Shown here: positions 1 to 47,278 of the stretch, piece after piece | Numbering within the stretch: the stretch's first letter is position 1 | Layout: every line of letters begins with the position of its first letter | IMG/VR virus record: IMGVR_UViG_3300007345_000067 | Coordinates: 1-47,278 of that record | Length of the DNA stretch: 47,278 bases | Source of the DNA: a virus | Strand: one strand, 5' to 3' | The notes under the pieces: generated by a model | Told to the model about the DNA's origin: nothing | Database searches by the model: none | What the model saw: the letters and a program-made list of their open reading frames with translations, nothing else | Position numbers and translations under genes: made by a program

Positions 1-2813
1 CCACCTGCTTTCCAACACCATGCCACATAATCTCTTCCAGTTGTATTGCCACCACTAAGCGATCCATCATTCAGATCAAATCCATTGTCTGCATATCCAC
101 CAACATATAATGTTCCTGAAGTTGATTCTGTATTGGTTCCATCGGAATTAAGATGCCCAAATCCTCTTACACTATCAACAAGAACAGGAGAAGTTGCTGC
201 ATTTCTTGATTTAAACCAAATAAAATCTGGTTGGAAACCGACATTAATTCTTCTACCAGCACTATTGTCACCACTATAAAGCACAGTCTTAAAGTGCTCA
301 CCAGGATCTTTAATTGTTGGAGCTGGGAGGTTGTCCTCACATAATGCTAGGAAACCACTTGGAGGTTCATATCTAAATTCTCCTTTTCCATTTGAATCAC
401 TATATCCAGGAACAACTCTTGTTAAGTATATGTTATCAATATTGTATGTCTGGGAATTAAATCCAGTTATAGTTAAATTATTTGAATTTGAAATTTCAAA
501 TGTATATGAGTTTCCAGAAGAAAGTCCGTTTGGAGAAACAGATCCATCAACTGCTGTTAAATATCCAAATGTATCTGTTTGAACTCCTAAACTTGAAGGA
601 CCACTTACATAATCAAAAGATAGCAAATATTTTTCATTTGGATCAAGATATATGTAAGCTCTTGCGTAAGATCCAGATGATACAGCAACATTTAAATCTC
701 TGCCATCGTTTGATATAGTCCAATCATTATGTGTTCCAGTATTTGGAGTTTGATCCCATGAACTATTTGAAGAATTGATTCTTGTATTATTGCTCATCCT
801 TCCAGAAAATGTTGGGTTTTGACCGAAGTTTATTTGACCAGATACATTCCACTCACCGATCATAGTATATAAATCAACATCTGATGGTATAGTAACAGTG
901 CTCCCAGTTCCAGTTTGTAATGTTCCGTTCTTCACGAAATTCATCTGGTTATTATCTCTATCAATAAGAACCTGAATAATATCACCCGCCCCTAAAGTAA
1001 TACTACCTTGTCTTACTCCATTTTGAACGAACGATTGTCCAAATGTTGCAGAAGCATCATTTATACCATAATTTCCAGTACTATTAAATGGTGATGCTAC
1101 TGGCGTAGTGTTTATTCCGACTCCAATTGAATTGTAATTATTTGTTGTTGTGTTATTATTGAACCTTCCCTCAAACACCCATTTACCAGTTTTTGGAACA
1201 GCAACATTTCCTTGTCCGTATGTGTATGCTGTTGTTGCTGACCAACTTAAATTACCATCAGAAAAAGAAGTTGGTCTATTAATTTGAACCGCATTCAAAG
1301 TAGCAAAGTTATTCGCAGTCGTATCAGGAACTGCTCTCCAAGTTCCAATACCTACTGGTGTATAAGGTTTCGGAACATCAAATCCACCTTTGTATTTTGC
1401 TGCACCTTTGTATACTCGGAGGTCTTGTATGTAACCATTAAAAGTATCTGAAGTATAATTTCCTTGCCTACCTATTGAGAATGGTTGTGCTCTATCATCT
1501 AGAGAACCACTTTGAGTACGTAAACCAACTGCAACACCATTTGTATATAATGTATGAATATCACCACTTCTAACTATTGCAATATGAGTCCATTGAGAGG
1601 TTGATAAAGTATTTCCTTGAACTTGATAACTTGTATTACCAATTGCAAAATAATAATTAATAACACCAGATGCATTGGTTTCCGCCAACAATTGCAATTG
1701 TGATGCATCGCTTGCTCTTTGTCCAAATAATCTTTGTGTTGCGGACAAGTTATTAAAGTAAAACCATCCTTCAATAGTATAGTCTTCCGCTCCCATAGTA
1801 AAATCTGTTGAGTCTGGTGTTTGTAAAAAATCACCAGACCCATCAAAACTCAAAGCACTTCCATAGTATGAAGAAGTTGCAGAAACACCAGCATTACCAC
1901 TTGCAGTTACATTTTTAGCACTACCATATCCTCTAATCGCAGCAGAGTAATCTCCAAAACCATTCTGCAATCCACCACTCACCCCAGGGATCGCAAGTAC
2001 CAAATAGTCCTTGAGTGGATCGTCGCGAAGCGCCCCTGTATAATCTCCAACGCCATCGATCTCTGCTTTTGGTTGCGGGGCGGAGCTTTTGAGCTTTAAG
2101 ATTGTATCCGGCTCGCAATGAAAATCCGCGCCAAAATTATTGGAGCTATTCATAGGCAGATAAAACCCATTAACTCCAAATCCGCCTCGGCGGTTAATCT
2201 CGGACTTAATTCTGCGAGGGGAGTGAGGGACCCATTGCCCCGGCCTGAAATCGGTAGACTGAGTTGTCCCGGCAGAGATATAACCGTTTCCGTCCTTATA
2301 GAAACCAAACACATCGGGAGTTAATGCCTGACCATCTACATTAAAAACATCCGAGTAATTTCCTTCGGCAGTAAAGGTGCTAGAACCATTATAAGATCCT
2401 AGTAGCAATATTTCGCCAGCAGTGTTGTGAGAAATATTAGCATTTTGGGCGGCAGTAGTAGTATAACTTACATCTTTTCTTACACCATTAATGTATAATT
2501 TCACTCTGTTTGTGGCATGATCAATAGTAGTATCAACTACAACCATAAAGTGATACCAACTACCATAATCCCGAATTGCGTCATCTGTAAGTACATCAGA
2601 AATGCCAACATCAGAGGCAACGTATGAAAGGGCACGGGACGATCCGTCACTTACATATAATCTTGAGTCATCATAACTTGATCCATCGCCGCCAAGACCA
2701 AAAAAATATGAGTTTGATGTAAAAGTAATATTACTTTTAAACCAAAAAGAATATGTAAATTTTTTCTTACTACCCGTTGAAGTATGAGTTCTCTTTAAGT
2801 GTTCGCCTGCCAT
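1..2813 (-). CDS. LamG/SPRY-domain tail fibre or adhesin, 3' end cut by window edge
   Basis: The reading frame starts at an ATG at 2813 and stays open to base 1, so about 937 residues are visible and the C-terminus lies outside the window. Residues about 20-155 and 314-473 each look like a LamG (concanavalin A-like) sandwich, with WYHF/WTHIAIV and LYINGV/LYTNGV-type strands. Residues about 508-660 resemble a SPRY domain (FSDGNLSW, KWVFEG, SIGVGI). The last visible residues include DYVAWCWKAG, a motif I know from cyanophage structural proteins. It begins 14 bases after the 155-residue gene upstream, so the two are probably co-transcribed. Binding to host surface sugars or protein is inferred from the domains. 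There is no signal peptide. Confidence is high for a virion surface protein, lower for the exact role. Confidence 0.85.
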   Translation of the reverse strand, partial: MAGEHLKRTHTSTGSKKKFTYSFWFKSNITFTSNSYFFGLGGDGSSYDDSRLYVSDGSSRALSYVASDVGISDVLTDDAIRDYGSWYHFMVVVDTTIDHATNRVKLYINGVRKDVSYTTTAAQNANISHNTAGEILLLGSYNGSSTFTAEGNYSDVFNVDGQALTPDVFGFYKDGNGYISAGTTQSTDFRPGQWVPHSPRRIKSEINRRGGFGVNGFYLPMNSSNNFGADFHCEPDTILKLKSSAPQPKAEIDGVGDYTGALRDDPLKDYLVLAIPGVSGGLQNGFGDYSAAIRGYGSAKNVTASGNAGVSATSSYYGSALSFDGSGDFLQTPDSTDFTMGAEDYTIEGWFYFNNLSATQRLFGQRASDASQLQLLAETNASGVINYYFAIGNTSYQVQGNTLSTSQWTHIAIVRSGDIHTLYTNGVAVGLRTQSGSLDDRAQPFSIGRQGNYTSDTFNGYIQDLRVYKGAAKYKGGFDVPKPYTPVGIGTWRAVPDTTANNFATLNAVQINRPTSFSDGNLSWSATTAYTYGQGNVAVPKTGKWVFEGRFNNNTTTNNYNSIGVGINTTPVASPFNSTGNYGINDASATFGQSFVQNGVRQGSITLGAGDIIQVLIDRDNNQMNFVKNGTLQTGTGSTVTIPSDVDLYTMIGEWNVSGQINFGQNPTFSGRMSNNTRINSSNSSWDQTPNTGTHNDWTISNDGRDLNVAVSSGSYARAYIYLDPNEKYLLSFDYVSGPSSLGVQTDTFGYLTAVDGSVSPNGLSSGNSYTFEISNSNNLTITGFNSQTYNIDNIYLTRVVPGYSDSNGKGEFRYEPPSGFLALCEDNLPAPTIKDPGEHFKTVLYSGDNSAGRRINVGFQPDFIWFKSRNAATSPVLVDSVRGFGHLNSDGTNTESTSGTLYVGGYADNGFDLNDGSLSGGNTTGRDYVAWCWKAG

Positions 2814-2827
2814 AATAAATTATCTCC

Positions 2828-3295
2828 TCAACCTAAAATTGTAGAGCCGCTAGGGGCATAGTCAGAAATAAGCTCTACCCATTCTGTCCCATCATAGGCC
2901 TCCATTGCGCCATTCTCACTATTCCAGCGTAATGTTCCGGCTTGAGGGGAGGTAGGGCGTTCTGCGGTTGTCCCAGAGGGGAGTGTTAGCGCCCCTGTTG
3001 CAAACCCAAGGTTGATATTGCCCGTCTCATTGACATCGAGGAGAGGGAGACCCGACTCACCACTAACGCTGAAGAGACTCCCGCCGCTAAGATCGGAGAT
3101 AGAGAGCAGGGTGCCATTGGCTTCTCCAGTAAAGGTGAGGGTGGAGCCGTCGGAAGCGCCGCCATTTGGAGAGATTTCAAGAGTGATGTCCTGCGCAGGG
3201 GATGTGGAAGTCGCTGCGCTAATGACGATCTTTGGGGAGGCTACGGCCGAGCCTTTACTCGGTGTTATGACAATGTCCTTGTCGGATAGGGCCAT
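2828..3295 (-). CDS. Small tail-fibre-like structural protein (155 aa)
   Basis: A 155-residue protein made mostly of short Ser/Gly/Thr-rich beta segments. The C-terminal third contains LPSGTTAERPTSPQAGTLRW followed by AYDGTEWVEL. This pattern is common in phage tail fibre and structural proteins, where it forms a trailing domain. It is the first gene after a GTTTAAAG element at 3328-3335, and the large LamG/SPRY gene follows 14 bases later, so it probably leads that operon. The DNA is more GC-rich than the neighbouring repeat genes. A role as fibre tip, fibre linker or chaperone-like partner of the LamG protein is an inference; I do not recognise a specific family. Confidence 0.7.
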   Translation of the reverse strand: MALSDKDIVITPSKGSAVASPKIVISAATSTSPAQDITLEISPNGGASDGSTLTFTGEANGTLLSISDLSGGSLFSVSGESGLPLLDVNETGNINLGFATGALTLPSGTTAERPTSPQAGTLRWNSENGAMEAYDGTEWVELISDYAPSGSTILG

Positions 3296-3327
3296 GGGAG
3301 GGGGGAGAGTGCTGTGTCTTTTAAAGA

Positions 3328-3335
3328 CTTTAAAC
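3328..3335 (-). promoter_or_regulatory. GTTTAAAG element upstream of 155-residue gene
   Basis: Minus-strand GTTTAAAG, 40 bases before the ATG at 3295. It is followed at once by a GTCTTTTAAAGAC palindrome. One of ten related sites; see findings. The role as late promoter is inferred. Confidence 0.55.
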
Positions 3336-3352
3336 CACGAATTTCTTTCTTC

Positions 3353-3562
3353 TTATGAGCTGGAATCAGAGAGGGCGAGGCTCTCTGCCTCTGCCCGATC
3401 TGCGTCTATTTGCTCTGCGATCTCCTCCCAAGAGGGAGGTGCTGAGCCATTAGGACACTCCCAATGCGTAATGGTTGTATTGTAGAGCGCAAACTCAGCA
3501 CCTGGGCGGAGCTTCTTAATGGCTATATCAACGCCAAACAGTCCTAAGTATTCTTCGATCAT
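3353..3562 (-). CDS. Small conserved phage protein (69 aa), possibly XkdW-like
   Basis: A 69-residue acidic protein with the block ITHWECPNGSAPPSWEEI and an acidic helical tail ending in DSSS. Small proteins with a W-x(n)-P-PSWEEI pattern occur next to tail fibre genes in many phages. The resemblance to the XkdW family or to tail fibre assembly factors is from memory and weak. The start overlaps the stop of the upstream 788-residue adhesin by 4 bases (ATGA), which indicates translational coupling. It is the last gene of the fibre operon beginning at 9615. Function is unknown; a chaperone or small cap for the adhesin is the natural guess from position. Confidence 0.6.
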   Translation of the reverse strand: MIEEYLGLFGVDIAIKKLRPGAEFALYNTTITHWECPNGSAPPSWEEIAEQIDADRAEAESLALSDSSS

Positions 3563-5925
3563 GGTATGAATATATCAGACCCAGTGGTTGTGAAGATATG
3601 GAGGGTGTAGCCGGGTCTTGATGTAGTGTCTATTGTACCACCAATTCCTCTCTGCGGGCCTTTATATGCGATGATTACGATGCCCGAACCACCATCACCA
3701 CCATCGGCCTGACTAACGCCAGCTCCTCCGCCACCTCCACCAGTATTTACCGATCCATTTGCAGCTGGTGCGGTAGGTGTAGCACCATTACCACCGCCTC
3801 CTAGTCCACCAAAGTGGTATGTTGTGGTAGATGACGGATAAGTTCCAGTTCCGCCACCACCAGCATAGTAAGTAGAAGTTCCAGTAATTGAATATGCAAG
3901 ACCATCGCCTCCGTCAGCTCCCCCATCGTTAGCTGTAGAATCTTTTCCAGATTCTGAGGCTCCGCCTCCTCCTCCTGCGCCGCCAAATCCTACAGTTGCG
4001 ATTCCTCCAGAATTTCCCTGGCCAGAAACCCCAGAACTTCTTACGGAAGTATAGGAACTTCCACCTCCGCTCCCGCCATTTCCACCCACAGCAGGACTAG
4101 TAGATGGATAAGATGAAGTTCCTTTGCCATCGTATCCTCCTCCATATCCGCCGCCGATCGCTGTTAAATTATTAAAAATTGAGTTATTTCCATTTTCCCC
4201 AGATCTTTGTAAAGTAACATCATAATATCCACCAGATCCACCAGATCCAACAGTAACTTGAAGTTTTTTACCAGAAGATACTGGGTACGATGAGTGATAG
4301 ATAAGACCACCAGCGCCACCACCACCTCTTGGACCAGAACCAGTCGTACCTCCTGATCCACCACCTCCACCTCCACCACCAACTACAAGCACTTCGACAT
4401 TATAATCGGTTGCAGGATATCTGACGATTACAGTTCCATTAGCGCCGTTTCCAGAACTGGCATTTACTGAATTAACTCCTCCACTACCACCACCGCCAGT
4501 ATTTGGAATACCAGATACTCCTGGAAGAACTTGACTTCCTGTTTGGTCTGCAGGACCAGTTCCACCGCCTCCATTCCCTCCATTACCACCATAAACCGTT
4601 CCAGCACCACCGTACGACTGAGCCGCTCCCCCACCACCTCCAGCATAATAACTAGAAGTTCCAGAAATACTATATGCTAATCCAGAACCACCATCTCCCG
4701 CATAGTATGATGACGCTGATGCACCAGAAGATCCAGCTCCTCCTCCACCACCTCCAGTCCACCTATTACTACCTGAAATACCCGTACCTCCAGCATTACC
4801 TTGCCCTACTGTGCCACTCCCCCCATTGCCGTGATATGAGCCACCACCACCAGAACCTCCAGAATTTCCATTTCTCGGTGGTCCTACACTTGCGTTTTCA
4901 TTTCCACCATATCCCCCACCAACAGAAGTTAAAGAACCAAATACACTATTTCCTCCATTAGTTGCCTGTACTGTATCTGTTTTAGTTCCTGTTCCGCCAC
5001 CACCGACAGTAACTCCAATGCCAGTATTGGAATTTATTGTAAATGCAGAATTATAAAGCAATCCTCCTGCTCCGCCACCACCCCCAGATGTACCATTTCC
5101 GCCTCCTCCTCCACCAGCAACACAAAGTACTTCTACCTTCCCTTCCCCACCAGCACAAATGGGCGTGAAGGTGTTGGTGTAGGTGCCATAACGAACTTTC
5201 AAGGCGTCGTAGTTTTGTGCAACTTCTGCGGCGGATAGGGCACGGTTGTATACTTGAAATACTGATATATTTCCATCAAACCATTCACCGGATCTATCAC
5301 CATCAACATTTCCCAATCTTGCATTATTTAAATCTAAAATTGCAGGAACATTTTTTGTTGTACTAGAGTTAACCAATACGCCATTTATATACAATTTTAT
5401 TCCTACTTGATTGTCTCCAACCAATGTAATATTATACCAAGTATCAACAGAATAAGAAGTAGTAAGTTCTGTTCCTATAGCAAATCCAGCAAAAAGAGTG
5501 CTAGATGAATTTTGATAGTTTGTAGCAATACGAATATTACAAGTAACATCAGGAGTATCAAGAATATTTTGATATGCCGTAGAAGAGTCTATTTTAACCC
5601 ACGTAGATATAGTAGCTTGCCCACCACTTAAAGATATAGAGGTACTTGGGAAAGACACAGTTGAGCTTGTTCCATTAAATACTATACTTCCACCGCTAGC
5701 ATTATCATAACTGGCGGAGTTAATGGTTCCGTTGTATCCGTTCCCACTCAAATCAGTCCATGTTGTCCCGCTACTCGGATACGACCTCGGATCCCCAGCA
5801 TCAAGACTCAATACCAAGCCATCAGTAACTAACTCAGATGGGAATGTATGAATCCTATAAGGCCCAACACGCTTAATACTGCCTCCTTGGGCGCTGATTG
5901 TTCTAGGGCCGATGTGTTGTGACAT
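3559..5925 (-). CDS. LamG plus double glycine-rich adhesin (788 aa)
   Basis: Residues about 35-240 form a LamG-type lectin domain (LVLSLDAGD, TTWTDLSGNGYNGT, TISTWVKID, KLYINGVLV). Two long glycine-rich domains follow at residues about 262-502 and 508-754. Each opens with a VEVLxVxGGGGGG block, carries many GGxGG runs and closes with a hydrophobic strand (NGTVIVRY and SGIVIIAY). The last 35 residues form a short non-repetitive cap. Long glycine-rich domains of this kind are known to fold as packed polyglycine II helices in receptor-binding phage adhesins such as the gp38 protein of Salmonella phage S16. A role as host-recognition adhesin is therefore a good inference. It overlaps the downstream 69-residue gene by 4 bases. 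Confidence 0.8.
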   Translation of the reverse strand: MSQHIGPRTISAQGGSIKRVGPYRIHTFPSELVTDGLVLSLDAGDPRSYPSSGTTWTDLSGNGYNGTINSASYDNASGGSIVFNGTSSTVSFPSTSISLSGGQATISTWVKIDSSTAYQNILDTPDVTCNIRIATNYQNSSSTLFAGFAIGTELTTSYSVDTWYNITLVGDNQVGIKLYINGVLVNSSTTKNVPAILDLNNARLGNVDGDRSGEWFDGNISVFQVYNRALSAAEVAQNYDALKVRYGTYTNTFTPICAGGEGKVEVLCVAGGGGGGNGTSGGGGGAGGLLYNSAFTINSNTGIGVTVGGGGTGTKTDTVQATNGGNSVFGSLTSVGGGYGGNENASVGPPRNGNSGGSGGGGSYHGNGGSGTVGQGNAGGTGISGSNRWTGGGGGGAGSSGASASSYYAGDGGSGLAYSISGTSSYYAGGGGGAAQSYGGAGTVYGGNGGNGGGGTGPADQTGSQVLPGVSGIPNTGGGGSGGVNSVNASSGNGANGTVIVRYPATDYNVEVLVVGGGGGGGGSGGTTGSGPRGGGGAGGLIYHSSYPVSSGKKLQVTVGSGGSGGYYDVTLQRSGENGNNSIFNNLTAIGGGYGGGYDGKGTSSYPSTSPAVGGNGGSGGGSSYTSVRSSGVSGQGNSGGIATVGFGGAGGGGGASESGKDSTANDGGADGGDGLAYSITGTSTYYAGGGGTGTYPSSTTTYHFGGLGGGGNGATPTAPAANGSVNTGGGGGGAGVSQADGGDGGSGIVIIAYKGPQRGIGGTIDTTSRPGYTLHIFTTTGSDIFIP

Positions 5926-5931
5926 AGTAAC

Positions 5932-8900
5932 TCAGTTGGTGGATGGGATTTCTATTTCGAGAGGGTCAACGTCTACGCGCTCTGCATTGACCATGTAAAA
6001 ATAATCAAGAGGGCGAGAGTCTTCAGAGAAGATATATACTTTATTATTCTCTATTCTTTCAACCCTCGGCGCCCCACTTGGGCCTATGGGGGTTAGGGAC
6101 ACGGTGATTGAGTCAGGGTCGACCAAGGCCACCCAGTAGTCAGGAAGGGAAATAATTGTCTCGGTACTCCGGCCGCGTACATAAACACCATTTTCTGGGC
6201 CTTCAAGGGAGCCATGGCGGAGTTTGTATCCCTCTTTGGTTGGGTGGTCAATAATAAACGATTTAGTTGTTGCAGCGAATGACCCGTTTACTTCAAGGTT
6301 ATAACTTGGGTTAATAACTCCAATGCCGACTTTTTGCCCACCTGCTGATATGACAACTCTAGGATTAGAACCACCAGCATCAGCGTAAGATCCCATCATT
6401 TCAAACGCTGTGCTGTTATTCAAATATGATTCAATTACGGAGCAATGCGTAGAATCAAGACGAGAGTAAATTCTTGTAGCATATGTTGTATAATTACCTG
6501 CTGCCCTTAGTTGTAGTGAACCATCAACATCTAATTTTACTGCGGGGTTATCGGTGCCAATACCAACATTACCACCGCTTAATATTGTTAGTTTTCCAGT
6601 TCCAGATCCAGAAATATTTCCGCCTGTTCCTAAAATGAGTGTATCGGATGAGTTACCATACAGTATATAACCAGAATCAACTCTGTCTGAATCTCCAAAA
6701 AGTACGCCAGTATTTCCAGAGTCACTTGATATTATAGAAATATATTGACTATCTGATCCATATATTTGTAATTTTTGACTTGGATTATCGGTGCCGATGC
6801 CGACATTTCCAGATGAAGTTACACGAACTTTTTCTGTCACGTTTGGGCCGCCAGGCCCTCTAGTTCCTATCGTTAATGCTCCATTAGTGTCACTTGCGTT
6901 TTCACTGACTACAGCTATACCAGCATAACAAGAACTACCTGTAGTGGCAGAAACACAACCTAAAATTAAATTAGTATAACCACCATTTGTTGCATTATCT
7001 AAAAATGTATGTGTATGTCCATTAAAATTAGTTGGAGAATATGTAGTTGCATCATTTTTTCTAACAAAAAGTTTTATATTATATGTATTATCCGTTCCGA
7101 TACCAACATTGCCAGTTGAAGTTATACGAAGTGCTTCTCCAACTCCTCCAATATAAAGTCCTATAGTTGAACCTTGAAGACCATTTGGAGCATAAGCAGA
7201 AGTTACTCTGTTATAAGAAACAATCGCCTGAGCATTATTTGGATTGAACTCTAGTCCAGTAGAACCATTACTTACAACTAGTTTTCCCTCTGGATTATTA
7301 GTCCCGATGCCGACATTGCCAGAGGCAGCAATTCGCATAGCAGGAGCTATACCGTTGATGTTATCAGTTGCTCCGTTTGCTGTTGTGCCTGCGTTGACAG
7401 AAAAATCTATTTTATTATTTCCTCCACCACTATCACAAGCAATGATCAATCTATCTCCGCCTGCCTCGTATCCAAAATAACCAACGCCATATCCAGAAGC
7501 ATGAGTTACTAATAAAGCATCCCCTCCATTATCTGCTCCTATGGTTAAATGACGAGTACCAGTTGAACCACTATCCGTAAAATCACCAGCTGCGGAAAGC
7601 GTTCCTAAACGCACATTTCCTCCTACATCTAGTTTTTGTGCTGGGTTTGTGCTGCCAATGCCTACGTTTCCGTTTATATCAATTCGAACCTGCTCAGAAA
7701 GAACTTCTGATGTATTTGCAGTGTTAAAGGTTAAAGCAGAAGCATCTTGAGTACCCCTATCTACGGTATTAATTGCCGCAACTACTCTTCCTCTACCTGA
7801 GTTTTGGCCGCTATTTGATCTAAATGCTATGTTATGACCAATATTATTAGAGGTATATGATCCTGTTGCTGATTCTACAGATATGGCATAGTCTCCAGGA
7901 TCAGCTGATAACGTTGTTGATGAACTAAATGATCCTCCATATACATGTAATTTTGACGCCGGATTTATGGTGCCGATGCCGACATTGCCAGTTGAAGATA
8001 CTACTATAGGTGTTCTGGCATATGAACCATTTACATCGTATTGATTTATTCCAAATGAACCTGTGCCGCCGCCGCCAGATCTGTCGTTGACACTAACACT
8101 AAGATTTCCACTGTTATCATCACTAGCAAGTTCAATCCAATTATATCCACCAGAAGATACTTGTAATCTTGCTGCAGTAACAGCAGAAGCACGAATATCT
8201 ACTTTTTTTATTGGATTATCAGTGCCAATGCCGACATTACCAGTTGAAGTTATACGAAGTCTTTCATCACCATTAGAATATAACGTAGTAAAATACGTTC
8301 CAGAACTATTATCTGCACCCATTCTTACTTCGCCAGTAGAAGTATTTGCGGAAAATACCGCTACTTGACCAGCACCACCGCCAGTCCAGTTTATAGCATA
8401 TTTTGGAACTGTTCCTCCAATATCTGTAGATAATCTTATATTTCCTTCTTCTATTTCTAATTTTTCTTGTGGATTATCAGTCCCGATGCCGACATTTCCA
8501 TCTTGGGATATTGTTACTGCCTCAATTTGAGACCCTTCTTGATTATCAGAAAAAATAGACAACGAGTTATTATTCCCAAGACGACCCCCCATATACTTAA
8601 TGGAGAATCCATATGCAGCAGAATCGGATTCTCCATCATGATCTAGTACACCCTCACCATCAACTCTCAATAATGTAACATTATTGTCGCCACCACCAGC
8701 ACCAACACGGATTGCAGTGCCGTTGTGTTCACTTATAAGACGAATGGTGGATGCTGATGTTTTTCCGAAGTCAAGTGTGTATTGTGGGTCAATGGTGCCA
8801 ATACCAACTCTGTTTGTGTCCTCGTCGATAAATAACGTTCCGCTATCAAAGTTTACATCACCACCTGTCTGGGTCAATCCACCACCATTAATCCTCAGAC

Positions 8901-8964
8901 TAGTCGAGGTGTTTACACTCTCGGGGATAAAGATTGCGTCTACGTCGTTGCCGATATATGCCAT
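5932..8964 (-). CDS. Long tail fibre with ten VGIGT repeats (1010 aa)
   Basis: The protein carries ten copies of a repeat centred on GNVGIGTDNPxxKLxV, with variants such as RVGIGTIDP and QKVGIGVINP, spaced by stretches of about 50-130 residues of beta-rich sequence. Such repeats are typical of trimeric phage fibre shafts. The final 105 or so residues form a distinct domain with SFIIDHPTKEGYKLRHGSLE and then PENGVYVRG and LPDYWVALV. I recognise this as a conserved C-terminal domain of cyanophage fibres; it is not the S74 self-cleaving chaperone. The next gene, the 788-residue adhesin, begins 6 bases downstream. It probably forms an elongated fibre with a C-terminal folding or attachment domain. 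Host binding is inferred. Confidence 0.82.
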   Translation of the reverse strand: MAYIGNDVDAIFIPESVNTSTSLRINGGGLTQTGGDVNFDSGTLFIDEDTNRVGIGTIDPQYTLDFGKTSASTIRLISEHNGTAIRVGAGGGDNNVTLLRVDGEGVLDHDGESDSAAYGFSIKYMGGRLGNNNSLSIFSDNQEGSQIEAVTISQDGNVGIGTDNPQEKLEIEEGNIRLSTDIGGTVPKYAINWTGGGAGQVAVFSANTSTGEVRMGADNSSGTYFTTLYSNGDERLRITSTGNVGIGTDNPIKKVDIRASAVTAARLQVSSGGYNWIELASDDNSGNLSVSVNDRSGGGGTGSFGINQYDVNGSYARTPIVVSSTGNVGIGTINPASKLHVYGGSFSSSTTLSADPGDYAISVESATGSYTSNNIGHNIAFRSNSGQNSGRGRVVAAINTVDRGTQDASALTFNTANTSEVLSEQVRIDINGNVGIGSTNPAQKLDVGGNVRLGTLSAAGDFTDSGSTGTRHLTIGADNGGDALLVTHASGYGVGYFGYEAGGDRLIIACDSGGGNNKIDFSVNAGTTANGATDNINGIAPAMRIAASGNVGIGTNNPEGKLVVSNGSTGLEFNPNNAQAIVSYNRVTSAYAPNGLQGSTIGLYIGGVGEALRITSTGNVGIGTDNTYNIKLFVRKNDATTYSPTNFNGHTHTFLDNATNGGYTNLILGCVSATTGSSCYAGIAVVSENASDTNGALTIGTRGPGGPNVTEKVRVTSSGNVGIGTDNPSQKLQIYGSDSQYISIISSDSGNTGVLFGDSDRVDSGYILYGNSSDTLILGTGGNISGSGTGKLTILSGGNVGIGTDNPAVKLDVDGSLQLRAAGNYTTYATRIYSRLDSTHCSVIESYLNNSTAFEMMGSYADAGGSNPRVVISAGGQKVGIGVINPSYNLEVNGSFAATTKSFIIDHPTKEGYKLRHGSLEGPENGVYVRGRSTETIISLPDYWVALVDPDSITVSLTPIGPSGAPRVERIENNKVYIFSEDSRPLDYFYMVNAERVDVDPLEIEIPSTN
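5932..8964 (-). repeat. Ten-copy VGIGT-coding repeat inside the long fibre
   Basis: At DNA level the plus strand shows recurring blocks such as GATGCCGACATTGCCA and near variants through 6300-8850, one per protein repeat. They are conserved enough to allow recombination between copies. Confidence 0.7.
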
Positions 8965-8982
8965 GGTTAATATAACTCCTTC

Positions 8983-9363
8983 TTATGAGGTGATTTCTAG
9001 AGCGTTTACAATTACATCGAGAGAGTCGACTGTGTCTGAGGTCACAGTGATCTTATCACCCGCCCCCGCCGAGCCGTTATATTCCATGATAAGTTTCTGC
9101 CCGGCCATAATCTCCAGCGTCGAGCCAGACGGAATTGGGATATTTTTTGCCAAGTAAACATCATCTGAAGGAGCCGCAGTTGTTCCTGTTGCAGGGCGGT
9201 CAATCTGCACGTCTACGTTAATCGGTGTGGTGGCAATGTTTGATAATGAAATGCCAATAACAATTGTTGTTTTTCCTGAAGCGCCGCCCAGTTCAACTTG
9301 ATATGCCGTTTCAGTTGAGGTACCAACGGATGATTTTGAATATGATTTGAAGGTATTTGCCAT
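8983..9363 (-). CDS. Small virion structural protein (126 aa)
   Basis: A 126-residue beta-rich protein beginning MANTFKSYSKSSVGTSTETA, followed by alternating hydrophobic strands (TIVIGISLSN, PINVDVQIDR) and a C-terminal VTVTSDT-like strand region. I have seen closely similar small structural proteins annotated in cyanophages next to fibre genes, but no biochemical role is known to me. It lies between the 78-residue gene and the VGIGT fibre, all in one direction with spacings of 15 and 18 bases. A fibre-attachment or fibre-hinge component is possible. Gene call is strong; function is unassigned. Confidence 0.75.
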   Translation of the reverse strand: MANTFKSYSKSSVGTSTETAYQVELGGASGKTTIVIGISLSNIATTPINVDVQIDRPATGTTAAPSDDVYLAKNIPIPSGSTLEIMAGQKLIMEYNGSAGAGDKITVTSDTVDSLDVIVNALEITS

Positions 9364-9378
9364 GACAGTTTGTTTTCC

Positions 9379-9615
9379 TTATCCTAGTGCAATTGCCAAG
9401 GCAATGACATCGTCCACAGTTGCGTTGCCGCTATTTAAGTCGTTAATTGCAGCGACTACATTTGTCTTAACGCTCGTAGTTAATGCTGTAAGATCCCCGA
9501 CATCAACTAACTGACCAGTGTTTGTAATTACCTCTCTGGTCGGAGTTCCGCTGCTATCTACTCCAGTACCCGCAGTCAGGCCATGCCTGACGTGAAAATG
9601 CTTATTTGTTGCCAT
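9379..9615 (-). CDS. Small fibre-associated protein (78 aa)
   Basis: A 78-residue protein starting MATNKHFHVRHGLTAGTGVD, with a central short beta section and an alanine-rich helical C-terminus (VDDVIALAIALG). The N-terminal KHFHVRHGL pattern resembles the leading segment of cyanophage fibre proteins, where it would attach the fibre to the baseplate; this is from memory. It is the first gene after the GTTTAAAG element at 9661-9668, 53 bases upstream. It appears to head the operon carrying the 126-residue protein, the VGIGT fibre and the adhesin. Function unknown beyond a probable virion role. Confidence 0.7.
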   Translation of the reverse strand: MATNKHFHVRHGLTAGTGVDSSGTPTREVITNTGQLVDVGDLTALTTSVKTNVVAAINDLNSGNATVDDVIALAIALG

Positions 9616-9660
9616 AGGTTCACTGTCCCCTGTGCCAAATTGTATATTATCTATTTAAGA

Positions 9661-9668
9661 CTTTAAAC
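9661..9668 (-). promoter_or_regulatory. TTTGTTTAAAG element heading the fibre operon
   Basis: Minus-strand GTTTAAAG preceded by TTTT, 53 bases upstream of the 78-residue gene start at 9615. Followed by TCTTAAAT, which resembles the block after the site at 3328. Confidence 0.55.
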
Positions 9669-9682
9669 AAAAGAACGGGAGG

Positions 9683-11695
9683 TTATGAAAGTACAGCAGT
9701 TCTTACAGCCTTTATCTCAATCTCGCCTTTAGTGGCTTCGTATCTAGAGAAGTATATCTCAACATCAGATCCATTAATCCCAGCAGAAAAATCTCCCATG
9801 CGAGCATTGAGCGTAGATGCTGTGCCATAATCCACAAGATCGACATCGGTGCCGTTGTGCACCACAAGAAGCTCGGTGATTTGGTAATTTGGAGTGAAAC
9901 CTGGGCCGCCAAGGCTTAACTGAACAAAAAACTTAGCAGAGCGGTATGTTGTAGAGAAGGAATCAATTACTGTAGAAGTGGAGAAAGATGTCCCTGCTGG
10001 TTGATCAGAAGTGCTTACTTTGGTTTGAGTCTTACTTGCAGAGTTGCCATCCCAAAGAAAATCATACGCACCAAACTTAATCTCGTCGGAGAGATTGATC
10101 TCATACTCCCCATCTTGAGCAACAAATGTGCTGAAATTATATGTGTTAATTCTATGAGCTACGGCATTATCGCCCGTGACCCCAATCCACATATACCCAT
10201 CTTGAAGCTGAGCAACATCATTAACATCTGGGTGGTTTACAAATAACCTCCCGCTGGCGCCATCTTCGTTGAATAAGATTGCAACTGGTTGTCTTATGCC
10301 ATCAACGACAGACGGTGGGGTAAATGTCAACCCGCCACCATTTGCCACATAAAGTATTCTTCCAGAGTCATCTGCCCCGCCAATCTCACCAGTGATCCCG
10401 GTCGTGTCTACACCAACCATCTCTCCGTATACCGTTGCAACTCCGTAGCCATTTGCCGGGATTTCGGCGTTAGTGACCCCAATGGCATTCATTCTAGAGT
10501 TAGCGCCAGCATCAGCAATGCCGACGGTCGCCATTTTCTTGATCGGGTCAAAACCTACAAAATACACGGGGGTAAGCGCAGGTATCGCCCCTCCTCCAGA
10601 GTTTTTGACGTTAATGGTCACAGAAGACGTACCCACTTCTGAAACAACACCATTAGTCCGACTATATACTCTTACGTTACCATTAAGAGTGTTTTGATAA
10701 ATATCCCAGCGGCCTTCTGCAATTTGAGAGGTGTCTGGAGTATCGGCCAATTCTTTAACTTTAAAATTCCCAGACTGAATTACGTTATAGTTCTGATCTA
10801 AAATAAGCTTAGGAGAATAGGAAATTTTTACGTTTCCTGTAGCAAGCACATTACTACTTCCGTCATAGAGCTTAAAGGTATGCAGCGTAGCCTCAGCCAC
10901 AGTATAGTTACCAGAAGCCACGCCGCCGGGTGTTGTTCCGTCGTTGAGATACTGATCTACAAATATTTCTTCACCGTTGAAAAACCCGTGATCATTGTAT
11001 GTGAATGTGGATTCAGTAGCTCCTGTAACAGAGTCTGTTTGAAAAGATATTGCCGACTCTGAGCTAAATGTGACCACGTCAGAAGTAACATCAATGTCAG
11101 AAGAATCGATTACAAGATTATTTGCATTAAGCAAAACTCCGGTGGCAAAGTTGTGCTCGTCATTGATGACAAGAGTATTTGCTTTGGAGACATCTGTTTC
11201 ATCATCCGAAGGGATAGTGGTTGCGTATCCTCTCAGCGCGGTCTTATCATTTATCTTAAGTCTGTTTCTTTCTGTGTGAATATAATCTTCGCCATCTGCC
11301 CCGTCTTTAAATTGATCTAAGTAATCATCAAGGATTGCATAAGTTCCGGCTCCGATGTGAATCCAGTCACCAGCACCTCCGTTGGTGTATTTATTCCACA
11401 CCCAGAGTTGTACTTTACCTTCTGGGTCTAAAGGATCTTGTTTCTTTAGCCATAGCTCACCATGAGACAGATCTGGCCAGCCATCGATTGCTACAGATGG
11501 GTTTGGTGGATCCGCAGAATAAAAAACCCCACCGACTTTTCTAATATCGTTTTGATTATCTCTAATGTATAGAGAGATATCATCTTCGTCGTAATTTACG
11601 GCAATCTCACCGGCTTGGATGTCCGTGGAAAGTGGTCTTTTATTAAAAACTTGAGACCTTCTGTGAAGGATTACGTCTCTTGGTGAACCTGCCAT
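9683..11695 (-). CDS. Tail fibre-like virion protein (670 aa)
   Basis: The N-terminus begins MAGSPRDVILHRRSQVFNKR and leads into IQAGEIAVNYDEDDISLYIR, a pattern shared by many phage fibre and baseplate-attached proteins (AGEIAVNY...LYIRD). The remaining 600 residues are beta-rich with no catalytic motif that I can see. The segment LSHGELWLKK followed by WVWNKYTNG resembles a small beta sandwich used in cyanophage fibres. The gene follows the 277-residue YTK-repeat protein after 1 base, and ends 67 bases before the next promoter-like element and gene. It probably belongs to the operon starting with the tail tube at 14086. Confidence is good for a virion role; the exact position in the particle is unknown. 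Confidence 0.75.
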   Translation of the reverse strand: MAGSPRDVILHRRSQVFNKRPLSTDIQAGEIAVNYDEDDISLYIRDNQNDIRKVGGVFYSADPPNPSVAIDGWPDLSHGELWLKKQDPLDPEGKVQLWVWNKYTNGGAGDWIHIGAGTYAILDDYLDQFKDGADGEDYIHTERNRLKINDKTALRGYATTIPSDDETDVSKANTLVINDEHNFATGVLLNANNLVIDSSDIDVTSDVVTFSSESAISFQTDSVTGATESTFTYNDHGFFNGEEIFVDQYLNDGTTPGGVASGNYTVAEATLHTFKLYDGSSNVLATGNVKISYSPKLILDQNYNVIQSGNFKVKELADTPDTSQIAEGRWDIYQNTLNGNVRVYSRTNGVVSEVGTSSVTINVKNSGGGAIPALTPVYFVGFDPIKKMATVGIADAGANSRMNAIGVTNAEIPANGYGVATVYGEMVGVDTTGITGEIGGADDSGRILYVANGGGLTFTPPSVVDGIRQPVAILFNEDGASGRLFVNHPDVNDVAQLQDGYMWIGVTGDNAVAHRINTYNFSTFVAQDGEYEINLSDEIKFGAYDFLWDGNSASKTQTKVSTSDQPAGTSFSTSTVIDSFSTTYRSAKFFVQLSLGGPGFTPNYQITELLVVHNGTDVDLVDYGTASTLNARMGDFSAGINGSDVEIYFSRYEATKGEIEIKAVRTAVLS

Positions 11696-11696
11696 T

Positions 11697-12530
11697 TTAG
11701 TATTCTAAAGCGTCAACTAAGTAATTTTCATCGGATTCTTGGAGAACATTATCAATTGTCTCAGTGATAAACGTTTCCATGTAGAGCTTATTTACAGCAT
11801 CAAACTCATTTACAGGATCGGCAACGTCGCCAATGCGTTTCTTATTGACATTAAGAGCAACCTCTCCTGTATTTACATTTTCACCTATAAATACCTTATT
11901 TACAAATTTTGCCTTACCATCGGCGTAAATTGCACCGAGGTAATCTGTGGCAGAATTCTCCCATCTCTGAACTTCTGTAGTTGCAGAGTTGTTTGAAGAA
12001 CGAACAATTAAACTTACTGGTAAGTTATTAGAGTCGGGATCAATTGTTACGTCTGTGAGACTTGTTGGCGACTTAGAAACGTAGTCTCCGGTAATAGATA
12101 ACGCAGCAATCAACCCATCTACGTCTGTTTTTGTATATAGAACAGATTTTTGATAGTAGTTCTCTGCTAGGGTCGTATTGATTTGGCTAAATTGAGAAGA
12201 TACGCTACTATTTACATAAGTAGTAGATGCATATGCAGATAAGTTTAGATCATCAATAAGCTGATCAATTTCTAGTTTTGTGTATAAAGCATTTTTTTGA
12301 TATACACTAGAAGTGTCTGCTTTTGTATCTAAATACTTATCAACTTCTCTTTTTGTGTAAAAATCTCTTAGGTTAATTGAGCCGGGTGATTGTGTACCGC
12401 CTCTAAAAACATTTGGATTAGACTCTACAACTCTAGACGGAACAACCTGTTGTCTAGGTGATTGAATTATACCACCACCGCTAGGGCCACAATTTCCAGA
12501 GGAGCTATTACCACCAAATACGTTTGCCAT
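11697..12530 (-). CDS. Fibre protein with YTK repeats (277 aa)
   Basis: After a Gly/Ser/Pro-rich start (residues 1-50), the protein has three repeats of the form FYTKREVDKYLDTK, LYTKLEIDQLIDDL and LYTKTDVDGLIAAL. This YTK-x-E/D-V/I-D repeat is widespread in phage tail fibre shafts. The C-terminal third contains a SPTSLTDVTIDPDSNN stretch and a helical end rich in acidic residues (TIDNVLQESDENYLVDALEY). It is packed between the 338-residue gene (14-base gap) and the 670-residue fibre gene (1-base gap). A structural role as a coiled-coil connecting rod is inferred from the repeats. Confidence 0.75.
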   Translation of the reverse strand: MANVFGGNSSSGNCGPSGGGIIQSPRQQVVPSRVVESNPNVFRGGTQSPGSINLRDFYTKREVDKYLDTKADTSSVYQKNALYTKLEIDQLIDDLNLSAYASTTYVNSSVSSQFSQINTTLAENYYQKSVLYTKTDVDGLIAALSITGDYVSKSPTSLTDVTIDPDSNNLPVSLIVRSSNNSATTEVQRWENSATDYLGAIYADGKAKFVNKVFIGENVNTGEVALNVNKKRIGDVADPVNEFDAVNKLYMETFITETIDNVLQESDENYLVDALEY

Positions 12531-12544
12531 ATCTTACCTTAAAC

Positions 12545-13561
12545 TTATAGGCTATCAATTTCTTCTTGAGTTAATACTTTTCTTGTTTGTATCTTTGCTG
12601 CTTCATTTAGGTCCTCGTGATTATCGCAACAAAGGGTGTTACCTTTTAAATCGTAATAAGGAATAGGTTGCTCTACGTAATGACCTTCTGATCCAATTTG
12701 TACAAACTGATAATTTGGCAATCCTGTGGCAGATTGCGGACCTAAACATTTATTATACCCAGAGTTAACACAATATAACTTATCCCAATACAAATACTTT
12801 ACGCCATTCTCATCGGCAACCGGCTCATCATACGGGAACTTGGCATGAGCTCTTGCGTAGTATTCACCAGTTGGAATAGGCTTAATATTAATCCAAAGAC
12901 AAAAAGCATCACTACACTCGGATTCTATTAGGACAAAGTCACCGGGCTTGTAATAATAGTCTTTTTTAATTCTATAAGTTTCCCAGTGGTCACTATCTGG
13001 AACAATAAGATCCTCGTTCCAATTTGACTCAGCTTCGCCCCAATTCTCAAGATATAAATCAAGAACATATGGTCTATATCTTTCTTTTAGTTCTTCTATT
13101 GTGGGTAGCTGCGCAGGTTCTGAAACTCTAATGCTGCAAACTTTATCCCACTTAGTTCTATCTAAAGGTGGAGAAAGAGCTGGGATATCTTCTGTTGCTT
13201 CATAGAGTGATATCAAATATCCGTCGTCCTCTATGTATAAGACCCGATCTCCTACGAAATACGCAATTGTTTCTCTATATAAAGAGATAGACCATTTGTC
13301 ATTTGTCTCTGCGTAATTGAGGTTAAAAGTGCTAGGGGTTATTTTCCAAGGAAAGTCTATTCCGCCCCATGACTTATATACCCCCTTCTGAAACTCATAA
13401 AACTCATAGGTATCCAACAATTCTTGCAATGATATACCGCAAGAATTTTTATCTTTACAAGAGTCAGTGGGAGAGACAGGATCTGTATTTATATTAACGG
13501 CTTTAAGGCTCTCTACTTGGTCCTCATTTAGACACTTTTGTTGTCCGAATAAGTTTACCAT
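12545..13561 (-). CDS. Virion protein with a carbohydrate-binding-like module (338 aa)
   Basis: The first 50 residues hold three cysteines (KCLNEDQ, DSCKDKNSCG). Residues about 95-145 read like a CBM5/12-type chitin- or cellulose-binding fold: AYFVGDRVLYIEDDGYLISL, then YEATEDIPAL, then a Trp (KWDKVC). A second tryptophan- and tyrosine-rich stretch occurs around residues 190-265 (HWETYRI, YYKPGDFVL, LYWDKLYC). The gene sits between the probable tube and the YTK fibre, so it is likely a tail or baseplate component that contacts surface sugars. The CBM assignment rests on spacing of aromatic residues only and could be a generic beta sandwich. Confidence 0.65.
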   Translation of the reverse strand: MVNLFGQQKCLNEDQVESLKAVNINTDPVSPTDSCKDKNSCGISLQELLDTYEFYEFQKGVYKSWGGIDFPWKITPSTFNLNYAETNDKWSISLYRETIAYFVGDRVLYIEDDGYLISLYEATEDIPALSPPLDRTKWDKVCSIRVSEPAQLPTIEELKERYRPYVLDLYLENWGEAESNWNEDLIVPDSDHWETYRIKKDYYYKPGDFVLIESECSDAFCLWINIKPIPTGEYYARAHAKFPYDEPVADENGVKYLYWDKLYCVNSGYNKCLGPQSATGLPNYQFVQIGSEGHYVEQPIPYYDLKGNTLCCDNHEDLNEAAKIQTRKVLTQEEIDSL

Positions 13562-13564
13562 AGA

Positions 13565-13630
13565 TTATCTATCTCCGGCAAATCGAAGGGGCAGGTTTAC
13601 GCGTACTACGTAGCTATTTTTTATCTGCAT
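13565..13630 (-). CDS. Possible 21-residue micro-ORF
   Basis: The gap between the tube and the 338-residue gene contains an ATG at 13630 with a G-rich run (GGGGG) about 10 bases upstream, an open frame of 21 codons (start MQIKNSYVVRV, end RFAGDR) and a TAA 4 bases before the next ATG at 13561. Position and spacing suit translational coupling to the 338-residue gene. Such a short frame could arise by chance, so this is a weak call; a leader peptide or mere spacer are alternatives. Confidence 0.3.
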   Translation of the reverse strand: MQIKNSYVVRVNLPLRFAGDR

Positions 13631-13657
13631 TTCATCGCCCCCGATTATATACCTATA

Positions 13658-14086
13658 TCAGTTATAGGTAAATGTATCCATTACAAATGTAAGCTCTAGA
13701 GTCGATACGTTTGTAGATGATCTGTCTGCCTGACCAAAGTTCAGTGATGTAATCTGAGCATCGGGAACTGTAATTGTTCTATTGCCAAGTGGGCTTGGAT
13801 CTTCACCGCAGCTGACAGGAGTCACTGTAAGGGTGATATATGAACAATCGTATGTCTTCCAGAAGTCAACAATATCGGCGTGCTTTTCTGGGTCGAAAGG
13901 AACAGAAAGAGTTACTTCAGCAAGAGTACGAGGACCCTTGAGCTGGAAAATACGACCTCTTACACCGTCGGCATACTGTGTAGTACCAGAGGTGTCTCTG
14001 ATTCCAGAGAAAGTAGTGAAGTAGTGCTGGAAGGGGGAAGCCTGGATCCAGTACTGGGCTTGAGTAATTGGCTTATATGCTAACAT
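13658..14086 (-). CDS. Probable tail tube protein (142 aa)
   Basis: A 142-residue protein in the size range of myovirus tail tube subunits. It begins MLAYKPITQAQYWIQASPFQ and ends with two long beta strands (TSLNFGQADRSS and STLELTFVMDTFTYN), the pattern expected for the tube fold in which beta strands line the inner channel. FKGPRTLAEVTLSVPFDPE-like central strands (LKGPRTLAEVTLSVPFDPE) precede a VDFWKTYD helix. A GTTTAAAT element lies 43 bases upstream, so it likely starts its own transcript. It is placed on the opposite strand and 11 kb from the sheath gene, which is unusual. Identification is by fold-like pattern and size, not a unique motif; a baseplate or neck protein is the alternative. 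Confidence 0.55.
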   Translation of the reverse strand: MLAYKPITQAQYWIQASPFQHYFTTFSGIRDTSGTTQYADGVRGRIFQLKGPRTLAEVTLSVPFDPEKHADIVDFWKTYDCSYITLTVTPVSCGEDPSPLGNRTITVPDAQITSLNFGQADRSSTNVSTLELTFVMDTFTYN

Positions 14087-14121
14087 AGTACGTTATGTAT
14101 AATGCAATATTTCTAATAACT

Positions 14122-14129
14122 ATTTAAAC
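14122..14129 (-). promoter_or_regulatory. GTTTAAAT element upstream of tail tube gene
   Basis: One-base variant of the GTTTAAAG motif on the minus strand, 43 bases ahead of the ATG at 14086, in the portal-tube gap. Confidence 0.45.
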
Positions 14130-14137
14130 TATATGCA

Positions 14138-16024
14138 CTATTGGAAATAGGGATCAAACCATCTCCAGTAGCCTTTGGACTCTGGGTCAAGTGTTACTGC
14201 TTCTCTATGAACTGCGTATCTATTAAGTCTGAATACGCTGTGATATAACTTCACGAGATCAGAAGAATCCTCTTCCGACAAACTCTCCTGCTCGATAAGT
14301 GCTTTAAATCTTTGTAATTCTGTCTCATGCTTAGACTTAACCGCTTGAGCTTCTGGAGGAATCCGGCGAAGATTTCTGATCTCTTCAAAGAACCTATCGA
14401 TGACAAACACAATCTCACCTGGAGATGTAAACTCATCAATATCAAGCTTAGAGATCGCCATCTCATCGCCAGTGGAGTCTGTAACAATACGCTGGAATCC
14501 AACGTCATCAAGACTGCCCTTAAAGTTAGAAGCAATCGTCTGAGAGATTTTTTGTTTTTCAGATGGCTCTTCAAAGTCAAACAACTTCATGAGCTCTGAG
14601 CCAAACTCCATGTCTTCCGCCATTGGAGCCTCTTCCTCGCCATCTGGAGCCGGAGCAGCTCCTCCGTCCATAGGCGGCATCATACCTCCCATCATGCCTC
14701 CTTCTGGCATTTCTTGTTTTACCAGAGAAGGAATATTGAGTTTTTCTCTGAGCCAATCTACATCTTCGATTTGGTAACCAAGTGCTCCTAGCTGAGACAG
14801 AACTTGTACCATACGTACTGGATCTTCACGTTGTTTAAGATCTTCGAAGTTACGGGCCAATCGAGGAGGGTTTTTGCCAGGATAGTTGAGCTCTACGATC
14901 CAGCGAACTAATGTTGAGTTAATTGTTTCATCAAGCTCTTCAGAGAACGCCTTGGCTTTACGCATGCGCACTGAGTCGGCGATTTGATCGCGGGCAAATG
15001 AGCCAACACTTCCCGTCTCTTGGCCAACTGTTGTTTCGCCATTGATTACAAAGCTAATTTGCTGATCAATGTAGCTGATTAACTGATTATATAGTTCAGG
15101 GCGGCCGTTGCTCTCCAACCACTGAATATCCATCTCATCGGGAAGGACTACCGCGGTCTCTTGACCAAGACGCTGAAGAGCCGTAAATAGAGCATTTACT
15201 TCTTCTTCTGGAGTGCCAAGGCTGAACTTACCTACCGCGGTTGGGGTGGTATGCTTATCGGCGTATTGCAGCCAGAAATTGAGCAGTGTTCTTCTGAACT
15301 CAACCAGTGGGTATAATTGCCTACCTAACCCTGAGCCATGAACATCCATGAAGTTGCTATAGGCCCAGTGCCTATGCATAATCATTGAGCGAAGCGGAAT
15401 ACCCATGCCCTCCACCGGCGAGAACATAGTAATCAATCTTGGGCTCACTGTTCCGTCTTCGTTGAGTCTGAAAAGGAACCTACGTGGGTCACGGACTTTA
15501 ATCTCAGAGGGCACGATGTATTTGCCCTGTCTCATCCAGCAAATCTCACTCACGGCCATACCGAGAATAATTGATTCGCACATTCCGCGGATAAACGTAT
15601 CAAACCCTGAGTTTGCCGCTACTAATGATTCTTTGCCGTATGACTGCCGAGTATTACTACCCATGCGGTTAATCACTTGGCGAACGAACTCTGCTACTTC
15701 CTCATCTTCTGAGGAGTCAGAGGCGGGATATACCTCCCACGGTCTCTGTACAATTTCACCGATGAGCTTTTCCCAGGCCGCAAGAATTTGGCTGTCATTA
15801 AACAGCCTCATGTATTTCTCAATAGCCCTAGGGCCACCACCACCTTCTTCTAGAAGGATATCATCTCTACGCGGAAGGACTACTCCGTTAGTGAGATAAG
15901 GCGCACCTGAGTAGGAATAAGGATCAGACTTATATCCAGCCAGGTTGCCTTGAGAAACGCCCAGGGAAAAATACCGGTCGAAAAACCCAGATTTTATGTG
16001 TCTTTGGGGATTTTCAGAGCTCAT
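14138..16024 (-). CDS. Portal protein, Mu gp29 / DUF935-like (628 aa)
   Basis: The first 450 residues match the character of the DUF935 portal family. LFNDSQILAAWEKLIGEIVQ lies near residue 75, then FDTFIRGMCESIILGMAVSE, then a long helical region. INGETTVGQETGSVGSFARD near residue 330 corresponds to the family's glycine-rich QT block, and is followed by LVRWIVELNYPG. Twelve portal subunits form the DNA gate at the head vertex and bind the terminase. Beyond residue 450 is a Met/Pro/Gly-rich linker (MMGGMMPPMDGG) and an extra helical C-terminal domain of about 150 residues. It follows the small gene ending at 16041 after 16 bases. The call is firm at family level; no terminase gene is visible in this window. 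Confidence 0.8.
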   Translation of the reverse strand: MSSENPQRHIKSGFFDRYFSLGVSQGNLAGYKSDPYSYSGAPYLTNGVVLPRRDDILLEEGGGGPRAIEKYMRLFNDSQILAAWEKLIGEIVQRPWEVYPASDSSEDEEVAEFVRQVINRMGSNTRQSYGKESLVAANSGFDTFIRGMCESIILGMAVSEICWMRQGKYIVPSEIKVRDPRRFLFRLNEDGTVSPRLITMFSPVEGMGIPLRSMIMHRHWAYSNFMDVHGSGLGRQLYPLVEFRRTLLNFWLQYADKHTTPTAVGKFSLGTPEEEVNALFTALQRLGQETAVVLPDEMDIQWLESNGRPELYNQLISYIDQQISFVINGETTVGQETGSVGSFARDQIADSVRMRKAKAFSEELDETINSTLVRWIVELNYPGKNPPRLARNFEDLKQREDPVRMVQVLSQLGALGYQIEDVDWLREKLNIPSLVKQEMPEGGMMGGMMPPMDGGAAPAPDGEEEAPMAEDMEFGSELMKLFDFEEPSEKQKISQTIASNFKGSLDDVGFQRIVTDSTGDEMAISKLDIDEFTSPGEIVFVIDRFFEEIRNLRRIPPEAQAVKSKHETELQRFKALIEQESLSEEDSSDLVKLYHSVFRLNRYAVHREAVTLDPESKGYWRWFDPYFQ

Positions 16025-16040
16025 TTGGTATTTTCACACA

Positions 16041-16235
16041 TTATTCTTCGCTATCTTTAAACTCACTAGGGTCGATTACCTTAGTCAAGTCTATAAGAAC
16101 TGTTTCTAAATTCATTAGTCGTTCGGTAAGTTCTTCTTTTGTAAGTTTGCCTTGTTCCCATTCTGAAATAAGTTCTTCGGCTCCTTCGACTTTTATGTTA
16201 TAACCAGAGGTTAAGATGTTAATTCCTTCTTCCAT
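16041..16235 (-). CDS. Small unknown protein upstream of portal (64 aa)
   Basis: A small acidic helical protein read from the ATG at 16235 (MEEGINILTSGYNIKVEGAE). A longer frame from 16289 exists, but it would overlap the upstream gene by 79 bases instead of 25. The C-terminal half is a likely helix rich in Glu, Lys and Leu (LTKEELTERLMNLETVLIDL), suited to coiled-coil pairing. It lies directly before the portal gene with a 16-base gap, so a role in head assembly or packaging is possible. I recognise no family. Confidence 0.6.
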   Translation of the reverse strand: MEEGINILTSGYNIKVEGAEELISEWEQGKLTKEELTERLMNLETVLIDLTKVIDPSEFKDSEE

Positions 16236-17176
16236 AGTTCTTGTTCTTTGTGAATAGATTGATATAGAGCTTTGTATTTTTTCCTCCAAGCCTCGTCGTA
16301 TTTTCTGACGTACTTGAAGTAGTTCTTTTCCCAGGTTTCTTTGTTATAGAGATCTTTATACTCTTCTGGGACTGTTTTAGCAAAGAGTTTTAATTCGATC
16401 GCGATGATAGCGCTGATAAAGTCTCCGCGTTTTGAAATGATTTGCTTCTTCAAAAGATCGAGAGGAATATGGGAACATTGTTCCTTAACAACTCTAAATA
16501 AAGGGGAGTTGAACAAATCGGAGTTCTTCTCTTCTTTTTCCTTCTTTATGGTTTCTTCGTAAGCATTGTCTAGAATGCTTCCCATGAACGTCGAGTTAAA
16601 TTCAACATCATTGCCATCATTGATCTCGCGCCAGAATTTTTTAAATGACTCGTATCCGCGAACAATTGTTAAATGGGAGTAAGACTGGAGCTTTTGTCTA
16701 ATCTCTCTTTTTGCTGCGTCAGCATAATGCATATCTTTGCCATCCGGCCAAAAAGTACTTCGTTGAGCCAAAGAGTTTGCCCAAAGAAACGTGGTAAGAA
16801 GTTTCTTAGTCCTAGCGTCTCCTAGGTCTTTTTTGGGAAGATCATCAATGTCCTTAATTGCTTTCTTCCACTCATAGAAAACATCAGAAGCTTTATTTTC
16901 TGATGCCTGCCAGACAGGTGTTTTTGAAAGCTTTCCGATATGAGTCTCGTCTAGTTCGCCATAGCCAGTGAGTTCGTTTACAAGTACATCATCTTCTGAA
17001 AGACTTTGGTTTGTAATTATTTTAGGCTTGGCAGAATTTTTTATATGAGCATTAAACTCAACAACCCATTTTTCATGAATGAGCTGTTGCTCTAGTTTCC
17101 ATTTGTCGTGGGCAAGGATTTTATCTAACGCTGCTTCAGGCAGGTTGCATAGCGCTAGGATCTCCTGAGTTTGCAT
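16211..17176 (-). CDS. Unknown protein upstream of portal (321 aa)
   Basis: A 321-residue protein, mostly helical and rich in Lys, Glu and Trp, starting MQTQEILALCNLPEAALDKI. Repeated KW motifs (HDKWKLEQ, HEKWVVEF, YEWKKAI, KETWEKNYFKYV) suggest a helical bundle rather than an enzyme. There are no nucleotide-binding or catalytic motifs that I can see. Its start overlaps the upstream 158-residue gene by 41 bases. By position, in the same operon as the portal, it could be a packaging, neck or portal-associated protein, but it does not look like a terminase (no Walker A or nuclease residues). Function unassigned. Confidence 0.7.
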   Translation of the reverse strand: MQTQEILALCNLPEAALDKILAHDKWKLEQQLIHEKWVVEFNAHIKNSAKPKIITNQSLSEDDVLVNELTGYGELDETHIGKLSKTPVWQASENKASDVFYEWKKAIKDIDDLPKKDLGDARTKKLLTTFLWANSLAQRSTFWPDGKDMHYADAAKREIRQKLQSYSHLTIVRGYESFKKFWREINDGNDVEFNSTFMGSILDNAYEETIKKEKEEKNSDLFNSPLFRVVKEQCSHIPLDLLKKQIISKRGDFISAIIAIELKLFAKTVPEEYKDLYNKETWEKNYFKYVRKYDEAWRKKYKALYQSIHKEQELWKKELTS

Positions 17177-17612
17177 TAGTTTCTAACTTACGAAATTTTA
17201 CGTCTATATAGCTCATTATATCACGATAGTTCCAGCAATTGTCAATTTTTCTAAAAAGTTTACTATCGACTCTTCCGAGATCCATGCCTAATGTCAATAA
17301 GTTGTTAAGGCTGTCCCAGCAATTACTTCCCGGTTCGTCAAACAAGAATACCATTTTATCATCTTCAACTTCTTGGCGCTCGATTGCATTCAGGACAAAA
17401 AACAAACTTGAAAGAGTAATTGTGTCCCACCCAGCAAAAACAATAAAGTCCGAAGATTTAATAGTTGCGTCAGTTACCGACTGACGAGTCTTTACCTCAA
17501 TTCCTTCTCTTTCTGTCAAAATTTGCTCAAGATGCACGGCCATCTTATTGAGGTCAGATGTAGCATCTACAGATTTTGCTTTGATAATAGTTACAGAGAT
17601 TTTGGCGGGCAT
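17136..17612 (-). CDS. Unknown Rossmann-like protein (158 aa)
   Basis: The sequence alternates beta strands and helices: IKSSDFIVFAGWDTITLSSL, then KMVFLFDEPGSNCWDSLNNL, then NCWNYRDIMSYI. This arrangement of hydrophobic strands ending in small or acidic residues resembles a Rossmann or LOG/SLOG-type nucleotide-binding fold. I cannot identify the catalytic signature and would not assign an activity. It is the first gene after the GTTTAAAG element at 17634-17641, 29 bases upstream, so it heads the operon leading to the portal. An unusual cytoplasmic-type protein at the start of a morphogenesis operon deserves structural comparison. Confidence 0.65.
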   Translation of the reverse strand: MPAKISVTIIKAKSVDATSDLNKMAVHLEQILTEREGIEVKTRQSVTDATIKSSDFIVFAGWDTITLSSLFFVLNAIERQEVEDDKMVFLFDEPGSNCWDSLNNLLTLGMDLGRVDSKLFRKIDNCWNYRDIMSYIDVKFRKLETNANSGDPSAMQPA

Positions 17613-17633
17613 AGTTTCACATAAGCTACAAAG

Positions 17634-17641
17634 CTTTAAAC
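17634..17641 (-). promoter_or_regulatory. GTTTAAAG element for portal operon
   Basis: Minus-strand copy in a 62-base divergent gap, 29 bases from the ATG at 17612. It is back to back with plus-strand copies at 17647. Confidence 0.6.
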
Positions 17642-17646
17642 CTAAA

Positions 17647-17661
17647 GTTTAAAGTTTAAAA
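17647..17661 (+). promoter_or_regulatory. Tandem GTTTAAAG/GTTTAAAA elements for 1285-residue gene operon
   Basis: Plus-strand GTTTAAAG (17647-17654) overlaps a second copy GTTTAAAA (17654-17661). The ATG follows 28 bases after the first copy begins. Confidence 0.6.
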
Positions 17662-17674
17662 AAAGCGTGTTGAT

Positions 17675-20600
17675 ATGCTATCTGCATTAACTCTGAAGCA
17701 AATAGAGGCGATTACCTCAAACCTTCCTAAAATCATTAAGAGCTCTTTTGATGCGTATGAGTCAATTAACGGTAAGTTCAGCGTTAGTGTGCAAAGAAAA
17801 ACATATGAGGATATATACTACGATTTTTTCTCCTCTATAATTAAAAGAATTGAAAGAGAAGATGCCATTACAATACTGCCACTTTATGATAAATTGGCGT
17901 ACATGCTCGTCAACTTACAATTTAATGTAAGGCTATTTGTAGAGCTTACTTCTATAGTAGAAAAGGCAATTCTAGAGCTTACTATTAATAGTAATACACG
18001 TAATAGTCAACTAGAGCAGTTTGTTGAGACTTATATTGATAAAGTTATAAGTGCAGTTGCAGAGGAAAGAATTTTTCAAAAAGGGTTAGAAGCGGATCAG
18101 CTTATTCAACTTGTACAAGAATACGCACCTTCTTCGGTTGTAATAGAAGACACATTTAGATCCACTGACATAGATCATAGAACTATTTATCCTTTATTTG
18201 ATAGAAATAACTATTGGGAAGTTCAAAAAGAAAACTATGAAAACTTTGGCAGAGATAAATATTCTACAAGGGAAGTAACAATATACCAAGGTAAAGTATA
18301 TACGCTCAATCAAAATGTTTCAAAGCCTACAACTAAGGAATTTAGCCTGGATGAATGGGGCGAGTTTAGTTCAAAATTCTTATTGAAAAGTAACACTTTT
18401 CAAGAAAAACTTAAGTCAAACTTAAAGACTTATATTAATAGCTCGTTGGAAAATGTAGAAGACATAAATGGGATTATTTCTGACTCAAAAATCCAAGAGA
18501 AAAACAGCGTAATAACATACGACAAAGAAGATCTTAAGCTTACATTTGCTGGAGAAGGAGCTTCTATTACTGAAAACATCCTAAAATTAAAGACTCTTAT
18601 TAAATATTTTGGAAACCATGAAGCTTCGCCAGTAGGAAATATTGACTATATATCTAGATATTGTGAATACCTGTATGGGTCACTTTATGGCAGAATCATA
18701 GGAAATGGCTTTACGAGCCTTGACGGTTTTAACCTTTTAGGAAAATTTAATTTACTATTTTCTTATGGAGAAAAAATAAATAGAATTGCTGGGCTAAAAT
18801 TCTTAGAAAGTTTTAAGTCTTTAAAATCTTTTAAGCAGCGTATTACGCTGCCAGAAACAATCACGTTAACTAGTACAGATAAGAAAATTTATTCAAAAGC
18901 AAAATATAATCCTATCTACGCAAAATACTGTAATGGAATTGAAGATAGATTCTTCTTCCAAGAAATAAACCCGTACGTTGAAGCTATTGATGTTGATATC
19001 ATTCTCTTCGGAATAGAAAGACTTTTGAGCGTTGCGAATAGACTAGGTGATACTATCAATGCACTAAAGAGTAGTCTTAGTCAACAAGGTATATTACCAG
19101 GTTACGAAGGCCTTGGCCCCATCTCAATACAAATTGAAGAGCTAAGTAATATATTCATTTCCACAACAGAATTAGAAGAAAGTTACGCCAATTCAAAAAT
19201 TCTTCCTGGATTTAATGGAGCAATGGCAGGTCTTTTAAGATCTTATGGAAGGCTGTCTGATGTATTAATTACTCCTCCTTTGACAGGTAGTGCCTTGGCA
19301 AGATTAAGCTTGTGGGGGAGAAAAATTCAAGGCGTATTAGAAAGAATAGTATCTGACATCAGTATCATAAACTATGCTCCTGGAGACTTCATCCCAAACA
19401 TTTCCTTTAAAAAATCTACATTAGAAAGAGAAAAGCTTATTGATCAACTAAGATCTCTTAATTTTCAAGAAAGCGAAATTGATCTTTTTCTATCTGCCGA
19501 GACTTTTGAAGAGTTACTTATAAAGTTTGCACCTATTACCGATGCCGCGGACCAACTCTCATTCTTTAGAGGATATGAACTATCTCAGTTGATTTATGAG
19601 TTTGGCGGAGAAAGCGCAATTGACGCGTATATTTCTTATCTTTATGACTTTAGTGAGTCAAACTTAATAAACTTATTAACGTTTGCAACTAAAGATAAAA
19701 CTTCTGGTGTTACTTTTAATGAAAATCGCTATGGCAAATTGGTAGGTTTGCTGATTAACTTAACCTTTGCAATTAATCCAGATCAGCTAATATTATTTAA
19801 AGACTATTTAGCAGGAAATGACCTAGATCTATTTGAGTCTATTACCTACCTTCTTAAGAATAAAGAAGTTAATCTTTTATTAGACAAAGATAGTATAGAT
19901 CTTCTTCGTCCTATTACGGAGTCTTTGATTTCTGGTGCGTCTCCATTTGGATATAACTCCAGGTCTATGGGCTATGCAGAAATAAATAGAGAAGTGCCAC
20001 TTGCAGTGAAAAAATGGACAGAGCTTATTGGAAAAAATCTAGGAAATGCTTCTACGAATCTTATTCAGAACCTATATGATAAGAGTCAGGGACTAACTCC
20101 TAGAGAGTTAATTACAATTTTAAACACAGGCTCAGAGCATAATCATAATGACTATGGTCAGCTCATTGATGGGTACGAGGGCGGAAGATTAACTAAGCTA
20201 ATCAATTATGGATATCTTAGTGGCTTACTTCATAAACTAGGATATTACTCAAATTCTTATCAAATAAATAATTTTTATATTTCTGGATCTGGGCCAATAA
20301 GACTGGACTCATTAGTAGGGGTAGTAAGAAGCTTAGTTTCTTTAACAGATATTACTTTAACAAACTTTACCAACTCTATTGAGTATGACTTAAGCCAAGA
20401 TTCGGTTGACTTATATCCATTTGAAAACTTATTTAATACTCAAAACAAGAAAATTGAAGAAGTTTCTAAGTTAGTTAAAGGGCTTTCCCCTTCAAATGGA
20501 GACATTTCTACGATAGGACTTCCAACTGTGTCTGGGTTTTCAGACATCATGGGGTCACCTGGTATTGGAAATTCGCCTGTTCCAGAGTCTATACCGAGAG

Positions 20601-21532
20601 AAAATACCATAACCCCAGAACAAGCTAACTTACTTTCTCCTCAAATTAAAAATTGTTTTTCGTTTATTGCAAATAAAACCTCAGAAGATGAGAGATCAAA
20701 TGAAGTTACAAATAGATTTATTAGCTTTATTGAAGAAAATAAATTGATCGTTGGAGTTTCCGCAAAAGAAACAATTATTGAAGCTAACTCAAATACTTTA
20801 AAAGCAATAGATAAAATTAAAGATTTTAAAGCTCCAAAAGCGCTAGAAGATAAAGACAGAAACGCGGATGTTAAGATCCCCTCTTTCTATGAAGGATCTA
20901 GGCTACAAGATAAAGTTAGCCAAGAAGAGATTGACTTGTTACAAAGTCAAGGCCTATTAACCAAATTTGATCCAGTGAGCTCATGTAAAAGATTTGGAGG
21001 AGAAAATTGCGATTCAAGAATAGAATCAGGAGTTAACTTATGTGGTGATATTAATAATAGATCTACTTATTCACAGAGAGACACAACTCCAAGCCAAGTA
21101 TCTCAACCTGGATCTATAGGAGTAGATCGTCCTTTTGGATCTTTTGCGGAACTCAAGCCTGAAGAATTATTTTTACCCTATAGTCAAAATAACAAGCCTC
21201 CATATTTTGCTTTGCTGGGTAACGACGTTAAAATAAGCAATAACGGCAATCCAATTAAGCCATCTATTGATACAGAGCCACTGGTCTTTACAAAAGAACC
21301 TAACGTAGATGACTCTTTATACTCTTCGTATTATAACTCGGAATACGGATTAATTGAGGCCATCAAAGCGAAGTGGGAAAAAGACGAGCCGTTTAAATGT
21401 TCTTTATTAGAAGATCCGTATGCCTACCAAGCTTGCATGAACTTATTAAAATGCAAAAGATTTAAAAGAGGAGAAGGTACGTCATTCTTAAAATTCTGTC
21501 CTAAGACGCTATCAGGAGGATTATTAAAATGA
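17675..21532 (+). CDS. Very large unknown probable virion protein (1285 aa)
   Basis: The longest gene in the window. It begins MLSALTLKQIEAITSNLPKI and is rich in Ile, Leu, Asn and Ser, with alternating helical segments throughout. It shows no membrane segments and no long heptad coiled coil, so it does not look like a tape-measure protein. A repeated loop with LPGYEGLGPI and LPGFNGAMAG occurs near residues 475 and 510. The C-terminal 200 residues carry several cysteines (CKRFGGENCDSR, NLCGD, CSLLEDPYAYQACMNLLKC, FCPKT). It starts 28 bases after a GTTTAAAG element and overlaps the next gene by 4 bases (ATGA). A baseplate or internal head protein is possible; I recognise no family. Confidence 0.75.
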   Translation: MLSALTLKQIEAITSNLPKIIKSSFDAYESINGKFSVSVQRKTYEDIYYDFFSSIIKRIEREDAITILPLYDKLAYMLVNLQFNVRLFVELTSIVEKAILELTINSNTRNSQLEQFVETYIDKVISAVAEERIFQKGLEADQLIQLVQEYAPSSVVIEDTFRSTDIDHRTIYPLFDRNNYWEVQKENYENFGRDKYSTREVTIYQGKVYTLNQNVSKPTTKEFSLDEWGEFSSKFLLKSNTFQEKLKSNLKTYINSSLENVEDINGIISDSKIQEKNSVITYDKEDLKLTFAGEGASITENILKLKTLIKYFGNHEASPVGNIDYISRYCEYLYGSLYGRIIGNGFTSLDGFNLLGKFNLLFSYGEKINRIAGLKFLESFKSLKSFKQRITLPETITLTSTDKKIYSKAKYNPIYAKYCNGIEDRFFFQEINPYVEAIDVDIILFGIERLLSVANRLGDTINALKSSLSQQGILPGYEGLGPISIQIEELSNIFISTTELEESYANSKILPGFNGAMAGLLRSYGRLSDVLITPPLTGSALARLSLWGRKIQGVLERIVSDISIINYAPGDFIPNISFKKSTLEREKLIDQLRSLNFQESEIDLFLSAETFEELLIKFAPITDAADQLSFFRGYELSQLIYEFGGESAIDAYISYLYDFSESNLINLLTFATKDKTSGVTFNENRYGKLVGLLINLTFAINPDQLILFKDYLAGNDLDLFESITYLLKNKEVNLLLDKDSIDLLRPITESLISGASPFGYNSRSMGYAEINREVPLAVKKWTELIGKNLGNASTNLIQNLYDKSQGLTPRELITILNTGSEHNHNDYGQLIDGYEGGRLTKLINYGYLSGLLHKLGYYSNSYQINNFYISGSGPIRLDSLVGVVRSLVSLTDITLTNFTNSIEYDLSQDSVDLYPFENLFNTQNKKIEEVSKLVKGLSPSNGDISTIGLPTVSGFSDIMGSPGIGNSPVPESIPRENTITPEQANLLSPQIKNCFSFIANKTSEDERSNEVTNRFISFIEENKLIVGVSAKETIIEANSNTLKAIDKIKDFKAPKALEDKDRNADVKIPSFYEGSRLQDKVSQEEIDLLQSQGLLTKFDPVSSCKRFGGENCDSRIESGVNLCGDINNRSTYSQRDTTPSQVSQPGSIGVDRPFGSFAELKPEELFLPYSQNNKPPYFALLGNDVKISNNGNPIKPSIDTEPLVFTKEPNVDDSLYSSYYNSEYGLIEAIKAKWEKDEPFKCSLLEDPYAYQACMNLLKCKRFKRGEGTSFLKFCPKTLSGGLLK

Positions 21533-22353
21533 GAATATTTACAAGCTTTCTAATAGACGACCCAAATGTAACATTATTGCCTTTTGATAAAAGGCAAAGA
21601 AACCCATTTAATCACGTTACTTTTGCCCAGGAAGATATTATTTCAAATGACGAAGTAATGCTCTATAAAGAAAAAACAAACTCTATGGGGGTATCTATAC
21701 AAACTTCAGGTATTGAGCCAATTAAAGAGTTAAAACTTACAAACCAAAATATTCTAACCTGGGATGATTTGTGGATTGATGCGGATAGTAAGTATAGCGT
21801 AGATCCTAAAATTGAACATATAAATCTTCAAAGAAACTCGTTGTTATACGCAAATTTTAATCTCAAAAGAGACTTCTTAAAGTCAATCAATTTAGAAGGT
21901 AATTCTAGTCTCAAGTCATTTATTGGCCCAGAACTAAAAAATCTTGAAGTGCTTAACTTAAATCAATGCGTTAGTCTAGAGTATGTAAACTTGGGGATTT
22001 CTAAGAACATTAGAGTATTGAGTTTAAAGAATTGTAGGCTTACAGAAGCGTCTATGGAAAGAACGCTTTCGTCGTTTATTCCTACAGTAACTGCTTCTTC
22101 AAATCTATTGCCGGGTTCACTGCCCCCGTTCAGAAAAAACTACTCGACTCTTTTAGATTTGCGTGGCAATGATATTAACTGGGGAAATACGCGAATTGCT
22201 TCAAAGATAAGACTCTTAGTAACAAATAACTGGCTCGTGCTATGGGATAATCCGCCCCCAACAAGTGTAATCCCAATTCAAATGTACGCATTCTTCCCTA
22301 AGAACATAAAAGAAACAGAAATCAATCAATACTATGGCAGACCTTCGATCTAA
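21529..22353 (+). CDS. Leucine-rich-repeat-like protein in virion operon (274 aa)
   Basis: Residues about 90-190 form successive leucine-rich units: IEHINLQRNSLLYANF, KSINLEGNSSLKSF, LEVLNLNQCVSLEYVNLG and IRVLSLKNCRLTEASM, followed later by LLDLRGNDINWG. The xLxLxxNxL spacing is the leucine-rich-repeat pattern, which makes a curved surface for protein contacts. The N-terminal 80 residues are not repetitive. The start overlaps the 1285-residue gene by 4 bases and its end overlaps the 310-residue gene by 20 bases, so the three are one transcription unit. Leucine-rich repeats are uncommon in phage virion operons. A role in protein-protein contact inside the particle or with the host is inferred. 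Confidence 0.7.
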   Translation: MRIFTSFLIDDPNVTLLPFDKRQRNPFNHVTFAQEDIISNDEVMLYKEKTNSMGVSIQTSGIEPIKELKLTNQNILTWDDLWIDADSKYSVDPKIEHINLQRNSLLYANFNLKRDFLKSINLEGNSSLKSFIGPELKNLEVLNLNQCVSLEYVNLGISKNIRVLSLKNCRLTEASMERTLSSFIPTVTASSNLLPGSLPPFRKNYSTLLDLRGNDINWGNTRIASKIRLLVTNNWLVLWDNPPPTSVIPIQMYAFFPKNIKETEINQYYGRPSI

Positions 22354-23266
22354 ATTTATTGAGGACTACGCCGGAGGATTACTTAACGTCTCCAGGCAAG
22401 AATTGGCCAGTACAGGAGAAGTACTTTCTCAGGATGGGTTTCTTTCTAACGCGGCTCTATTTGTAGAAGATGGATCAGGGACAAAGAGTGGTTTGCTCTT
22501 AGGGGCCTCACTTTGTGAGGTAGTGGATCCTACAACAGACCAAGGAGCTGTGAATGTAAGATACGCGGATAGAACGTATGCTAGTATTCGAGATCTAAAG
22601 ATTTTTTCTACGGCAATTGCTTCTGCTCAAGCGGCTCTATCCGATGCTACTTCTACGTCAATCACAAACCTAGAAAATGCTTTTGAGCTTCTTGAAAATG
22701 CATTTGATGGATTACAAAATAGCGTTGATACAAGAAATGCGCTAATTGACTCTAAGATAGAAGAAATTAATACAGAAAGCTTAACTGCTCAAGTTTCTGA
22801 ACTATCAACATCGCAAAAAAATCTAGATGCTCAAATTGCAAGTCTAAGCACCGTTATACAAGCAAGTTTTGCTCCGACTCAGAATATACGAGCTATTTTG
22901 CCGATGCAGTTTGAAAGTTATGGCGCTGTAGAAAGTCTTACAGTAAACACAGTGGCAAATCGTTTTAGAACTTCTGGAAGTTATACAATTACTGGTTTAA
23001 CAAGTACAAACGGTACTGGATTAAATATTACAGCTGACGTTGATAGCGACGGATTGCTAACAGTGACAGGGATTACAAGTGGCGGAAGTAACTTTGTCGT
23101 TAATGACCGTGTGGTAATTCCAGATTCAAGTCTTGGTGGTGGTGGAGCAGATCCTGTTACTTTAACGGTTGCAACCATTATAGAATCAACTCCGATTGAC
23201 AAACTTGTTCCTCAGGTCCAATTGCTAATTGAAAAAGTAAACGAAATTTTGACAGCTTTTTCCTAG
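22334..23266 (+). CDS. Coiled-coil fibre-like protein (310 aa)
   Basis: The N-terminal 75 residues include a GLLLGASLCEVVDPTTDQGA stretch and VNVRYADRTY, similar to fibre N-termini. Residues about 85-180 are a heptad-rich helix (ATSTSITNLENAFELLENAF and TESLTAQVSELSTSQKNLDA) that should form a trimeric coiled coil. The C-terminal part is beta-rich with a glycine run (LGGGGADPVTLTV) and ends in a helix. It closes the operon beginning at 17675 and meets the oppositely oriented 114-residue gene tail to tail with a 4-base overlap at a CTAG. A short fibre or baseplate spike is the best guess. Confidence 0.7.
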   Translation: MADLRSKFIEDYAGGLLNVSRQELASTGEVLSQDGFLSNAALFVEDGSGTKSGLLLGASLCEVVDPTTDQGAVNVRYADRTYASIRDLKIFSTAIASAQAALSDATSTSITNLENAFELLENAFDGLQNSVDTRNALIDSKIEEINTESLTAQVSELSTSQKNLDAQIASLSTVIQASFAPTQNIRAILPMQFESYGAVESLTVNTVANRFRTSGSYTITGLTSTNGTGLNITADVDSDGLLTVTGITSGGSNFVVNDRVVIPDSSLGGGGADPVTLTVATIIESTPIDKLVPQVQLLIEKVNEILTAFS

Positions 23267-23607
23267 AGAAAGACTTCTTCTAGCACAGCTTTTTCGAGCC
23301 TAATAGAATATAACGGGCCGATTTTTTTAAAAATTACAAAAACCATTCCTTCTTGCTTATCTTTTTCTGTTGGAAGGAGCTGGTTTGTTATGCTTTCTAG
23401 AGCATCATCGCCCCCAAGCATTAGTGCTATTTCTTGTTTGTCAAATAACCACGTAATGTCGCTTTTGTCTTTTGTTGCAACGTATAAAGCAATAGGACCG
23501 TTTTCTTTTATTGCCCTTTTAAACATTGGGACTAGTTCGCTTTCATCTTCAGAAAGGTTTTGAAAAATATTTTTAATCTTTTCGCGGTTTTTAGGATCTT
23601 CAAACAT
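23263..23607 (-). CDS. Unknown small protein paired with dCMP deaminase (114 aa)
   Basis: A 114-residue protein starting MFEDPKNREKIKNIFQNLSE, with a helical first third and alternating strands and helices after residue 50 (PIALYVATKD, GMVFVIFKKIGPLYSIRL). The start codon shares a base with the stop of the deaminase gene (TAATG), so the two are translationally coupled. It ends overlapping the converging plus-strand gene. No known family comes to mind. A small regulatory or nucleotide-metabolism partner is possible only from its coupling with the deaminase. Confidence 0.65.
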   Translation of the reverse strand: MFEDPKNREKIKNIFQNLSEDESELVPMFKRAIKENGPIALYVATKDKSDITWLFDKQEIALMLGGDDALESITNQLLPTEKDKQEGMVFVIFKKIGPLYSIRLEKAVLEEVFL

Positions 23608-24014
23608 TACATTTTTTCAACATTAACACCAAGTTTCCTTAGCACATCAATACCGTCACCAATGCGATACTCTGTGCGATAATAAACTTTTTTAATACCG
23701 CACTGAGCAATCATCTTTGAGCAATCAGGGCAGGGGCTATGGGTACAAAACAATTCTGCCTTATCAATAGATTCAGATGACTTTGCCATCTTGACAAGGG
23801 CATTTTGCTCTGCATGAAGAACAAAAGGATTAGTACTTCCGTCTTCAAGCTCGCAGCAGTTAGTATGAAATCCAGATGGGGTACCATTCCAGCCATGAGC
23901 AAGTATGCTTCCATTTTTGACAACAATGGCCCCAACTTTTAATTTTTTACAATTTGAAACCTGAGCAAAAAGCTCGGCTGTTTTCATATAAGCTTCTTTT
24001 ATCTCGGGTTTCAT
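23607..24014 (-). CDS. Deoxycytidylate (dCMP) deaminase
   Basis: dCMP deaminase converts dCMP to dUMP, the precursor for thymidylate synthesis. The zinc-binding and catalytic motifs are plain: HAEQNAL near residue 67 (His ligand and catalytic Glu) and PCPDCSKM near residue 94 (two Cys ligands). The upstream GAIVVKNG and HGWNGTPSG blocks shape the substrate pocket of the family. Its length of 135 residues is close to phage deaminases. It sits on the minus strand inside a plus-strand virion region, with an extended -10 (TGA then TATAAT) at about 24036-24041 and no GTTTAAAG, so it may be expressed early. It is coupled to the downstream 114-residue gene by a TAATG overlap. Confidence 0.93.
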   Translation of the reverse strand: MKPEIKEAYMKTAELFAQVSNCKKLKVGAIVVKNGSILAHGWNGTPSGFHTNCCELEDGSTNPFVLHAEQNALVKMAKSSESIDKAELFCTHSPCPDCSKMIAQCGIKKVYYRTEYRIGDGIDVLRKLGVNVEKM

Positions 24015-24035
24015 AGTCTACAAATATCTGACTAT

Positions 24036-24041
24036 ATTATA
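24036..24041 (-). promoter_or_regulatory. Extended -10 for dCMP deaminase pair
   Basis: TGA followed by TATAAT, 21 bases before the ATG at 24014, with no clear -35. Contrasts with the GTTTAAAG type serving the neighbouring genes. Confidence 0.4.
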
Positions 24042-24045
24042 TCAC

Positions 24046-24357
24046 TTAAATAGGCTTATGTTTCACGTCCTTAATACCTTGTTTTTCTTTAAGAAATTTT
24101 TTGTAGGCATCAAACTGACGCATGTCCTCTTCTCCTAGAAAAACCTTACCAGTTTTAGGTGGTCTAATTCTTTTCTTCTCCGCCTTGACTGGTGGCTTAG
24201 ATAGCTCCTCAGGGATCAAAGATGGCTCGGGGTCCGTAAAAAATTCCTCTAGTTCTTCGTGAGTTGGAGAGGAGATCATTGAAATCTCAGACTCTTTTTG
24301 CTCCTCAAGATGTTTACTAGAGGTTGTTTTAGTTGTTGATCTTTTTCTAGTTGTCAT
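24046..24357 (-). CDS. Unknown charged protein (103 aa)
   Basis: A low-complexity, charged 103-residue protein. The N-terminus is Thr/Ser/Lys-rich (MTTRKRSTTKTTSSKHLEE), the middle is acidic and Pro-rich (HEELEEFFTDPEPSLIPEEL), and the C-terminus is basic (KKFLKEKQGIKDVKHKPI). It is likely disordered in large part. The start overlaps the upstream 133-residue gene by 4 bases (ATGA). The pair is driven by the GTTTAAAG element at 24777-24784, suggesting late expression. A scaffold, linker or internal head protein is conceivable; no family recognised. Confidence 0.6.
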   Translation of the reverse strand: MTTRKRSTTKTTSSKHLEEQKESEISMISSPTHEELEEFFTDPEPSLIPEELSKPPVKAEKKRIRPPKTGKVFLGEEDMRQFDAYKKFLKEKQGIKDVKHKPI

Positions 24358-24755
24358 AGTCTTCTCCTTTTACAACTGCTACAACCAGCCCATCCTTGGA
24401 CTCTTGATGGTCCTGGATACTGGGTACCTGGGGCATCATCTGCAGGATTAACTTCATAGAGCCCTGGAGCAAGAGAAGACGAGGTTTTAGTCTTTCTTGT
24501 CTCGGTCCAGTTTTGCCAGCCCCACATGTCCTCAGATCCGTATACGTGGGGATTCTGACCAGAGTTTTTTGACATTGTTCTTCTAGTATTATATTCGGGT
24601 CCTTGGTTAACTCTATATGAACTTCTTAGGTACCTTTCTTGGGCCAAAGCTTGGCGGACATACGCGTTGTTCTGAGTAGTCCTTGCTCTATAGTCTGAGT
24701 TTTTGCGCAACTCTTCCCAAGACTCATACGGAGAGTTTGAAGAATTTATCGCCAT
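24354..24755 (-). CDS. Unknown tyrosine/arginine-rich protein (133 aa)
   Basis: A 133-residue protein rich in Asn, Ser, Arg and Tyr. It begins MAINSSNSPYESWEELRKNS, has a central Met/Trp patch (DMWGWQNWTETRK) and ends with a short basic tail carrying two cysteines (WAGCSSCKRRRL). No known domain is evident. A GTTTAAAG element lies 29 bases upstream on the minus strand, divergent from the equivalent element serving the plus-strand gene at 24836. The promoter type points to late expression and so a virion or assembly role, but this is inference. Confidence 0.6.
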   Translation of the reverse strand: MAINSSNSPYESWEELRKNSDYRARTTQNNAYVRQALAQERYLRSSYRVNQGPEYNTRRTMSKNSGQNPHVYGSEDMWGWQNWTETRKTKTSSSLAPGLYEVNPADDAPGTQYPGPSRVQGWAGCSSCKRRRL

Positions 24756-24776
24756 ATTTTACCTTATCTGTAGTGT

Positions 24777-24784
24777 CTTTAAAC
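24777..24784 (-). promoter_or_regulatory. TTTGTTTAAAG element for 133/103-residue gene pair
   Basis: Minus-strand copy preceded by a T-run, 29 bases from the ATG at 24755. It is divergent from the site at 24802. Confidence 0.6.
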
Positions 24785-24801
24785 AAAAAATCAAAATTAG
24801 G

Positions 24802-24809
24802 GTTTAAAG
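24802..24809 (+). promoter_or_regulatory. GTTTAAAG element for tail-chaperone-like operon
   Basis: Plus-strand copy 34 bases before the ATG at 24836. Supports the choice of that start over the longer frame from 24683. Confidence 0.6.
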
Positions 24810-24835
24810 AGAGTTACGTATATATCATTACAACC

Positions 24836-25177
24836 ATGCCATCTAGTAAAATGTCTCGGCCCGGCGCTGAAGATGCCCAAGTAGACAGCTTTGATAGTTT
24901 TGATTTTGGCGAACCAGACGTAATCCCAGTAGAGATCTCCAAAGGTAAATTCCTCTATCTCAAAGAGCCCTGTGCTGAGGATCTAATCCACATTGCAGAA
25001 ATCAACGACAACGAAAAGCTTGGGGAAATTGAAGCAACTCTACAAACAATCTGTGTTCTTCATCATCCAGAAGAGGGCGGAAAGAAGCTTTCTATGAAAG
25101 ACGCTAAAAAGCTCACAGCTCGTCATCTAAAGAAAATTGGTGATGCACTCGCCACTCTGCTAGGCGGAGATGAGTGA
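24836..25177 (+). CDS. Probable tail assembly chaperone-like protein (113 aa)
   Basis: I place the start at 24836 (MPSSKMSRPGAEDAQVDSFD). The longer frame from 24683 would run through the divergent promoter region and the opposite-strand gene. The middle reads IPVEISKGKFLYLKEPCAED and the C-terminal half is helical (KLSMKDAKKLTARHLKKIGD). The VxLKEPxAxDL pattern followed by helices resembles tail assembly chaperones. The gene overlaps the next by 8 bases (ATGAGTGA), a layout seen in chaperone pairs. It starts 34 bases after a GTTTAAAG element. The assignment is moderate; the alternative is an uncharacterised baseplate gene. Confidence 0.6.
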   Translation: MPSSKMSRPGAEDAQVDSFDSFDFGEPDVIPVEISKGKFLYLKEPCAEDLIHIAEINDNEKLGEIEATLQTICVLHHPEEGGKKLSMKDAKKLTARHLKKIGDALATLLGGDE

Positions 25178-25595
25178 CAAGTACTCTGTAGAGAGGAATT
25201 CTAATTACACTATCTCGATAAAAGATAGGACCGGTAAATCTTTATCATTTAGAGATATTACCGGCAATGACTTAGAATATTTAGAAAGGTATTTTGATAA
25301 AGAAGGGGCACTATCTGCAGATGACATTATTAATATTTTAGAACATATAAATGTTTCTGGGGTTCCAATTAAAAGACTAACGCCAAGAGTTATCAAAGAG
25401 GTATTTGAAATAGTTGCTAAAGAAATTTTTTGCAACTTTATCCCAAAATTTAAGTGGTTGGAAATTTGTTATGCTCTTCAAAATAACTCATTTGTAGCTC
25501 TGGGGTTTTTTGAGTCTCAACCAATAACAAAGGTGATGGCGATGATTCAAGTACATCAAAATGCAATCGCAGAAATGAAGAAACCTCAGAAATAA
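25170..25595 (+). CDS. Second tail-chaperone-like protein (141 aa)
   Basis: Residues 10-60 read YTISIKDRTGKSLSFRDITG and NDLEYLERYF, again a beta segment followed by helices. The LSFRDITGNDLEYLE block parallels the LYLKEPCAEDLIHIAE block of the preceding gene, so the two may be distant duplicates. The rest is helical (VIKEVFEIVAKEIFCNFIPK, KVMAMIQVHQNAIAEM). It overlaps the previous gene by 8 bases and is followed directly by the 80-residue gene. Tail assembly chaperones are often encoded as overlapping pairs, which supports this reading, but no conserved slippery frameshift was established. Confidence 0.55.
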   Translation: MSDKYSVERNSNYTISIKDRTGKSLSFRDITGNDLEYLERYFDKEGALSADDIINILEHINVSGVPIKRLTPRVIKEVFEIVAKEIFCNFIPKFKWLEICYALQNNSFVALGFFESQPITKVMAMIQVHQNAIAEMKKPQK

Positions 25596-25838
25596 ATGAC
25601 CGACGAACTTCGCCTAAAACTAATTCTCATTCTTTGTTCAATTACCGCCAAACAGGACCAAGTTAGGCTGAAAGAATTTGTTCAGGTGTGTTCGTATCAC
25701 GTGACAGACACTGACTTTAATAAGATCATGAGAAAAGCTTTAAAGATCTTAGATACACAAAAATGTGGCTCAGAGAGTTGCCCAGATTGGCTAATGAACA
25801 ATTTATTCGATTTATACAAGAATAGTTCAGAAGATTAA
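25596..25838 (+). CDS. Small unknown protein before sheath gene (80 aa)
   Basis: An 80-residue helical protein beginning MTDELRLKLILILCSITAKQ directly after the stop of the preceding gene, with no gap. It contains four cysteines, two of them in a CGSESCPDWL pattern near residue 63 that could bind metal or form a disulfide. It completes the small operon that starts at 24836 and ends 67 bases before the sheath gene. No family recognised; likely an assembly factor by position. Confidence 0.65.
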   Translation: MTDELRLKLILILCSITAKQDQVRLKEFVQVCSYHVTDTDFNKIMRKALKILDTQKCGSESCPDWLMNNLFDLYKNSSED

Positions 25839-25842
25839 AGCT

Positions 25843-25865
25843 TATAAATAGCTGTTTGTTTAAAG
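25843..25865 (+). promoter_or_regulatory. TATAAATA and TTTGTTTAAAG elements upstream of tail sheath
   Basis: TATAAATA (25843-25850) equals the T4 late promoter consensus, and GTTTAAAG (25858-25865) equals the motif repeated in this genome. The sheath ATG is 47 bases after the GTTTAAAG start. Which element drives transcription cannot be told from sequence. Confidence 0.6.
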
Positions 25866-25904
25866 GTCTTCTGAAAGGCCTCTTACTTTGTAAAGAACTA
25901 TTTT

Positions 25905-28900
25905 ATGGCTAATCCTGTAAACATCAATGTAGGCGCTATTCAGCGCCCTGGAGTGTTTGTTACTCAGTCTTCGACTGGTGGATTACCTCAACCCCTAGCC
26001 TCTCATGCTATTGGTTATATCTTTGGATCTACTCCTGTAGACCCATATGATGAAAATCCCGTCGATGAGTATTCAGCTCTCCCTCCTTACCAACCTACAC
26101 AGATTGGTTCGTTAGAGGATTTTGTTCAGAAAGCTGGTGGTGCTCCTACCGCCGGTAATAACCCACAATCAATGATCTCCTACGATTCCGTAAGAGCATT
26201 CTTTGAAAACGTGGGCGTGAACGGAATTCTGTACTATACTCGCGTAACACCTACACCTGAAACTAAGGTTGTAGTAGATAAAGGAGCAGGTTGGAACCTG
26301 TTCTCAATCAAGATTGGCGACAGATACTTTGGAGATAAGTCACTCGGCATTAATGATGCGGATGGCGTAGAAATCAGAGTAATTACAACCACCGCCCTTG
26401 ATTCTAATGATAATGCTTTTGATATTGTAGGATATCTTAAGCAAGACGATCCTGACTTCAATACTTTCTACAGAATTGAGCAAGATGACGAAGAAGCCAA
26501 AAACGCCACCTTCAGAATCTACTCTAAGGACGTAAGAGTTATCCCAACTGTTCAGAGCTTCAAGGCATATCAGATTTCTGATACCGCTTATGCAACTCCA
26601 ACAGATGCCGGTGAAGTAAGCCGTTATGTCCCAACCAAAGAACTCAACTTCCGTTGTGTTTCTAGAGACGTAACAACCCAAGAGCCCATTCTCTTTGTCT
26701 CTGGTGCTGCAATTGGTAACTTCTTAGAAGAAACCTCTGTTACAGCCAAGACAAACGGAACTGCTTCATTCACAGCCTCTACCGGTGCCGTAGTAGTGGA
26801 AGATATTACCGATCTTTCGATTGGTACTGATGCTCTTGCCGCTGGTGATAAGGTCGTATTTGAAGGTATTGACCCAGGTCAAGTTGCTTATCCTGGAGCT
26901 GGTGAGCTTGCTGCTGGAAATATTTTCTACAGCACTGTTTACGAGGTCTTAAGTGTAGATGCTCCCAATAACTCCTTTATTCTTGACAACGGATCAGGTG
27001 CCGCTTTAACCTTCACTTCTGATGATCTTGCTTCGGTAATCAGAGTACGTAGACTAGCTTATGATCCTTCGGTTCTTGCCGACAACCTCCAAGCTGTTGA
27101 AGATTTCCTTCTTGATCAGGAAACCTATGCAACTGCTGGTGACATTCCCGACAACAAAATTGTAGCCGTTTCTACCGACGAAAGAGTTGGTAAAGATGAC
27201 CACATTCGCTGGGCTGACTCATTTGCAGCTTACTATCAGTGGGATGCTTCTGGATCTGCTTTTACCGCCGGTGCTGATGGCTCTGGTCTAACTGCTGCTC
27301 CTCAAGGAACAATCACTTCTGTTGGTGGTAACGTAACCAGAACAGGATATGTACCCGATAGCGTTCAGGTCTTCTACGTAAACGTTGCTGGTGAGAACAG
27401 AGTTGTTATTGCCAATGGCGCAACTCCTGCTGAACTTACCGAAAGCATCTCTACTTCACTCAGAGAGATCCTCGAAGAGAAGAACCTCGATGCATATTAC
27501 ATCGTTGAGTCTGTTGAAGTTGATTATGAAACCGCTCTTGGAGTTGGTGGATATGCTCCTAACAACGGTGAAGCAATCGGAACAACTCTTGGAGTAACCG
27601 GTGCTCCTGCTCTCCGCCCATCTAGCGAAGGCAAGACCCTAACTGGAACTTCTGCAGTTACCTCTGGTAGCACAACCATTCAAGGCGCTACTTCCTCTCA
27701 AACTGGAACAATTGAGATCCAAGCCAATGGCTCACTTCTCGGTTCTAGCACTGAGTTCCTTAGCGTAATTGCTCCTGGATACAGAATCCTTGTTGGATCT
27801 GATACCTACGAGGTTGTAAGTGTTGCTTCTAACACTCAGGCAATCGTCCGTAATCCTTCTGGAGCTACCGTAGCCTCTGGTACTTCATACAGCACAGTTG
27901 CTACTAAGTTCACCGAAGAGCTTTATGCCGGTTCACACGTTGTGATCAACGGCTACCGCTTTGAGGTCAGCAGCGTAACCAACGACGCAGCTTTCGTTGT
28001 TGATACCGCTCCTACCTTTACCGCAAGTTCAACTATAGTCTATCTTGATAGCTCAATCAGCAATGGTTTCTATCGTCATGACTATGTTCTCAGAGTGAAG
28101 ATCACTTCTAAGAACGGTATTCCTTCTCCTGTTGTTCCTGGCCTTAACCGCTATGGTCAAAAGGATGCCAATATCGTCAGAATCAACTCACTCGATGAGG
28201 CAGCTGATTTTGCCAACTACAAGCTTTCTGCTAAGGCTCATTCACAAGACTTTGTCTATGCTATTGAGCAGGGTATGGGATCTGGTGATTATCGCCCTGG
28301 CTTCCTCTTTGCCCCTGAGGCATTTGGTGGATTTAAATCAGCAGTCGGTGGATTAAGCAAGACTCAGGCCCGTGAAGAAAGAGTAAAAGTTACTCAGGCG
28401 CTCCTCAGAGCCGCTGAAGGTAAGCTTGGTGAGGTTGAGGGTATCTCTGGTACTCAACATATTGCTCTTATCGATTGCGGAGCTGATGAACTAAGTCTCA
28501 GCGAAGTACAAGATGAGTTAGCTTACATTAAGGGAATTGCTGGAGCTCCATTTGGCCACGCTGCCTTCTACGCTCCTTATATCAAGAACGCTGCTGATCG
28601 CTTTGTACCACCTAGTGGTTTCATTGCCGGTATTGCTTGTTCAAGATACGTAAACGAAGGATTCCAACAAGCCCCTGCTGGTGCAAGATATCCGCTAAGA
28701 GGAGCCAATGCCCTCCGCTTTGATATCACCGCTCAACAGCAAGAAGTAACATATCCTCTAGGCCTCAATCCAATTAGAAGCCTTCCTAACAGAGGTATTG
28801 TTGCATGGGGTGCTCGTACAACTAGCTCCAATGCTCTCTTCAAGTTTGTCAACACTCGTGCGATCCTTAACGTACTCCTTGATGTTCTTGCAAGAAGCTT

Positions 28901-29243
28901 CGATGATATCCTCTTTGAGCAAATTGATTCGGCCGGTACACTCTACGCCAGAGCGAAGTCTATTGCCACTCAGGTAATGGGTCAACTCTATCGTCAGGGT
29001 GCGCTCTTTGGCGCAAGACCAGAACAAGCTTATCTAGTTGTTTGTTCTGATGCTAATAACGCTGTTAGTGATCTAGAAAACGGAACGCTTAGACTCGATG
29101 CTTATGTGGCCACATCGCCAACTCTTGAGCGTCTTGTTGTTACCGTTGTAAGAACACCTGCTGGTCAGGTTGCTCAGGTACAAGATACCTTCTCTAGAAA
29201 CATTGACAGATTCGACTATCTTCTTAACGCAACTACAGTCTAA
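25905..29243 (+). CDS. Tail sheath protein (1112 aa)
   Basis: The contractile sheath subunit. The N-terminus (INVGAIQRPGVFVTQSSTGG) leads into the IGYIFGSTP strand typical of sheath proteins. The C-terminal domain carries the family pattern: RGIVAWGART, then FKFVNTRAILNVLLDVLARS, then QVMGQLYRQGALFG, then VVCSDANN. At 1112 residues it is longer than T4 gp18 (659) because of beta-rich insertions between about residues 270 and 700 (threonine/alanine-rich, for example GTSAVTSGSTTIQGATSSQT) that probably decorate the tail surface. Two upstream promoter-like elements are present, TATAAATA at 25843-25850 and GTTTAAAG at 25858-25865. Codon use is more C-ending than in the neighbouring 1285-residue gene, in line with high expression. 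Confidence 0.92.
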   Translation: MANPVNINVGAIQRPGVFVTQSSTGGLPQPLASHAIGYIFGSTPVDPYDENPVDEYSALPPYQPTQIGSLEDFVQKAGGAPTAGNNPQSMISYDSVRAFFENVGVNGILYYTRVTPTPETKVVVDKGAGWNLFSIKIGDRYFGDKSLGINDADGVEIRVITTTALDSNDNAFDIVGYLKQDDPDFNTFYRIEQDDEEAKNATFRIYSKDVRVIPTVQSFKAYQISDTAYATPTDAGEVSRYVPTKELNFRCVSRDVTTQEPILFVSGAAIGNFLEETSVTAKTNGTASFTASTGAVVVEDITDLSIGTDALAAGDKVVFEGIDPGQVAYPGAGELAAGNIFYSTVYEVLSVDAPNNSFILDNGSGAALTFTSDDLASVIRVRRLAYDPSVLADNLQAVEDFLLDQETYATAGDIPDNKIVAVSTDERVGKDDHIRWADSFAAYYQWDASGSAFTAGADGSGLTAAPQGTITSVGGNVTRTGYVPDSVQVFYVNVAGENRVVIANGATPAELTESISTSLREILEEKNLDAYYIVESVEVDYETALGVGGYAPNNGEAIGTTLGVTGAPALRPSSEGKTLTGTSAVTSGSTTIQGATSSQTGTIEIQANGSLLGSSTEFLSVIAPGYRILVGSDTYEVVSVASNTQAIVRNPSGATVASGTSYSTVATKFTEELYAGSHVVINGYRFEVSSVTNDAAFVVDTAPTFTASSTIVYLDSSISNGFYRHDYVLRVKITSKNGIPSPVVPGLNRYGQKDANIVRINSLDEAADFANYKLSAKAHSQDFVYAIEQGMGSGDYRPGFLFAPEAFGGFKSAVGGLSKTQAREERVKVTQALLRAAEGKLGEVEGISGTQHIALIDCGADELSLSEVQDELAYIKGIAGAPFGHAAFYAPYIKNAADRFVPPSGFIAGIACSRYVNEGFQQAPAGARYPLRGANALRFDITAQQQEVTYPLGLNPIRSLPNRGIVAWGARTTSSNALFKFVNTRAILNVLLDVLARSFDDILFEQIDSAGTLYARAKSIATQVMGQLYRQGALFGARPEQAYLVVCSDANNAVSDLENGTLRLDAYVATSPTLERLVVTVVRTPAGQVAQVQDTFSRNIDRFDYLLNATTV

Positions 29244-29252
29244 TAATTGAAA

Positions 29253-31124
29253 ATGTCTGATAATCAGGAGCAAATTTTAAACGCTAAAGAGCCACTTTCT
29301 TCACAACAATCCAAAAAGGTTGTGCACATCGAAATGTTCAGAGCTGGTCCTCAGATCAGCTCCTCTGGGCAAAAGATGATGTTTACGGAGAAAGATCTAG
29401 ATCAGGTGGTCGGGACGTATTCTCCCGAGCAACATGAGGCCCCTCTGATTATCGGGCATGATCAAACAGACTCTACGCCCGCGTTGGGATGGGTAAAAAA
29501 TCTTTGGAGAAAAGGTAAAGCTTTATGGGGTAACGTTGAACTTACCCCTAAAGCCGAGAAACTGATTAAAGATGGAGTGTTCAAGAAAGTAAGTAGTTCT
29601 TTCTACTTACCAGATGCGGAAACAAATCCCCATCCTGGGAAATTGGCACTTCGCCATCTTGGTCTTGTTTCGATTCCCGCCGTAAAGGGTCTCAGAGCTT
29701 TTTCCGAAGGTGAATTTAATGACGAAAAAATTATTAACCTAACTCCCGAACCGGGAGAAACCGTTATTTCGTTTAAAGAAGCCTTAGAAACAAACAACTC
29801 TACTATGACTAGAAAAAAGAAAACTACTGGCGAGGTTCAGGAGGTCTCAGTAGATCAGAGTGTTGATCATGCTGAAGGCGGAATGACCGTCAACATTAAC
29901 ATCGGAGGCGGCAAGCCTTCCGTATATGACGACTCTGGCAACCAGGTCGATGAAACTGGCGCTCCAGCCGATTATAAGATGGAGTATGCCTCTGACGAAG
30001 AAACCGAAGAAGAAATGGCTCCTGAAGCCGAAGCTGAAGCTCCTGAGGGCGAAGGTGAAGGCGATGACATGGGCCTAGAAGACGAAGGTGGCGAAGAAGA
30101 AGCCCCTGAAGCCTCCGCCGAAGGCGAAGAGGAAGAAGGTGGTGAGGAAGAGATGGGATCCGAGGGAGAAGGCGAAGAGCCTGCTGGTGAGGATGGCGCG
30201 GACGATATTTCTGGAGAGATGGAAAATAACGACAAGAAAATTGCCTCTCTAGCAGCCGAGTACGAAGAAGACGAGCTCTTCCAAGCACTGGCTCTCAAGA
30301 AACAAGCAACCTCCATGATGGAGAATGATATGTCCTATGGCGAAATGCCCGAAGGACTTAAGAAGCACATGGAAGAGAAAGAAGGTAAGGGAGAAGACGA
30401 AGAAGAAGAAGAGAAGAAAAAGGAAGCTGACATGGGCGAAGAGCAAGTAAGCGATAACGCCGAAGAAGCTCCTGAAGAAGAGAAGGAAGAAGCCAAGGCT
30501 GATATGGCCGAGGACGAGGGCGAAAAGGAAGAAGAGGAAGAAGAGAAGAAAACTGATATGGCCGAAGTGGTTAAAGAAGAAAAGAAAGAAGAGTCAGCCG
30601 ACCACGCTGAAGAAGCTGCACCTGTGGCTACAGAATCTCTAGATCATAGCGAATCCGCTATTGGAGATCAGAGCATTGATACACTCAACGCTCGAGTAGC
30701 CGAATTGGAGGAAGAGCTGAACAGACAAAGAAAGCTTGCTCGCGAGAAAGAAATTTCTTCGTTTGCTGAAGGACTCTATGAGTCTGGTAAGCTCACTGAA
30801 CAAGTTGTTCCTAAGGGAGACCTTGTTCGTTTCATGGAGACTCTTAATTATAAGAACTCTGTGAATTTCTCTGAGACCGGTAAGGCTTCTCAATTTGACT
30901 TCATGCGTGGAGTACTTGAGTCCCTACCTTCCATGGTCTCCTTTGAAGAGTTTGCTACACCTGCTTCTGCTCCTAAGAAAGCAAAGTCGGTTGAGCCTAA
31001 CGCTTCTGGATACGCATACGATCCAAACACTGCAGACGTTCACGCCGATGCTCTCTCATACGCTGAGGAGAATGACTGCGACTACTTAACTGCTGTTAAG
31101 TTTGTTATTGCTAACAAAAACTGA
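29253..31124 (+). CDS. Prohead protease fused to acidic scaffold, Mu gpI-like (623 aa)
   Basis: I use the ATG at 29253; a TTG two codons earlier is the other option. Residues about 25-145 match the Mu gpI-type maturation protease: EMFRAGPQI, HEAPLIIGHDQTDSTPALGW, KLIKDGVFKKVSSSFYLPDA and LALRHLGLVSIPAVKGL. Candidate catalytic residues are His61 or His69 and Ser114-116. Residues about 240-455 are extremely Glu-rich (EEEEEEKK-type runs), followed by a coiled coil (ARVAELEEELNRQRKLAREK) and a C-terminal domain that resembles the scaffold part. The protein therefore looks like a protease and scaffold in one chain, processed during head assembly. It follows the sheath gene by 9 bases. Confidence 0.8.
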   Translation: MSDNQEQILNAKEPLSSQQSKKVVHIEMFRAGPQISSSGQKMMFTEKDLDQVVGTYSPEQHEAPLIIGHDQTDSTPALGWVKNLWRKGKALWGNVELTPKAEKLIKDGVFKKVSSSFYLPDAETNPHPGKLALRHLGLVSIPAVKGLRAFSEGEFNDEKIINLTPEPGETVISFKEALETNNSTMTRKKKTTGEVQEVSVDQSVDHAEGGMTVNINIGGGKPSVYDDSGNQVDETGAPADYKMEYASDEETEEEMAPEAEAEAPEGEGEGDDMGLEDEGGEEEAPEASAEGEEEEGGEEEMGSEGEGEEPAGEDGADDISGEMENNDKKIASLAAEYEEDELFQALALKKQATSMMENDMSYGEMPEGLKKHMEEKEGKGEDEEEEEKKKEADMGEEQVSDNAEEAPEEEKEEAKADMAEDEGEKEEEEEEKKTDMAEVVKEEKKEESADHAEEAAPVATESLDHSESAIGDQSIDTLNARVAELEEELNRQRKLAREKEISSFAEGLYESGKLTEQVVPKGDLVRFMETLNYKNSVNFSETGKASQFDFMRGVLESLPSMVSFEEFATPASAPKKAKSVEPNASGYAYDPNTADVHADALSYAEENDCDYLTAVKFVIANKN

Positions 31125-31135
31125 GGTAATTACTA

Positions 31136-31624
31136 ATGGCAACAGACCCCCGTTATATGTCTTTTGACCATCAGTACGTCGAGACCGTGGAAACCAGTGC
31201 TTCAATCGCTGCCCACCGTTTCGTAACTCGTGCTGGTGCTTATGCTGGAGCCGGCGCTTATGCCGCTGGAGTCTCCATTTTTGATGCTCCTGGACAAGGT
31301 GAACTCACCGCCAAGGGCTACCAAGTTGATGATGGTTCTACTCTCATTTATGAGGGTCAGCTCAACCCATCGACCACACCTTCGAAGCCTGGAGTATTCC
31401 CCTATCAGGGTCTTCTTTCAGTTGTAACCGAAGGAATCGCTATTGTTGAAGTAGGTTCCGCAGCAACTTTTGCTGTTGATGATGCTGTAGTTGCTGGTGC
31501 CAACGGCGTTGCTGTTGCTGCTACTACTGGCGATCTTGTTCTCGGGCGCGCTCTTGACGCAGTTGGAACAGCTGGTGCTGGCCAATATATCCGAGTTAAG
31601 CTTGATCAAGCTGGCGCTGCTTGA
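31136..31624 (+). CDS. Head decoration / capsid-stabilising protein, DUF2190-like (162 aa)
   Basis: A 162-residue beta-rich protein with alanine- and glycine-rich blocks (AYAGAGAYAAGVSIFDAPGQ, VGSAATFAVDDAVVAGANGV, LGRALDAVGTAGAGQYIRVK). The order of a GVSIFDAPGQ start, an EGIAIVEVG strand and a final LGRALDAVGTAGAGQYIRVK segment fits the DUF2190 capsid-cement family. These proteins bind the outside of the shell after expansion. It lies between the protease/scaffold and the major capsid gene, the usual place for such a protein. Spacings are 11 and 26 bases. The family call is good by position and pattern. Confidence 0.75.
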   Translation: MATDPRYMSFDHQYVETVETSASIAAHRFVTRAGAYAGAGAYAAGVSIFDAPGQGELTAKGYQVDDGSTLIYEGQLNPSTTPSKPGVFPYQGLLSVVTEGIAIVEVGSAATFAVDDAVVAGANGVAVAATTGDLVLGRALDAVGTAGAGQYIRVKLDQAGAA

Positions 31625-31650
31625 TAGATACTGAAGGAGAATAACTAATC

Positions 31651-32634
31651 ATGATGAATTTAGATCAGGTTCGTGTAATCGACCCAATCCTGACCCAACT
31701 GGCTCAGGGCTATAAGAACGCTGAAGGCGTAGCTACATTCTTCGGTCCTGCGGTATCTATGAATACTCGCGCCGGCCGTACATTGGTATTCGGTAAGGAG
31801 GCATTTGCTTCGCAGTCCTTCCTCCGTGCTCCTGGAACTAACATCCAGAAGATTCAGAACGAATTCGGAACCCGTTCGTTCGCTCTCCGTCAGGAAGCGA
31901 TCAGCTGGGAAATTGCCGAAGAAATCGCTGCTGAAGCCAAGAATGGTGCTGCTCAAATCGACCTTCGCCAATTCGCTGCTAAGGACGCTGCTAATCGTCT
32001 CATGCAGTCCTGGGAAATCCAGGTTGCCGATGCTGTAACCGCTTCGGCATCTTATGAAGCTGGTAACGTATTCAACCTCGCCACTCGCGCAGGCGGTGCT
32101 GACCAGTTCAACCAAGCTACTTCTGACGTTGAGGTTCTAATCGACGAAGCTAAGGAAGCCGTTCGTTCACAGATCGGTGTCTATCCTAACAAGATGGTCA
32201 TCTCTCCTGATGCTTTCAACGCCCTCAAGCGTAACAAGAGAATCCGTGACTTCATGCAGCGCGGTGTGCTTGTTAACGAGGCTTCCCTCGCTAACATCTT
32301 TGGTCTTGACGAGATCCGTGTTGCACGTCGTCTTAAGCTCGGTTCTGATGGCCAGAGCCTTGAGAACATCTACGACAACGTAGCCGTTCTCTTCTACCAG
32401 CCTTCTGGTGCTACTGACGGTTTTGCTCCTGCTCTGGATGCCAACTATGGCAACCCTGCTTTTGCTTACACCTACACCCTCGCTGGTTATCCTATCGCCA
32501 CTCCTGAGCGTTTCAACATCGAGCGCCGTGTATTCACCGGTGACATCCTTGTTGAGCGTAGCTTCGAGCTCGTTGGCATGGGTGAGAACGGTAAAGTTGG
32601 CGCTGGTGCCATCTTCACCAACGTAGTTGCCTGA
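31651..32634 (+). CDS. Major capsid protein (327 aa)
   Basis: The shell-forming protein. It starts MMNLDQVRVIDPILTQLAQG behind a strong AAGGAG ribosome site (31634-31639). Its length of 327 residues fits phage HK97-fold capsid proteins. Signals include RTLVFGKEAF near residue 33, RSFALRQEAISWEIAEEIAA, a central QIGVYPNKMVISPDAFNALK strand-helix, FGLDEIRVARRL, and the C-terminal TPERFNIERRVFTGDILVER. It is related in spirit to Mu/SU10-like capsid proteins rather than the T4 gp23 type. A Rho-independent terminator follows at 32663-32692. Codon use is strongly biased to C-ending codons, typical of the most abundant virion protein. Confidence 0.88.
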   Translation: MMNLDQVRVIDPILTQLAQGYKNAEGVATFFGPAVSMNTRAGRTLVFGKEAFASQSFLRAPGTNIQKIQNEFGTRSFALRQEAISWEIAEEIAAEAKNGAAQIDLRQFAAKDAANRLMQSWEIQVADAVTASASYEAGNVFNLATRAGGADQFNQATSDVEVLIDEAKEAVRSQIGVYPNKMVISPDAFNALKRNKRIRDFMQRGVLVNEASLANIFGLDEIRVARRLKLGSDGQSLENIYDNVAVLFYQPSGATDGFAPALDANYGNPAFAYTYTLAGYPIATPERFNIERRVFTGDILVERSFELVGMGENGKVGAGAIFTNVVA

Positions 32635-32662
32635 TAATCTATATCACAACTAACCCAAAACA

Positions 32663-32692
32663 GGCTGGCCTTCGGGTCAGCCCTTTTTGTTT
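32663..32692 (+). terminator. Rho-independent terminator after major capsid gene
   Basis: Stem GGCTGGCC/GGTCAGCC (eight pairs, one G-U) closed by a TTCG tetraloop, then CTTTTTGTTT. It ends the sheath-to-capsid transcript. Confidence 0.85.
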
Positions 32693-32696
32693 AAAG
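32689..32696 (+). promoter_or_regulatory. TTTGTTTAAAG element for connector operon
   Basis: Plus-strand copy directly behind the capsid terminator; its leading T-run is shared with the terminator U-tract. The gp36-like ATG is 31 bases downstream. Confidence 0.6.
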
Positions 32697-32719
32697 TAAA
32701 TGAGAAGAAGTTATAGTCT

Positions 32720-33517
32720 ATGTCAGGTCCCCAGCCACCTAGAGATATACACGGAGTTGCAAATAATTGTACCCCAGCAACCGTAGATTATTTTATTTCT
32801 GTATTTGGATATGCTGAAGCAGTAGAGCTTAGTAATATTGAAGATCCAACAGGAAATGAAATTGATATAGAAAAAATACAGATTGCTTTAAATGACGCGG
32901 GTCAGCTTATTAATAATTTTATTGATAGCGCGCCTCCTCAGGGTAAAATTTTAATCGCCGGTTCGTATCGCAGAAGCCAAGCAACAATTGCTAGGTATTA
33001 TTTAGATATTTTACGTCCTAGAACTCAGGTTCAAGAAGCGGCAGAAAAAGCTCTTCAGCAACTTGAGCTATGGGCATCAAAAGCAAGCCCAAGTGCCGGA
33101 TTTAAGTGGAAAGAAGCTTACTCTTACTGGAGATCTGGTTGCTCAATGACTAAGAGCTCTTACCAGAGAGGCCGGAGCTTTACAGATCCGTCGCTCAATA
33201 AGTGGGTACTTCGTGAAGGTAGTAATGACCGAGGATTCCCCTTCGCTAACAGAGAAGCCGTGGTTCTTAATCGAAACCATGAGAAAGGTCTCTCATTGGA
33301 GACCCAAGGAGTCAATGAGGTTATTGCAGATAGCGCATATAAGATGAATGAGTTGGTTGGCGCACTTGAAAATACAAGAAGTATGTCCAGCTTTACAAAT
33401 ACTGACCAAGCAGTTAAGCCTGAAGAAGGAGATGGCTTGGTTGCAAATAATACCACCCCATCCGCCGACGGTGAGTTTGATAATTATGGCGGACTAACTA
33501 TCGACGATACATTCTAA
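32720..33517 (+). CDS. Head-completion protein, Mu gp36 / DUF1320-like (265 aa)
   Basis: Residues 20-125 read like DUF1320: an N-terminal stretch with VDYFISVFGYAEAVELSNIE, then a helical bundle (IQIALNDAGQLINNFIDSAP, SYRRSQATIARYYLDILR, VQEAAEKALQQLELWASKAS). In Mu the corresponding gp36 sits in the head-tail connector. Here the C-terminus is extended by about 130 residues with Arg- and Gly-rich loops (SYQRGRSFTDPSLNKW, NDRGFPFANREAVV), probably disordered. It starts 31 bases after a GTTTAAAG element placed right behind the capsid terminator. Overlaps the next gene by 1 base (TAATG). Confidence 0.65.
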   Translation: MSGPQPPRDIHGVANNCTPATVDYFISVFGYAEAVELSNIEDPTGNEIDIEKIQIALNDAGQLINNFIDSAPPQGKILIAGSYRRSQATIARYYLDILRPRTQVQEAAEKALQQLELWASKASPSAGFKWKEAYSYWRSGCSMTKSSYQRGRSFTDPSLNKWVLREGSNDRGFPFANREAVVLNRNHEKGLSLETQGVNEVIADSAYKMNELVGALENTRSMSSFTNTDQAVKPEEGDGLVANNTTPSADGEFDNYGGLTIDDTF

Positions 33518-33843
33518 TGTCTAGTAATACATACCAAGGATATAATCCATTTTATCCCACAGGGGAAGGCGGTAGTGCATACTACCTTGTTAATAGTAGC
33601 TCTAGTAATTGCTATGGGTATAATACTGGGTTAAAAAGCGCAGTGATGCCTGACGGCACAGAATATAAAGAAGATTGCGATGCGCTTAGACAATATGTTA
33701 TTGAGCTAGAAGGCAATAGAAAACTCCAGGATCTCGTAGACGTTGAGTTCTCTAGAAACGTTAAGAAGGGAGATTTTTTAGTTTATGATAATACAAAAGG
33801 TAAGTGGGTATTAACTGACTTCCTGTCTGGCGGCGAGTTCTGA
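33517..33843 (+). CDS. Small unknown protein in connector operon (108 aa)
   Basis: A 108-residue protein starting MSSNTYQGYNPFYPTGEGGS, with Ser/Tyr/Asn-rich first half, a short helix (DALRQYVIELEGNRKLQDLV) and a C-terminal beta hairpin (GDFLVYDNTKGKWVLTDFLS). The GDxLVYDxxxxxWVL hairpin is a small fold seen in fibre and neck proteins. It is translationally coupled on both sides: TAATG with the gene before, TGATG with the gene after. Function unknown; likely a connector or tail component. Confidence 0.65.
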   Translation: MSSNTYQGYNPFYPTGEGGSAYYLVNSSSSNCYGYNTGLKSAVMPDGTEYKEDCDALRQYVIELEGNRKLQDLVDVEFSRNVKKGDFLVYDNTKGKWVLTDFLSGGEF

Positions 33844-34781
33844 TGCTTTTAGAAATTGAAAACCAACTCCATCGTAGAGTTCATTCTACCTTGGGACAAA
33901 GTGCTGTAGTGCTACGACTGGCTGAGGAACTTGATCAGTCAGGTAGAGTTGCAGAACAAGCTATGGTAATTATTAGCTTTGTTTCTTCAAATACTACTAA
34001 CGAGATGGGTGGAGGGGCCTATATTCCCACCGTGCGGTCTCGTAAGATGACTTATAGCGTTACGTTGGTGCAAAAGCAAACTCAACGCGAAGGTCATAGC
34101 TTTTCACTGCCATTGCTCGATCTTATTGCCGACGCGGTTACAGGGTGGGTGCCAGAAGTACCTGGGTTAGAGTTTGCCACGGGCTTCGAACTAGAGGGCG
34201 AGAGATTTGTACAAGTTACAGAAGCTTCTCAGTTTATTTATGAGCAAAACTATTCCGTTACGGTAACCATTTCCGATGGTAGGTTTTATTCACAACCTTG
34301 TGCTGCATTCGATCCTATATCTATTGAAGATTTCTTGCCGAAAAGAAAATGCCTACTCACTTCAAATAGTGAGTTAACGGGTCTGGCGGTGTGGTCAAGG
34401 ATTACCGGCCCAGAATCATCAGAAAGATATATTGTAGAAGACGGGAGAGGATGTAAAAGATATATTGGAGATCGCTTAGAACTAACTTGTGGCGCAGACG
34501 AAGATGGAACTGCAACATATAAGTTTATTCCAGAAAAAGCTATCACATACAATGATGATGGAACAACAACTATTAATGACTCTCTAACAACGTCAGGTAG
34601 TTTGTCTAACGTATGGAAATGTGATAAAACCAAGACAGGAGACATTCCACCCTGGTTTAAGTTAAATGTTGACTTTGGACTTTGGAGAAATGAGACTGGA
34701 ACAATTGCAAATCAAGACCCGCTTACTTCTGCAGTTCAAAAAATTAACTTTACTCCAGACGTAGAGTACGATGCTAACTAA
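33843..34781 (+). CDS. Tail terminator-like protein, Mu gp37-like (312 aa)
   Basis: Residues 1-140 fit the Mu gp37 / DUF1834 pattern: MLLEIENQLHRRVHSTLGQS, LRLAEELDQSGRVAEQAM, VIISFVSSNT, a MTYSVTLVQKQTQREGHSF strand and LLDLIADAVTGWVP. Such proteins cap the tail and join it to the head. The C-terminal 170 residues are an extra beta-rich domain with cysteines (KRKCLLTSN, GRGCKRYIG, LTCGADEDGTATYKF, WKCDKTKTG). It ends overlapping the converging minus-strand gene by 8 bases. The Mu parallel is supported by its neighbour gp36-like gene, but the extension has no match that I know. Confidence 0.62.
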   Translation: MLLEIENQLHRRVHSTLGQSAVVLRLAEELDQSGRVAEQAMVIISFVSSNTTNEMGGGAYIPTVRSRKMTYSVTLVQKQTQREGHSFSLPLLDLIADAVTGWVPEVPGLEFATGFELEGERFVQVTEASQFIYEQNYSVTVTISDGRFYSQPCAAFDPISIEDFLPKRKCLLTSNSELTGLAVWSRITGPESSERYIVEDGRGCKRYIGDRLELTCGADEDGTATYKFIPEKAITYNDDGTTTINDSLTTSGSLSNVWKCDKTKTGDIPPWFKLNVDFGLWRNETGTIANQDPLTSAVQKINFTPDVEYDAN

Positions 34782-35052
34782 CTTGGATAAATAATCTTTT
34801 TCCTTTTTCAATATTTCTTCGGAGGGTATTTAAGGTAATGCACCTATGCCCTCCGTTTAATGTAATCCCGTGGCTTTTGGGATATTTTGTAGTTACCTCT
34901 CCGTTTGATTTAAGAAGAGTGTAGTTTGGATCAGCAATACCCACCCATCTTTGAGGTCGTTTGTTTGCCATAAGGTAGGGCTCTTCTCTAACAAATAGAG
35001 ATAGCCCGTACTCTTGGCTAAAGTATTCATTTATTGCATCAAAGCTCTTCAT
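34774..35052 (-). CDS. Small unknown protein after DNA polymerase (92 aa)
   Basis: Read from the ATG at 35052 (MKSFDAINEYFSQEYGLSLF), which overlaps the DNA polymerase stop by 14 bases; the longer frame from 35253 would overlap the polymerase by 215 bases. The second half is basic (KSHGITLNGGHRCITLNTLR and IEKGKRLFIQVS). It could bind nucleic acid or assist the polymerase, since it is in the same transcript, but there is no recognised domain. It converges on the plus-strand tail gene with an 8-base overlap. Confidence 0.6.
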   Translation of the reverse strand: MKSFDAINEYFSQEYGLSLFVREEPYLMANKRPQRWVGIADPNYTLLKSNGEVTTKYPKSHGITLNGGHRCITLNTLRRNIEKGKRLFIQVS

Positions 35053-37726
35053 TGAAGATGGGAATAAGATCGTGGATTGTAACAGATTGTCCATTCTTTT
35101 CGGACTTTTGTTGGGATACTGTTTTTGTGTTTGCATCGGCGGCTTTGCGGAAAATGTGATCGATTTCAATAGAAGAGAGCCATGCGTTAGCAACTGGAAG
35201 CTCATAGATTTCATAGTTGTAACGAAGCCAAGCCCAACACCATGCATGAGCAACTTGGAACAAAGCGGCTACCTTCTCTGCTTCTTTCTTTGGACACATA
35301 TACAAAATACTGTCATGAACTGACATATTAAACTTAGCATTCAAGCCATGGTCTTTAATAAGCCATTCCATTGCAGCCATGAAGGCATGGAGCATTGCAC
35401 TGCCGGTGGATTGAATACACCAGTTATTCCTCATAGTCCAGAAATCATCGCCAACAGAGCTAGGACGGAAGGCAGTGGACATTTTAGTCCCGCTTAGAGG
35501 GTTGATAGGAGTGTTTTCACAGGCAATCCGAGCCATCTCATTGTAGGCATAAGAGTCAGATCCACCGATCAACTCTCGCATACCTCGATAAGCTTTACGA
35601 CCCTTCTTTAGTTCAATGAGCTTGCGTCCCATGTCAACAGCTTGTTTCATAGGAATGGATTTATTACCCTTGCGAATGGTATTAGCAAGAGTCTTAGCTC
35701 CACAGCCATAAAGCATTCCGTAGTTACAGCCCTTGGCCACAGCTCGAGAGATTCCGATTGCTTTGGCAGTCATCGAGTGCATGTCAGATCCGTTGTCTTT
35801 AGATCCGGCAAGGATGGAGTGAGAGAACTGAGTACTCCCGGCTACTTTATGAAACGAGTCAGCAAAGATGGAAGCCACAACAGCCTCTTGGGCATCAAAA
35901 TCTGATTCAACAAATACCCAACCATCAGGAGCTTGAACTCGTGTTTTAATTTCCGAACCGATCTTATCGTATTTTGGGTCCGGCACAGTAAGCCATAGGT
36001 TCTCTCCAGCACGATTAGTAGAGGTATTGTGAGGAACCGCAGCTGGAACGATGATATTGAAGTCTTTACCGAGAGGGTTATTTGTTTTTTCCACGAGTTG
36101 CTCGCGGACTCGGCTTCGAACAGACGTCCAGTAAGATACATTAATTGCAAGTTTGATAAGTTCTTTTGCTTGTGGTAGGTCGGAACTAAGCATTCCAGAC
36201 TCAAAGTCATCGGCATAGTCCTTAGACAATACACCTCCAACGTTTTCTCCTTCGCCCTTAGGATGGGGTACACGAACGTATTCACCGACTTCTTCGTTAA
36301 AGAAGCACCATCCTTTGTTAGAAAAATAAGTCATAGGCTTATCGTCCCACTTGAGTCGGAGAAGAAAGTGAGACAAACGGTTCTTTGTGGAGATACCACC
36401 AATTACAAGCTTATTGCCCTCTTCAGTTTTTTCAATCTCAGAAACACTTCGGAGCCATTTGGGGATTCCATACCACTTCGATGAAGGCTTTCCAGCTTTA
36501 GTTAGTTTGAAGTTGCATTCCCAATCCATCTGAGATAGCCAAGGATCAGCTTCAATATCGATCTCTCCTTGATTCCATGCGTCATACACCTCTTGGGCCA
36601 TTTGGCCAAGGATTTCTTCTTGCTTGGAGATAGAGTCATGCCAGATATTCTCACAGCCATCAAACCACTCTTTCCAGTCATCGACTACAGGAAGAATGGC
36701 GGAAGAGATGCCAAAGTGACCAATTAGAGTGGTCAGAGACGGATTATTCTGGAGATACTTAAGAACAAGAATAGAAAACAATTCCTGAGTAATCTCAACG
36801 TCCTTAAGAGCGTATTGAGTTAGTTCTTCATTAAGAGCGTTGATTTGCTCCATGGAGTCGCTAACAACAAACACGTCGCGAATCTTTTTATCCTCGGCCT
36901 CCAAAGGAGTCATAGGCTGACAATGAAAGTTATAGCAATCAATCAAGCCATTAAGAGATCCCTTATCAGCCCAGATAGGATCAGCACGAAAACCAGACTT
37001 CTTTGCTGCTTTCTGAACATACCACCATCGCTGACCAGACGCCAACCCACTCACGTTAATATGAGCGGACATGGTGTCAAACCAATAGTTCTTTTTGGTA
37101 ATGTCATATGACTCTTTGCACCGAGCACGGTCAAATGCTACGTTGTGAGCAATGAAGATCTTTCCGTCGCCAACAGGAACCAAACACGGCTCATAGTCAA
37201 TGGTCGGATCGACATAGGTCTCATGCATCCAAATATAGTATGCAACTGGGCTAACAGCGGTTGCGAGAATAGCATGACCAAAGTCGGTTCCTTTGACGAA
37301 AGTCTCGCAGTCAAACACTGCAATATCTTCTTCGATTCCGTCTACTCTTGAGAGATCAAAGCCGTCATCGGTCGGCGTATATTTGATCCATCCCGGCGTG
37401 TTAACGATATAATCTGAGCTAGGCTTTGAGGGTAGGTCGGTATATGCAAATTCTTTAAGCTTTGTAGCTACATCTCCAATAATGTCCTGAGAGATTACAT
37501 CAAAGTGTTCTTTAATATTTTTCCCTTGAAGCTTAGGAAGCTGAAAGTCTTCCATAAAGAAACCCTGTGGGTTTTCAATAGGAAAACTAACTCCGAAGTT
37601 TTCCATAGAGGACTTGATGCTTTTAATTGTATCTTTCTTTACCGAAGCAGTATCTACATTGCCAAACACCTGACGATTCATTTTGTCTGAGAGAGTCGCG
37701 TATCCCAAGACGTTGAGTTTTGACAT
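35039..37726 (-). CDS. polA: DNA polymerase family A, mitochondrial gamma-like, with 3'-5' exonuclease
   Basis: A replicative family A DNA polymerase of 895 residues. Exonuclease motifs: DCET at residues 139-142 and HNVAFDRAR at 194-202, followed by FDTMSAHINVSGLASGQR. Polymerase motifs: A at 609-614 (catalytic Asp609, Glu614), B at 661-670 (RAVAKGCNYG), C at 804-805 (His-Asp). The exonuclease AFDRAR...DTMSxHxxxSGL segment and the pattern GSDMHSMTAKAIGISRAVAK closely match the layout of mitochondrial DNA polymerase gamma. Ordinary Pol I and T7 polymerase lack these. A TTGACA-18-TATAAT promoter lies directly upstream (37749-37778). The same kind of polymerase is what I recall for the S-TIM5 phage lineage. 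Confidence 0.95.
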   Translation of the reverse strand: MSKLNVLGYATLSDKMNRQVFGNVDTASVKKDTIKSIKSSMENFGVSFPIENPQGFFMEDFQLPKLQGKNIKEHFDVISQDIIGDVATKLKEFAYTDLPSKPSSDYIVNTPGWIKYTPTDDGFDLSRVDGIEEDIAVFDCETFVKGTDFGHAILATAVSPVAYYIWMHETYVDPTIDYEPCLVPVGDGKIFIAHNVAFDRARCKESYDITKKNYWFDTMSAHINVSGLASGQRWWYVQKAAKKSGFRADPIWADKGSLNGLIDCYNFHCQPMTPLEAEDKKIRDVFVVSDSMEQINALNEELTQYALKDVEITQELFSILVLKYLQNNPSLTTLIGHFGISSAILPVVDDWKEWFDGCENIWHDSISKQEEILGQMAQEVYDAWNQGEIDIEADPWLSQMDWECNFKLTKAGKPSSKWYGIPKWLRSVSEIEKTEEGNKLVIGGISTKNRLSHFLLRLKWDDKPMTYFSNKGWCFFNEEVGEYVRVPHPKGEGENVGGVLSKDYADDFESGMLSSDLPQAKELIKLAINVSYWTSVRSRVREQLVEKTNNPLGKDFNIIVPAAVPHNTSTNRAGENLWLTVPDPKYDKIGSEIKTRVQAPDGWVFVESDFDAQEAVVASIFADSFHKVAGSTQFSHSILAGSKDNGSDMHSMTAKAIGISRAVAKGCNYGMLYGCGAKTLANTIRKGNKSIPMKQAVDMGRKLIELKKGRKAYRGMRELIGGSDSYAYNEMARIACENTPINPLSGTKMSTAFRPSSVGDDFWTMRNNWCIQSTGSAMLHAFMAAMEWLIKDHGLNAKFNMSVHDSILYMCPKKEAEKVAALFQVAHAWCWAWLRYNYEIYELPVANAWLSSIEIDHIFRKAADANTKTVSQQKSEKNGQSVTIHDLIPIFNEEL

Positions 37727-37748
37727 AGATTGCTGCGTAGTTTTTACT

Positions 37749-37778
37749 ATTATAGACTATAGAAGGGCTTGCTGTCAA
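37749..37778 (-). promoter_or_regulatory. Sigma-70-type promoter of DNA polymerase
   Basis: Minus-strand TTGACA (37773-37778), 18-base spacer, TATAAT (37749-37754), both perfect. The polymerase ATG is at 37726, 22 bases after the -10. Expected to be read by host RNA polymerase early in infection. Confidence 0.8.
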
Positions 37779-38476
37779 TACTGGATTAAAAATTCTTCAC
37801 GGTCAACATAATACAGCCCGACGCCTTCAAAGTTAGTTGCGTCGATGATGCGTAAGTTTTTGCGTATGTACGGATAGCCATAATGGCCAAATATATACGT
37901 ATCTTCTTTGCAAGGACAATATTGCTCTAATCTGTCCTTCCACCAAGGAAACCCAGGACCTGATAGCACTCCTGGTCGGTTGGCTTTTGTAATCTCTTCG
38001 TAAAAAAGAGCGTGACCAAGCCGATATCTCCTAGAGTCGGTTTGTATTGTGGCCGTAATAGGGCACCTTGCAAGCCAAGATATAATATCAATCCTGGTAT
38101 TAAAGTCTAGTTCTTTGAGGCACCTTAGAGTGTACTTAGTTTCTCGCTTTATTATTTTTTCTTCTGGAGTAACTAGATTTTCTAAAATATAATTTTCGTT
38201 ATTACCAAGCAACAGAGTCATTTCCCCGTTTAGGTTTTTGCTCCTTATATACTGAAGCATTCTAACCGGAGAGGTTTTTCTTGAGCGTTTGAAGAAAGGC
38301 TTGTGATGAATGCTGTCTCCGATGATTACGTGATGGTAATTTGGAAACTTATCTACAATCTTTTCAAGAGTATCTATGCGGCCATGCAAATCACCAACTA
38401 TGCAATAATTACTCCCCTTCGGTAATGATAGGTGCCCACCAATCTGGTACGACTGTTTTCCAGGTTGCAAAGTCAT
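37775..38476 (-). CDS. Calcineurin-like metallophosphoesterase with altered metal motifs
   Basis: The metallophosphoesterase fold is shown by CIVGDLHGR, VIIGDSIHH, LLLGNNENY and FGHYGYP in the usual order. The standard second and third motifs GDxxDRG and GNHE are changed here: Asp to His in GDSIHH and His to Asn in GNNE. Two metal ligands may therefore be weakened, and activity could be altered or lost. The frame could start at 38524 or at 38476 (MTLQPGKQSYQIGG); I use 38476, which overlaps the upstream gene by 68 bases. There is no good start after that gene's stop. The promoter of the polymerase overlaps its 3' end. Confidence 0.75.
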   Translation of the reverse strand: MTLQPGKQSYQIGGHLSLPKGSNYCIVGDLHGRIDTLEKIVDKFPNYHHVIIGDSIHHKPFFKRSRKTSPVRMLQYIRSKNLNGEMTLLLGNNENYILENLVTPEEKIIKRETKYTLRCLKELDFNTRIDIISWLARCPITATIQTDSRRYRLGHALFYEEITKANRPGVLSGPGFPWWKDRLEQYCPCKEDTYIFGHYGYPYIRKNLRIIDATNFEGVGLYYVDREEFLIQY

Positions 38477-38924
38477 GTTTATGCATATTGTAGTATTTAC
38501 GGTATGCTTTGACCGCGTCTCCATCTACTTTACACTCATCTGGCATTGCTTGGGCAAACTCTGTCATTTCATGAGGGAGTTTTTTAGATAGCATAATTCG
38601 AGTGTTTTGAAGTGAGAGAAGACTATCCCGGCCGCCGTGCTCTTTGCCATATCGCTTTTCAAACTCATTGCAAAGATTCCAGGTAAGTTGGTAAGTCCAG
38701 TTCCAATTACCCCAGCTTTCTCCCATCCAAAGAGTACACGGGTGTTTGCGGAAAGATTTTGTCTTGTAAAAATCTCCGTTAGTTCGTTTGGCTGGATCTA
38801 GGTCATTAAGCACAGCAACAATGCTCATCATTTGAAGATGTTCTACAATCATCTTATTGACGTGCTTATCACAATGATACTCAGCCGCCTTAATAGGATC
38901 AGTGTCCAATACAAAGACGTTCAT
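38409..38924 (-). CDS. Conserved phage protein with HCDKHV motif (171 aa)
   Basis: A 171-residue protein beginning MNVFVLDTDPIKAAEYHCDK followed by HVNKMIVEHLQMM. The early H-C-DKH-V-K pattern recurs in phage proteins of unknown function, several cyanophage examples among them. The middle has aromatic-rich helices (TLWMGESWGNWNWTYQLTW) and the end reads YYNMHKHDFATWKTVVPDWW. It could be an enzyme acting on nucleic acid or nucleotides, since it lies in the replication region, but I know no proven activity. A promoter-like TTGACA-17-TAATAT lies 25 bases upstream (38949-38977). Confidence 0.7.
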   Translation of the reverse strand: MNVFVLDTDPIKAAEYHCDKHVNKMIVEHLQMMSIVAVLNDLDPAKRTNGDFYKTKSFRKHPCTLWMGESWGNWNWTYQLTWNLCNEFEKRYGKEHGGRDSLLSLQNTRIMLSKKLPHEMTEFAQAMPDECKVDGDAVKAYRKYYNMHKHDFATWKTVVPDWWAPIITEGE

Positions 38925-38948
38925 AATAAAAACAATATACCTACTATT

Positions 38949-38977
38949 ATATTAATCGAAGTCGGTAGGTTTGTCAA
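38949..38977 (-). promoter_or_regulatory. Sigma-70-type promoter of HCDKHV gene
   Basis: TTGACA (38972-38977), 17-base spacer, TAATAT (38949-38954); an overlapping TATAAT gives a 20-base spacer. The ATG is at 38924. The element lies in the end of the 48-residue gene. Confidence 0.65.
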
Positions 38978-39098
38978 GATCTTGATTCAATTCTGCATAG
39001 GCTTCGGAAAGTATTGCATAGATAATATATGCTGTTCCTAAAAGCCCTATAGAAAGGAGGATTATTACTCCCCAAACTGGGTCAGTTGTGTTTGCCAT
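38952..39098 (-). CDS. Small membrane protein (48 aa)
   Basis: Read from the ATG at 39098: MANTTDPVWGVIILLSIGLL, then GTAYIIYAILSEAYAELNQD and a short acidic end. One membrane-spanning helix covers about residues 8-30. The earlier ATG at 39191 would overlap the upstream small gene more heavily and adds another hydrophobic stretch. It is tightly linked to the 42-residue gene (17-base overlap). Size and one-helix layout recall small photosystem or cytochrome subunits, but no sequence match is claimed. Its 3' end contains the promoter-like element of the next gene. Confidence 0.55.
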   Translation of the reverse strand: MANTTDPVWGVIILLSIGLLGTAYIIYAILSEAYAELNQDLDKPTDFD

Positions 39099-39210
39099 CA
39101 CTAAAAGGCTGCCAATGTTCCCATCCATATTTATGAATCGCCCAAATGCCAGCAATAGGAACTCCAATAAGAATAGCAGATAAAAATCCAAGAGACCATG
39201 GGTTTTCCAT
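39082..39210 (-). CDS. Small membrane protein (42 aa)
   Basis: Starting at 39210 (MENPWSLGFLSAILIGVPIA), where a good AAGG ribosome site lies 6 bases upstream. Other in-frame ATGs at 39234 and 39333 lack one or overlap the 198-residue gene. One membrane helix spans about residues 6-25, followed by an aromatic, His-rich tail (HKYGWEHWQPF). Located between the 198-residue membrane protein and the 48-residue protein. No family is recognised; a phage-encoded small helper of a membrane complex is a guess. Confidence 0.55.
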   Translation of the reverse strand: MENPWSLGFLSAILIGVPIAGIWAIHKYGWEHWQPFSDGKHN

Positions 39211-39235
39211 GACGTGCCTTACAAATAAAGTCATT

Positions 39236-39832
39236 CTAGTGAGCAGTTTCGTTTTCTTTGTACATATCGGTATCACAATCTCCTGACATAGTGGCGATAT
39301 CTCCGCCGATCTCACCAGCCGTATCCTGTGCAAACATTGCTACCCATCCCGCAGCAAGCCAGCCAATATAAGGAATACCACTAAACAATGGGGCAACAGA
39401 AGCACCCATAGAAGCTCCAACCATTCTACCTGCATTTTCGCCACCACCTTCCGCCTTGATACACTCGAGTTGTTGTGCAGTTAACTTTCCCTCAGCACCT
39501 CCTAGATGCCTTGCCCCATCCATTGTATATTCTTCGTCGTAGGTAGTTGTAGATCTTCCACCTACACCAAAAAATCCATTTTCTTTATCTACAAACCTTC
39601 TAACCCCCATTACTTTTGGGTCATTAGATCTATAATCTATTTCATATCCGTCTTTGCTCGCTTTAACTTTGTAAGAAGTGTAGTCATTTATAGGGAGATT
39701 GATTATTGGCACGGACGGTTCTGTTTTTAAAAGATGCCCTAAAACGCCTATATGAGCAACACCTATCAATGCTCCTACTCCTAGGGTGAACCACTTGAAC
39801 AAAGAAGGCTTGCTATTATTATTTTCTAGCAT
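39236..39832 (-). CDS. Conserved cyanophage membrane protein (198 aa)
   Basis: An N-terminal membrane segment (FKWFTLGVGALIGVAHIGVL, residues about 12-32) is followed by a soluble domain (SYKVKASKDGYEIDYRSNDP) and a Gly/Ala-rich second hydrophobic region near residues 135-170 (AGRMVGASMGASVAPLFSG, YIGWLAAGWVAMFAQD). It ends in a short acidic tail with Cys. I recall similar hypothetical proteins in cyanomyoviruses. A terminator separates it from the upstream CP12-like gene; an AAGGA ribosome site precedes its start. Function unknown; association with the host membrane is inferred from the hydrophobic segments. Confidence 0.7.
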   Translation of the reverse strand: MLENNNSKPSLFKWFTLGVGALIGVAHIGVLGHLLKTEPSVPIINLPINDYTSYKVKASKDGYEIDYRSNDPKVMGVRRFVDKENGFFGVGGRSTTTYDEEYTMDGARHLGGAEGKLTAQQLECIKAEGGGENAGRMVGASMGASVAPLFSGIPYIGWLAAGWVAMFAQDTAGEIGGDIATMSGDCDTDMYKENETAH

Positions 39833-39850
39833 AGAATCCTTTTTATATGT

Positions 39851-39875
39851 TAAAAAAGACCCTAATTTAGGGTCT
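39851..39875 (-). terminator. Rho-independent terminator after CP12-like gene
   Basis: Read on the minus strand: AGACCCTAA pairs with TTAGGGTCT with almost no loop beyond the A-T centre, followed by TTTTTT. It ends 14 bases beyond the CP12-like stop. Confidence 0.75.
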
Positions 39876-39888
39876 CATATACTAATCT

Positions 39889-40101
39889 TTAATCCTCGTA
39901 TATTCTGCACTCATCTGCATCTGGATTTACATCACAATATAGTTCTAATGGAGTAGGATCATGGTGATCTTCTGGATGTTTTTTATGATATTCTTCTAGT
40001 TCTTCTAACTCGCTTTCGATATGTCTGCGACGCTGTGGAGAAATGTTAGGATTTTTAAGTTCCTCGCGATCTTGAGAAATATGTTTTTCTATGCTTTCCA
40101 T
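39889..40101 (-). CDS. cp12: CP12-like Calvin cycle regulator
   Basis: CP12 holds GAPDH and phosphoribulokinase in an inactive complex and so lowers Calvin cycle flux. The C-terminal 20 or so residues carry the CP12 signature: PLELYCDVNPDADECRIYED, with Cys56 and Cys65 spaced for a regulatory disulfide. The N-terminal half is charged and helical and has no cysteine, so only the C-terminal disulfide can form; host versions usually have two pairs. Cyanophage CP12 genes are known, and together with transaldolase they are thought to divert carbon into the pentose phosphate pathway. The gene is 70 residues long and ends just before a strong minus-strand terminator. Confidence 0.88.
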   Translation of the reverse strand: MESIEKHISQDREELKNPNISPQRRRHIESELEELEEYHKKHPEDHHDPTPLELYCDVNPDADECRIYED

Positions 40102-40119
40102 GGTTATTTTAAATAAGAG

Positions 40120-40281
40120 TTAAGGATTTTGAAGTACGCAATCTTTTCTAACAACTTTTTTTAGCTCGATTATAATCTCTTCTTTTGCCTTGTCTGTTAG
40201 GAAATCGTTTTTACTTACCCTTTCGATCATTTCTGAAACGTCTCCACAGACTAGTTTTACACCCAGTAGTAGTTCTATCAT
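40120..40281 (-). CDS. Small protein coupled to nuclease gene (53 aa)
   Basis: A short frame read from 40281: MIELLLGVKLVCGDVSEMIE, then RVSKNDFLTDKAKEEIIIEL, then KKVVRKDCVLQNP. It overlaps the stop of the thermonuclease gene by 4 bases (ATGA), which makes it a likely translated gene. It is helical with two cysteines. It lies between the nuclease and CP12-like genes, 18 bases before the latter. No family is recognised. Confidence 0.6.
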   Translation of the reverse strand: MIELLLGVKLVCGDVSEMIERVSKNDFLTDKAKEEIIIELKKVVRKDCVLQNP

Positions 40282-40709
40282 AGCTTATCTTGTTTGTACT
40301 CAGAAAAAGATGAATAACCTCTTAGTCTTACAAGTTGATCATAGGCTTCAGAGCCTTTTTCAATCTTGGTTCCGCCATCATAGGCCCAAGCAAATCCATC
40401 CTCTACAATTTTAGTATTATAACATTCTTTGTCTTTATAGAACCACCCCAGCATTCTACCATACTTTCCGTCTTTTTCTGTACGAACTTCAATATCCCTG
40501 GGGTCACAATTAAACCAATTCTCGGCATAGTCAGTAGCATCAAGACCAAGAAGCTTCTCATCGCGATCAGAAGTGCGCTTTTCTGGAGTGTCAATTCCTG
40601 CGATGCGAACACGCTCTTTTTTATAGAGCCCAAAGCCAAGATCGAGAATTACATCAACAGTGTCACCATCGACAACTTTACTAATTTCCTTGATTTTGTA
40701 TTCGTACAT
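40278..40709 (-). CDS. Thermonuclease-like nuclease (SNase domain)
   Basis: Staphylococcal nuclease-type fold. The pattern VVDGDTVDVILDLGFGLYKK, followed by RVRIAGIDTPE, is the family core, with the Asp and Arg used for calcium binding and catalysis in RVRIAGIDTPE. DLGFGLYKKERVRI and DGKYGRMLGWFY contribute the second Arg and Tyr region. 143 residues is close to single-domain phage and bacterial nucleases. No signal peptide, so it should act in the cytoplasm, perhaps on host DNA or RNA to release nucleotides. It is coupled to the 53-residue gene downstream. Confidence 0.85.
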   Translation of the reverse strand: MYEYKIKEISKVVDGDTVDVILDLGFGLYKKERVRIAGIDTPEKRTSDRDEKLLGLDATDYAENWFNCDPRDIEVRTEKDGKYGRMLGWFYKDKECYNTKIVEDGFAWAYDGGTKIEKGSEAYDQLVRLRGYSSFSEYKQDKL

Positions 40710-40717
40710 AACAATAT

Positions 40718-40852
40718 CTACTTCTTTTGTTTCTTTAGACTAGCTAGGATTAATCTAGCAAATTGTACTTCCTCTTCGGTATAGTGACTAGGTTTTTTAG
40801 TTGCTATTTTTATTATTTTCTTTGCAGCTTTTTTTGTATGTTTCTTTTTCAT
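40718..40852 (-). CDS. Lysine-rich microprotein (44 aa)
   Basis: A 44-residue basic protein read from 40852: MKKKHTKKAAKKIIKIATKK, then PSHYTEEEVQFARLILASLK, ending KQKK. The stop lies 8 bases before the nuclease start. It overlaps the end of the 84-residue gene by 56 bases in another frame. The strongly basic N-terminus followed by a short helix would suit nucleic acid binding. It is too short for length-based gene finders. The gene call rests on a clean open frame in a tightly packed operon. Confidence 0.5.
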   Translation of the reverse strand: MKKKHTKKAAKKIIKIATKKPSHYTEEEVQFARLILASLKKQKK

Positions 40853-41051
40853 TTATTGCAAGCGTAGCGACATCTTCCATATATTTTATAAACTCGTTCA
40901 CAATATTATTAACGTTTTTTCCACCTTGCGAAATCCACATATCACAAAATTCATATACCTCACGTTTTAACGTAAAAGCTTTACCTAAAATCTCAAGAGA
41001 CTTTGCTCTGAGCTCCATGCGTTCTTTAGAATAGCGCCAATCGTTAGTCAT
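40797..41051 (-). CDS. Small unknown protein (84 aa)
   Basis: Read from the ATG at 41051 (MTNDWRYSKERMELRAKSLE). The longer frame from 41102 runs into the tRNA-Val gene and is not used. Mostly helical with a Trp/Cys patch (VYEFCDMWISQGGKN) and a basic tail with Cys (KKSCKENNKNSN). It overlaps the following lysine-rich frame by 56 bases. Cyanophages often carry small helical genes of this kind near tRNAs; no function is known to me. Confidence 0.6.
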   Translation of the reverse strand: MTNDWRYSKERMELRAKSLEILGKAFTLKREVYEFCDMWISQGGKNVNNIVNEFIKYMEDVATLAINEKETYKKSCKENNKNSN

Positions 41052-41072
41052 GGTAATGTATGTAATATACAA

Positions 41073-41144
41073 TGCAAGATGACGGGATCGAACCGCCGAC
41101 ACCCAGAATGTAACTCTGGTGTTCTACCTCTGAACTAATCTTGC
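41073..41144 (-). tRNA. tRNA-Val (UAC)
   Basis: Full cloverleaf on the minus strand. Acceptor GCAAGAT pairs with ATCTTGC; D stem GTTC/GAAC; anticodon stem CCAGA/TCTGG around loop GTTACAT, anticodon UAC; T arm GGCGG-TTCGATC-CCGTC. CCA is not encoded. It lies between talC and the 84-residue gene. It reads GUA, an A-ending codon preferred by AT-rich phage genes. Confidence 0.9.
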
Positions 41145-41154
41145 AAGAAAAGGC

Positions 41155-41811
41155 TTACGCCCTTAGAAATTCCTCTACTTTCTTTTGATCATTATCAAAG
41201 ATTTCAAGACCTTTATCGGTAAGAATGTGGTCGTACATTTGTTCAAAAACCTTTGGAGGCATTGTAACAATCTGCGCCCCATTATACCAGGATCTAACAG
41301 CTCGTTGAACGTTTCGAATAGAAGCTGCTAAAACTTGAGTTTTAGTCTTATGAATGCAGTATAGCTCTGAAATAGACCTAACTACCTCAAGTCCTGCAAC
41401 AGATTGATCATCAAGCCGACCAATAAAAGGAGATACATAAGTTGCTCCTGCCTTAGCAGCTAATACAGCCTGTGCAGCGCAAAAAATTAATGTTACGTTA
41501 GTTTTAATTTTTTCTTCTGAAAGAACTTTACAAGCAAATAATCCGTCTTTAGTACAAGGAATCTTAATTGTGGCAACACTACCAAACTTTTCAGCAAGGC
41601 GTCTGCCTTCATCAATCATTTGATACCCAGCACCAACAACCTCCATACTAATGTCTTGAACACCAATATCTTTGATTTCTTGATAAACATCTTCTGGATT
41701 ACGCCCACTCTTCATGATAAGAGTTGGGTTGGTCGTAACGCCATCGATGAGACCAGTAGCAAAGTGATTGCGAATAATTTCAGTATTGGCAGTGTCTAAA
41801 AAGATTTTCAT
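41155..41811 (-). CDS. talC: Transaldolase-like protein TalC
   Basis: A small TIM-barrel transaldolase/fructose-6-phosphate aldolase-type enzyme of 218 residues. The first strands read MKIFLDTANTEIIRN and DGVTTNPTLIMKSG. The Schiff-base lysine is Lys83 within ATIKIPCTKDG. Later barrel motifs (TNVTLIFCAAQAVLAAKAGA, YVSPFIGRLDD, VLAASIRNV) match the family. The enzyme works in the pentose phosphate pathway. In cyanophages, talC with CP12 is thought to favour carbon flow toward NADPH and nucleotide precursors during infection. It begins 2 bases after the plastocyanin gene, in one operon. Confidence 0.95.
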   Translation of the reverse strand: MKIFLDTANTEIIRNHFATGLIDGVTTNPTLIMKSGRNPEDVYQEIKDIGVQDISMEVVGAGYQMIDEGRRLAEKFGSVATIKIPCTKDGLFACKVLSEEKIKTNVTLIFCAAQAVLAAKAGATYVSPFIGRLDDQSVAGLEVVRSISELYCIHKTKTQVLAASIRNVQRAVRSWYNGAQIVTMPPKVFEQMYDHILTDKGLEIFDNDQKKVEEFLRA

Positions 41812-41813
41812 AA

Positions 41814-42137
41814 TTAAGAAACGTGAGCTGTGCCAATCATCCCAGCACCTTTATGAGGAGCGCACCAGAAAGTAAAGTCTCCGGCTTCAGGGAAGGTTAC
41901 ATCAAAAGACTCACCGCTTGCAAAAGCAAGATCTTCATGAGACCACTCTGGGTGATTTTCGATAACCACATTGTGAGGAGGAAGCATTCCGTTTACAAAA
42001 GTAACAGTGTCTCCTGCAGAAATATTAATTTCGGCCGGTTCAAAAACTAAGTTACCATTTACTCCCATCGTGACCTCGGTGGCCATGGCGGGTAGAGCAA
42101 AAAATAATGATACAAATATAGCTAGTAAAAATTTCAT
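41814..42137 (-). CDS. petE: Plastocyanin
   Basis: Plastocyanin carries electrons from cytochrome b6f to photosystem I in the thylakoid lumen. The start is at 42137; an upstream reading in the same frame only translates the tRNA-Gly gene. Residues 1-19 (MKFLLAIFVSLFFALPAMA) are a signal peptide. All four copper ligands are visible: His in PPHNVV, then Cys, His and Met in FWCAPHKGAGM. The mature part is about 88 residues, shorter than most host plastocyanins. The gene lies between tRNA-Gly and talC and may be driven by an extended -10 near 42254-42259. Confidence 0.95.
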   Translation of the reverse strand: MKFLLAIFVSLFFALPAMATEVTMGVNGNLVFEPAEINISAGDTVTFVNGMLPPHNVVIENHPEWSHEDLAFASGESFDVTFPEAGDFTFWCAPHKGAGMIGTAHVS

Positions 42138-42169
42138 CTGCTTAAATGGGGCTTTTAAGAAAAACCCAA

Positions 42170-42241
42170 AGCGGAGTATCGGAATCGAACCGACGACATC
42201 TAACTTGGAAGGATAGCGTTCTACCGCTGAACTAACTCCGC
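42170..42241 (-). tRNA. tRNA-Gly (UCC)
   Basis: Acceptor GCGGAGT/ACTCCGC; D stem GTTC/GAAC; anticodon loop CTTCCAA gives UCC. The anticodon stem CTATC/GTTAG has one T-T mismatch. T arm GTCGG-TTCGATT-CCGAT. No encoded CCA. It sits 32 bases ahead of petE and is probably co-transcribed with petE and talC. Confidence 0.9.
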
Positions 42242-42253
42242 AAGAACTCAAGT

Positions 42254-42259
42254 ATTATA
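42254..42259 (-). promoter_or_regulatory. Extended -10 for tRNA-Gly, petE and talC
   Basis: TGG followed by TATAAT across the end of the lysozyme gene, 12 bases before tRNA-Gly begins. The -35 is poor (TGTTCA), so an extended -10 promoter is the reading. Confidence 0.4.
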
Positions 42260-42866
42260 CCATGTACTTGAGCTTGTGAACATAATTGTAAGCATATTGT
42301 TGGCGGTATCCTTTAATACCCCAACCTAACCAATAGTAAGCAGCAACCATATATTGATCAACTGTCTTACCAGGACCTTCAAACTCAGGAAGGTAGCGCT
42401 GGAAAACGCTTTCGTTAATCATATATGCCGTTTGACCCTCAAGTGACGAGGGATCATAACCATATTTAGTAGCAAACTTACCAAGATTATTGTACCGTCC
42501 TATGCTGGTCCACTGAATAAGACCATAACCCCCACTATGGCAAGCGTGGTAAGGAACTCTAGCCCCTCCTTCGCAAATGTTGGGATGGAAGTTGCTTTCA
42601 GACTTAATATTCCCCATAATTGTTGCAAGGGCATTACGGTCGGAAATTTTTGTTTTTGTTTGGAGTTGTTTGAGGACGTATTGCTCATTCTTATTGCAGC
42701 CGGGGCATTTCCATTCTTTTTCTACTACTTCAAGCTTAATTGCTTTTTCTTTGTCAACGGAAACGTCAACTGCCGGAGGGGCTTTGATCTCACTAATACT
42801 TGGATAAGCACAAGCTGCTGAGATAGATCCAAGAAGAGCAGGAAAAAGAAGAATTTTTTTGATCAT
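42255..42866 (-). CDS. Phage tail lysozyme-domain protein with signal peptide
   Basis: Start at 42866 (MIKKILLFPALLGSISAACA); the longer frame from 42950 translates tRNA-Leu. Residues 1-20 are a probable signal peptide. From about residue 70 the chain matches the phage tail lysozyme fold: ALATIMGNIKSESNFHPNIC, with candidate catalytic Glu90, then GGYGLIQWTSIGRYNNLGKF, and the closing YMVAAYYWLGWGIKGYRQQY. This domain cuts peptidoglycan. With an export signal and a place outside the tail operons, it is more likely an endolysin than a tail spike. A TTAACA-18-TATAAT promoter precedes the tRNA-Leu and this gene. Confidence 0.82.
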   Translation of the reverse strand: MIKKILLFPALLGSISAACAYPSISEIKAPPAVDVSVDKEKAIKLEVVEKEWKCPGCNKNEQYVLKQLQTKTKISDRNALATIMGNIKSESNFHPNICEGGARVPYHACHSGGYGLIQWTSIGRYNNLGKFATKYGYDPSSLEGQTAYMINESVFQRYLPEFEGPGKTVDQYMVAAYYWLGWGIKGYRQQYAYNYVHKLKYMV

Positions 42867-42883
42867 AATAATTGTATAGTCAA

Positions 42884-42964
42884 TGCCCGAGAGAGGACTC
42901 GAACCTCCACGCCTTGCGGCAACAGATTCTAAGTCTGTCGTGGCTACCATTACACCACTCGGGC
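42884..42964 (-). tRNA. tRNA-Leu (UAG)
   Basis: Class II tRNA with acceptor GCCCGAG/CTCGGGC, anticodon stem ACAGA/TCTGT, loop CTTAGAA (UAG) and a long variable arm (GCCGCAAGGC). A TTAACA-18-TATAAT promoter lies just upstream (42982-43011). The lysozyme gene follows 17 bases later. CCA is not encoded. Confidence 0.9.
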
Positions 42965-42981
42965 TTGAGCAGTACCTTATT

Positions 42982-43011
42982 ATTATATCAGAGCAGGGTA
43001 CTGGGTGTTAA
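42982..43011 (-). promoter_or_regulatory. Sigma-70-type promoter of tRNA-Leu and lysozyme gene
   Basis: TTAACA (43006-43011), 18-base spacer, TATAAT (42982-42987), 17 bases before the tRNA 5' end at 42964. Confidence 0.7.
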
Positions 43012-43023
43012 TGGCCTTTACAA

Positions 43024-43263
43024 TTAGAAAGGAAGCACGTCGCCCGTAGCCTTAGGAACCTCAGGGACTGGGATCTCCTTAACCGCGTTTTCAATTAGTC
43101 CAGGGACCATCGCCGATACCTCAGCTGTAATTGCTTCTGTGACTTTAACCCGCGCTTTATCAGCTAACTCGGCGCGATTAGCGTATACATAAGCTCCGCC
43201 ACCAACAATAGCGGCCGAAGTGGCAAAAGAAAACAATGCCAGGACGTTGATAATACCTTGCAT
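43024..43263 (-). CDS. Small membrane-anchored protein (79 aa)
   Basis: Residues 1-28 (MQGIINVLALFSFATSAAIV, GGGAYVYA) are a membrane anchor or uncleaved signal, followed by an alanine- and glutamate-rich helix (ELADKARVKVTEAITAEVSA) and a proline-rich C-terminus (IPVPEVPKATGDVLPF). I have seen similar short proteins repeatedly in cyanophage genomes as hypothetical genes. A hairpin (GTTAAAG-CTAA-CTTTAAC, 43274-43291) lies just upstream of the start. Function unknown. Confidence 0.65.
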   Translation of the reverse strand: MQGIINVLALFSFATSAAIVGGGAYVYANRAELADKARVKVTEAITAEVSAMVPGLIENAVKEIPVPEVPKATGDVLPF

Positions 43264-43273
43264 AATATGCTTA

Positions 43274-43291
43274 GTTAAAGCTAACTTTAAC
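43274..43291. promoter_or_regulatory. Inverted repeat near the 79-residue gene start
   Basis: GTTAAAG-CTAA-CTTTAAC, a perfect 7-base inverted repeat between tRNA-Thr and the gene starting at 43263. It could be an operator, a processing hairpin or a translation-control hairpin. Confidence 0.35.
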
Positions 43292-43300
43292 CGATTTTTA

Positions 43301-43374
43301 AGCCACTTGTCGGACTTGAACCGACGACCTACGGTTTACAAAACCGTTGCTCTATCCAGCTGAGCTAAAGTGGC
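43301..43374 (-). tRNA. tRNA-Thr (UGU)
   Basis: Acceptor GCCACTT/AAGTGGC, D stem GCTC/GAGC, anticodon stem ACGGT/ACCGT with loop TTTGTAA (UGU), T arm GTCGG-TTCAAGT-CCGAC. All stems pair fully. It follows tRNA-Asn by 3 bases, so they form one processed transcript. Confidence 0.93.
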
Positions 43375-43375
43375 A

Positions 43376-43449
<74 letters not shown>

Positions 43450-43710
43450 TTAGACAAATGCGTCAGGAGTTGATTCTCCTCGCATAAGGTCATATAAAGC
43501 TTTAGACCGTTTGTAGTGCTTTTCGTGATAGTCCATCCAAGCTTTAACTTCTGAAAGAATTTCTTCGTACGCTGCCTTAGGAGTAGTTTTTTCGTCGGTA
43601 AGATAGTCGCCAATAGCATCACCCATACGATCTTTACGCTGGGCTTCATACGTTGTTTTTGCAGCGTTGTGGGGATAGGAGTTAATAGACGGGTTGATTT
43701 CTTCAGTCAT
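43450..43710 (-). CDS. Conserved cyanophage protein (86 aa)
   Basis: A helical, charged 86-residue protein (MTEEINPSINSYPHNAAKTT, then DAIGDYLTDEKTTPKAAYEE, then VKAWMDYHEKHYKRSKALYD). The DAIGDYLTDE segment is a recurring motif in cyanophage proteins that I remember, but the role is not established. It shares a base with the upstream bilin reductase gene (stop/start overlap at 43710) and ends one base before tRNA-Asn. Function unassigned. Confidence 0.7.
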   Translation of the reverse strand: MTEEINPSINSYPHNAAKTTYEAQRKDRMGDAIGDYLTDEKTTPKAAYEEILSEVKAWMDYHEKHYKRSKALYDLMRGESTPDAFV

Positions 43711-44342
43711 TAGTATGTAAACAAAAAGTTGTTAACAAAGTCCTCTGATTTCTCTTCTCCAAAGTTAGACTTTAGATACCCAGCAACTGGATCGAGATCT
43801 CTCATGTATTTATCAAAGTTGGCATAGCGGTCAATAGTTTTGCCCTCAGGCCGATTTGAATAGAGCAGATGGGTGTAAACCCTCAAGTAATCTTTAAAGG
43901 TTTCTAGGTGGTTTTGAACCTCATCCGCAGTACATTTTACCACATATGCATGAGAAGAGAAATGGTTTCCAGGTTCAAAAAATCTTATATCAGTGTAAGT
44001 CCTTCTAAGAAATTTTGTTTCAAAAAGATAGTTGGGTTTAGGATGCTGAAAATCAAATACAATAATTACTTTCTTTTCAAAAAATCCCATTAGATCCATA
44101 CCAAAGCACGGCATACCGTAGGGCATGTACTCTGGCTCTGTATTTGGATAGATAATGTTATTGTAAATACAAGACTTATCTCCCCAAATCTCTGCTTCTC
44201 TAGACTTAAGAATATATCTCCCAGAATAGGTCTTTGCAGTTAGGTTTAATTTTTTGCCCTTCCAATCGGCCCAAGTCTCTTCTTCTGTCAGAGGAAGGAT
44301 GTCAAATAATGCCCTTTTGTAGTCTTTCCATAGATCTTTCAT
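43710..44342 (-). CDS. Ferredoxin-dependent bilin reductase (PebS/PcyX type)
   Basis: These enzymes reduce biliverdin with electrons from ferredoxin to give phycobilins for light harvesting. Start at 44342 behind a GAGG ribosome site; longer frames start without one. The family core is clear: MPYGMPCFGMDLMGFFEKKV at about 73-92, with FGMDLMGF, followed by VFDFQHP at 95-101. Cyanophages carry PebS, which makes phycoerythrobilin in one enzyme, and metagenomic phages carry PcyX. I cannot separate these by eye, so no symbol is given. It lies in an operon with small membrane proteins and a glutaredoxin-like gene. Confidence 0.88.
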   Translation of the reverse strand: MKDLWKDYKRALFDILPLTEEETWADWKGKKLNLTAKTYSGRYILKSREAEIWGDKSCIYNNIIYPNTEPEYMPYGMPCFGMDLMGFFEKKVIIVFDFQHPKPNYLFETKFLRRTYTDIRFFEPGNHFSSHAYVVKCTADEVQNHLETFKDYLRVYTHLLYSNRPEGKTIDRYANFDKYMRDLDPVAGYLKSNFGEEKSEDFVNNFLFTY

Positions 44343-44448
44343 AGGTACCTCTAGGGTAGTGAGTTTCGGGATTAGAATACAAAATGCTCGCTGCGGCCAC
44401 AAAAAGAGAGATTACAAATGTTGTGAAAATTGCCCCGGCTATATTCAT
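44302..44448 (-). CDS. Small membrane protein (48 aa) overlapping bilin reductase
   Basis: A 48-residue frame read from 44448: MNIAGAIFTTFVISLFVAAA, then SILYSNPETHYPRGTYERSM, ending RLQKGII. It starts inside the stop of the 65-residue gene with a 4-base ATGA overlap, a good sign of real translation. It ends 41 bases into the bilin reductase gene. One membrane helix at residues 3-22. The fit between coupling and start makes it plausible although short. Confidence 0.55.
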   Translation of the reverse strand: MNIAGAIFTTFVISLFVAAASILYSNPETHYPRGTYERSMERLQKGII

Positions 44449-44642
44449 TGCTCAAAACACCTCATTGCTTCAAAGCTAACATGAACGCATACAAACTCTT
44501 GCTTTGGTGGGTTAGTTAATCTGAACAAAGCCACTGTAACTAGAACAGTTTGCACAAGAAGAACGTAAAGAGTAATACGCTTTCTATGCTTATAGAACGG
44601 TGCATTGAGCTTATCAGACCAAGCCCAGTATTTTTTCCACAT
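44445..44642 (-). CDS. Small membrane protein (65 aa)
   Basis: A basic N-terminus (MWKKYWAWSDKLNAPFYKHR) precedes one membrane helix (ITLYVLLVQTVLVTVALF, about residues 23-41) and a Cys-containing tail (KQEFVCVHVSFEAMRCFEQ). Positive residues before the helix suggest the N-terminus stays in the cytoplasm. It is coupled to the glutaredoxin-like gene by a TAATG overlap and to the next small gene by ATGA. Function unknown. Confidence 0.6.
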   Translation of the reverse strand: MWKKYWAWSDKLNAPFYKHRKRITLYVLLVQTVLVTVALFRLTNPPKQEFVCVHVSFEAMRCFEQ

Positions 44643-44974
44643 TAAAAAATTCCTTGATCACTCATGTATTGAAGAGTCTCTTTCATAGACCCGATATGTT
44701 TCGAACCGAGGGTTACCTGAGGGTATGTCGCTTCGGCTCCAAACTCAGACTTAAACGCTTTTTCGCTAAAGTCTTTACCTAAAACATACTCATGGAACTC
44801 TCCTTCTAAGGACTTAAGAAGCATGGCCATTCGTTGACACTCTTGGCTACCATTAGAATAGATTACCGCAGTTAATTTGTCAGCCATCTTTTTCTCTACC
44901 ATTTTTCTTTGTTCTTGAGACCATACATAGTGTGTTTCGGTACCATCTTTGTGAATAATACTATATCTACTCAT
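44642..44974 (-). CDS. Glutaredoxin-like protein (110 aa)
   Basis: Residues about 34-110 follow the glutaredoxin fold: LTAVIYSNGSQECQRMAMLL, then a helix, then TYPQVTLGSKHIGSMKETLQ. The cis-proline TYPQV and the GSxK/HIG end are conserved. The usual CxxC active site reads SQEC, so only the second cysteine is kept; the enzyme may be monothiol or non-catalytic. A 33-residue N-terminal extension (MSRYSIIHKDGTETHYVWSQ) precedes the domain. Phage glutaredoxins usually serve ribonucleotide reductase. The start overlaps the previous gene by 8 bases. Confidence 0.7.
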   Translation of the reverse strand: MSRYSIIHKDGTETHYVWSQEQRKMVEKKMADKLTAVIYSNGSQECQRMAMLLKSLEGEFHEYVLGKDFSEKAFKSEFGAEATYPQVTLGSKHIGSMKETLQYMSDQGIF

Positions 44975-45170
44975 CGGTAAGGTGGTCGGCGCAGGCTAAA
45001 GTATCACAAGGAGGGCATACGGGATGAGCATGATCATAAAGATGATCTAAAATCTCACCGAGTTCAGTGTATCTTCTATTGTCCATTCGTTGTAAAGCGC
45101 ATAGCTGTTCTTTACGAACAATCGCCTCTACTTCTTGCCATTGCTGATTAGTCACGTTGCCTCCAGTCAT
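44967..45170 (-). CDS. Small cysteine-rich protein (67 aa)
   Basis: Read from the ATG at 45170 (MTGGNVTNQQWQEVEAIVRK), which overlaps the upstream 105-residue gene by 23 bases. The C-terminus holds three closely spaced cysteines (VCPPCDTLACADHLTDE) preceded by His residues (LYDHAHPVCPPC), a possible zinc site. It overlaps the glutaredoxin-like gene by 8 bases. No family is recognised; the metal site is an inference from spacing. Confidence 0.6.
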   Translation of the reverse strand: MTGGNVTNQQWQEVEAIVRKEQLCALQRMDNRRYTELGEILDHLYDHAHPVCPPCDTLACADHLTDE

Positions 45171-45465
45171 CGGGTTTTTCTTGTTGAAACCATTCAACAA
45201 TCTCATCAGCACTTGAAAATCCAGACTTATGATTTGATGGGTCTGGATCCCCAAGCCCCATTTTATTCATAAAATCGTCCATGCTTCCTTCTGCCATGTC
45301 TGGGTTCATGGCCTTACGTCTTGCTTTCTTAAGCATTTCATTGGCCGTAGTATTAGCTTTTGCAAGCTTATTTGACCATATCATATCATCAAGGCTTACT
45401 TGTTCTCCGCTAACAATTCTGTTACAAATCGATTCCAATCTGAGTCGGTATTGAGTTGAAAGCAC
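45148..45465 (-). CDS. Conserved cyanophage protein (105 aa)
   Basis: A 105-residue protein: helical N-terminus (MLSTQYRLRLESICNRIVSG, SLDDMIWSNKLAKANTTANE), a Met-rich middle (MAEGSMDDFMNKMGLGDPDP) and a C-terminal FSSADEIVEWFQQEKPDDW. I remember similar proteins in cyanophages without known role. An ATTTAAAG element, one base from the late motif, lies 34 bases upstream (45492-45499). It overlaps the next gene by 23 bases. Confidence 0.65.
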   Translation of the reverse strand: MLSTQYRLRLESICNRIVSGEQVSLDDMIWSNKLAKANTTANEMLKKARRKAMNPDMAEGSMDDFMNKMGLGDPDPSNHKSGFSSADEIVEWFQQEKPDDWRQRD

Positions 45466-45491
45466 TAAGTTTCTCCGTAATCAATAATAAA

Positions 45492-45499
45492 CTTTAAAT
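45492..45499 (-). promoter_or_regulatory. ATTTAAAG element upstream of 105-residue gene
   Basis: One-base variant of GTTTAAAG, 34 bases from the ATG at 45465. It is the only such site in the metabolic region and is less certain. Confidence 0.35.
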
Positions 45500-45503
45500 C
45501 AAT

Positions 45504-45926
45504 CTAGTACTCATAGGTCTTTTTTACCCAGCGTTTTAACGCTTCGTATCTTTCTTTCCAGGTAATTTGACTTTCGTTGGTAATTAGTACTCCGTGAACA
45601 AATGTAATTGTTTTTCGAGGAAAAGCAGCATAATGAGCATCCCACTTTGCCGGATATACCTCGAGTGTCTGAGTGATGTCCACAGGGGCTATTCTACCCC
45701 TATTACCATTCGGAACAGATTTAAATAGTTCCCAAGGAGAACTCCGATTTTCTTCTGGAACTTCTATGATGTCATAAGTTCCATCATAATTTATCCCATA
45801 CAACTCACCAACTGGACTTAACCAAAAGTCCATCATTAAACACTCCAACCCCTTTGTCTGGAGATCTCGATTATAAAACCCAGGTCCTAGATCATAGGAA
45901 CAATGGATTGTGTCGTACATGCCCAT
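45504..45926 (-). CDS. Conserved cyanophage protein (140 aa)
   Basis: Begins MGMYDTIHCSYDLGPGFYNR when read from 45926; a start 6 bases later is also possible. Longer frames would overlap the 71-residue gene more. The phrase YDTIxCxYxLxxPxF followed by QTKGLECLM and a YDGTYD strand is a pattern I recognise from cyanophage hypothetical proteins. Later segments have FVHGVLITNESQITWKERYE. The overlap with the upstream gene is 35 bases. Function unknown. Confidence 0.65.
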   Translation of the reverse strand: MGMYDTIHCSYDLGPGFYNRDLQTKGLECLMMDFWLSPVGELYGINYDGTYDIIEVPEENRSSPWELFKSVPNGNRGRIAPVDITQTLEVYPAKWDAHYAAFPRKTITFVHGVLITNESQITWKERYEALKRWVKKTYEY

Positions 45927-46107
45927 GGCTTGAAATTTGTTGTGATTGAGGTACGTCGTTCCAGTGCCTGATTGCGTTTGCAACAATGGCAATATTAGTA
46001 ATTAAGTAAGTTAGGAATATAAACGTTCGAATAATAGCAACTTTATCAGACTCTTTGTCGCAATTTGAGGCTTTTTCCCCGAGGGCTTTACACCAAATCT
46101 TCCACAT
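45892..46107 (-). CDS. Small membrane protein (71 aa)
   Basis: MWKIWCKALGEKASNCDKES precedes a membrane helix (AIIRTFIFLTYLITNIAIVA, about residues 24-43) ending in NAIRHWND. This layout and the MWKIW...KALGEKAS...IRTFIF...NAIRHW pattern occur in a small cyanophage protein family I remember as uncharacterised. The start shares a base with the stop of the 26-residue gene (TAATG), so translation is coupled. It overlaps the next gene by 35 bases. Confidence 0.65.
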   Translation of the reverse strand: MWKIWCKALGEKASNCDKESDKVAIIRTFIFLTYLITNIAIVANAIRHWNDVPQSQQISSHGHVRHNPLFL

Positions 46108-46187
46108 TATTTTTTAACAGGCCAAGTAATTTCTAAAGTAGTTGCCAATAAAACTATAAAAGAAAAAATAAATATTGTAGATATCAT
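46107..46187 (-). CDS. 26-residue membrane microprotein
   Basis: An 81-base frame (MISTIFIFSFIVLLATTLEI, ending TWPVKK) fits exactly between two larger genes. Its start overlaps the stop of the HExxH gene by 4 bases (ATGA) and its stop overlaps the start of the 71-residue gene by 1 base (TAATG). Double coupling in this tight packing argues for a real gene. The product is a single hydrophobic helix with a short basic end, likely a membrane peptide. Confidence 0.6.
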   Translation of the reverse strand: MISTIFIFSFIVLLATTLEITWPVKK

Positions 46188-46849
46188 TTAATATATCCTT
46201 CTTCCTCCAACCATTTTTTAGTAAGAGGAGTGGGCGGAAAGACTTCCCACATCTTACCAGCGGCGCATGCTTTTAATGCTTCCATTGTCATTGATTCTGT
46301 TTTCCCTGCCCATGTTGCTTCGGCTTCCCACGGTATAGCGTGAGGAGGATAAGTACGCTCAACCATTGTACGCCAAATCATAGGAACTTCTTCTTCTGGT
46401 TTAATGATGGCAATAAGACTATTTTCAATAGTCCCAGCCATACAATCTTGAGCTGCATGCCATCCTTCATGACGCATGACGCTCATCAGAGTAGATTGCG
46501 AATCCATATGTTCTTCGTTTAGAAAAAAAGTGTTGGAAACAGTATGATATACTCCGCGATGGTTTACTGGGAAATATTTTCCTGGCGCTAGAAAAACCAC
46601 AACTCCGACTTTAGTAAGGGATACGAGCATGTTGTTGAATTCATTATCAATGCTAGAATAATCAACAGAGGGATAATGCTTACGAATATCTGCAATATCT
46701 CTGATTTGTTTGACATTATCGGTACATTCTCTAACGATCATACAACCCATTGCGTCGTACGTTTTGTACCCTTTAATCTTTTTCTCATTTGCAAAAACAA
46801 CGCTAGGAAGCAAAGTGATCACGCCTAAATAAAGAAGAAGTTTTTTCAT
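46184..46849 (-). CDS. Exported HExxH metallopeptidase-like protein (221 aa)
   Basis: Start at 46849 (MKKLLLYLGVITLLPSVVFA); the longer frame from 46945 translates the tRNA-Leu gene. Residues 1-20 are a signal peptide with cleavage after VFA. The sequence MSVMRHEGWHAAQDC around residue 127 holds the zinc metallopeptidase motif HExxH (His127, Glu128, His131). A later WEAEATWAGK could give the third ligand Glu. Cysteines at several places may form disulfides in the periplasm. I recall it as a conserved hypothetical protein in cyanophages. A role in envelope processing or lysis is inferred, not shown. Confidence 0.72.
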   Translation of the reverse strand: MKKLLLYLGVITLLPSVVFANEKKIKGYKTYDAMGCMIVRECTDNVKQIRDIADIRKHYPSVDYSSIDNEFNNMLVSLTKVGVVVFLAPGKYFPVNHRGVYHTVSNTFFLNEEHMDSQSTLMSVMRHEGWHAAQDCMAGTIENSLIAIIKPEEEVPMIWRTMVERTYPPHAIPWEAEATWAGKTESMTMEALKACAAGKMWEVFPPTPLTKKWLEEEGYIK

Positions 46850-46866
46850 AGTTTGTTTTGTAAACA

Positions 46867-46951
46867 TGCGAGTAGGGAGACTTGAACTCCCACGGGCACA
46901 ATGCCCAACAGATTTTAAGTCTGGTGCGTCTACCGATTCCGCCATACTCGC
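46867..46951 (-). tRNA. tRNA-Leu (UAA)
   Basis: Class II tRNA. Acceptor GCGAGTA/TACTCGC, anticodon loop CTTAAAA (UAA), long variable arm with GGGCATTGTGCCC, T arm GGGAG-TTCAAGT-CTCCC. The outer pair of the anticodon stem (C-T) is a mismatch. The HExxH gene begins 17 bases later. Confidence 0.9.
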
Positions 46952-46956
46952 TTGGT

Positions 46957-47026
46957 AGTCTCAACGGGACTTGAACCCGTGTCTACACCGTGAAAGAGTG
47001 TTGTCCTAACCACTAGACGATGAGAC
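46957..47026 (-). tRNA. tRNA-Glu (UUC)
   Basis: Acceptor GTCTCAT against TTGAGAC with a mismatch at the last pair, anticodon stem ACACT/GGTGT (one G-T pair) and loop CTTTCAC (UUC), T arm ACGGG-TTCAAGT-CCCGT. Part of a five-tRNA array at the right end of the window. Confidence 0.88.
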
Positions 47027-47032
47027 CTTAGG

Positions 47033-47104
47033 TGGGAAATGCTAGATTCGAACTAGCGACCTCTGCGTTATCAGCACATTGCTCTACCACTGAGCTAATC
47101 TCCC
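47033..47104 (-). tRNA. tRNA-Ile (GAU)
   Basis: Acceptor GGGAGAT/ATTTCCC, D stem GCTC/GAGC, anticodon loop CTGATAA (GAU), T arm GCTAG-TTCGAAT-CTAGC. The outer anticodon-stem pair is a mismatch. It directly abuts the CCA end of tRNA-Ser. Confidence 0.9.
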
Positions 47105-47198
47105 TGGCGGAAGTGGTTGGATTCGAACCAACGGATACATTATAGCATGTATCAAGGGATTAGCAATCCCCAGCATTAAACCGCTCTGCCACACTTCC
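47105..47198 (-). tRNA. tRNA-Ser (GCU) with encoded CCA
   Basis: Class II tRNA. Acceptor GGAAGTG/CACTTCC, anticodon loop TTGCTAA (GCU), a long variable arm (GATACATGCTATAATGTATC), T arm GTTGG-TTCGAAT-CCAAC. After discriminator G comes a genomic CCA, the only clear case in this array. Confidence 0.92.
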
Positions 47199-47203
47199 GT
47201 AGG

Positions 47204-47276
47204 TGCTCCTTGCGTGGATCGAACACGCCTCAGGCGAATTATGAGTTCGCTGCATTCACCAGATTGCTAAAGGAGC
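47204..47276 (-). tRNA. tRNA with CAU anticodon (Met, or Ile read via modified C)
   Basis: Acceptor GCTCCTT/AAGGAGC, anticodon stem GCGAA/TTCGC around CTCATAA (CAU), T arm GCGTG-TTCGATC-CACGC. CAU can mean elongator Met or, when modified to lysidine, Ile (AUA). The sequence alone does not decide. Confidence 0.88.
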
Positions 47277-47278
47277 AA

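Follow-up and report, generated by a model that had tools for sequence, protein, structure and literature searches.

S-TIM5-like viruses are reported to be widespread in the sea and to lack the structural genes common to other cyanomyoviruses and T4 (PMC4928673), which leaves the S-TIM5-like particle made of proteins without assigned roles. The closest described systems to the locus studied here are found in S-TIM5, S-TIM54, S-TIM61 and S-TIM66 (genus Aurunvirus). These sequenced phages already contain the three genes that concern us, termed A, B and C below, and their role is unexplained there. In S-TIM5 they are AEZ65672, AEZ65671 and AEZ65670; the same genes, in the same order and orientation and with the same portal and deaminase flanks, occur in the other three phages and in the window, by which we mean the whole stretch of viral DNA that was analysed (a record of 47,278 bases). 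The gene order of the window matches that of all four phages, and its DNA is about 72% identical to theirs over 53-55% of an 8-kb query around A-B-C. The three genes and their main neighbours are as follows; head protease and capsid genes are also found among the neighbours of the block.

17675..21532, plus strand: gene A, open reading frame of 1285 aa, homologue of S-TIM5 AEZ65672 ('virion structural')
21529..22353, plus strand: gene B, open reading frame of 274 aa, leucine-rich-repeat (LRR) protein, homologue of S-TIM5 AEZ65671 (UniProt H6WFU6)
22334..23266, plus strand: gene C, open reading frame of 310 aa, putative modular fibre protein, homologue of S-TIM5 AEZ65670 ('virion structural')
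13658-14086, minus strand: tail tube gene near the A-B-C block
14138-16024, minus strand: portal gene near the A-B-C block
25905-29243, plus strand: sheath gene near the A-B-C block

An earlier note on this DNA had described a block of three unrecognised virion proteins of 1285, 274 and 310 residues at 17675-23266, and open reading frames of these lengths lie exactly there on the plus strand. The block is AT-rich, as the note had it, with a GC content of 0.350 vs 0.414 for the window, which places it in the lowest 5% of same-size stretches. The proteins do have known matches, however: each is homologous to an S-TIM5 gene, and the S-TIM5 homologue of B is named an LRR domain-containing protein in UniProt. 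Homologues in the four S-TIM phages share 45-51% identity with A (full length) and 63-69% with B, while C is 42% identical to its S-TIM5 homologue over its length and 82-91% identical to the proteins of the S-TIM phages over its first 121 residues. In the GenBank records of S-TIM5 and S-TIM54/61, A and C are labelled 'virion structural' and B 'hypothetical', so that the description as virion proteins stands for A and C and does not carry over to B. Because A and C belong to no recognisable family, the S-TIM5 label is unlikely to be derived from homology, which suggests that it comes from experimental detection, presumably particle proteomics.

Relatives were collected by scans of IMG/VR, and we counted distinct loci holding all of A, B and C. 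The gene order and strand proved to be the same in 62/62 distinct loci (the window's own copy counted), all with homologous A, B and C, and the window's trio stands beside the portal cluster as a member of the S-TIM5-type (Aurunvirus-like) structural module. A and B overlap by 4 bases (ATGA), an overlap present in 54 of the 62 distinct loci, and B and C by 20 bases. By identity to the window's A the loci fall into a close (46-56%), a middle (31-36%) and a distant (27-30%) group, the last having a mostly shorter A of 1023-1070 aa. All three genes are under purifying selection between the window and the relative L006 (dN about 0.16-0.34, dS about 1.5-1.8). Mean pairwise identity is higher for B (0.51) than for A (0.37), and the pairwise identities of A and of the C N-terminus correlate (r 0.89), as they would also do through shared descent. 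In one record near-identical to the window, IMGVR_UViG_3300006810_000304 (L005/L026/L029/L053), A is split into 902 and 334 aa by either a sequencing error or a real lesion.

Gene C and its exchangeable tips

Gene C can be divided into three parts.

22334..22696, plus strand: near-invariant N-terminal 121 residues of C, putative attachment domain (dN contrast, family identity)
22697..22888, plus strand: predicted coiled-coil shaft of C, about residues 122-185 (weak family matches, Pfam coiled-coil matches)
22889..23263, plus strand: exchangeable tip of C (unrelated tip classes in the family)

Between the window and L006, dN is 0.043 in the N-terminal 121 residues vs 0.605 in the rest of the protein, and the mean pairwise identity of the N-terminus across the family is 0.73. 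A search for this N-terminus in other cyanophages returned none, even at E 10. The earlier note had called the 310-residue protein a coiled coil, which is correct for about residues 122-185 and incorrect for the remainder; in this part the family weakly matches coiled coils, several of them from trimeric fibres and spikes. The coil is followed by tips of no fewer than seven unrelated classes; two members consist of the N-terminus with the coil only. One member of the middle group (L077) bears a tip of a distant-group class, a single cross-clade exchange from which C tips appear to move among lineages.

The tips of several relatives match known fibre parts. Peptidase_S74 terminates C in two relatives, L004 and L023 (E 2.5e-14), other tips match tail-fibre PHROGs and still others the tail-fibre or tail-pin ends of T4-like cyanophages. 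The C of S-TIM54 has a Peptidase_S74 end, whereas an S74 domain is absent from the window's own C, whose tip class matched nothing outside the group in profile searches. Two of 45 C relatives match a wedge PHROG, only via a shared tip. With its fixed N-terminus, coiled coil and exchangeable C-terminus, the C family thus resembles Peptidase_S74 (endosialidase-type) tail fibres, two members carrying S74 itself, but the window's C is unlike these fibres in being only 310 aa long and in lacking S74. Based on the invariant N-terminus, the coiled coil, the swappable tips and the S74, tail-fibre and tail-pin matches of relatives, C is, as judged from its sequence, a modular fibre. A separate cluster at 3-8964 of the window (minus strand) encodes large fibre-like proteins with Laminin_G_3 (lectin-like), glycine-rich and tail-fibre matches, and therefore the main fibre is probably not C.

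The LRR protein B and the helical protein A

The conserved parts of B and A are listed here.

21811..22080, plus strand: LRR solenoid formed by four 22-residue repeats in residues 95-184 of B (alignment of 61 sequences; model)
22129..22296, plus strand: cap at the C-terminal side of B (residues 201-256), highly conserved in the alignment
20984..21499, plus strand: C-terminal part of A, where seven cysteines are near-invariant in the alignment (residues 1104, 1112, 1123, 1242, 1254, 1260 and 1275)

The 274-residue protein had been described as LRR-like, and B indeed has a genuine LRR fold. Its motif is LxxLxLxx[N/C]xL, with N103, N125, C147 and C169 exactly 22 residues apart, and this N/C ladder and the flanking leucines are near-invariant among the 61 aligned sequences. 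A structural model of B, for which two phage-record sequences were left out of the input, has a mean pLDDT of 84.8 and strands every 11-12 residues. The best 50 VIA structural matches of this model are all LRR proteins (Z 10.7-11.8, rmsd 2.6-5.5), as is the best Foldseek match (E 4.8e-3). Several Pfam LRR profiles match relatives of B weakly (best E 0.0029), while the window's own B matched none of them. B is close to 22-residue bacterial, internalin-like LRR proteins, with which it shares the motif, the 22-residue period and, by structural comparison, the curved solenoid; unlike these proteins, it has only four canonical repeats, set between an N-terminal beta part and a C-terminal cap peculiar to the family, and it lacks family membership at the sequence level.

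Mean column conservation in B is highest in the cap (0.80), followed by the repeats (0.62) and the N-terminal part (0.44). The gene is single-copy in 8/8 records checked, and a search of the phage collection found no B relative beyond the S-TIM phages. Because B is conserved above A, its ladder is fixed and its cap is highly conserved, we read B as a probable adaptor or assembly factor and not as a receptor-binding part. The B proteins of the S-TIM phages are extended by a tail of some 100 residues, rich in Pro/Ser/Thr, which is missing from the window's B; in S-TIM54, S-TIM61 and the contig L016 this extra tail has Gly/Tyr at its end, and B is equally long in S-TIM5 and S-TIM61. Tails rich in Pro/Ser/Thr/Gln were noted at L004:11568-12713, L016:7001-8134, L003:11545-12663 and L013:7001-7963, three of them ending in Gly/Tyr, and the window's B stops ahead of such a tail.

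The model of A (residues 86-1285) is mainly helical, with a mean pLDDT of 67 and about half of it below pLDDT 70; it is confident up to about window residue 580 and mostly of low confidence after that. Structural comparison returned helical-bundle matches of low meaning only, for example to membrane and pore-forming proteins. Among solved and viral folds the model matched only the S-TIM5 homologue (BFVD), which does not prove a new fold. Each of the seven cysteines in the C-terminal part is kept in 95-100% of 55 aligned relatives across all groups, and this conservation suggests metal binding or disulphides. By eye, residues about 200-230 of A (window 18272-18364) contain a 'VTIYQGKVYTLNQN...P...W' pattern like that of small carbohydrate-binding modules, and the part flanking this stretch is missing in the distant group.

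We also considered A as a baseplate wedge, hub or tape-measure protein and rejected these assignments, as neither the window's A nor distant-group members gave a profile match, including against tape-measure profiles. In T4-type baseplate wedges with peripheral fibres (gp7-gp8-gp9-gp10), one operon encodes a large protein followed by smaller and fibre-like ones. The layout of the A-B-C operon may be likened to this set, a resemblance that implies no homology; unlike the T4 wedge set, A, B and the window's C had no match to wedge, hub or other baseplate proteins in PHROGs, Pfam and PDB sequences.

Proposed assembly and its alternatives

On balance we lean towards the view that S-TIM5-like cyanomyoviruses use A-B-C, as a late and translationally coupled operon, to build a single accessory fibre assembly of the particle. 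The S-TIM5 proteins that resemble tape measures (AEZ65739, AEZ65701) and baseplate wedges (AEZ65712, AEZ65740, AEZ65700) are encoded in clusters other than A-B-C, which argues that the trio is an extra, group-specific piece of the particle. According to our working model, C would be a short fibre, probably trimeric in view of its coiled-coil similarity, whose near-invariant N-terminus docks on the particle, with the coiled coil as shaft and the exchangeable tip presumably touching the host. A would be part of the particle, serving as a large platform or arm of helical build whose C-terminal module is rich in cysteines, and would most likely carry C by docking through B; B would act as an LRR adaptor bridging A and C, or as an assembly helper. 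It is rather doubtful that this represents a new type of fibre assembly, in which an orphan helical A carries a swappable trimeric C through an LRR adaptor that is itself in the particle, used by a wide and mostly uncultured cyanophage lineage.

The function of B admits two further explanations. It is quite conceivable, if somewhat short of probable, that B is a chaperone dedicated to the assembly of A and/or C and absent from the virion, given the 'hypothetical' label of B beside the 'virion structural' labels of A and C in the S-TIM5 and S-TIM54/61 records, its strong conservation and its single copy; mass spectrometry can miss small proteins, however, and the Pro/Ser/Thr-rich tail ending in Gly/Tyr in some relatives would be unusual in a chaperone. 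The earlier note had instead proposed an undescribed baseplate or host-contact assembly, and a baseplate complex whose LRR protein is itself the host-recognising part seems very unlikely to us. LRR folds do often bind proteins, and the operon contains a fibre, but B is conserved above A with a near-invariant core, N/C ladder and cap, and such constancy of the cap and the repeats speaks against a role of B in receptor binding, whereas parts that recognise the host, for instance the C tips, are variable and exchanged. Host contact is probable for the tip of C.

The proposed baseplate location was not borne out either, as the S-TIM5 wedge and tape-measure genes are in other clusters and the block is near the portal, which makes the neck or head equally possible. 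A neck, collar or capsid site for the fibre assembly (as whiskers or head fibres), in place of the baseplate, is a reading that we entertain only tentatively: the operon adjoins the portal and tail-tube cluster, at a distance from the wedge- and tape-measure-like genes of S-TIM5, but where a gene lies does not determine where its product sits in the particle, there are sheath and fibre genes close by as well, and the C tips of relatives are similar to the tail fibres and tail pins found in other cyanophages. We consider it improbable that A has nothing to do with the fibre and is instead an internal or ejected protein, with B and C tied to it by late timing only, since the gene order is unbroken in all three clades and A and B are coupled by the 4-base overlap, even though a largely helical orphan with a cysteine-rich end would suit such a protein. 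In the accessory fibre reading that we prefer, the trio would be one constant piece of the S-TIM5-like particle and a concrete, testable fibre with swappable tips. LRR proteins are uncommon in tailed phages, and the trio points to a particle or assembly role for one of them.

The upstream motif and further observations

The region ahead of A contains two copies of GTTTAAAG in inverted arrangement.

17647..17654, plus strand: GTTTAAAG, located 28 nt upstream of the A start codon, candidate late-promoter element of the A-B-C operon
17634..17641, minus strand: GTTTAAAG (inverted element), candidate late promoter of the divergent gene at 17136-17612

Together with the 4- and 20-base overlaps, the plus-strand copy agrees with the coupled late-type operon that the earlier note had proposed. 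For the 21-base inverted element (17634-17654), 0.02 chance occurrences are expected at up to 3 mismatches, and it is retained in relatives whose A is 33% identical. Seven further sites lie in the window at 3335, 9668, 16062 and 24784 (minus strand) and at 24802, 25858 and 32689 (plus strand); 9 of the 11 GTTTAAAG copies of the window are correctly oriented and 28-53 nt upstream of a start codon. In the S-TIM5 stretches examined (L002, L196, L197), 22 of 30 copies are correctly oriented and precede an annotated start by 8-80 nt, against an expected fraction of 0.029 (binomial P 9e-28); the motif was first chosen by eye in sequences of the group, so that this test is post hoc, but the enrichment far exceeds what that selection could explain. 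Across the window sites and the S-TIM5 loci, GTTTAAAG lies 26-57 nt ahead of start codons, mostly of virion genes. We therefore regard GTTTAAAG as a strong candidate for the late-promoter motif of the S-TIM5-like group.

A T4-type late promoter, TATAAATA, was considered before A and is absent there, and generic sigma-70 and terminator scans gave matches no commoner than in shuffles. Members of the distant group (L120, L124, L127, L130, L135, L151) have no GTTTAAAG pair upstream of A and share a common GTTGAAAGC-type element instead; judging from these elements, the motif may have diverged between groups. The S-TIM5-like group encodes a SigF-like sigma factor (AEZ65704).

Two other features of the window were noted. 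The tail sheath (25905-29243) has 1112 aa, about twice the usual size, and its general sheath-family match is confined to the region near residues 885-1092. Ten tRNA genes are located at 41072-47276 on the minus strand, five of them tightly arrayed at 46867-47276.

Follow-up and report, generated by a model that had tools for sequence, protein, structure and literature searches.

Polymerases of the gamma family have been reported from cyanophages A-HIS1/2 (Chan et al. 2011) and S-TIM5 (Sabehi et al. 2012), and further from S-CBWM1 (Xu et al. 2018) and Mic1, as recounted in PMC7156551 and PMC4928673. That mitochondrial Pol gamma came from a phage had been proposed earlier by Filee et al. 2002, according to PMC7156551 and PMC3914683. 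The tree presented in PMC7156551, an unrooted neighbour-joining tree, led to the conclusion only that the enzymes of phages and mitochondria have a common ancestor. The gene analysed here adds a member to this family described in 2011-2012; what is added beyond that is the size and spread of an uncultured group, an outgroup-rooted tree in which Mic1 pairs with the eukaryotes, and a difference in polymerase motif C.

A Pol gamma gene in an uncultured relative of S-TIM5

The window, i.e., the whole stretch of DNA analysed, is a virus record from IMG/VR, 47,278 bases long, and it belongs to an uncultured cyanobacterial virus related to cyanophage S-TIM5. Along its entire length, its polymerase has 86-87% identity with those of S-TIM5 (genus Aurunvirus), S-TIM54, S-TIM61 and S-TIM66, with which it shares the start, the catalytic motifs and the neighbouring genes, the genes that flank it also matching S-TIM5. 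At the DNA level, the polymerase gene is about 79% identical to that of S-TIM5. The link to the S-TIM5 lineage, which a sequence-only reading had drawn, is thus borne out. The polymerases of S-CBWM1, Mic1, A-HIS1 and A-HIS2 are 31-36% identical to that of the window, and share its family and domain order. In megablast comparisons, about 57-61% of the length of the right half of the window aligns with the S-TIM phages at 78-79% identity, and part of the left half does so at 74-77%. The window also encodes a transaldolase (talC), a ferredoxin-dependent bilin reductase and a staphylococcal-nuclease homologue, which are in keeping with a cyanophage, and a cyanobacterium would be the host. S-TIM5 differs in holding a ptoX-gnd-zwf stretch between the nuclease and DNA-binding protein genes, which is missing in the window (positions 38924-40278, compared with 1242-6806 of L058).

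Several other genes of the window can be mentioned. The gene directly upstream of the polymerase gene (37775-38524, minus strand) codes for a calcineurin-like phosphoesterase and shares an overlap with the end of a pyrimidine-dimer-glycosylase-like gene; the S-TIM5 gene at this position is unnamed, and in the uncultured record L091 the polymerase is immediately preceded by an ORF that looks like a similar phosphoesterase. The bilin reductase (43710-44402, minus strand; PF05996, E 4.1e-16) is a light-harvesting pigment gene. The tail sheath protein (25905-29243, plus strand), with 1112 residues, is unusually long and matches its own PHROG (17610). Neither Pfam nor PHROG gave a match for a 1285-residue ORF (17675-21532, plus strand); the corresponding region of S-TIM5 encodes a virion structural protein of about that size (53150-57022).

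The polymerase gene occupies positions 35039-37726 of the minus strand, exactly where the sequence-only reading had placed it. It starts with ATG and runs for 895 codons with no internal stop, and both segments quoted in that reading are present, the exonuclease segment at residues 194-228 (HNVAFDRAR...FDTMSAHINVSGL) and the polymerase segment at residues 646-665 (GSDMHSMTAKAIGISRAVAK). The features are the following:

35039-37726, minus strand: DNA polymerase gamma gene, 895 residues (Pfam, PHROG, PDB, relatives, tree, model)
36764-37549, minus strand: 3'-5' exonuclease domain of Pol gamma type (PF18136), residues 60-321 (E 2.1e-51)
37295-37315, minus strand: Exo I, FDCETFV (D139, E141), from alignment columns
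37127-37147, minus strand: Exo II, HNVAFDR (N195, D199), from alignment columns
36788-36814, minus strand: Exo III, YALKDVEIT (Y305, D309), from alignment columns
36287-36487, minus strand: compact exonuclease-polymerase spacer that lacks the accessory-interacting insert of animals (from the profile aligned with human and yeast chains)
35255-35968, minus strand: family A polymerase domain match (PF00476), residues 587-824 (Pfam)
35885-35905, minus strand: polymerase motif A, SDFDAQE (D609, E614), from alignment columns
35699-35746, minus strand: polymerase motif B, RAVAKGCNYGMLYGCG (R661, K665, Y669, Y673), from alignment columns
35303-35323, minus strand: polymerase motif C, SVHDSIL (H804, D805, with Ser806 for Glu), from alignment columns

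The window thus encodes an intact DNA polymerase gamma. In Pfam, PF18136, the exonuclease domain of the mitochondrial polymerase, scores 175 bits against a cut-off of 26.7, and the DNA_pol_A domain PF00476 is matched with an E-value of 3.4e-15; PHROG 22619 is matched over the full length of the protein. In a sequence search against the PDB, the best match was yeast Mip1 (E = 2.9e-120), followed by mouse and human POLG chains (E 1e-87 to 1e-80). Pol I chains gave weak matches at best (E = 0.001), and T7 polymerase was absent from the list of solved structures matched. Given these E-values, with Mip1 and POLG far ahead of Pol I, the resemblance to Pol gamma goes far beyond chance.

The exonuclease and polymerase residues were read off an alignment of 49 family A polymerases. 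All of those named in the list above, from D139 to D309 in the exonuclease and from D609 to D805 in the polymerase, are kept in the window polymerase. In motif B, it shows a Tyr where the mitochondrial enzymes have Tyr, while S-CBWM1 and the A-HIS phages have a Phe there. Motif C reads HDS and not HDE. This variant is common to the S-TIM5 clade, including the divergent L091, in contrast with the S-CBWM1-like phages, A-HIS, Mic1 and the mitochondrial enzymes, which keep the Glu. HDS more likely reflects natural variation than decay, because the T5-type polymerase VAH1 and vibriophage JSF33 have it too. The replacement of Glu by Ser could alter kinetics or fidelity.

Predicted structure and the accessory-subunit interface

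An AlphaFold2 model of the window polymerase, built from the protein and 25 uncultured relatives (the window and IMG/VR sequences only), reached a mean pLDDT of 85.4 and a pTM of 0.84. When this model was compared with the PDB by Foldseek, the first 36 places were all taken by mitochondrial Pol gamma chains, with TM-scores of 0.76-0.88 by query length and the best E-value (3.7e-58) for Mip1; the next matches were phage G20c Pol I, phiVC8, T7 and Klenow, with TM-scores of 0.33-0.40. The predicted overall fold is that of Pol gamma.

Yeast Mip1 is the closest relative among solved structures, both in sequence and in fold, and it has a similar single-subunit layout. The phage-sequence profile aligns end to end with it in one continuous stretch, from residue 14 to 949. 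Mip1 differs in a short extra spacer loop (about residues 485-521) and in a long C-terminal extension past the aligned part. Animal POLG holds the same exonuclease and polymerase domains, with the highest TM-score of the range, and differs in its spacer. In animals, the spacer holds accessory-interacting and intrinsic-processivity subdomains, the former being a metazoan feature and not one of the whole Pol gamma family (PMC4419789). Two stretches of the human spacer, one roughly 65 residues long (about 470-533) and the other roughly 120 (about 593-712), have no phage counterpart in the profile alignment. An accessory-subunit interface, which had been proposed as something to look for in a structure prediction, is therefore absent: in the profile alignment to the human and yeast chains, the animal-type inserts are missing and no POLG2-type accessory-interacting determinant is present in the window polymerase. 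The enzyme is best compared with the single-subunit Mip1.

Phylogenetic placement and direction of transfer

A maximum-likelihood tree (LG+C20+F+G4, PMSF) was built from 22 phage and three eukaryotic Pol gamma sequences together with 24 outgroup polymerases, which comprised T7-like, T5-like, crAss-like and other phage rows as well as bacterial Pol I. The eukaryotic rows are PDB chains as printed by the search, in which the human and mouse spacers are incomplete; the Mic1 and L091 sequences were spliced together over their introns, and one residue at an L091 joint was filled by analogy. In this tree and in a second one of 46 rows, for which phages were sampled more widely, a branch with support of 100/100 separates phage and mitochondrial Pol gamma from all outgroup rows. 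In the first tree, T7, HTVC041P, BL64, SP6 and S-SRP01, as well as bacterial Pol I, lie on the opposite side of this branch from the window polymerase, which groups with S-TIM5 and L003 (100/100).

These trees bear on the reading of the gene as a T7-like or Pol I-like phage enzyme whose likeness to Pol gamma is limited to short family A motifs. Motifs A, B and C are indeed common to all family A polymerases, and the weak Pol I matches in the PDB search would also fit. Against this stand the match to a Pol gamma-specific exonuclease domain and a similarity to Mip1 that spans the whole protein, and the tree split together with the gap in TM-scores rules out a T7-like or Pol I identity, the probability of which we regard as practically negligible. 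The layout had been assigned to Pol gamma rather than to Pol I or T7 from the letters alone, with a maximum-likelihood tree of family A polymerases suggested as a check; Pfam, the PDB matches, the TM-scores and now the tree agree with that assignment, the window polymerase falling outside the T7-like and Pol I clades.

Within the Pol gamma group, yeast, mouse and human Pol gamma join the Microcystis phage Mic1 with support of 100/99, nested inside the phages, and the same pairing with the same support was recovered in the second tree. When the polymerase part was analysed alone and with no outgroup, Mic1 and the eukaryotes again grouped together (SH-aLRT 99), and for the exonuclease part, also with no outgroup, Mic1, the divergent L264 and the eukaryotes came together (92), their internal order not being fixed. 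Forcing all phages into one clade cost 9.9 and 6.6 log-likelihood units (AU p = 0.115 and p = 0.193, respectively).

The nesting of the eukaryotes inside the phage group fits a transfer from phage to mitochondrion, the idea raised by the sequence-only reading. The trees favour this direction, but not significantly, as the AU test does not reject a clade made of phages only. Tentatively, the animal and fungal enzyme may have arisen from within the living cyanophage radiation, with Mic1 as the nearest sampled phage and the S-TIM5 type as an earlier branch. The opposite course, in which phages captured Pol gamma from a eukaryote and would thus be the derived side, appears unlikely. It could draw on the very long outgroup branch, on the AU result and on the small eukaryotic sample of three sequences, all from opisthokonts, but the best trees of both data sets place the eukaryotes as sister to Mic1, and this pair is retained when the outgroup is removed from the polymerase-domain tree. 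Phage diversity also exceeds the sampled eukaryotic diversity, and the phage enzymes are reported to have a common origin with the fungal and animal ones and not with those of photosynthetic eukaryotes (PMC7156551).

Uncultured relatives and the search for bacterial copies

Over 100 records of uncultured relatives of the window polymerase were found, and phage Pol gamma diversity comprises four deep groups and two long single branches. Single-sequence scans with A-HIS1 and S-CBWM1 yielded no further relatives. No full-length bacterial copy was found in the GTDB genome collection and none among plasmids. In 386 cyanobacterial genomes, the matches were short and partial (ORFs of about 190-208 residues), with no full copy. 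No full copy was found either in 385 alphaproteobacterial genomes, in a search that had no positive control match, although the model used did detect the window gene in a separate search.

Two of the uncultured records, L264 and L266, are viral contigs of 77 kb and 119 kb with no psbA or psbD matches, and their Pol gamma genes diverge strongly from the others, at about 30% identity; further phage lineages or hosts may be behind them. In L091 (IMGVR_UViG_3300045051_001326), two inserts, at about 5812-6737 and 6922-7858, split the Pol gamma gene, one of them at motif A and the other at motif B. Their matches to the group I intron model RF00028 are weak (E 1.7e-7 and 0.0095) and below the curated cut-off, as is that of the group I-like intron of Mic1 (E 1.9e-10), which also sits at the motif A position. 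Each L091 insert has an ORF with no Pfam match, the start of which looks by eye like a GIY-YIG homing endonuclease, so these ORFs are possible homing endonucleases.

A probable phage replicase

It is almost certain, in our view, that the window gene encodes the polymerase with which an S-TIM5-type cyanophage replicates its DNA, a family A enzyme of the gamma family that consists of a single chain and proofreads. Enzymatic activity, proofreading and a part in phage replication would all follow from its conserved features. The gene is very probably the phage replicase, since each of 15 related phage records (some of them fragments) has exactly one PF00476 match and none has a family B polymerase, in a survey that covered families A and B. 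The same 15 records were also screened for further mitochondrial enzymes of phage-like kind: no DnaB-type helicase (PF03796) was matched, nor was a T7-type RNA polymerase (PF00940), the latter in a search with no positive control match, which makes this negative a weak one.

According to its architecture, which is that of the Mip1 catalytic core, the enzyme would carry out processive DNA synthesis with proofreading and would need no animal-type accessory subunit. The N-terminal exonuclease would clear mispaired 3' ends, and the C-terminal polymerase domain would extend primers by two-metal-ion catalysis through Asp609 and Asp805. Its partners would probably be the primase, helicase and flap endonuclease of the phage itself, which are annotated in S-TIM5 together with gyrase, NrdA/NrdB and ThyA; primase and helicase genes were not identified within the 47-kb window, itself a fragment.

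A decaying or non-essential extra copy, distinct from the replicase, has also been considered, as Ser replaces the motif C Glu. Every other catalytic position is intact, HDS is fixed in the S-TIM5 clade and recurs in VAH1, and no other family A or B polymerase was found in the related records. In addition, codon comparison with the S-TIM5 gene gave a dN of 0.09 and a dS of about 1.5, the latter being near saturation and thus rough, values that point to strong purifying selection. Decay is accordingly judged very improbable, and the gene is best read as that of the replicase.

Implications for the Pol gamma family

The window polymerase bears on the question of where the mitochondrial enzyme comes from. 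To our knowledge, the animal and fungal mitochondrial replication enzyme has not been found in the bacteria ancestral to mitochondria, and we know of no outside kin of mitochondrial Pol gamma other than these phage relatives. With a large uncultured group at hand, a phage origin can be tested by dense sampling and not just on a few isolates. Structural and biochemical studies could also make use of the phage homologue, as a compact Pol gamma with no accessory subunit.
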